A model generated the notes under the pieces. That model was not told the DNA's origin. It made no database searches and saw only the letters and a program-made list of their open reading frames with translations. Shown here in pieces: positions 1 to 22,247 of a stretch of DNA of 22,247 nt. Each line of letters opens with the position of its first letter. Position 1 is the first letter of the stretch. The stretch is from a virus. The stretch covers positions 1-22,247 of the IMG/VR virus record IMGVR_UViG_3300023210_000252. One strand, given 5' to 3'. Both the position numbers and the translations under genes were made by a program.

Positions 1-537
1 ACCGTAAGCAGCATTTGCCCTTCCTATTTCAAAAGGTCCAGTATTAGTGATGTCGGCATTGACAAAGGTTGTTACCAAGCCGACTGAAGCTGCTCCATCT
101 ACATAGAACCGTAAAGTATCACTCCAGTCTCCTGAGATAGTAATGTCATATTCGGTATTCGCCGCAGAGATAACCCCTGTAGCAGAAACACCAGAAATCT
201 TAATCACTCCACCTACCAAACAAAACATAAATATCGATCCATTAACGTCCCTTCTTATATACCACCTATTATTTGCGTCCCCCCATTTAGAGAAAATATA
301 ATTCTGTGTGTCTGCTGATGTAAAACTAACCTTGAAGTTAAAAGAAAAGTTGTCAGCACCTAGATTAGCTATGTCACCATAACTCACTAGCTGACTAGAA
401 CCGTTCATGGTTACCCCATTGCTGATAGTAGGTGAGCCTGTTGCAACTCCACCATTATCAGTAACATAATCATCGTTGATGAAGTTCTCTCTAAACACTA
501 CGTCCTCTGATGGTCTGGAAGCATATTTAAGCCCCAT
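1..537 (-). CDS. LamG/concanavalin-like structural protein, partial
   Basis: This reading frame is open from an ATG at 537 to the left window edge (179 codons), so the C-terminus is missing. The protein starts MGLKYASRPSEDVVF and soon reads as an alternating beta-strand protein: NFSFNFKVSF, a Trp-rich YIFSKWGDANNRWYIRR segment, EYDITISGDW, LRFYVDGAA and GPFEIGRANA. The 'phi-F-phi-S.W...RWYI...LRFYVDG' series is characteristic of LamG/concanavalin A-like jelly-roll domains, which in phages occur in tail fibres, spikes or head fibres and bind glycans. The ATG lies inside the 3' end of the upstream endonuclease gene (11-nt overlap), and no Shine-Dalgarno sequence precedes it. The domain call is by eye. 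A fibre or adhesin role is inferred from the late-operon position. Confidence 0.75.
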   Translation of the reverse strand, partial: MGLKYASRPSEDVVFRENFINDDYVTDNGGVATGSPTISNGVTMNGSSQLVSYGDIANLGADNFSFNFKVSFTSADTQNYIFSKWGDANNRWYIRRDVNGSIFMFCLVGGVIKISGVSATGVISAANTEYDITISGDWSDTLRFYVDGAASVGLVTTFVNADITNTGPFEIGRANAAYG

Positions 538-1120
538 ATTGTAATTGGTTAAATGATACGAACCTACCCTTCTCGTCTCTTACCGCTTGCTTTACGTGCT
601 CTATAGCGTGAATCCTCATATGTTCCGCTCTACTCATTACCTCGAGATTATCAATGTTGTTATTTGTAAAGTCTCCGTCTTTGTGGTGAACATCCTCAGA
701 AGCCTCCAGGTCTCGTCCCAAGACTTTTCCCACAAGTTTTCTGTACAGAGAGTTCCTTCGCCCCTTGTAATCATCACCAGCCCACCTTGGATTCTTTTCT
801 CCTGTCATATTGTTTTGAGGGCGAGCCTTAATCATCTCTTTGAACTCAGGTGTTCCCTGTTCCAGTACTCCGCTAGCATGCCTACGCTCTTGTAGCTTCT
901 GCTTGTGTTCATCTGTACGCCATTTAGCAGTTATCTGCTCCCTATTCTCATTGTAATAAGCAGAAGTCTGTGCCTTAATTTTATCTTTATTCGCCTGGTA
1001 GTACTTCTTGTCATTCAAAGATTTGCACTCTTTACACCAAAGCCCTTTCACACCAAAGCTAGGAGCTTCTTTAGCCTCCTTACAGATAGAACAAGTTTTG
1101 GTCTCTACTCCTTTTAACAT
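527..1120 (-). CDS. HNH homing-type endonuclease with N-terminal zinc finger
   Basis: A 197-residue free-standing HNH nuclease. Residues 10-32 form a CxxC...CxxC zinc finger (C10, C13, C29, C32). A Lys/Arg/Tyr-rich linker follows. The C-terminal HNH_3-type domain contains V-H145-H146-K-D-G-D, N-N-N-I-D-N-L-E and an E166-H...H171 motif, which are the metal-binding and catalytic elements of that family. Such proteins nick or cut DNA and usually spread as homing endonucleases inserted between or within phage genes. The gene sits in the structural block, in the same orientation as its neighbours, and its last codons overlap the start of the LamG gene. It shares the N-terminal finger design with the endonucleases at 2015-2518 and 18770-19237, although the nuclease domains differ. 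No role in virion assembly is expected. Confidence 0.88.
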   Translation of the reverse strand: MLKGVETKTCSICKEAKEAPSFGVKGLWCKECKSLNDKKYYQANKDKIKAQTSAYYNENREQITAKWRTDEHKQKLQERRHASGVLEQGTPEFKEMIKARPQNNMTGEKNPRWAGDDYKGRRNSLYRKLVGKVLGRDLEASEDVHHKDGDFTNNNIDNLEVMSRAEHMRIHAIEHVKQAVRDEKGRFVSFNQLQYGA

Positions 1121-1143
1121 AATTATTATTTAGTTACTTCTAC

Positions 1144-1437
1144 TTATTCAACTACTTCAGGAGCAGTAAGTTCTGCTATCTTAGCTAGCCTAGCCATGTC
1201 AATCTCTTTGATTTGACCGTAAGAGAATCCTTTAGCAGAAACTTGCTTCTCTCCATCCATTTCTACTCTCCTAACTGTCTTACGTATTTCTTTGTAAGAC
1301 TTACCTGCAACCAAGCCTGCAAGTATAGCTTCTTTCTCTTCCAGTGTAGGTTCTAATAGATTTAACTCCTTAGCTGGAGCCACTACAACTAGGTCTTCTA
1401 GCTCCTTGCCTTCAAAGACAGTGTCTAAATTTTCCAT
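1144..1437 (-). CDS. Small conserved-looking phage protein, unknown
   Basis: A 97-residue protein, not recognised. It is acidic at both ends with a basic central helix-turn-helix-like stretch (GLVAGKSYKEIRKTVRRVEM), then AKGFSYGQIKEIDMARLAK. The predicted secondary structure is mainly helical, with no membrane segment and no cysteines. It starts at an ATG 13 nt after the stop of the upstream structural gene and is followed by the endonuclease gene, so it belongs to the late leftward operon. The position among structural genes would suit a tail-assembly chaperone or small virion protein, but nothing in the sequence proves that. The central segment could equally bind nucleic acid. Confidence 0.6.
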   Translation of the reverse strand: MENLDTVFEGKELEDLVVVAPAKELNLLEPTLEEKEAILAGLVAGKSYKEIRKTVRRVEMDGEKQVSAKGFSYGQIKEIDMARLAKIAELTAPEVVE

Positions 1438-1450
1438 GTGTTTTTGTTAA

Positions 1451-2008
1451 TTATAAAAATGTTAATGTTGACCCATTTATTGGATAATACTCAAAGTGTA
1501 TCTTTACATCAAAGTCTATAGGGTTATCAGTTGTAGTAAGGTTCAGCTGAATAAAGGTATCCGCTCCATCCTTCTGCGTGATTATGAATGGTCTTCCAGC
1601 CTTTTTACTATCTGTTACCTCTGACATTCTACACTGACTAGCATCATTTACTGTATATGGTTGAGTGTATACTTGGTCTTTTGTAAAAAATGTTCCAACT
1701 GGCATTCCGCTCAATACCGCTCCATCAGCCGATAAGTTAACAGTGTTGGTCCCATCGTACAGAGTGGCATACATATTAGTACAATTGGTTAATGTCCCAA
1801 CTCTAGTAATGATTGCCCACTGGTCAGTGATAACAACTGTTCCTTCTACCTGTAGAACATTAGCAGAGATTGCCCCTGTTCCTCCGACTGTAAGCTCTTT
1901 ATCAATGTGATATCCGTTACCACGAGCTATCATTTCAGCAGCACAGTTGTCCTGTTCAGCCCCTGTTATGAGCTTAAGCAGATTGTTTGATGATTGAGTG
2001 ATAGTCAT
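1451..2008 (-). CDS. Putative phage structural protein
   Basis: A 185-residue protein rich in Thr, Asn, Val and Gly with alternating hydrophobic residues, typical of beta-sandwich virion proteins. Examples are TGAISANVLQVEGTVVITDQ, NMYATLYDGTNTVNLSADGA and the C-terminal FDVKIHFEYYPINGSTL. No enzyme motif, signal peptide or membrane helix is visible. It follows the Endo VII-like gene by only 6 nt, and the next structural candidate (2538-3713) lies beyond that endonuclease. The endonuclease therefore appears inserted between two structural genes. A fibre, neck or decoration role is inferred from composition and place only. Confidence 0.6.
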   Translation of the reverse strand: MTITQSSNNLLKLITGAEQDNCAAEMIARGNGYHIDKELTVGGTGAISANVLQVEGTVVITDQWAIITRVGTLTNCTNMYATLYDGTNTVNLSADGAVLSGMPVGTFFTKDQVYTQPYTVNDASQCRMSEVTDSKKAGRPFIITQKDGADTFIQLNLTTTDNPIDFDVKIHFEYYPINGSTLTFL

Positions 2009-2014
2009 ATATTT

Positions 2015-2518
2015 TTAGTAAAGTTTTTTTGTGATATATTTTATCGCACTCTTTAATATATCTATATCTTCATTCAGAAGTCCTATTGCCATGTTACACC
2101 TAGCACACAATAAACCTCTTACTTCGCCCGTCTCGTGGTCATGGTCTACTGCTAATAATTTCGTCTTACCTAGCCTGATAGATGTTTCCTCTTCTCCACA
2201 TATAGCACATACCCCATTCTGTTCTTCTAGCATTAAATCGTAATCCTCTAATGTTAATCCAAACTTCTGCATTAAATTAACTTCTCTGTGGAATTCTGAC
2301 CATTCTTCCTTAGACATCTTTTCTTTTAATTTATCCCTATGCGCTTTTGTATATTGACAACTCTTATTCCTGTTATTCTTTCTCCATTTTTCCGTACGTA
2401 CAAAGTGGCAATCCTTGCATTCTCCATATAAACTCCCAGCCCTAGGTCCACTTTTATAAGAATAGAATTGGTCCAAAGCTTTATCATCTCCGCATTTTGT
2501 ACATTTCTTTTTTGTCAT
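2015..2518 (-). CDS. Endonuclease VII-like HNH nuclease with N-terminal zinc finger
   Basis: A 167-residue protein with an N-terminal CxxC...CxxC finger (C6, C9, C34, C37) and a C-terminal recombination endonuclease VII-type domain. The signature 'KFGLTLEDYDLMLEEQNG' is followed by C104xxC107, then AVDHDHETGEVRGLLC with D125-H126-D127-H128 as the metal and catalytic residues, then C138xxC141-N142. In T4 endo VII resolves branched DNA before packaging. The many standalone homologues in phages are usually mobile HNH nucleases, and the added N-terminal finger favours that view here. The gene has its own ATG and no Shine-Dalgarno sequence. It sits between two structural genes in the late operon. 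Its C-terminal residues TKKLY are also the last five of the upstream structural protein. Confidence 0.88.
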   Translation of the reverse strand: MTKKKCTKCGDDKALDQFYSYKSGPRAGSLYGECKDCHFVRTEKWRKNNRNKSCQYTKAHRDKLKEKMSKEEWSEFHREVNLMQKFGLTLEDYDLMLEEQNGVCAICGEEETSIRLGKTKLLAVDHDHETGEVRGLLCARCNMAIGLLNEDIDILKSAIKYITKKLY

Positions 2519-2537
2519 AATTACTTATATATTAGCA

Positions 2538-3713
2538 TCAATATAGCTTTTTTGTATAAACTGTAAGGTCAGCATCGTTTCCTCCCCCAGCCGATGTAAC
2601 GTACTTAACCCTCAAGTATTTAACTGGAAGAACTGTATCAAGAATTCCAATGAAGTCTGTATCTACAAAGCTAGCTGAACCAGTCAAAGCGTTAGTAACG
2701 TCTTGGTAGTCACAACTTGCTGCGGCAGTACCATCATCTTGAACAGAAGCCTCAAAGGTAACAGTCAATACATCGGTTGGTGCAGCTCCACTTGTCTCTC
2801 CCTGTATACCAACATACTTAACACCTGCCATATCTATATAAGCGTATGTAGTTGTGTTTGCAGTAATGTTTGTCTCATCTATTAGGGTCTCACTAACGTA
2901 CTGTTGGTTTAGAGGATTAACCTCTGCTGTTCTATCTGACTGTGTAGAACTATCATAAGCTTCACTTCTAGTCTCAAGTCTACGCTTAGCTGTCATTTTA
3001 AGTGCTCCTTTGTCTCCATCATCTACTTCATCATCAGTAGTATCATAGAATCCCATAACAACTTGCCCTTGGTCTGTTCCAGCTGTGAACGCAGAATCGT
3101 CTACATCAGCTCCTCCCACTGTTTGGTCAGATGGCAAAACAACTGGAATAGAAGCCGCCATAGCCTTTTGTCCCAATGTAACCGCTGTTCCCCCCACTTT
3201 AGCTACATTTACGTCTGAAGCGATTCCACCACCACCTGATCCTGATGTATTTGTCTCAACCTTATAAGCAGTAGAAGTTAAAGTGACTGAAGCATCAGCT
3301 TTTACACCGTAAATCGCTCCTGTTCTATAATCCACACAGTATTCACCATTGGCGAATCCTTCAGTAATTGCCGCTGCTTTAACCGTTCCTGTTAATCTAT
3401 CGTTACGCTCCGCTATGATGTTAGGGAACTTTACCTCAGTTGTAAGAGCCGTAGAAGTAAAAGATAGAGAAGTATCATTATAAGTTCCTGTAACGTCTCC
3501 TAGGGCGTTCTTTACATTCCTATAAGCTAGTTTACCTACTACTACAACTCCAGCAGCTTGTCCTGCATCAATTGTATAAACTCCTGAATTATAGAAATAT
3601 AGTTGAACAGTTTCGCCTGTTACGGGTGTAATGGCATCTGTTCCTACGTTATCAACTGGAAGCCTTCTCTGCTCACTGACCTCTAGTTGTTGTCCTGTGT
3701 TAAGTAATGTCAT
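2538..3713 (-). CDS. Phage structural protein with 'GQK..ASIPVVLPSDQ' motif
   Basis: A 391-residue protein. The N-terminal ~150 residues are a Thr/Val/Gly-rich beta region. A glycine linker (GSGGGGIASDV) follows, then NVAKVGGTAVTLGQKAMAAS plus IPVVLPSDQT. That phrase is common in phage tail, baseplate and other virion proteins. The C-terminal half contains VKYVGIQGETSG, PVKYLRVKYV and other beta-strand segments that look like a receptor or lectin-like sandwich. There is no catalytic motif. It lies downstream of the 302-residue fibre-like protein and upstream of the inserted Endo VII gene. A virion component is well supported. The exact part (head fibre, neck or tail) is not. Confidence 0.7.
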   Translation of the reverse strand: MTLLNTGQQLEVSEQRRLPVDNVGTDAITPVTGETVQLYFYNSGVYTIDAGQAAGVVVVGKLAYRNVKNALGDVTGTYNDTSLSFTSTALTTEVKFPNIIAERNDRLTGTVKAAAITEGFANGEYCVDYRTGAIYGVKADASVTLTSTAYKVETNTSGSGGGGIASDVNVAKVGGTAVTLGQKAMAASIPVVLPSDQTVGGADVDDSAFTAGTDQGQVVMGFYDTTDDEVDDGDKGALKMTAKRRLETRSEAYDSSTQSDRTAEVNPLNQQYVSETLIDETNITANTTTYAYIDMAGVKYVGIQGETSGAAPTDVLTVTFEASVQDDGTAAASCDYQDVTNALTGSASFVDTDFIGILDTVLPVKYLRVKYVTSAGGGNDADLTVYTKKLY

Positions 3714-3750
3714 ATTGTTTTTAATTAAATGATTTCTATAATCTCTTTAT

Positions 3751-3783
3751 GAGGAGAGCGATTTTTATCACCCCCTCTCTCCC
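3751..3783. other. Intergenic hairpin between two structural genes
   Basis: In the 81-nt gap between the structural genes, GGAGAG (3753-3758) can pair with CTCTCC (3777-3782) across an 18-nt loop. A run of eight T residues on the minus strand lies before the stem, not after it. This is therefore not a standard intrinsic terminator for leftward transcription. It may protect mRNA ends or be chance pairing. Confidence 0.35.
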
Positions 3784-3794
3784 TAAAAAAAAGA

Positions 3795-4703
3795 TTAAGC
3801 TATTGTTCCTCCGTTGTTAGCGCAAACTACCCAACCATCAGCTGCTTCATCCCAAATCATTTCACAACCTTTTCCCAAAGGATTAGCTGCGAATGTAATC
3901 TGAGTTCCACCAATCATCTTAGCTGGAGTAATCTTTACTGAATCAGCTGCATTGCCTACGACTGAAACGATAAACTTTTTAATTTGTCCATCTTCATCAC
4001 CGTCTGCAAGAGTAACTGCATCTTCATCTGTATCTCCGTTGGTAGTAATTTTAGAAACTATTGTAGCAATAGAAGCCGCAACTCCTTCTGAGGTTGCTGC
4101 TAATACTTCTGTAGAAAGATAAAGAATCTTCGCTAGACCTACTCCGTTACTTTCAATAGAGCAAACTTCTTCCAAAGCTCCGCTACCGTTCATTACGTTA
4201 TAGACCAATGCTCCTTCTTCACTACCATCAGTAGGGTCTGCAATAAATCCTTGTATTACTGCATACTGAGTTTCGTTACCACCATCATCATTACCTACGA
4301 ATACAATGTTCCCTAGGTTATCATCCGCTGCTGGAGAAGCTGAATCAAGATTCATTACTATCCCTCCTCCAGATGCACCGTCGTCTTCTACGTAAACCTC
4401 AAGACCAGACTGAGGACCTGCATTTACATGGACACCTTCGCTCCCTTTAGGAGTAAGGTTAATACCAATATTAGTGTCGTCACCTATTGCTGTAATAGCT
4501 GGACTATCCCCTATAGCTGCATTCCCAATATCAATATTGTTTATAGCTGCTGTCGTTACCGTAAAGTCTAGTAATTCATTGCCATTACTGTCTGTAATAC
4601 CACCACTGGCATCAAATTCAATATCAGCAACTACCTCACCATTTTCATTAACGATTTCCTCACCTGCCACATAAAGTGGTCCTGAAAAATGTGTATCTCC
4701 CAT
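3795..4703 (-). CDS. Head-fibre/decoration-like structural protein
   Basis: A 302-residue acidic, Gly/Asp/Ala-rich protein. The N-terminal MGDTHFSGPLYVAGEEI and the stretch INLTPKGSEGVHVNAG resemble proteins encoded just downstream of phage capsid genes, where short beta repeats describe fibre or decoration modules. The C-terminus (ITPAKMIGGTQITFAANPLG, then MIWDEAADGWVVCANNGGT) matches the closing beta-sandwich seen in many such proteins, with a terminal 'W-V-V...NNG' strand. There is no membrane segment or enzyme motif. It follows the major capsid gene after a ~100-nt structured spacer. That position and the repeat-like sequence suggest a capsid fibre or minor head protein, at moderate certainty. 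Confidence 0.65.
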   Translation of the reverse strand: MGDTHFSGPLYVAGEEIVNENGEVVADIEFDASGGITDSNGNELLDFTVTTAAINNIDIGNAAIGDSPAITAIGDDTNIGINLTPKGSEGVHVNAGPQSGLEVYVEDDGASGGGIVMNLDSASPAADDNLGNIVFVGNDDGGNETQYAVIQGFIADPTDGSEEGALVYNVMNGSGALEEVCSIESNGVGLAKILYLSTEVLAATSEGVAASIATIVSKITTNGDTDEDAVTLADGDEDGQIKKFIVSVVGNAADSVKITPAKMIGGTQITFAANPLGKGCEMIWDEAADGWVVCANNGGTIA

Positions 4704-4712
4704 GTTTTAAAT

Positions 4713-4813
4713 TGTTAAGGGATATAAAGATGGAGCTGTTTATATCAGCCGTAGCTTTCCTCTCTAGCCCTCACTAGAGGTCAAGCAGCCCCACCAGAGG
4801 TCTTTATAGACCT
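4713..4813 (-). promoter_or_regulatory. Structured 3' UTR of the capsid gene
   Basis: The region after the capsid stop codon folds in several short perfect stems when read on the minus strand. AGGTCT-ATAA-AGACCT (4798-4813) puts the stop codon in its loop. CTCTAG-TGAGGG-CTAGAG spans about 4762-4779. AGC-TACG-GCT is capped by the very stable cUACGg tetraloop. GCTG...CAGC closes the left end. Two related phrases, GACCTCTGGTGGGG and GACCTCTAGTGAGGG, lie in tandem. There is no T-run, so this is not a simple terminator. I recall a published metagenomic RNA motif downstream of Mu gpT-like genes (Mu-gpT-DE); whether this is a member cannot be decided by eye. Possible roles are mRNA stabilisation or raising capsid yield relative to downstream genes. 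Confidence 0.5.
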
Positions 4814-5700
4814 GTAGATCCTACAGTTCCAAAGTAGTCAGTCGCTCCTTGTGTCTGAACGAATCTAACTTTCTCGTACATATTTCCTGTGTCTTCGTCG
4901 ATGTACATTCTCATGCTTGGTTGTGCTTTCTGGTAAGCAGTAAGAGTGTGGAACATCTTCTCTGAACACATGAAGTATGCAGATGTTGAACTATCATCAA
5001 GTAGTGGCCATTCAATAATCTTGATGTTCAAGCTATTGATGAAGTTCTTTGAACGATCAGCTGTTGTTGGATCGTCTGGAGAACTGATTAGTTCCCAAGC
5101 AGTCATCTTAAGTGCAGTTGGCACTACTAGATAAGCTGTTTGTAAAGGCATCTTTAGTCCATCATGTGCCTTCATTTGCTTAAGAGCGATATACATCTCG
5201 TTAAGCTTGTCTTTTGTCATCGCACCTGTAATCAGGTTTGATTGTGTTACTCCTGTATCTGATACTTCGTGAGAAGCAGAGAATAGATACTCACCGTCCC
5301 AAGTTGTTGTTGTAGCGAACCCTCCTGAAAGAGTTTGTTCCATCAACAGATCTTGTTTGTATCTAGCTCTGTATCCAGCCATCCTCATTTCTTTCATTGT
5401 AGAACCGTAGTTTGAGAAATCCATCATTAGTTCTGTGATTCCAAACTTCTTCTTGTATTCAAGAGATGTGAATGTTTGTGTTCCAAGTTCACGGATCTGA
5501 GCTTCTGGATAATCAGCTCCTTCTGCAACTTGTGGAATGTCTCCATCAGTCGTTACTACAGACTCTTTCTCATTGAGACGATCTGGAGTGTCGATGTTGA
5601 AGATCATTTGACCATGTGGGGTATATGACTCGTATCCAGAAAGAAACTCTTTCTTTACGAGCAAGTCAACCTCACTTGGTTTAAGACTTGTAAAACTCAT
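4804..5700 (-). CDS. Major capsid protein, Mu gpT-like (HK97 fold)
   Basis: A 298-residue protein with the layout of Mu F/gpT-type major head subunits. It has a short N-terminal arm without a delta domain. A central part contains TFTSLEYKKKFGITELMMDF, DLLMEQTLSGGF and the hallmark segment DGEYLFSASHEVSDTG followed by 'SNLITGAMTKDKLNEMYIAL'. The C-terminal P-domain-like part contains LVVPTALKMTAWELISS and YFMCSEKMFHTLTAYQKAQP. Length fits the family (about 300 residues). It is encoded after the scaffold and a putative decoration protein, the normal head-gene order. It would form the icosahedral shell. The gene starts at ATG 5700 in the context TTTACAAGTCTT within the first codons, with an AT-rich leader and no Shine-Dalgarno sequence. 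It is followed by an unusual folded 3' UTR. Confidence 0.88.
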   Translation of the reverse strand: MSFTSLKPSEVDLLVKKEFLSGYESYTPHGQMIFNIDTPDRLNEKESVVTTDGDIPQVAEGADYPEAQIRELGTQTFTSLEYKKKFGITELMMDFSNYGSTMKEMRMAGYRARYKQDLLMEQTLSGGFATTTTWDGEYLFSASHEVSDTGVTQSNLITGAMTKDKLNEMYIALKQMKAHDGLKMPLQTAYLVVPTALKMTAWELISSPDDPTTADRSKNFINSLNIKIIEWPLLDDSSTSAYFMCSEKMFHTLTAYQKAQPSMRMYIDEDTGNMYEKVRFVQTQGATDYFGTVGSTGL

Positions 5701-5720
5701 AGTCTATAATCGTTAATAAA

Positions 5721-6188
5721 TTAGTTAGTTGGATTTGCGATAACTTCCATTACACCTGATGTAGTTTCGAAGTTGCCTGCACCACCCTGAGGACGTTTAA
5801 TCCTTAGGAATCCGTTTGCAGTGTCATTTTCATCTACAGTAATTACTCCTGTATTTACATCTACTGTAACTAGAGTATCAATTACTGCTTGTACTAGGTT
5901 GGCTGGAGTTGTCGCAGTCCCTTCTAGTATCATGTTTGGAGCGTATTGAAGTTTTACCGTTCCATCTACACCAGCTGTTTCATCTGAAGCACTTAGTGCG
6001 ATGTAAACACGATAAGCAGCAGCTATAACTTCTGCATTAGCAATCAATCGTACATACCCTGGATTAACATCATCAGGGATTACTAGATCACCAATAGCAA
6101 TAGAAGCAGCTGTTCCTGCTACAACATCTTTTACTACTCCTACAGCATCTTCTCCATTGAGAGTGCCTCGGAATCTAAAATCTGCCAT
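5721..6188 (-). CDS. Putative capsid decoration/head protein
   Basis: A 155-residue beta-rich protein. It starts MADFRFRGTLNGEDAVGVVK and contains the Ala/Val-rich run GTAASIAIGDLVIPDD and a second repeat-like phrase at 65-110 (VYIALSASDETAGVDGTVKL). It ends in ANGFLRIKRPQGGAGNFETT. Small proteins with this 'GDLV...G.V.LA....AGVDGTV' style between scaffold and capsid genes are typically head decoration or stabilisation proteins (DUF2190-like in behaviour). Family assignment is by position and composition, not by a firm motif. It is spaced 20 nt from both neighbours and shares their transcript. Confidence 0.6.
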   Translation of the reverse strand: MADFRFRGTLNGEDAVGVVKDVVAGTAASIAIGDLVIPDDVNPGYVRLIANAEVIAAAYRVYIALSASDETAGVDGTVKLQYAPNMILEGTATTPANLVQAVIDTLVTVDVNTGVITVDENDTANGFLRIKRPQGGAGNFETTSGVMEVIANPTN

Positions 6189-6208
6189 GTTTTACTTTGG
6201 TTAAAGAA

Positions 6209-7039
6209 TTATTCTGGCTTCACGTCTTTTAAAGGTGGAAGTGATAATACACTTACTCCTTTATTATCGACGCTTGAACGCTCTTGGATCGTTGCGATCT
6301 CTCGAGCGAATTCCTTCAACTCTATACCTCTGGACTTTGCAAACTCTGCTAAACCAGCTGATACCTTGACTATCTTGGAATCTACTGGGGCTGGTGCTTC
6401 TCCTCCTCCAGCTGTATTATGCGAGATTGGTTTAGCTGATACCTTTTCATCGTTGACGACTCTTGCTGCTGATCTTGCAGCTGCGTCTTCATCAGCTTCT
6501 ACTCCAGATAGGACATCGAAAGTCTTTTTAAACTTCTCCGTCTCATCTGCATTAAACCCAAACTCTACAGCTTTCTGGTCGAGATACTTATCTCGGTTAG
6601 TTACAATCTGTTTTTCAATCAGTTCTGCTCGAGCTTTAATACGCTCTTCTTCCCTGATCTTTTCCAAATCAAGTCCTTCTGTCTTCGTTACTGGCTTATC
6701 AGACATGATTTGATCGTACTGCGTTCCGAACTTGCTTTTTACATACTTCTCCATTGAAGGATCAGATTGTATTTTAGCTTTGATCTTGTCTCTAGCTACT
6801 TCACTTTCCATTGCTAGATCCATTAGATCCTCGTATGCAGCTTTCTTGTCATTACCAAGTTTCTCAATTACGGCTCCAACATTACCACCCTTACCTTCCT
6901 CGGCTTTTGCCTCTGGTGTAGGCGCATCGTTTTTAATAGCGGTGTCTTCCGCTCCACCTGTTTGCTCAGTTTGCACTGGCTCGACGGTGTCCTTCGTTAC
7001 CTCGACCTGAATGTCGTCGGTTGAAGATGTTTCATCCAT
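6209..7039 (-). CDS. Capsid scaffolding-like protein
   Basis: A 276-residue highly charged protein. An acidic Thr/Glu/Pro-rich disordered N-terminus (residues 1-55) is followed by long amphipathic helices rich in Lys and Glu. These include ESEVARDKIKAKIQSDPSM, LEKIREEERIKARAELIEKQ and a coiled coil to about residue 190. The C-terminus has a further helical segment (AGLAEFAKSRGIELKEFARE) and a short tail. This architecture, together with its position directly between the portal and the capsid genes, is typical of phage scaffolding proteins, which guide procapsid assembly and leave before DNA filling. No protease motif (Ser/His triad) is visible, so it is a plain scaffold rather than a protease-scaffold fusion. 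Confidence 0.72.
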   Translation of the reverse strand: MDETSSTDDIQVEVTKDTVEPVQTEQTGGAEDTAIKNDAPTPEAKAEEGKGGNVGAVIEKLGNDKKAAYEDLMDLAMESEVARDKIKAKIQSDPSMEKYVKSKFGTQYDQIMSDKPVTKTEGLDLEKIREEERIKARAELIEKQIVTNRDKYLDQKAVEFGFNADETEKFKKTFDVLSGVEADEDAAARSAARVVNDEKVSAKPISHNTAGGGEAPAPVDSKIVKVSAGLAEFAKSRGIELKEFAREIATIQERSSVDNKGVSVLSLPPLKDVKPE

Positions 7040-7066
7040 TGTATAGATGTTAAAAAATATATGAAC

Positions 7067-7117
7067 CTATGTGGCTCAGGGCAATCCATTAGCGTGAACT
7101 GCACCTAAGCTACATAG
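7067..7117 (-). promoter_or_regulatory. Hairpin in the portal-scaffold spacer
   Basis: Positions 7067-7072 (CTATGT) pair with 7112-7117 (ACATAG), 7074-7076 with 7108-7110, and 7078-7080 with 7104-7106. The helix is interrupted by two single mismatches. The loop is about 23 nt. On the minus strand the stem opens right at the TAG stop of the small ORF ending at 7110. There is no T-run. It may be a processing or stability element between portal and scaffold mRNAs. Confidence 0.45.
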
Positions 7118-7466
7118 TTTGTGATATTCGACGACGTTTGTATTCCGCCATCTCTTCCTTGATTTTAAAGGTCCTCTTTCTTTCGTTAGCTCTTGCAGTG
7201 ATTACTGACTTTAAATCAGATATGAATCTCTGACAGAGCTTTTTCTCAGCCAACAGGGTTAGGTTGCTCTCCTGGCCTAGCAGTTTGCGGTATATTTTGT
7301 GGAGCCAATGTGTCTCCAGTGATTTGATTAGCTTCTGGTTTATCTCCTCCAAACGAGTTACCCACCATACCTCCAGTGCTCGGATTGCTTCGTCTGGTAG
7401 ATACTTCTTGAGTCGTGCCCATTCCTTCCTCTCCATCGGTGGTTTGTGCAGTTTTTCTGTCAACAT
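7110..7466 (-). CDS. Small basic helical protein overlapping the portal 3' end
   Basis: A 118-residue ORF in the +1 frame relative to the portal. It overlaps the last ~220 nt of the portal gene and extends 136 nt beyond its stop. The sequence is strongly helical and basic: PPMERKEWARLKKYLPDEAI, EINQKLIKSLETHWLHKIY, ANERKRTFKIKEEMAEYKRR. It looks protein-like throughout, and it fills what would otherwise be an unexplained gap before the scaffold gene. The start is uncertain. ATG 7466 is preceded by AAAAGG. Alternatively a TTG near 7255 that overlaps the portal stop could be used, giving a protein of about 48 residues. No family was recognised. A head-assembly accessory role is inferred from its place only. 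Confidence 0.5.
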   Translation of the reverse strand: MLTEKLHKPPMERKEWARLKKYLPDEAIRALEVWWVTRLEEINQKLIKSLETHWLHKIYRKLLGQESNLTLLAEKKLCQRFISDLKSVITARANERKRTFKIKEEMAEYKRRRISQTM

Positions 7467-9387
7467 AGACCTTTTGGTTAATTATATTTTTAACTGTCAT
7501 CTCTAAATGCTTATTAAGAGCTTCTTTAGCTTGTTTACCTAGATCCTTGAATACTTTAGATCCCATAAACAATACGTGCTCTCCGTAATGGGATTCACTA
7601 TCTTCACCCTGCTTAATAGTTGGAACGATACCTGCTGCAACTAAGTCATGCTCTGCATCGATCTCATCAAGTTCTACTCCAGTCTTCTCTATTACTGGGA
7701 AGATATCCTGTAACTCATCACCTAATCCAAGGTTCTTAGCCATATATTTCATTAGTTCTGAGAAGTCCATTGTTCCGAATATCTCTTGTATCAAACTAGG
7801 ATTAGTCTGAGCTAAGTTACTTAGGGTGCTCATAGTTGTCTGTAGGAGCATCATTAGCTTCTCAGTCTGATCTCTCTTCAATTCTTCATCTTTCTGAGCT
7901 GAGATGATCTCTATTTCATCTATATCGAATGTATTTGTAATCTTTTTATTAAGATTGAATTTATCAATCGCTCCTTGCTGTTTTACGAACTTAACTCCTG
8001 AATCAGGTTTATTCTGCACAGCTTTGTATCCTTTCACCTTAACAAGTGGGTAAACGATCTTCTTATCTTCTCTAATAGGTTCTGATAGCTCATTCTTTAT
8101 GTAAGATAATGTCTGTCTAGTCATATAGAATTCAGCATCGTAGATATTCTGCTTAGTAGAAGCGTCAATACTCTTATTAAGTGTCTGCATTTTAGCCAAT
8201 GTTTGAGTAGCTAATTGATTAGGATTTGAATAAAGAGCTGTTGTATCGTCTGAAGTAACAGCTATTCTTGAGTTCTCAACCATCTGAATCATTGACATTA
8301 CTCCTTGTGTAATACCTCCTCCTGGTCTTAATGGCATAATATGATCCTGTAGTTTACCGTTTACTGGTCCTCTTACATCAAATATAGCTCCAGATTGTAG
8401 TTCATGCTCTTCAGGATTGAAGTTAATATCCCCATCTACTACTAATGCTGGCTGAACTTGTAGCATTGCGTCATCTATTGCTAGGTTCATTATCTTCTCT
8501 CTAAACAGATTATATGGAAGATTAAGCTCTATCTCACCCATTCCGTTGATAGTGTCTCCTCTTTGGATATTCCTGTACTGATGAAATGGAAACTCTTTAT
8601 GTGATAGCTCAATACCATCTGGTGAGTTGTAGATTTCAATTCCTCCAGAGGCGTTGATTGAGTATATATCGTTTTCAACATCATAGTATTCTAATACGGT
8701 TACGAATTCTTTCTGTGAAGTAAGCTCTTCTGTTTCATGCTTCTTCTTGAACTTATCGTCATACCAAACATTAGTATCTCCCCATGTAGTAGGACTTACT
8801 TGATCTACGTTCTTATACTTAGGATCACTGTATATTCGTCTAAATGTATCTATTTGGAAGATTTTCTTTCTAAATACCCACGGACATTGATTCAATCCAG
8901 TATGATCGTGTAAGTTCTGGAACCCTGGAGCTGGAAACAAATGTCTCCAATCTACATGCTCAGAAGCTACTCCTCTATATTTTGTGTACCATTTATCTTT
9001 CTTCCTATCGTATTGAGTGTATCTATTAGGAACTACACATATTGCTGAATTACCATATCCAGCTGTATGCCATAGAGCTTGCATTCGTGTACGAGTCATA
9101 TTTGCTACACGTTGAAAATGATCCAGTGTAGACTGCATCGTTAATCCTTCATCTCCGTTCATTGTTGCTCTAGCTTCTGGAATAACACTAAGGAAGTTGT
9201 TATATCTACGCAAAAGATACCCCATTGTTTCAGGGAATCTGTATGCTGCGTGTCCTTCTTCACCTCTTTCAAGGTGTCGTTCAAATTCATAAAGCCACCA
9301 AGAAGCCTTCTCTATACGAGATAGCTCATCTTGTTTAGCTTCCCAGGCAAATTGCCACCTTTTCTGTATTTCATTATTATCTATCAT
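7246..9387 (-). CDS. Portal protein (P22-like, long)
   Basis: A 713-residue portal, the length class of podovirus P22-type portals. The N-terminus is helical (KRWQFAWEAKQDELSRIEKA). A core region contains QALWHTAGYGNSAICVVPNR, EHVDWRHLFPAPGF and VTVLEYYDVENDIYSI. The segment RNIQRGDTINGMGEIELNLP with downstream REKIMNLAIDDAMLQVQPAL is typical of portals that contact terminase and crown. A long helical stem and C-terminal barrel-like part (ELKRDQTEKLMMLLQTTMST) follow. The last ~70 residues are Gly/Pro/Thr-rich and probably disordered. A dodecameric ring of this protein forms the packaging vertex. It lies between the terminase module and the scaffold. A hairpin sits directly before the ATG. 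Confidence 0.85.
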   Translation of the reverse strand: MIDNNEIQKRWQFAWEAKQDELSRIEKASWWLYEFERHLERGEEGHAAYRFPETMGYLLRRYNNFLSVIPEARATMNGDEGLTMQSTLDHFQRVANMTRTRMQALWHTAGYGNSAICVVPNRYTQYDRKKDKWYTKYRGVASEHVDWRHLFPAPGFQNLHDHTGLNQCPWVFRKKIFQIDTFRRIYSDPKYKNVDQVSPTTWGDTNVWYDDKFKKKHETEELTSQKEFVTVLEYYDVENDIYSINASGGIEIYNSPDGIELSHKEFPFHQYRNIQRGDTINGMGEIELNLPYNLFREKIMNLAIDDAMLQVQPALVVDGDINFNPEEHELQSGAIFDVRGPVNGKLQDHIMPLRPGGGITQGVMSMIQMVENSRIAVTSDDTTALYSNPNQLATQTLAKMQTLNKSIDASTKQNIYDAEFYMTRQTLSYIKNELSEPIREDKKIVYPLVKVKGYKAVQNKPDSGVKFVKQQGAIDKFNLNKKITNTFDIDEIEIISAQKDEELKRDQTEKLMMLLQTTMSTLSNLAQTNPSLIQEIFGTMDFSELMKYMAKNLGLGDELQDIFPVIEKTGVELDEIDAEHDLVAAGIVPTIKQGEDSESHYGEHVLFMGSKVFKDLGKQAKEALNKHLEMTVKNIINQKVYVDRKTAQTTDGEEGMGTTQEVSTRRSNPSTGGMVGNSFGGDKPEANQITGDTLAPQNIPQTARPGEQPNPVG

Positions 9388-9388
9388 A

Positions 9389-9422
9389 GGGAAATCACGG
9401 TTACTCTCCGTGGGTTTTTCCC
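9389..9422 (-). promoter_or_regulatory. Hairpin directly upstream of portal start codon
   Basis: On the minus strand GGGAAA-aacc-CACGG-agagtaa-CCGTG-a-TTTCCC forms two stacked stems (6 and 5 bp) with a small internal loop. The 3' strand ends one base before the portal ATG (9387). The structure covers the place where a ribosome would bind. A translational control element, or a 3' end stem for the terminase messages, is plausible. No T-run follows it. Confidence 0.5.
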
Positions 9423-9480
9423 TTTTCGAGATAATTACTACCTTTATTTTAACTTATTTTACCATTTAAGTAAACATAAG

Positions 9481-9618
9481 TTACAGCTTAATCCTCTCAG
9501 TTATACGTTCTATGAATACTGGCTCTCCATTCTGAATAACAATAGTTATCGTACAGTATGGATTATCTTCCATGTACTCTACTAACTTCTGTATCTTTAA
9601 GTTTACTGGTTTTAGCAT
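9481..9618 (-). CDS. DUF2292-like mini-protein
   Basis: A 45-residue ORF, too short for most gene finders: MLKPVNLKIQKLVEYMEDN, then PYCTITIVIQNGEPVFIERI and TERIKL. Its ATG lies in the terminase stop context AAATGCTAA, giving a 7-nt overlap that points to coupled translation. The pattern 'L...YG.I.I.I..G.PV.IE...(K/R)I.L' matches the small DUF2292 family, found in bacteria and phages and of unknown function. The whole length fits that family. It lies between the large terminase and the portal. The family assignment is from memory of the consensus and should be tested with a profile search. Confidence 0.6.
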   Translation of the reverse strand: MLKPVNLKIQKLVEYMEDNPYCTITIVIQNGEPVFIERITERIKL

Positions 9619-11153
9619 TTAGGTGTACGTAGGTTTAAGGTTTTATTCCTGATAGATCTAACTGATCTCTGCTTTCCTCTTGGTCTGAAATAGTAATCTT
9701 CCATCAATAATCTATGTAAATCCTCTATTAAGTGATCATCCTTGTCTACTGGATTAGGATTAGGATCTTTCTTATCCTTGCTCTTCCCTTGGTATTCGTC
9801 CCATACATAGTGTAATAACTCTTTAATTAGTCCCTGACAATTAGAGAATATGTAAAACTCTGGTTCTACTACAAGTTTGCCCTCTTTTAATTCGTATTTA
9901 AGAGCTGAATCTGTCCTTCTAATACATTCATGCAACTTCTTACTACCTCGCTTAAATCGTAATCCATGCCCTTCTAATCGATCTGCATATGATTTTTCGT
10001 TCGTTCTCTTGTCATCGTTAAATGCTGATGGATCTATCAATCTATCTATTATTCTCATATGTCCATCCTCTTCTTTCTTCATAATCTTGGCTGCAACTTC
10101 CTTATCTGTCCCTGTAAACATCAATTCATCAATGATGTACTTACGTCCCTTTTCATCAATTGCCATCCAGAGGAGTGCATCAGGAACCCTAGAATGAGTA
10201 TCTAATGCCATTGCCACACAGAAATCGTTCTCATCTATATCAAATGGCTCTATTACATGAATCTTTGGTTCGAACTTCTTGTGAACTAATCCAAGTAAAT
10301 GTCCGAACTTTCCATTCACACGAGCTTCAAACTCTACTTCTGGATATTGGGAGATCATTCTATCGATATCTATTTCCTTAAGAATTCCCCTAGTTCCTTC
10401 TCTCTCTTCACAGTTCTCCCATACATCTGCTGTGACATAATCAATCGTCTTCCCGTCTCTTTTATCGTAAAGATCATCTTTAATCCACGCTGAATACTTC
10501 AATGGAGTAAATCCCCAATAGACTATCGCTCCTCTTCTACAACGAGCTATTGAGGCTAGATATATATCATTTGGAGCTGGCTCGTCAAAATAAAGGAATC
10601 CTAGATCTGTTGATTCAAACTCTTTAGCATTCTGTTCTGTTGTCATTAAATCAAATTCAAATCCTGTATCAGTCATCCACTTAGCTTCGAATTGCTTCCC
10701 TTCCTTCCTTGTATCGTAATGAATGTCGAATCTATTTGCTGGGAACCATAGCTTTAATTCTGGAACAATCTTCTCTTTAATCGTTGTGGGATCAGATATA
10801 ATTCTCCCTTTCTTCAAATAAGGGAAATCTTTATACAGAGGATAATCAAAAAAAGAATCAGGTGCTTCTCCCCATTCTTCTTTCCATCTACTTCTAGTAG
10901 TATCGTGATCTACTGGTCCGAAACAGATTGCTCTTGTTATCATTGCACAAGTTGCTGACTTCCCTACTCCATTAGCAGCACAAAACATATTGATGAAGGA
11001 TTCGTTATTCCCTACCATCTTAATGAATTCTTCTCCTTTGCTATTAGGAACAAAAGTTTCTGCTAGGTTCTCATTACTTCTTCTTTCCAGTTCCGCTTGT
11101 ATCTCCAATAACTCCTGTAATGAGTTCCGAGGCACGTTCTCTAAGTTCTTCAT
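9612..11153 (-). CDS. terL: Terminase large subunit (ATPase-nuclease)
   Basis: The DNA-packaging motor. Numbering from the longer possible start at 11195, the N-terminal ATPase has Walker A ANGVGKS (74-80) and Walker B LGFLYFDEP (D204, E205). A probable coupling segment follows (YWGFTPLKYSAW). The C-terminal RNase H-like nuclease has acidic residues in ALDTHSR (D332), LIDPSAFNDD (D388) and DKDDHLIED (D486/D487). I prefer the ATG at 11153 (MKNLENVPRNSLQELLEIQ). It is preceded by AAAGGAG at a 6-nt spacing, one of very few Shine-Dalgarno-like sites here, and it shortens the overlap with terS to 80 nt. The longer form would add 14 residues. Together with TerS and portal it cuts and translocates the genome. 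Confidence 0.92.
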   Translation of the reverse strand: MKNLENVPRNSLQELLEIQAELERRSNENLAETFVPNSKGEEFIKMVGNNESFINMFCAANGVGKSATCAMITRAICFGPVDHDTTRSRWKEEWGEAPDSFFDYPLYKDFPYLKKGRIISDPTTIKEKIVPELKLWFPANRFDIHYDTRKEGKQFEAKWMTDTGFEFDLMTTEQNAKEFESTDLGFLYFDEPAPNDIYLASIARCRRGAIVYWGFTPLKYSAWIKDDLYDKRDGKTIDYVTADVWENCEEREGTRGILKEIDIDRMISQYPEVEFEARVNGKFGHLLGLVHKKFEPKIHVIEPFDIDENDFCVAMALDTHSRVPDALLWMAIDEKGRKYIIDELMFTGTDKEVAAKIMKKEEDGHMRIIDRLIDPSAFNDDKRTNEKSYADRLEGHGLRFKRGSKKLHECIRRTDSALKYELKEGKLVVEPEFYIFSNCQGLIKELLHYVWDEYQGKSKDKKDPNPNPVDKDDHLIEDLHRLLMEDYYFRPRGKQRSVRSIRNKTLNLRTPKC

Positions 11154-11553
11154 CACTAGCTCCTTTAAACTTGTGTTCATGTTTTTCTGCAGCATGTCTT
11201 CCTTTTATTTTATTATATTCGTTTATTGCAGCTCTCTTTGGATTGTATTCTGCATTTTGTCTAATTATATGAGCTAATTCTAAATCTACTTCTTCGTCAT
11301 TTAAGTGATGTTTATCGAGTAATTCCCTTATTCTCTCGTTAATGTAAACCTTTGTTAGGTTGTCGTGAGCTATAACTCTAGCTGTTTGATTCCATCCTGG
11401 TTTATCTTGATCTACGTTATAAGCTGCTAATACTGCTTTTATTTTATCGAATGTTTCTACGTATACATTACAAAAGAGCTCTTCTTTATCAGTAAGAACA
11501 TGTCCACTCTTGGTTTTACTATTTAACGGTGTCTCTAGTGTTGATTTTGGCAT
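11074..11553 (-). CDS. terS: Terminase small subunit
   Basis: A 159-residue protein from ATG 11553 (MPKSTLETPLNSKTKSGHVL). The frame is open up to 11598, but that extension would run through the end of the preceding membrane-protein gene, so the internal ATG is chosen. It lies 5 nt after that gene's stop. The helix-turn-helix-type N-terminal half (TDKEELFCNVYVETFDKIKA, AAYNVDQ, GWNQTARVIAHDNLTKVYIN) is the usual 'crop/feed - new sites - multiply' pattern of small terminases. A helical oligomerisation part and a basic C-terminal tail (GDTSGTGKKK) follow. It recognises the packaging site and regulates TerL, which is encoded directly downstream and overlaps it. Confidence 0.8.
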   Translation of the reverse strand: MPKSTLETPLNSKTKSGHVLTDKEELFCNVYVETFDKIKAVLAAYNVDQDKPGWNQTARVIAHDNLTKVYINERIRELLDKHHLNDEEVDLELAHIIRQNAEYNPKRAAINEYNKIKGRHAAEKHEHKFKGASDEELRERASELITGVIGDTSGTGKKK

Positions 11554-11558
11554 ATTTT

Positions 11559-11705
11559 TTATTTTAAAGTATCGTACAACATTACTACTCCTAAACAAAA
11601 GAAGAACAATCCAACTATACTTTTATCATCTCCGTAAAATCCAGCTGCTCCTGCTATGAGGATTAGAATTGATATACAACCCTTTTCTTCTTTTTTAGTG
11701 ACCAT
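11559..11705 (-). CDS. 48-residue two-helix membrane protein
   Basis: A short ORF from ATG 11705 to TAA 11559-11561, ending 5 nt before the terS start. The protein begins MVTKKEEKGC. It then has a hydrophobic segment (ISILILIAGAAGFYG), a short charged turn (DDKS) and a second hydrophobic segment (IVGLFFFCLGVVMLY), ending DTLK. A helical hairpin in the membrane is predicted. No family was recognised. Position before terS is unusual for a holin. A holin-like or superinfection role is possible but not shown. Confidence 0.6.
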   Translation of the reverse strand: MVTKKEEKGCISILILIAGAAGFYGDDKSIVGLFFFCLGVVMLYDTLK

Positions 11706-11723
11706 TTACTTCTTGTTAAGTTT

Positions 11724-11993
11724 TTTAGACTCTCTCCCCCCAACGTGAGTTGGGGAGCCTCATTCCTATGAAAACCTGTTTTTAGACGGGCTTTCGAAGT
11801 TCTGACTCCAGTGTTCAAAGCTGGAGAGGGAAAGTCTAAATCTCAGAACCCTTGACTCGATTTCTTCACTATTCGACTACTGTTAGTGCTTTAGTTTATA
11901 GAGGTTAAGTCCTCGGGCTTGCACCTTGTTAATCGTATTGAAATTAAGACAAGAGCGCTAATTTCGTTTTTCCCCTTGATTTCTCAAGGGTTC
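11724..11993. ncRNA. Gene-free, densely structured region upstream of terS
   Basis: No credible ORF exists between 11706 and 11999, but perfect inverted repeats fill it. CCCCAAC-GTGA-GTTGGGG is at 11738-11755. GTTCTGACTCCAG (11799-11811) pairs with CTGGAG (11821-11826) and, after a 16-nt bulge, with TCAGAAC (11843-11849). CACTA/TAGTG is at 11867-11888 and GAGG/CCTC at 11901-11914. GAAATTA/TAATTTC is at 11940-11965. CCCTTGA-TTTC-TCAAGGG (11973-11990) has a GAAA tetraloop on the minus strand. Long-range complements also exist: GAACCCTTGA (11846-11855) with 11984-11993, and TTTAGACT (11724-11731) with 11833-11840. These overlap the local stems, so alternative folds are possible. Candidates are a large structured RNA (strand undecided) or the DNA packaging site, which commonly lies just upstream of terS. 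Confidence 0.6.
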
Positions 11994-11999
11994 CAAGAT

Positions 12000-12419
12000 C
12001 TATTCGTTGCTTATCTTGTTGATCATCTCTGATACTAGGGCTTTCAAATGCCCTTCCGTGAACACTCCTTTAATCTTTTCTAATTCGTTTATTACTGCTG
12101 CTTTCGATGTAATCCTAGCTAGATTGTCATCTGTTTTAGCATCTAGGATAACCCTTCGGTATCTAGCATCCATTACTGGACGATACAGCTTATCGCACAA
12201 TCCTTTAAATAAAAGCTGCCAGTCGTTAATACTAGTTTCTTCTTTAACTTCTTCTACTTCAGCCACCTCTTCAGGAGCTTCTCCTTCCCATGAAGCTAAA
12301 ACCTCAGGCTTTAATCCTGCTGCTAACATCTTCTCAATCAATGACGGTGCTTCCCATCCGTGGTAAGGCTTTTTACCTACAACTTCTTTGTATTTTTCTT
12401 GTAAGAACTTAATTTCCAT
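12000..12419 (-). CDS. Protein with HeH/LEM-like N-terminal motif
   Basis: A 139-residue protein from ATG 12419 (MEIKFLQEKYKEVVGKKPYH). The frame opens further upstream, but this ATG overlaps the previous stop by 11 nt and puts the motif at the N-terminus. 'KYKEVVGKKPYHGWEAPSLIEKM' resembles the short helix-extended-loop-helix (HeH/LEM-like) module found at the ends of many phage proteins and thought to bind DNA. An acidic linker follows (EGEAPEEVAEVEEVKEE). A helical C-terminal part contains LYRPVMDARYRRVILDAKTD. Function is unknown. It is the last gene before the structured gap that leads into the terminase genes. Confidence 0.6.
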   Translation of the reverse strand: MEIKFLQEKYKEVVGKKPYHGWEAPSLIEKMLAAGLKPEVLASWEGEAPEEVAEVEEVKEETSINDWQLLFKGLCDKLYRPVMDARYRRVILDAKTDDNLARITSKAAVINELEKIKGVFTEGHLKALVSEMINKISNE

Positions 12420-12660
12420 TTTTAGTATTGTTAAGTATTTTTTTATAAACATGTTCAGTAGCGCTGTCTCCTTCTTTGACGGCCTTTTCTAATCCTTCGT
12501 GGATAATTTTCTGCTCTTCATCTTTAGAAATCTTATCAAACTCTTTAACATCCGTAGTTCCTTGATCGTCTACGATATGCCTTGTGTTACTAGCGTTTGG
12601 TTTATCTCTACGAACCAATGGTGTTCTACCTGAGAATCCTTTTACAATTACGTGAACCAT
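12409..12660 (-). CDS. Small unknown protein
   Basis: An 83-residue protein, not recognised. It starts MVHVIVKGFSGRTPLVRRDK and is mostly polar. The central part is Asp/Thr-rich and the C-terminus helical (KDEEQKIIHEGLEKAVKEGD, then HVYKKILNNTKNGN). There is no membrane segment and no cysteine. It sits 3 nt after the upstream gene's stop and overlaps the next start by 11 nt, which supports translation within one operon. The Arg/Lys-rich N-terminus may contact nucleic acid, but that is speculation. Confidence 0.55.
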   Translation of the reverse strand: MVHVIVKGFSGRTPLVRRDKPNASNTRHIVDDQGTTDVKEFDKISKDEEQKIIHEGLEKAVKEGDSATEHVYKKILNNTKNGN

Positions 12661-12663
12661 AAA

Positions 12664-12945
12664 TTATTTATTTAAAGGAATTGGATCCATTTGTATATTC
12701 TCCGCTTCAAGTTTAAACAAAATAGCGTCGATTGCATCATCGTACGCAGTTTCTAGCTTTCTTAAATCGTCAACCGAATCAGAACTAGAAATACTGATCT
12801 TCTTATAATTCTTTGATGAGTCGAAAACAAATTTCATAAACTGAGGTTTAAGGTGGTAGGATTGCCCTTCAGAGTTCCTACCAGACTCCGTTGTCTCTCG
12901 GCATATTCCTATGAAAAACTTATTGTATGCAATCTTTACCTGCAT
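12664..12945 (-). CDS. Small unknown protein
   Basis: A 93-residue protein from ATG 12945 (MQVKIAYNKFFIGICRETTE). The frame allows a TTG start two codons earlier, but the ATG is more likely. The sequence has a beta-like N-terminal half ending LKPQFMKFVFDSSKNYKKIS and a helical C-terminal half (DSVDDLRKLETAYDDAIDAI, LFKLEAENIQMD). No known motif was seen. It lies 3 nt before the 83-residue gene and belongs to the same leftward cluster of small proteins between replication and packaging genes. Confidence 0.55.
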   Translation of the reverse strand: MQVKIAYNKFFIGICRETTESGRNSEGQSYHLKPQFMKFVFDSSKNYKKISISSSDSVDDLRKLETAYDDAIDAILFKLEAENIQMDPIPLNK

Positions 12946-12978
12946 ATACAATATACCAAAACAAGGCAGAGTTGTAAA

Positions 12979-13137
12979 CTATTTCTTTAAATACAAAACT
13001 CCAAGGATTCCGACAGGAGACATCATCCCCATCGTAAATAATCCCAAAACAAAATCTTGCGTTTCCAACATATCCCCCAAAAGGAACAGAAACATGTAGA
13101 CGGTCAGGATTATACAGTACCAAGCTAGTCCTTTCAT
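12979..13137 (-). CDS. 52-residue membrane protein
   Basis: ATG 13137 begins MKGLAWYCIILTVYMFLFLL, a clear membrane-spanning segment. A short turn (GDMLETQDF) follows, then a second hydrophobic segment (VLGLFTMGMMSPVGILGVLY) and LKK. I choose this ATG over one 15 codons upstream, which would overlap the upstream zinc-ribbon gene. A second overlapping frame at 12920-13123 is weaker in character. Two-helix phage membrane proteins of this size include holins, pinholins and superinfection-exclusion factors. Nothing here decides between them. Confidence 0.55.
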   Translation of the reverse strand: MKGLAWYCIILTVYMFLFLLGDMLETQDFVLGLFTMGMMSPVGILGVLYLKK

Positions 13138-13147
13138 GATAAAAGGG

Positions 13148-13369
13148 TTAGATAATAGATGTTTGTGGCTTAACAAGAACACTATCCCTTAACTCTTCCA
13201 TAAGGGCTTCGTCTTGTTTTAAAAACTTTTGAAATTTCTTACAATCACCGCACACTGATTTTATGTGGAACGTATATTTAGCATCTCCAGCCCATTGCCT
13301 TCTTGTTTCTTTGAAAGGAACAAATGTTTTTAATTCGTTACTCCCATCGCAATACTTACATTTAAACAT
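13148..13369 (-). CDS. Small zinc-ribbon protein
   Basis: A 73-residue protein with MFKCKYCDGSNE at the N-terminus and SVCGDCKKFQKF about 35 residues later, giving a C4-C7...C40-C43 type zinc ribbon. The intervening stretch is basic and aromatic (VPFKETRRQWAGDAKYTF). The C-terminal helix is acidic. Small zinc ribbons near phage replication genes often bind nucleic acid or RNA polymerase, but no specific family is recognised. It follows another zinc-ribbon gene (13380-13583) by 10 nt and may be part of a pair. Confidence 0.6.
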   Translation of the reverse strand: MFKCKYCDGSNELKTFVPFKETRRQWAGDAKYTFHIKSVCGDCKKFQKFLKQDEALMEELRDSVLVKPQTSII

Positions 13370-13379
13370 AGTTTTTTAG

Positions 13380-13583
13380 TTATTTATTTTCGATTATTGT
13401 GTTTAATTTCTTACTCCAATACTCCTTGCTCTTTCTACTTGCCATACTATTCAACACTAGGGCGTTCTTGAATGAAACAATTGTGCTGAATATCACCCTA
13501 CAAGAGAAACACGTCTTTTCTTCAAAATCATCGTGATACTCCTTTTCTTTAAAACCGTTCTTACAAAATTGGCATTTTTTCAT
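13380..13583 (-). CDS. Small zinc-ribbon protein
   Basis: A 67-residue protein. C4xxC7 (MKKCQFCKNGFKEKEY) and C25xxC28 (KTCFSCRVIF) form a compact zinc ribbon, followed by a helical basic tail (ASRKSKEYWSKKLNTIIENK). It lies 18 nt downstream of the primase-helicase gene in the same operon. It may assist replication or transcription. The evidence is limited to the cysteine pattern and position. Confidence 0.6.
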   Translation of the reverse strand: MKKCQFCKNGFKEKEYHDDFEEKTCFSCRVIFSTIVSFKNALVLNSMASRKSKEYWSKKLNTIIENK

Positions 13584-13601
13584 AACATTATTGTTAATAA
13601 A

Positions 13602-15422
13602 TTATTCATACATTCCATTTCTATAATTAAGACCTACTGTTTTCTCGTCTCCGAACCTATTCTTGTGGCAAACAAACAACGTCTTCCCATCACTAGGTGC
13701 TGCATCATCATCAAATTCAGACAATTCTGCTGTATCATTTCTTGGATACCAAAGCTGAAACAATAAACTCGTTAAGTTTCTAATGTCAGCACTTCCTGCA
13801 ATATCATTCACTGACCTTGGCTTGGTTGAGGCTCCAGCCTGTCCCTTGTTGAAGTGACTTAACAGTAGTAGCGGAACCTGGTGTTGTTTTGCTATTTGTG
13901 ATAGATCAGATAGAAGCTTGCTATATTCTTCCCATGTACTTTTGTTCTTATCTTTTCTGACATATCCAAGATGGTCAACAATTATAAGATCGAACGGTGA
14001 TCCACTTTCACTATCTGCCTTAACCACCTTCTTCAACTCACTTGTTCCAAGAGATATATTGTCCTTGAAAAACTTTAATAGATTCTTGCTTCTATCAAAG
14101 AAATTAAGTCCACCATCTAAGACGTCTTTATGATGTTTCAATTCAGCAAATGGTATTCCAGCCCACTCTGCTATAGTCCTTTCAACCAATGTCTCTGTAG
14201 ACATCTCAAGCGAACAAAACAGCACTCTATTTCCCTTGTCGATGTTCTTCTTGGCAACATACATTGCAAAAGCCGTCTTGCCCATCCCAGGATCAGCAGC
14301 ACAAATCATCATCTCCTCTTTCCTCCTCTTGCCCCATGCTTTATCAAACTCAGGATGCCCAAGTGTGATAGGTGATAATCCTTTCCCTGTTAAAATGTTG
14401 TCTTTAACATTTGCTACAAGCTCGTCTGAATCATAAAACATATCCTCAACGTCCATTCTCTGATAACCAAACTTACATCTGCTTTTATCGCAGAATTGTA
14501 GAACATAGTCATTGTTGTTACATCCAAACTTGTTGTTATGCTTAAACGCAGACTTCACTGTCCTGGCCACCTCTTTATCCTCAAGTCCTCCGAATCCATT
14601 TAATAATTCAACAGTATCTTCTTCTGATGCGTTCTGGCTTTTCATAAACAGCGCAACAGTATAACAAGCATTATTCCTTTCCCCCTTGCCTACCCCTTCA
14701 GTCAACATCCTCCTAATACATGGAAGTGTTTTTATATCATCAATACTTTTAGGCATATATTCATTCTTCTTTCTCTGTGCTTCATGGCTCGCTTTCTCTG
14801 TCTTGTCGAACCCCTCTCTAAACTTCTCATTAAAACTAAACTCTGGAGCCTTGGTGGTTCTAGGGTTCGATGCAAGTACTAGAATCGATTCTAAGGTGCC
14901 TCCTAGCTCCTCTCGAGTGATTCTAACCTTAAAATGACCCGAACTACCATGCTGGGTATTATTCAGTCGTAAGAGCCTCTTACGGTCGTATATTGCAAGA
15001 TCGAGAGTCTTAAGCCGTTTAAGGAACTTTAAATTCCTAGCTATCTGTTTAAATACAGTGATTGTGTCCACCTTTAAGCCTAGATCCAGCACTTCTTGTC
15101 CTGCTATTAAATGAAAACCCTTATTTCCACTGAAGAATATATCTAGTTTTATTCCGAACACCTCATCGAAGTAATCGTAAATATCGATAGACTCCTTTCT
15201 TGCTATATCGACATCATCTTCGCTATCCATGTCAAACACCAACGGTGCAATATAAGCCGACGAGTCCTGCTCTGGCTCCTCGTATGACATGTACGTTGCG
15301 TAGCACTCTTTGTGTTCATGCTTCTCACAAAACTCTTTGTGCATTTCTTTGGAATCCTCTCGCATTAGAGGGTTATCACCATCCATTTCTTGAAACTTTT
15401 TGTGTGCAAATCGGATATACAT
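13602..15422 (-). CDS. Primase-polymerase/DnaB-type helicase fusion
   Basis: A 606-residue bifunctional replication protein. The N-terminal archaeo-eukaryotic primase (AEP) domain shows FDMDS (D64, D66), SGNKGFHLI (S98-H104) and a third strand region, AIYDRKRLLRLNNTQHGSSG, the usual metal- and nucleotide-binding motifs. Cysteines at 235 (LPCIRRML), 301, 311 and 316, with GKGERNNA between them, resemble the primase C-terminal region with a possible iron-sulfur site. The C-terminal RecA-type helicase has Walker A ADPGMGKT (376-383), Walker B LIIVDH (D483), LLLSHFN (H523), an arginine near R548 and HKNRFGDEK, all like DnaB/Twinkle/T7 gp4. It would prime and unwind at the fork. It starts on the TAATG junction with the initiator gene. 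Confidence 0.88.
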   Translation of the reverse strand: MYIRFAHKKFQEMDGDNPLMREDSKEMHKEFCEKHEHKECYATYMSYEEPEQDSSAYIAPLVFDMDSEDDVDIARKESIDIYDYFDEVFGIKLDIFFSGNKGFHLIAGQEVLDLGLKVDTITVFKQIARNLKFLKRLKTLDLAIYDRKRLLRLNNTQHGSSGHFKVRITREELGGTLESILVLASNPRTTKAPEFSFNEKFREGFDKTEKASHEAQRKKNEYMPKSIDDIKTLPCIRRMLTEGVGKGERNNACYTVALFMKSQNASEEDTVELLNGFGGLEDKEVARTVKSAFKHNNKFGCNNNDYVLQFCDKSRCKFGYQRMDVEDMFYDSDELVANVKDNILTGKGLSPITLGHPEFDKAWGKRRKEEMMICAADPGMGKTAFAMYVAKKNIDKGNRVLFCSLEMSTETLVERTIAEWAGIPFAELKHHKDVLDGGLNFFDRSKNLLKFFKDNISLGTSELKKVVKADSESGSPFDLIIVDHLGYVRKDKNKSTWEEYSKLLSDLSQIAKQHQVPLLLLSHFNKGQAGASTKPRSVNDIAGSADIRNLTSLLFQLWYPRNDTAELSEFDDDAAPSDGKTLFVCHKNRFGDEKTVGLNYRNGMYE

Positions 15423-16141
15423 TATTTTTTGTTGTTAAATACTTTGTTCATCAAGTCGGAACCCGATAACTCACTGATTGGCTGTTCCTTTACTTCATCG
15501 AGCCAACACTTACCCCTAAGCCATGATGCAGGATAAGGGATGTATTTTCCCCCATCTTCTAGCCAGCTTGCGCTCTTCTTCTGTTTAGCTATCGCAGCCA
15601 ACAATACGTCAACATCCTCGGCCACACCCTTGAACGCTTTTTCAGCATCCCCTTTCTTCCTCTTCTTGGGATATGCTGAGTAGAATGTTTCGAAGTGTGC
15701 ACCGTATGTTTTCTTTTCCTTTATTTCCTTTCCTTTCCTTTCCTTTATAGCATTGCGTTCGCATTGCGTTCGCATTGCGTTCGCATACCCTTTGTTTTCC
15801 TTATTCCATCGCACCTTTGCGGACTTTCGAGCGGCCTCACTTTTCTTCTCTTTTTCTTTAAAAAATTTGACCAAACGATTACTCCAAAAAAACTTTTCAT
15901 CAATTTTAAACAATTCAAAATCAAAAATAATGGATTTTATGCGTTCGCAATCCAAACGCATTGCGAATGCAATATCTTCTATGTCTTCTATTTTTAAACG
16001 AGCCTCTGAAGAAGCAGCAACCAGCTCTACTAGGTGCCAGTAAATTCCGTATCCTTCATGCCCTTCCCTCCTTAAGAGCTTGATAATTTTTTCATCCTCA
16101 TGAGCATTATAATCATGAGGAAAATAATAAGATTCCTTCAT
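15422..16141 (-). CDS. DnaD/Lin1244-like replication initiator
   Basis: A 239-residue protein. The N-terminal domain (YYFPHDYNAHEDEKIIKLLR, GHEGYGIYWHLVELVA) is the Lin1244/Lin1753-like winged helix (DUF4373), related to DnaD-type initiators. Residues 90-145 are very basic and low in complexity, and this is the stretch whose DNA carries the iterons. The C-terminus (FETFYSAYPKKRKKGDAEKA, then GKYIPYPASWLRGKCWLDEV) is the tail common to phage and plasmid initiators, likely involved in helicase loading. It is followed with a 1-nt overlap by the primase-helicase. An origin inside the initiator gene, as in phage lambda O, would fit. DNA binding is inferred. Confidence 0.82.
   Translation of the reverse strand: MKESYYFPHDYNAHEDEKIIKLLRREGHEGYGIYWHLVELVAASSEARLKIEDIEDIAFAMRLDCERIKSIIFDFELFKIDEKFFWSNRLVKFFKEKEKKSEAARKSAKVRWNKENKGYANAMRTQCERNAIKERKGKEIKEKKTYGAHFETFYSAYPKKRKKGDAEKAFKGVAEDVDVLLAAIAKQKKSASWLEDGGKYIPYPASWLRGKCWLDEVKEQPISELSGSDLMNKVFNNKK
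15724..15743. repeat. Four tandem TTTCC pentamers beside iterons
   Basis: TTTCC is repeated four times without a break, with further near-copies to the left (from about 15713). On the coding strand it is purine-rich (GGAAA)n and encodes a Lys/Glu/Arg run. It lies 6 bp from the iteron array. Polypurine tracts next to iterons are often part of replication origins, but simple slippage in a low-complexity linker could also produce it. Confidence 0.6.
15750..15785. repeat. Iteron-like 11-bp tandem repeats (possible origin)
   Basis: Three perfect head-to-tail copies of an 11-bp unit (GCATTGCGTTC) cover 15750-15782, followed by a partial fourth. Each contains the inverted-repeat core TGCG-TT-CGCA, at 15754-15763, 15765-15774 and 15776-15785. 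The same 10-mer recurs at 15940-15949 beside two diverged copies (15955-15972, TTGCGAATGCAA). The unit is one helical turn, so bound proteins would sit on one face. The array lies in the coding sequence of the initiator, next to a polypurine tract and an A/T-rich stretch (15845-15935). Origin function is inferred. Confidence 0.65.
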
Positions 16142-16158
16142 TGTTGTTATTGTTATTG

Positions 16159-16311
16159 TTACTTGCTTATAAGACCGAAAGTTATTTTGTTTATTTTAGT
16201 TAAAAACTCTCTGTCGTCAGAGAATGTTGAAGCAAGCTCTGTAAGTATGAGCCGCTTGGTTTCTTCTTCTTTTCTTTTCTTTTCCTCCTCGGGGATTTCT
16301 ACGTGTGACAT
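16159..16311 (-). CDS. 50-residue charged protein, first gene of leftward operon
   Basis: From ATG 16311 the protein reads MSHVEIPEEEKKRKEEETKR, then LILTELASTFSDDREFLTKI and a hydrophobic end. It is a strongly charged helix without cysteines or membrane span. The longer frame start at 16368 lies inside the promoter and is unlikely. The leader AACAACAAAACT has no Shine-Dalgarno sequence. As the first gene after the leftward promoter it could be a small regulator or initiator partner. No family was recognised. Confidence 0.6.
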   Translation of the reverse strand: MSHVEIPEEEKKRKEEETKRLILTELASTFSDDREFLTKINKITFGLISK

Positions 16312-16340
16312 AGTTTTGTTGTTATTATTAGTACAACCCA

Positions 16341-16368
16341 ATTGTATCAAATTTTTTATAAAAAGCAA
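16341..16368 (-). promoter_or_regulatory. Leftward sigma70-like promoter
   Basis: On the minus strand TTGCTT (16368-16363), a 16-nt AT-rich spacer and TACAAT (16346-16341) give a fair sigma70-type promoter. It lies about 30 nt upstream of the first leftward ATG. It would drive the replication cluster and perhaps read on into the late genes. Confidence 0.5.
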
Positions 16369-16377
16369 ACCTTTGTT

Positions 16378-16405
16378 TTGACTATTGTAAATATGTGTAT
16401 ATACT
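16378..16405 (+). promoter_or_regulatory. Rightward sigma70-like promoter
   Basis: TTGACT (16378-16383), a 16-nt spacer and TATACT (16400-16405) lie just before ATG 16412. Transcription would start at or within a few bases of the start codon, so the message may be leaderless or nearly so. It lies back to back with the leftward promoter, 10 bp apart at the -35 elements. Confidence 0.6.
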
Positions 16406-16411
16406 AAGGGT

Positions 16412-16597
16412 ATGGAAGAAAAAAACTACACAGAATGGAATGAGAAATTCATCTTTTCTTTGATGAAAAAATGGAAAGCTAAATACGAGCAAGCTGTGTC
16501 TGTTATAAAACTTTACCAAAGATGTAGTAAGAAGTCTGAAACGCCAGAAGATTTCTATTACGAAGAACGATCTGAAAAAATAATTAACAATCAATGA
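16412..16597 (+). CDS. 61-residue early protein, unknown
   Basis: It starts MEEKNYTEWNEKFIFSLMKK and is a basic, aromatic-rich helical protein (MKKWKAKYEQAVSVIKLYQR), ending in an acidic-aromatic tail. No motif was recognised. It is the first rightward gene, and its stop overlaps the methyltransferase start (ATGA), so the two are probably translated together. It could be an accessory or a small host-takeover protein. Confidence 0.6.
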   Translation: MEEKNYTEWNEKFIFSLMKKWKAKYEQAVSVIKLYQRCSKKSETPEDFYYEERSEKIINNQ

Positions 16598-17235
16598 AAC
16601 ACCTTAAAGACATAAAGGATTGGCAAGAACTCAAGAACGAGGTTGTTTGCGGCGATTGCCTTGAGGGTATGAAGCTGATTCCTGACAAGAGTATTGATTT
16701 AGTTTTGACAGACCCTCCTTATGGACTTGGAGACAAGCTGTTAAAGGGCGGTAAAAATGGGAACGTGGTTGATTTTGGCAAAAAATACCAAGAAACGGAA
16801 TGGGAAGATATAAAACCGACTCAAGAAGTTTTTGATAAAATGTTTTGCATTAGCAGTAATCAAGTTATTTTTGGAGGAAACTATTTTAATTTACCGCCCA
16901 CAAGAGGGATTATTTGCTGGGATAAAAACATAGGGACTCCTAACAATTTCTCACACTGGGAAATGGGGTGGACCTCTTTTGACTGTCCTGCTAGAAAATT
17001 TGTTAAAACAAATGATAACAATAAGCAGCACCCTACTCAAAAACCAGTAGAGCTAATGCGTTGGATATTAGAGAACTACTCAAAAGAAGGCGATTTAATC
17101 TGTGACCCCTTCATGGGAAGCTGGACTACCGCTAGGGCTTGCAAAGACTTGGGTAGAGATTTTATAGGATTTGAACTAGACGAGAACTACTGCAAGATAG
17201 GAGAAAAGAGATTGCAACAAGAAGTATTATTTTAA
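16594..17235 (+). CDS. DNA methyltransferase, beta class (N6-adenine or N4-cytosine)
   Basis: A 213-residue methyltransferase of the D21/CcrM-like group. Motif IV DPPY (40-43) is preceded by SIDLVLT. The N-terminal VVCGDCLEGMKLIPD is the motif III-like start. HPTQKP (146-151) and DPFMGSWTT (171-179) are the AdoMet-binding motifs X and I. Motif IV before motif I defines the beta class. The target-recognition part (55-145) is short. Motif I reads GSWTT where GSGTT is usual. The rest of the fold (GRDFIGFELDENYCKIGEKR) is intact, so it may still be active. It probably modifies phage DNA against host restriction. No partner nuclease is adjacent, so it is an orphan enzyme. Confidence 0.88.
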   Translation: MKHLKDIKDWQELKNEVVCGDCLEGMKLIPDKSIDLVLTDPPYGLGDKLLKGGKNGNVVDFGKKYQETEWEDIKPTQEVFDKMFCISSNQVIFGGNYFNLPPTRGIICWDKNIGTPNNFSHWEMGWTSFDCPARKFVKTNDNNKQHPTQKPVELMRWILENYSKEGDLICDPFMGSWTTARACKDLGRDFIGFELDENYCKIGEKRLQQEVLF

Positions 17236-17247
17236 AAAACAATCAAT

Positions 17248-17406
17248 ATGGAAAACCCACTGAACCAACTAATAAACTTTAAATGCGGAAAAAGAGAAAA
17301 GAAAAAGTTCCAAGATATTTGTAGAACAAATGGATACAAACAATCATCTATTATAAAGATGGGAGTAAACGAAAAGCTAAAAGAAAAAGTGTTTGAAATA
17401 AAATAG
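17248..17406 (+). CDS. 52-residue ribbon-helix-helix-like protein
   Basis: ATG 17248 (MENPLNQLINFKCGKREKKK) to TAG 17406. 'LINFKCGKREKKKFQDICRT' followed by 'NGYKQSSIIKMGVNEKLKEK' follows the ribbon-helix-helix pattern: one polar beta strand, helix A, a Gly turn and helix B. Such proteins are dimeric DNA-binding repressors. It ends 2 nt before a strong promoter that drives the next genes, so autoregulation or control of that promoter is plausible. The assignment rests on pattern only. Confidence 0.55.
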   Translation: MENPLNQLINFKCGKREKKKFQDICRTNGYKQSSIIKMGVNEKLKEKVFEIK

Positions 17407-17408
17407 TA

Positions 17409-17437
17409 TTGACATTTTGTATTTACTTCGATATACT
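17409..17437 (+). promoter_or_regulatory. Consensus-like sigma70 promoter
   Basis: TTGACA (17409-17414), a 17-nt spacer and TATACT (17432-17437) form the best promoter in the window. The expected start is near 17444, leaving a leader of about 75 nt before ATG 17518. The leader holds a short inverted repeat, AGAGT...ACTCT (about 17456-17480). Confidence 0.75.
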
Positions 17438-17517
17438 GGAATCAGATCAGTCATAGAGTCTAAATAATATAAGCACTCTGTAAGCATTGGTCACAAATTA
17501 TTACTTAGCCTGTAATC

Positions 17518-17724
17518 ATGAACATCAAAACAACTGTTGAAGTAGGCGAATCTGTCTACATGGTCGAAGCTCCGACGTTTGAGCTTCACGAGGAGAAGTT
17601 AGGATCTTTACAAAGGTTTGTTGAATACAAGCCTGGTGAAGAGTTGGTTCCAGAAGAAGATTACGAACCAGATCCAAGCTCTTTGTATAGAGAGCAGGTA
17701 GAATTCGATTTAACTAATTTTTAA
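17518..17724 (+). CDS. 68-residue acidic protein, unknown
   Basis: It starts MNIKTTVEVGESVYMVEAPT and is markedly acidic, especially EYKPGEELVPEEDYEPDPSS, with no cysteine or membrane segment. A beta-rich N-terminus and a disordered middle are likely. Very acidic small early phage proteins are sometimes DNA mimics that block restriction or polymerase, but there is no direct evidence here. It is the first gene after the strong promoter and lies 10 nt before the coiled-coil protein gene. Confidence 0.6.
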   Translation: MNIKTTVEVGESVYMVEAPTFELHEEKLGSLQRFVEYKPGEELVPEEDYEPDPSSLYREQVEFDLTNF

Positions 17725-17734
17725 CAAACACAAC

Positions 17735-18103
17735 ATGGATGTACAAGATTTAAATGACATTGCAAATGATATAGCTGTATCAAGAATAGAAATGTCTGCT
17801 TTAGAAAAAGAACTAGAAGAGTGGTTAAAGGCTACTCCTAGGTATCAAGAATTCATGGGAAAAATAACCGAAGCTAAGTTAAGGAAGGATGAACTATCTA
17901 AAAAGTTGTTAGACGCCATGAGAGAGTCTAATCTAAAGTCGTGGAAGACGGAGCAAGCTTCGTTCTCTAGGGCCATTAGAAAGAGTGTAACATTTGATCC
18001 TATCATCAAGAAACAAATAGAACAAAAGTTGAAAGCTGGAGAAGAAGTAGAAAATTGGGAGTTAAATGAAAAAGAATATATATCAATTAGATTAACCAAA
18101 TAA
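17735..18103 (+). CDS. Coiled-coil Gp157-like protein
   Basis: A 122-residue protein: an N-terminal coiled coil (SRIEMSALEKELEEWLKATP, ITEAKLRKDELSKKLLDAMR), then KSWKTEQASFSRAIRKSVTF and a beta-like C-terminus (ENWELNEKEYISIRLTK). The order 'coiled coil, then E..F.I..RK' is that of siphovirus Gp157-like proteins, which are commonly encoded next to SSB and recombination genes. The SSB-like gene begins 2 nt downstream, which agrees with that. Family assignment is moderate. The biochemical role of Gp157 proteins is not well defined. Confidence 0.62.
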   Translation: MDVQDLNDIANDIAVSRIEMSALEKELEEWLKATPRYQEFMGKITEAKLRKDELSKKLLDAMRESNLKSWKTEQASFSRAIRKSVTFDPIIKKQIEQKLKAGEEVENWELNEKEYISIRLTK

Positions 18104-18105
18104 TT

Positions 18106-18711
18106 ATGGATTATTTCAAAATGAAAAGCGTGCTCACCGCTAACAACCAAACGGTTAAAGTTGAGATACTAAAGGACTTCGGAATGCAGGAAGCTGATAA
18201 GTGGGGAAATGTAAATCATAGATATGGAATACTAGTTAATGGACAGAAACTGTATTGGGATGCTTCTCAAGTAGCTTGTAAAAGAATGGCTGATATAGGT
18301 AATCCTAAAACTGTTATCATTAAAAGAATAGACAAGGGTGAGAAAACTATGTTTAATTATCACGTAGAAGGAGACGTTAATGTTCAAGAGCAGAACGTGG
18401 TACAAGTAACCGAAGCTCCTAAGGATGATTTTCAGGATAAGGTTTCAAGAGGAGCAGCATGGAACAATGCAGTAGCTTATGTATTAAAAAAAGAAGATAT
18501 TTCTACTATGAGCGTAGCCGATCTATGTGGAGCTGTGTGTGAAGTGGCAGAAGTAATATCTGTATTTCAAAAAGCTTTCGTTAACGGAGAAAAGAAAGAT
18601 CCAGTAGAAATGGCTAGAGATATTATGGGTGGAGAAGTAGTTGGAAGTATTACAGATAAACTCGTAGCTGATAAAAAAGCAGAAGATATAGATGATTTGC
18701 CTTTTAATTAA
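18106..18711 (+). CDS. Putative single-stranded DNA-binding protein
   Basis: A 201-residue protein. An N-terminal beta-rich domain (KMKSVLTANNQTVKVEILKD, RYGILVNGQKLYWDASQVAC, KTVIIKRIDKGEKTMFNYHV) could form an OB-like barrel. A helical region follows. The C-terminus ends EDIDDLPFN. Acidic tails ending in DDLPF or DDDIPF are a signature of bacterial and phage SSBs and recruit partner proteins. The preceding Gp157-like gene supports a replication or recombination role. It would coat single-stranded DNA during replication. An actual OB fold is not proven by eye. Confidence 0.6.
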   Translation: MDYFKMKSVLTANNQTVKVEILKDFGMQEADKWGNVNHRYGILVNGQKLYWDASQVACKRMADIGNPKTVIIKRIDKGEKTMFNYHVEGDVNVQEQNVVQVTEAPKDDFQDKVSRGAAWNNAVAYVLKKEDISTMSVADLCGAVCEVAEVISVFQKAFVNGEKKDPVEMARDIMGGEVVGSITDKLVADKKAEDIDDLPFN

Positions 18712-18715
18712 GACC

Positions 18716-18745
18716 TTGATAAGTCTCTAAACTATCTGTTAAAAT
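18716..18745 (+). promoter_or_regulatory. Putative promoter of the HNH gene
   Basis: TTGATA (18716-18721), an 18-nt spacer and TAAAAT (18740-18745; TTAAAA with a 17-nt spacer is also possible) lie 25 nt before the HNH start. An endonuclease gene with its own promoter is common for mobile insertions. Confidence 0.5.
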
Positions 18746-18769
18746 GGTAATACAAATAACCGTTTTAAA

Positions 18770-19237
18770 ATGAAAGAATGTAGAAAATGTGGAGAAAAAA
18801 AAGGCCTTTGTGAATACTATGTGCACAAGGATATGCTAGATGGCCACCTGAATATATGCAAAAAGTGTGTTAAAAAAAGGACTAGAGACTATAGAATCAA
18901 CAACTACGAAACGTGTAAAAAGATTGATAGGAAGAAGTACTTAAAAAGAAGGGAGGCAGCTTTAAAAAGACAATCTGAATATGCTAGGGAAAATGAGAAG
19001 CAAAAATATATCGGCTGGATAGGCAATATATTAAGGCGAGCAATTCGCAAAGGAGCCATGAAGAAACACCCGTGTAGTGTATGTGGGGAAAAGAAGTCAC
19101 AAGCCCACCATTCAAATTATTTAGAACCATACAACGTTATATGGTTTTGTGATTATCATCACAAGCAATGGCACAGGGGAAACAAGCCAGTATATCCTAA
19201 GAATCTAGTCAGAGATATAAAAACACTAAATACTTAA
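18770..19237 (+). CDS. HNH endonuclease with N-terminal zinc finger
   Basis: A 155-residue protein. The N-terminal finger has C4, C7, C30 and C33. A long Lys/Arg helix (DRKKYLKRREAALKRQSEYA) probably binds DNA. The C-terminal HNH-type domain has C102xxC105, QAHHSNYLEP (H113, H114), then WFCDYHHKQWH (C127, H130, H131, H135). The order 'CxxC...HH..Y..P..V.W.C..HH...H' is the small zinc-bound HNH type. It is a mobile nuclease inserted between the SSB-like gene and a gene of unknown function. Its N-terminal finger resembles those of the endonucleases in the structural block. Confidence 0.85.
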   Translation: MKECRKCGEKKGLCEYYVHKDMLDGHLNICKKCVKKRTRDYRINNYETCKKIDRKKYLKRREAALKRQSEYARENEKQKYIGWIGNILRRAIRKGAMKKHPCSVCGEKKSQAHHSNYLEPYNVIWFCDYHHKQWHRGNKPVYPKNLVRDIKTLNT

Positions 19238-19241
19238 ATTT

Positions 19242-19562
19242 ATGTTAATCAATTTACACAACGCTCAGATAGAGAAGGTGCAAACTATGGTCGACAGGAG
19301 CATTCAGGTGAGACTAGGCTTGCCTGAACTCGCTCCAGCTGAAATGACAGAACTCTTCTCTGCTCTCAACAACGATGTTCATCAAATCAGTTTTGAACAT
19401 GAAGAAACAGAAAAGAAGTCCCCATCTACTAGATTAAGAAGTGTGCTCTATCTTCTCTGGAAACAATCTTATAAAGACAAGTATGAAGAATTTGAAGTTT
19501 TCTACAGAGCAAGGATGGAAAACTTAATTGATCAGATAAAAGAAAAACTGGAGCCGTTATAA
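19242..19562 (+). CDS. 106-residue early protein, unknown
   Basis: It starts MLINLHNAQIEKVQTMVDRS, only 4 nt after the HNH stop. The protein is helical: LPELAPAEMTELFSALNND, then RLRSVLYLLWKQSYKDKYEE and FEVFYRARMENLIDQIKEKL. There are no cysteines and no membrane segment. No family was recognised. The gene ends directly before a GC-rich hairpin. It may be the original neighbour of the SSB-like gene before HNH insertion. Confidence 0.6.
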   Translation: MLINLHNAQIEKVQTMVDRSIQVRLGLPELAPAEMTELFSALNNDVHQISFEHEETEKKSPSTRLRSVLYLLWKQSYKDKYEEFEVFYRARMENLIDQIKEKLEPL

Positions 19563-19570
19563 GCTCCTTT

Positions 19571-19610
19571 AGGGGGAGGAAAATCTTCAAGAAGGTTACA
19601 GGCCCTCCCT
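19571..19610. other. Stacked intergenic hairpin
   Basis: AGGGGG (19571-19576) pairs with the C/T-rich block at 19603-19610 (one G·T). Inside it, AATCTT-CAAG-AAGGTT (19582-19597) forms a 6-bp stem with one wobble. A T-run is absent, so it is not a standard terminator. Its GC-rich arm (CTCCTTTAGGGGGAGG, 19564-19579) resembles the CCTCTAGTGGAGG element near 21.0 kb. Confidence 0.45.
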
Positions 19611-19639
19611 CTAAATAAGTTTATAACTAAACAATATGT

Positions 19640-19777
19640 ATGACTACAGTCCTCCGAATAATAGCAGCAGGAATGATCGCATTATTAGCGATGTACACCT
19701 TATTCATTATCTTAGGTGTATTCCTTGCGCTATCCCAGTGGTTCTTATTCTGGGTTTTATTACCAACGTTGTATTAG
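19640..19777 (+). CDS. 45-residue membrane protein
   Basis: ATG 19640 (MTTVLRIIAAGMIALLAMYT, then LFIILGVFLALSQWFLFWVL) to TAG 19777. Nearly the whole chain is hydrophobic, which suits one long or two short membrane helices. An overlapping frame from ATG 19636 (50 residues, MYDYSPPNNSS...) is less coherent, but both frames are open. A small membrane effector such as a holin or exclusion protein is possible. There is no family evidence. Confidence 0.5.
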   Translation: MTTVLRIIAAGMIALLAMYTLFIILGVFLALSQWFLFWVLLPTLY

Positions 19778-19795
19778 CTATTAACTAAAAACACC

Positions 19796-20089
19796 ATGAA
19801 AACATTCGAAGACTTCTTACAAGAAAAACACGCAGAGCAGTACATCGGTTTGGATGACGACATGCCAGACGATTGCGGAGAATGGATTGCTAACCTAGAC
19901 GTGGATGAGCTGATTGATTATGCAGACGAAGCTATATCCCAAGACCGCAAGCGTATAGAGGAGGAGGTGCGACTTCTAAAGAAAAGGAAATTCCCAATAG
20001 GAGAAAGACCCTGGTGTGTAGTTTGTTTCAATAGAGTAATGAAAGAGCTAATTAAAATTCTTAAGGGCGAAGGAGGCCCGAATAAGTAG
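19796..20089 (+). CDS. 97-residue acidic protein, unknown
   Basis: It starts MKTFEDFLQEKHAEQYIGLD, followed by a very acidic phrase (DDMPDDCGEWIANLDVDELI), then a basic helix (DRKRIEEEVRLLKKRKF) and a C-terminal WCVVCFNRVMKELIKILKG. The CxxC could bind metal alone or in a dimer. The opening 'FEDFLQ.KHAEQY.GLDDDMPDD' is a phrase I associate with conserved phage hypothetical proteins of unknown function. The start has an A-rich leader (AAAAACACC). Confidence 0.6.
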   Translation: MKTFEDFLQEKHAEQYIGLDDDMPDDCGEWIANLDVDELIDYADEAISQDRKRIEEEVRLLKKRKFPIGERPWCVVCFNRVMKELIKILKGEGGPNK

Positions 20090-20119
20090 AATCACTTTTA
20101 AAACTTTTAACCAAATAGG

Positions 20120-20533
20120 ATGGCACAAATAGTAAAAAAAGAATGCACTCATTGGAATTTTGAATATAAGGGGATTTTTTGTGAAGTTGTATTTTGGAAC
20201 AAAGATTATCATAAGGAAAACAAGGACGTTTATTGGGCTGGTGGAATATGGAACTCATACATTTATATAAAAAAAGATAGGCACCCAGAGCTTTTCAAGA
20301 AACATTCATTGAGACTTAAAAATGGTAGACATTCCATATTTGATGTAGCCATTGACATGGCGAGCGGAGTAACTTTTTATGAAAAACTTTATAATGAAAG
20401 AGGCAAAGTTTATGCAATAAAAATAGGGAATGACTATAACCATATTTGGAACGGAGGAGAAGATAAGGACATGATTATTTCCCATTTGAAAGACACAGTG
20501 GACTCATTAACACCCCCACCCCATGCTAAATAA
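20120..20533 (+). CDS. 137-residue protein, unknown
   Basis: It starts MAQIVKKECTHWNFEYKGIF and is rich in aromatic residues: EVVFWNKDYHKENKDVYWAG, IWNSYIYIKKDRHPEL, VTFYEKLYNERGKVYAIKIG. It ends with NHIWNGGEDKDMIISHLKDT and a Pro-rich tail. It is probably a globular alpha/beta fold of unknown family. Its stop overlaps the next start by 11 nt. It looks like a genuine accessory gene, not a shadow, because its composition is balanced and no competing frame is better. Confidence 0.58.
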   Translation: MAQIVKKECTHWNFEYKGIFCEVVFWNKDYHKENKDVYWAGGIWNSYIYIKKDRHPELFKKHSLRLKNGRHSIFDVAIDMASGVTFYEKLYNERGKVYAIKIGNDYNHIWNGGEDKDMIISHLKDTVDSLTPPPHAK

Positions 20534-20747
20534 GCAAAACATAGAGGAAACCACAACACAGCGTAGCGGAGAGAACCAGCTCGGAGAGGCAAAAAAATGT
20601 ATCACAAATGAAATCCTGAACTTAAAAAGAGACATGATTATCTTAAGGGTAGACGGAGTAGAAAGAATGGTGCACAAAAACAAGTTTGACAAAGGCTTCA
20701 ACTTTGCTATTGAACAAGTTCTTAAGATTATAAATAATGAGAAATAA
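20523..20747 (+). CDS. 74-residue protein, unknown
   Basis: It starts MLNKQNIEETTTQRSGENQL, a polar N-terminus, followed by helical LGEAKKCITNEILNLKRDMI and a C-terminal KFDKGFNFAIEQVLKIINNE. It overlaps the gene before and the gene after by exactly 11 nt each, which supports real, coupled translation. No motif was recognised. Confidence 0.55.
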   Translation: MLNKQNIEETTTQRSGENQLGEAKKCITNEILNLKRDMIILRVDGVERMVHKNKFDKGFNFAIEQVLKIINNEK

Positions 20748-20991
20748 ACATTTAGACATGATAGGTGACACATTAAAAATGCTAGCAGATAAGATATATG
20801 AAGAAACTGGAGAAAAAATGTTGATAGGATGGGGCGTTGACGAAGGGGAAACAACGACTGAAGGATGTGTTACTTCTGACGGTATGAACTACCCTACTGC
20901 TTGCAAATTATTGGTAGGGATAACATGGTTCGCAACAGAGTGGTATGGAAATTTGCCAGAAGATGAAGTAAGGGGATTGGACGACCTTTAA
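20737..20991 (+). CDS. 84-residue acidic protein, unknown
   Basis: It starts MRNKHLDMIGDTLKMLADKI and continues YEETGEKMLIGWGVDEGETT, with GMNYPTACKLLVGITWFATE at the centre and an acidic end (NLPEDEVRGLDDL). A helical N-terminus and a mixed C-terminal half are likely. It has two cysteines but no zinc pattern. No family was recognised. The HNH cassette begins about 15 nt after its stop. Confidence 0.55.
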   Translation: MRNKHLDMIGDTLKMLADKIYEETGEKMLIGWGVDEGETTTEGCVTSDGMNYPTACKLLVGITWFATEWYGNLPEDEVRGLDDL

Positions 20992-21005
20992 ATTATAGAT
21001 ACCTT

Positions 21006-21018
21006 CCTCTAGTGGAGG
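21006..21018. repeat. Left arm of 12-bp inverted repeat around HNH gene
   Basis: CCTCTAGTGGAGG; its last 12 bases are the exact reverse complement of 21420-21431. Alone it also folds as CCTC-TAGTG-GAGG. It lies between the stop of the 84-residue gene and the HNH start. Confidence 0.6.
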
Positions 21019-21054
21019 TGGACAAGTGGGCAGAAAAGATGCTACCCTTAAAGC

Positions 21055-21411
21055 ATGCCGTATAAAAACAAACAAGATATACTAATGGCCTCCAAGAGGT
21101 GGGCCAAGAGAAACCCTGAAAAGTGTAAGGAAAGGGCTGCAATACAGCATAAAGCTGCAAGTGCCTTCCCTGAAAGACAGGAGTGCAGCATTAAGGGGTG
21201 TGAAGAGCCTGGAGAAAGACATCATCCAGACTACTCAAAGCCAACTGAAATAATCTGGCTGTGTAAAAAACATCACGAGATGGTTCATCATTCTGAATAC
21301 AGGAGGTGTTCTATTGAAGGTTGTGACAGAAAGCATATGGCCAAGGGGTTATGTCACCCCTGCTATAAGAAACAGAGAAGGGCAAAAGGATTCGCAAAGA
21401 ACTCTGCGTAG
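21055..21411 (+). CDS. Small HNH endonuclease with C-terminal zinc finger
   Basis: A 118-residue protein. A basic N-terminal helix (ASKRWAKRNPEKCKERAAI) is followed by a zinc-bound HNH-like domain: C44-x4-C49, GERHHPDYSKP (H56, H57), IIWLCKKHHEMVHH (C70, H73, H74, H78). A second finger follows at C85-x4-C90 and C100xxC103 (CSIEGCDRKHMAKGLCHPCY). Here the extra finger is at the C-terminus, unlike the three other endonucleases in the window. A short inverted repeat brackets the gene, which supports an independent insertion. A homing nuclease or small mobile HNH gene is the likely identity. Confidence 0.8.
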   Translation: MPYKNKQDILMASKRWAKRNPEKCKERAAIQHKAASAFPERQECSIKGCEEPGERHHPDYSKPTEIIWLCKKHHEMVHHSEYRRCSIEGCDRKHMAKGLCHPCYKKQRRAKGFAKNSA

Positions 21412-21419
21412 CTCCCTGC

Positions 21420-21431
21420 CCTCCACTAGAG
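21420..21431. repeat. Right arm of 12-bp inverted repeat around HNH gene
   Basis: CCTCCACTAGAG, the exact reverse complement of 21007-21018. It begins 8 nt after the HNH stop and is followed by an AT-rich leader for the next gene. Confidence 0.6.
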
Positions 21432-21460
21432 AAAAGTGTTTATAAATTAACCCCATAACA

Positions 21461-21916
21461 ATGGAACAAAGAACTGAACTACAACCAGTTAATGCAGACA
21501 GAGGGCTTGCCCTTGGTAGAGCGTTAGTAGAAAGATACACAAACTACGACAACTCTATTCAAGAAATTAACGTACAAGCTAGAGGACAAATGCAGTTACT
21601 CTTAACAGATATGATGCTTACCCTTACGCCTACTGACTTTGAAGAAGCAGGATTTAGAATGGGAATAACTGAACAGAACGCTATCTGTGACATGACAAAG
21701 ATGGGAGATATGATTGGTGGGCAATTTGTTTTCCAAGAATGGATGTCACCTAACGACTACGCTTTTCTGGGAGCTGTTGCTCAGGGGATACGTGGAAAGT
21801 TTGAGGAGATAAGTTCGGATGATTGTCCTATAATTACTAAGGATGAAGTATGGGATAAAGTCGAACTACCAATGACACGGGAAGAAGAACTAGAAGAGAC
21901 GTTAAGAAGACGCTAA
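21461..21916 (+). CDS. 151-residue acidic protein, unknown
   Basis: It starts MEQRTELQPVNADRGLALGR and is mainly helical: NSIQEINVQARGQMQLLLTD, LTPTDFEEAGFRMGITEQNA, FEEISSDDCPIITKDEVWDK. It ends in a charged run (REEELEETLRRR). No membrane segment or enzyme motif is visible. The length and the absence of competing frames support a real gene. It is probably an accessory early protein of unknown function. Confidence 0.6.
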   Translation: MEQRTELQPVNADRGLALGRALVERYTNYDNSIQEINVQARGQMQLLLTDMMLTLTPTDFEEAGFRMGITEQNAICDMTKMGDMIGGQFVFQEWMSPNDYAFLGAVAQGIRGKFEEISSDDCPIITKDEVWDKVELPMTREEELEETLRRR

Positions 21917-21931
21917 CAAACTAAATGAACA

Positions 21932-22192
21932 TTGAAAGAAAGAAACAGAATATCAAACAGAGCAGATGATTTGACTAAAGACTTACAAACTTCGTGGCTT
22001 TGGAAATGGAAGCAGGCCGTTAATAACAGAGAGGCAAGACTAGAAAAAACAAAAGACGCTATAACAGGAGTACAAGAATGGCTTAAACTATATATGCTCG
22101 ACCTATTATCTGCCGTGGACATAGAATGGAATATCAACAGGATCAGAAGAAGATTATTTGGAGATGGAAAAGAACCACCAAAGCGTAAGTAG
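21932..22192 (+). CDS. 86-residue protein, TTG start or frameshifted
   Basis: The open frame begins at TTG 21932 (MKERNRISNRADDLTKDLQT), right after an in-frame TGA. An ATG 7 nt upstream (21925) lies in another frame and stops after 14 codons. Either TTG is the true start, or a one- or two-base indel in the A-rich stretch GAAAGAAAGAAAC (21934-21946) separates the ATG from the rest. The protein is basic and amphipathic (WKWKQAVNNREARLEKTKDA, VQEWLKLYMLDLLSAV, NRIRRRLFGDGKEPPKRK). No family was recognised. Confidence 0.5.
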   Translation: MKERNRISNRADDLTKDLQTSWLWKWKQAVNNREARLEKTKDAITGVQEWLKLYMLDLLSAVDIEWNINRIRRRLFGDGKEPPKRK

Positions 22193-22195
22193 GTA

Positions 22196-22224
22196 TTTAC
22201 TTTTCCTTGAAAATATGTTAAGAT
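22196..22224 (+). promoter_or_regulatory. Weak putative promoter at the right edge
   Basis: TTTACT (22196-22201), a 17-nt spacer and TAAGAT (22219-22224) make a poor sigma70-like site after the last stop. The following ATTAACCCC resembles the leader before ATG 21461, so another gene may start just outside the window. Confidence 0.25.
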
Positions 22225-22247
22225 ACTTATAGTCATTAACCCCTCAT

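Follow-up and report, generated by a model that had tools for sequence, protein, structure and literature searches.

The window analysed here is a stretch of 22,247 nucleotides from a virus (IMG/VR record IMGVR_UViG_3300023210_000252). It contains a leftward operon in which the gene for a replication initiator comes first, followed by a primase-helicase gene (Table 1). The identity of the initiator gene, as given in the original prediction, is borne out by a match of its N-domain to Lin1244_N (PF14297, DUF4373), with an E value of 3.6e-12 and a score of 47.3 bits against a gathering cut-off of 25. The C-domain matches phrog_2562, phrog_270 and phrog_9327, which are common to other phage initiators, and the adjacent gene carries DnaB_C, the context of a replication initiator. 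In the AlphaFold model, residues 21-110 mostly score over 90 in pLDDT and linker residues 123-158 under 50, and the protein is predicted to consist of a confidently folded N-domain and a disordered linker ahead of the C-domain. A structural look-up with the N-domain finds winged-helix domains with Z scores up to 7, a weak likeness. The best winged-helix matches from Foldseek have E values above 0.1 and none is at or below 0.001, and a sequence search of solved structures with this domain gave nothing convincing. We propose the Lin1244_N domain as the candidate iteron-binding domain, and the C-domain as a putative helicase-recruiting module.

Table 1. Positions of the genes, domains and repeat features at the initiator locus
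Feature	Position in window	Strand	Remarks
Primase-DnaB-type helicase gene	13602..15422	-	Directly downstream of initiator gene; DnaB_C E=2.6e-28; primase/helicase PHROGs
Initiator gene, 239 aa	15422..16141	-	Lin1244_N-type N-domain, disordered linker (predicted), O/DnaT-like C-terminal domain
C-terminal domain, residues about 150-225	15467..15694	-	Resembles C-domains of other phage initiators
Polypurine tract (AAAGG)4AAATAAAGGAAAAGAAAA	15709..15746	-	Abuts array II; conserved in relatives
Array II (linker)	15754..15785	-	Three perfect 10-bp 4-2-4 palindromic iterons TGCG-AA-CGCA, 11-bp spacing
DNA between arrays, 154 bp	15786..15939	-	69% AT vs 60% for gene
Lin1244_N domain, residues 6-89, winged-helix-like	15875..16126	-	Pfam PF14297
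Array I, within DNA-binding-domain code	15940..15971	-	One perfect core and two diverged cores, 11-bp register

The window has exactly four copies of the core sequence TGCGTTCGCA, at 15754-15763, 15765-15774, 15776-15785 and 15940-15949; on the coding strand the core reads TGCGAACGCA. The three perfect cores at 11-bp spacing and the fourth apart from them were thus located as predicted, all within the initiator gene. The expected number of TGCGNNCGCA in the window is 0.04, and no shuffle gave four cores. Synonymous-codon shuffles of the initiator gene (5000) contain 0.25 cores on average and three at most, as compared to the four observed. Autocorrelation of the gene is swamped at any period by the purine tract. 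The diverged copies that had been noted beside the fourth core are real and keep the 11-bp register exactly, with TGCATTCGCA at 15962-15971, TGCGTTTGGA at 15951-15960 and TGCGAACGCA at 15940-15949 on the minus strand. They are not stray copies, however, but belong to a second, conserved array (array I) that co-varies with the first (see below). The predicted AT-rich flank corresponds to the DNA between the two arrays, which is richer in AT than the gene, but the enrichment is not kept in relatives, and a conserved AT-rich region between the arrays was ruled out. Judging from the relatives, the conserved partner of the array is the polypurine tract and not the AT-rich stretch.

Relatives of the initiator were compared at the DNA level. 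One early search had used the linker peptide KGKEIKEK as its pattern, and the frequencies given here therefore rest on samples chosen by N-terminal sequence only. Forty dereplicated two-domain genes were used (that of the window plus 39 relatives identified solely by the motif [YF]YF[SP]HD[YAS]N), and an N-terminal scan confirmed more than 580 Lin1244 relatives among the matches listed. Counting sites with up to three mismatches against codon shuffles was uninformative, and exact cores and half-site ranking were adopted instead. The 40 initiator genes contain 90 copies of the exact core, and the 221 kb of DNA flanking them none. Thirty-three of the 40 genes have it in the linker (codon-shuffle mean 4.1, maximum 10, kinship ignored) and 35 in the N-domain region (mean 4.2, maximum 10, kinship likewise ignored). 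Nearly all two-domain relatives have an array at the same place, with the core confined to the gene, an outcome in favor of the original prediction. Over codons 113-128, residues shared among the 40 genes agree in codon in 76-84% of cases, where the background would give 46-47%, and same-codon use in the N- and C-domains is mostly near background. In the closest family even rare codons are fixed: Thr is ACG in 11/11 (1.6 expected), the first Ala is GCG in 8/10 (1.1 expected), and Arg is AGG in 5/5 (0.9 expected). By this constraint on codon choice, the stretch is conserved as DNA, beyond what the peptide requires. An island of roughly 77 bp, comprising array II and the tract, is often all, or nearly all, that blastn aligns between a relative and the window.

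The predicted (TTTCC)4 tract was confirmed at 15724-15746, and the polypurine run continues beyond it to 15709. A 23-base piece of the tract was scanned in 2.9 million viral contigs (IMG/VR) and matched 43. In these contigs the tract lies in initiator-like ORFs, mostly right after the repeat-bearing linker where there is sufficient sequence. Most tract-bearing ORFs encode KGKEIKEK from it; in L013/L046 and the unrelated L069, the tract is read in another frame, as RKGNKRKE. Its retention in two frames suggests that it is the DNA that is maintained. Among 85k genomes the 23-mer has five matches, three of them in initiator linkers and the other two in a seryl-tRNA-synthetase-like coiled coil and a short ORF without an array. 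We propose the tract as a candidate unwinding or single-strand element. The AAAGG tract at 15724-15746 is also a perfect purine mirror repeat, and triplex DNA could form there under supercoiling.

The core is a 4-2-4 palindrome, and lineages differ in the half-site. The linker half-site is TGCA in L011, L038, L164 and the Crassaminicella plasmid pCT01, TACG in L018 and L070, AACA in L021, and TTTG in L069. Where a gene has a linker array, the linker half-site in most cases ranks first of all 256 in the gene's own N-domain, and in the genes just listed it is at or near the top of the 256 in this region. Permuting half-sites among genes never gave a mean as high as the observed one in 5000 trials (P<1/5000, kinship ignored), whether or not TGCG genes were included. 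The best 14-mer common to linker and N-domain lacked the sensitivity to serve as a test. The position of array I varies among the relatives (gene nucleotides 131-134, 148, 178, 186 and 192), with neighboring sites in the 11-bp register; in L162, for example, the sites are at 134, 145, 156 and 178. The site has apparently moved within the coding sequence and yet been retained. This movement, together with the several half-site types, argues for repeated selection. There are exceptions: a linker half-site is found without an N-domain partner in L039, L043, L084 and EF62phi, and the linker repeats are non-palindromic in L024, L030 and L041, which suggests a different mode of recognition. Such non-palindromic repeats, also seen in L096, are of 12 bp or longer (for example GGGGGGCTAATA) and occupy the same place in the linker; they precede a purine tract in the first three, and L096 has no tract.

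These observations bear on whether the repeats and the K/E-rich stretch are kept for their amino acids, or arose by neutral tandem duplication. At the protein level there is conservation too, in the peptide ANAMRTQCERNAIKERKGKEIKEK, and slippage can yield tandem repeats. However, the codons are fixed beyond what the peptide requires, with rare codons in use, the tract is retained in two frames, and the half-sites co-vary across two separate arrays, one of them within a folded domain. We consider that this explanation has hardly any chance of being correct.

The same design appears in a second initiator family. DNA similarity to the array-tract island recovered Acinetobacter phage phiAC-1 and a Vibrio phage, and the initiator of the latter scores as DUF1376 (PF07120), a separate Pfam family of which the window protein is not a member. 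More than 580 DUF1376 relatives were confirmed by scan among the matches listed, and 53 dereplicated DUF1376-type representatives, found by their first 47 residues only, were analysed. A linker array is present in 42 of the 53, with TGCG half-sites in 27 and AACG in 14. The N-domains of the TGCG-linker genes contain TGCG in 25/27 and AACG in 0/27, and those of the AACG-linker genes contain AACG in 7/14 and TGCG in none. The tract that follows the array is AACCAATAACC- or ACACAAGACACA-like. By these matches, the DUF1376 initiators share the two-array design, and the layout appears to be common to hundreds of related phages.

RNA polymerase transcribing the initiator gene would run across the arrays, which sit 170-390 nt downstream of the start codon, and they could instead be an operator that acts mainly as a roadblock to transcription of the gene, with replication starting elsewhere. 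Initiators often autoregulate. On the other hand, the upstream divergent promoter region has no core, and an operator would leave unexplained both the conserved tract abutting array II and the likeness of the layout to the lambda origin. Moreover, the exact core is absent throughout the loci of sixteen short relatives (about 127 aa, lacking the C-domain), which serve as a natural control. We regard a mainly regulatory role as improbable. The origin of these single-domain Lin1244 lineages (L099-L104, L134, L136, L144 and others) must be elsewhere or use other repeats. In three loci that were read, the gene next after the short Lin1244 gene encodes a DnaG-like zinc-finger primase.

In the alignment columns after the tract, the C-terminal domains of related initiators are mostly dissimilar, as if swapped there. 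The linker DNA could thus be mainly a patch of homology for exchanging these domains, and it does stay alike while the C-domains diverge widely just past the tract. A recombination joint would not, however, account for array I, the 11-bp register, the palindromes or the half-site co-variation, and it may be a by-product of an origin situated between two modules. As the main function of this DNA, it is very unlikely.

We consider it highly probable, from comparison of the sequences, that the locus is a theta-type replication origin of the phage built into its initiator gene, with the iterons bound by the gene's own product. The comparative evidence thus supports the origin-within-gene reading of the original prediction. 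The initiator very probably binds both sets of repeats in its own gene to start replication. Binding of the iterons by the N-domain is strongly implied by the half-site co-variation: the Lin1244-type, winged-helix N-domain would recognize the 10-bp palindromes (TGCGAACGCA), spaced one helical turn from each other, within arrays I and II. Given the 11-bp spacing, it would probably bind as dimers on one face of the helix. The resulting nucleoprotein complex would melt, or hold open, the tract adjoining array II, and the C-domain would bring in the replicative helicase, probably the product of the adjacent primase-helicase gene. Melting of the tract and helicase loading are inferred from lambda and SPP1. 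Array I may provide added binding, looping or control.

A broader reading is that Lin1244 and DUF1376 initiators, in phages of several bacterial phyla, represent a widespread and so far undescribed class of bipartite origin in coding DNA, made up of specificity-matched arrays and a lineage-specific tract; to our mind this could go either way. One array would then sit in the code of the very DNA-binding domain that reads both, and the two would act jointly, for example through looping or paired nucleation. If so, the half-site could be read from sequence, leading to a recognition code between initiator and iteron.

Two properties of the window itself deserve mention. The cumulative GC skew reaches its lowest value at 16,099-16,116, inside the initiator gene, as an origin there would predict, but it coincides with the divergence of two operons and is for that reason not independent evidence. 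Third-position skew mostly tracks the coding strand on both sides, and GC skew was dropped as independent support. Furthermore, a contig (L047/L005) is 99.97% identical to window positions 1481-15753 and ends exactly at the array edge, at 15753, and the right half of the window was found in no other contig. The window may accordingly have been mis-joined at the widely shared island, which, being common to otherwise dissimilar phages, probably breaks assemblies at 15753. A mis-join, if real, leaves the comparative result unchanged. More generally, metagenome contigs may break or be wrongly joined at an island that is nearly identical in otherwise dissimilar phages.

The findings would provide a sequence rule for locating the origin, and the site bound by the initiator, in two large phage initiator families that are for the most part unannotated. 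They also make testable how a protein carries binding sites inside the code of its own DNA-binding domain, how the recognition helix evolves together with the half-site, and how phages swap helicase-recruiting modules around an origin.

Origins within initiator genes are already established, in lambda O, SPP1 gene 38 and TP901-1/Tuc2009. The initiator here is marked by its Pfam domain as different from that of lambda, in line with the original prediction, but SPP1, TP901-1 and Tuc2009 are precedents for an in-gene origin outside the lambda family. What appears to be new is that these two families of initiator are involved, that there are two arrays matched to each other, and that one of them is placed inside the code of the DNA-binding domain itself. 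A search of mostly open-access literature found no papers on Lin1244, DUF4373 or DUF1376 origins and no report of two matched arrays; given that scope, this negative result is not proof of novelty.

In RepA_N initiators (PLE RepA, pTZ2162), semi-palindromic direct repeats are bound by an N-terminal domain resembling DnaD (PMC7145576). The PLE origin is noncoding, unlike the in-gene arrays of the window. Comparison of the window N-domain with RepA_N found no match in sequence or fold, and RepA_N and DnaD are not among the matches listed in the fold search, which gave weak winged-helix matches. In SPP1, compared here by description, oriL lies inside gene 38, where the origin-binding protein binds direct repeats beside an AT-rich unwinding element (PMC6316719); unlike in the window, there is a second origin, oriR, elsewhere. 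The replisome organizers of TP901-1 (ORF13) and Tuc2009 (Rep2009) bind direct repeats in their own genes, and these repeats act as the origins (PMC8965321). In TP901-1 a TTTTCCAGATGTGG-type repeat lies between the two initiator domains, a position like that of array II in the window. However, the TP901-1/Tuc2009 initiator differs from that of the window (it is annotated as DnaD-like), the repeat spacing is 15 bp, and a repeat scan of these genes found no 11-bp palindromic array.

A close parallel in layout is lambda. In both systems the iterons lie in that part of the initiator gene which codes for the linker and are immediately followed by an A/G-rich tract on the same strand, with the N-domain before the array and the helicase-recruiting domain (putative in the window) after it. 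Two features of a lambda O-type intragenic origin, several direct repeats between the N- and C-domains and a strand-asymmetric tract 3' of the array, are present here, and the lambda tract GACACAAAAGACACTATTACAAAAGAAAAAAGAAAAG holds the same place and strand as that of the window. In lambdoid phages unwinding takes place at the AT-rich tract, whose single strand is bound by O (PMC7466680). Lambda has a single annotated array of 18-mer iterons spaced about 20-24 bp, as compared to the two arrays of 10-bp palindromes with 11-bp spacing in the window. In the window initiator, Pfam detects Lin1244_N, the mark of a different initiator, and no O-type N-domain, and the C-domain match phrog_270 is annotated 'replication initiation protein'. 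The lambda unwinding tract (L093, 619-660) resembles the ACACAAGACACA tracts in the DUF1376 linkers L179-L257, with a best local score of 20 against a maximum of 12 for shuffles (best of 53 genes), a likeness that suggests an element shared in phages of Proteobacteria.
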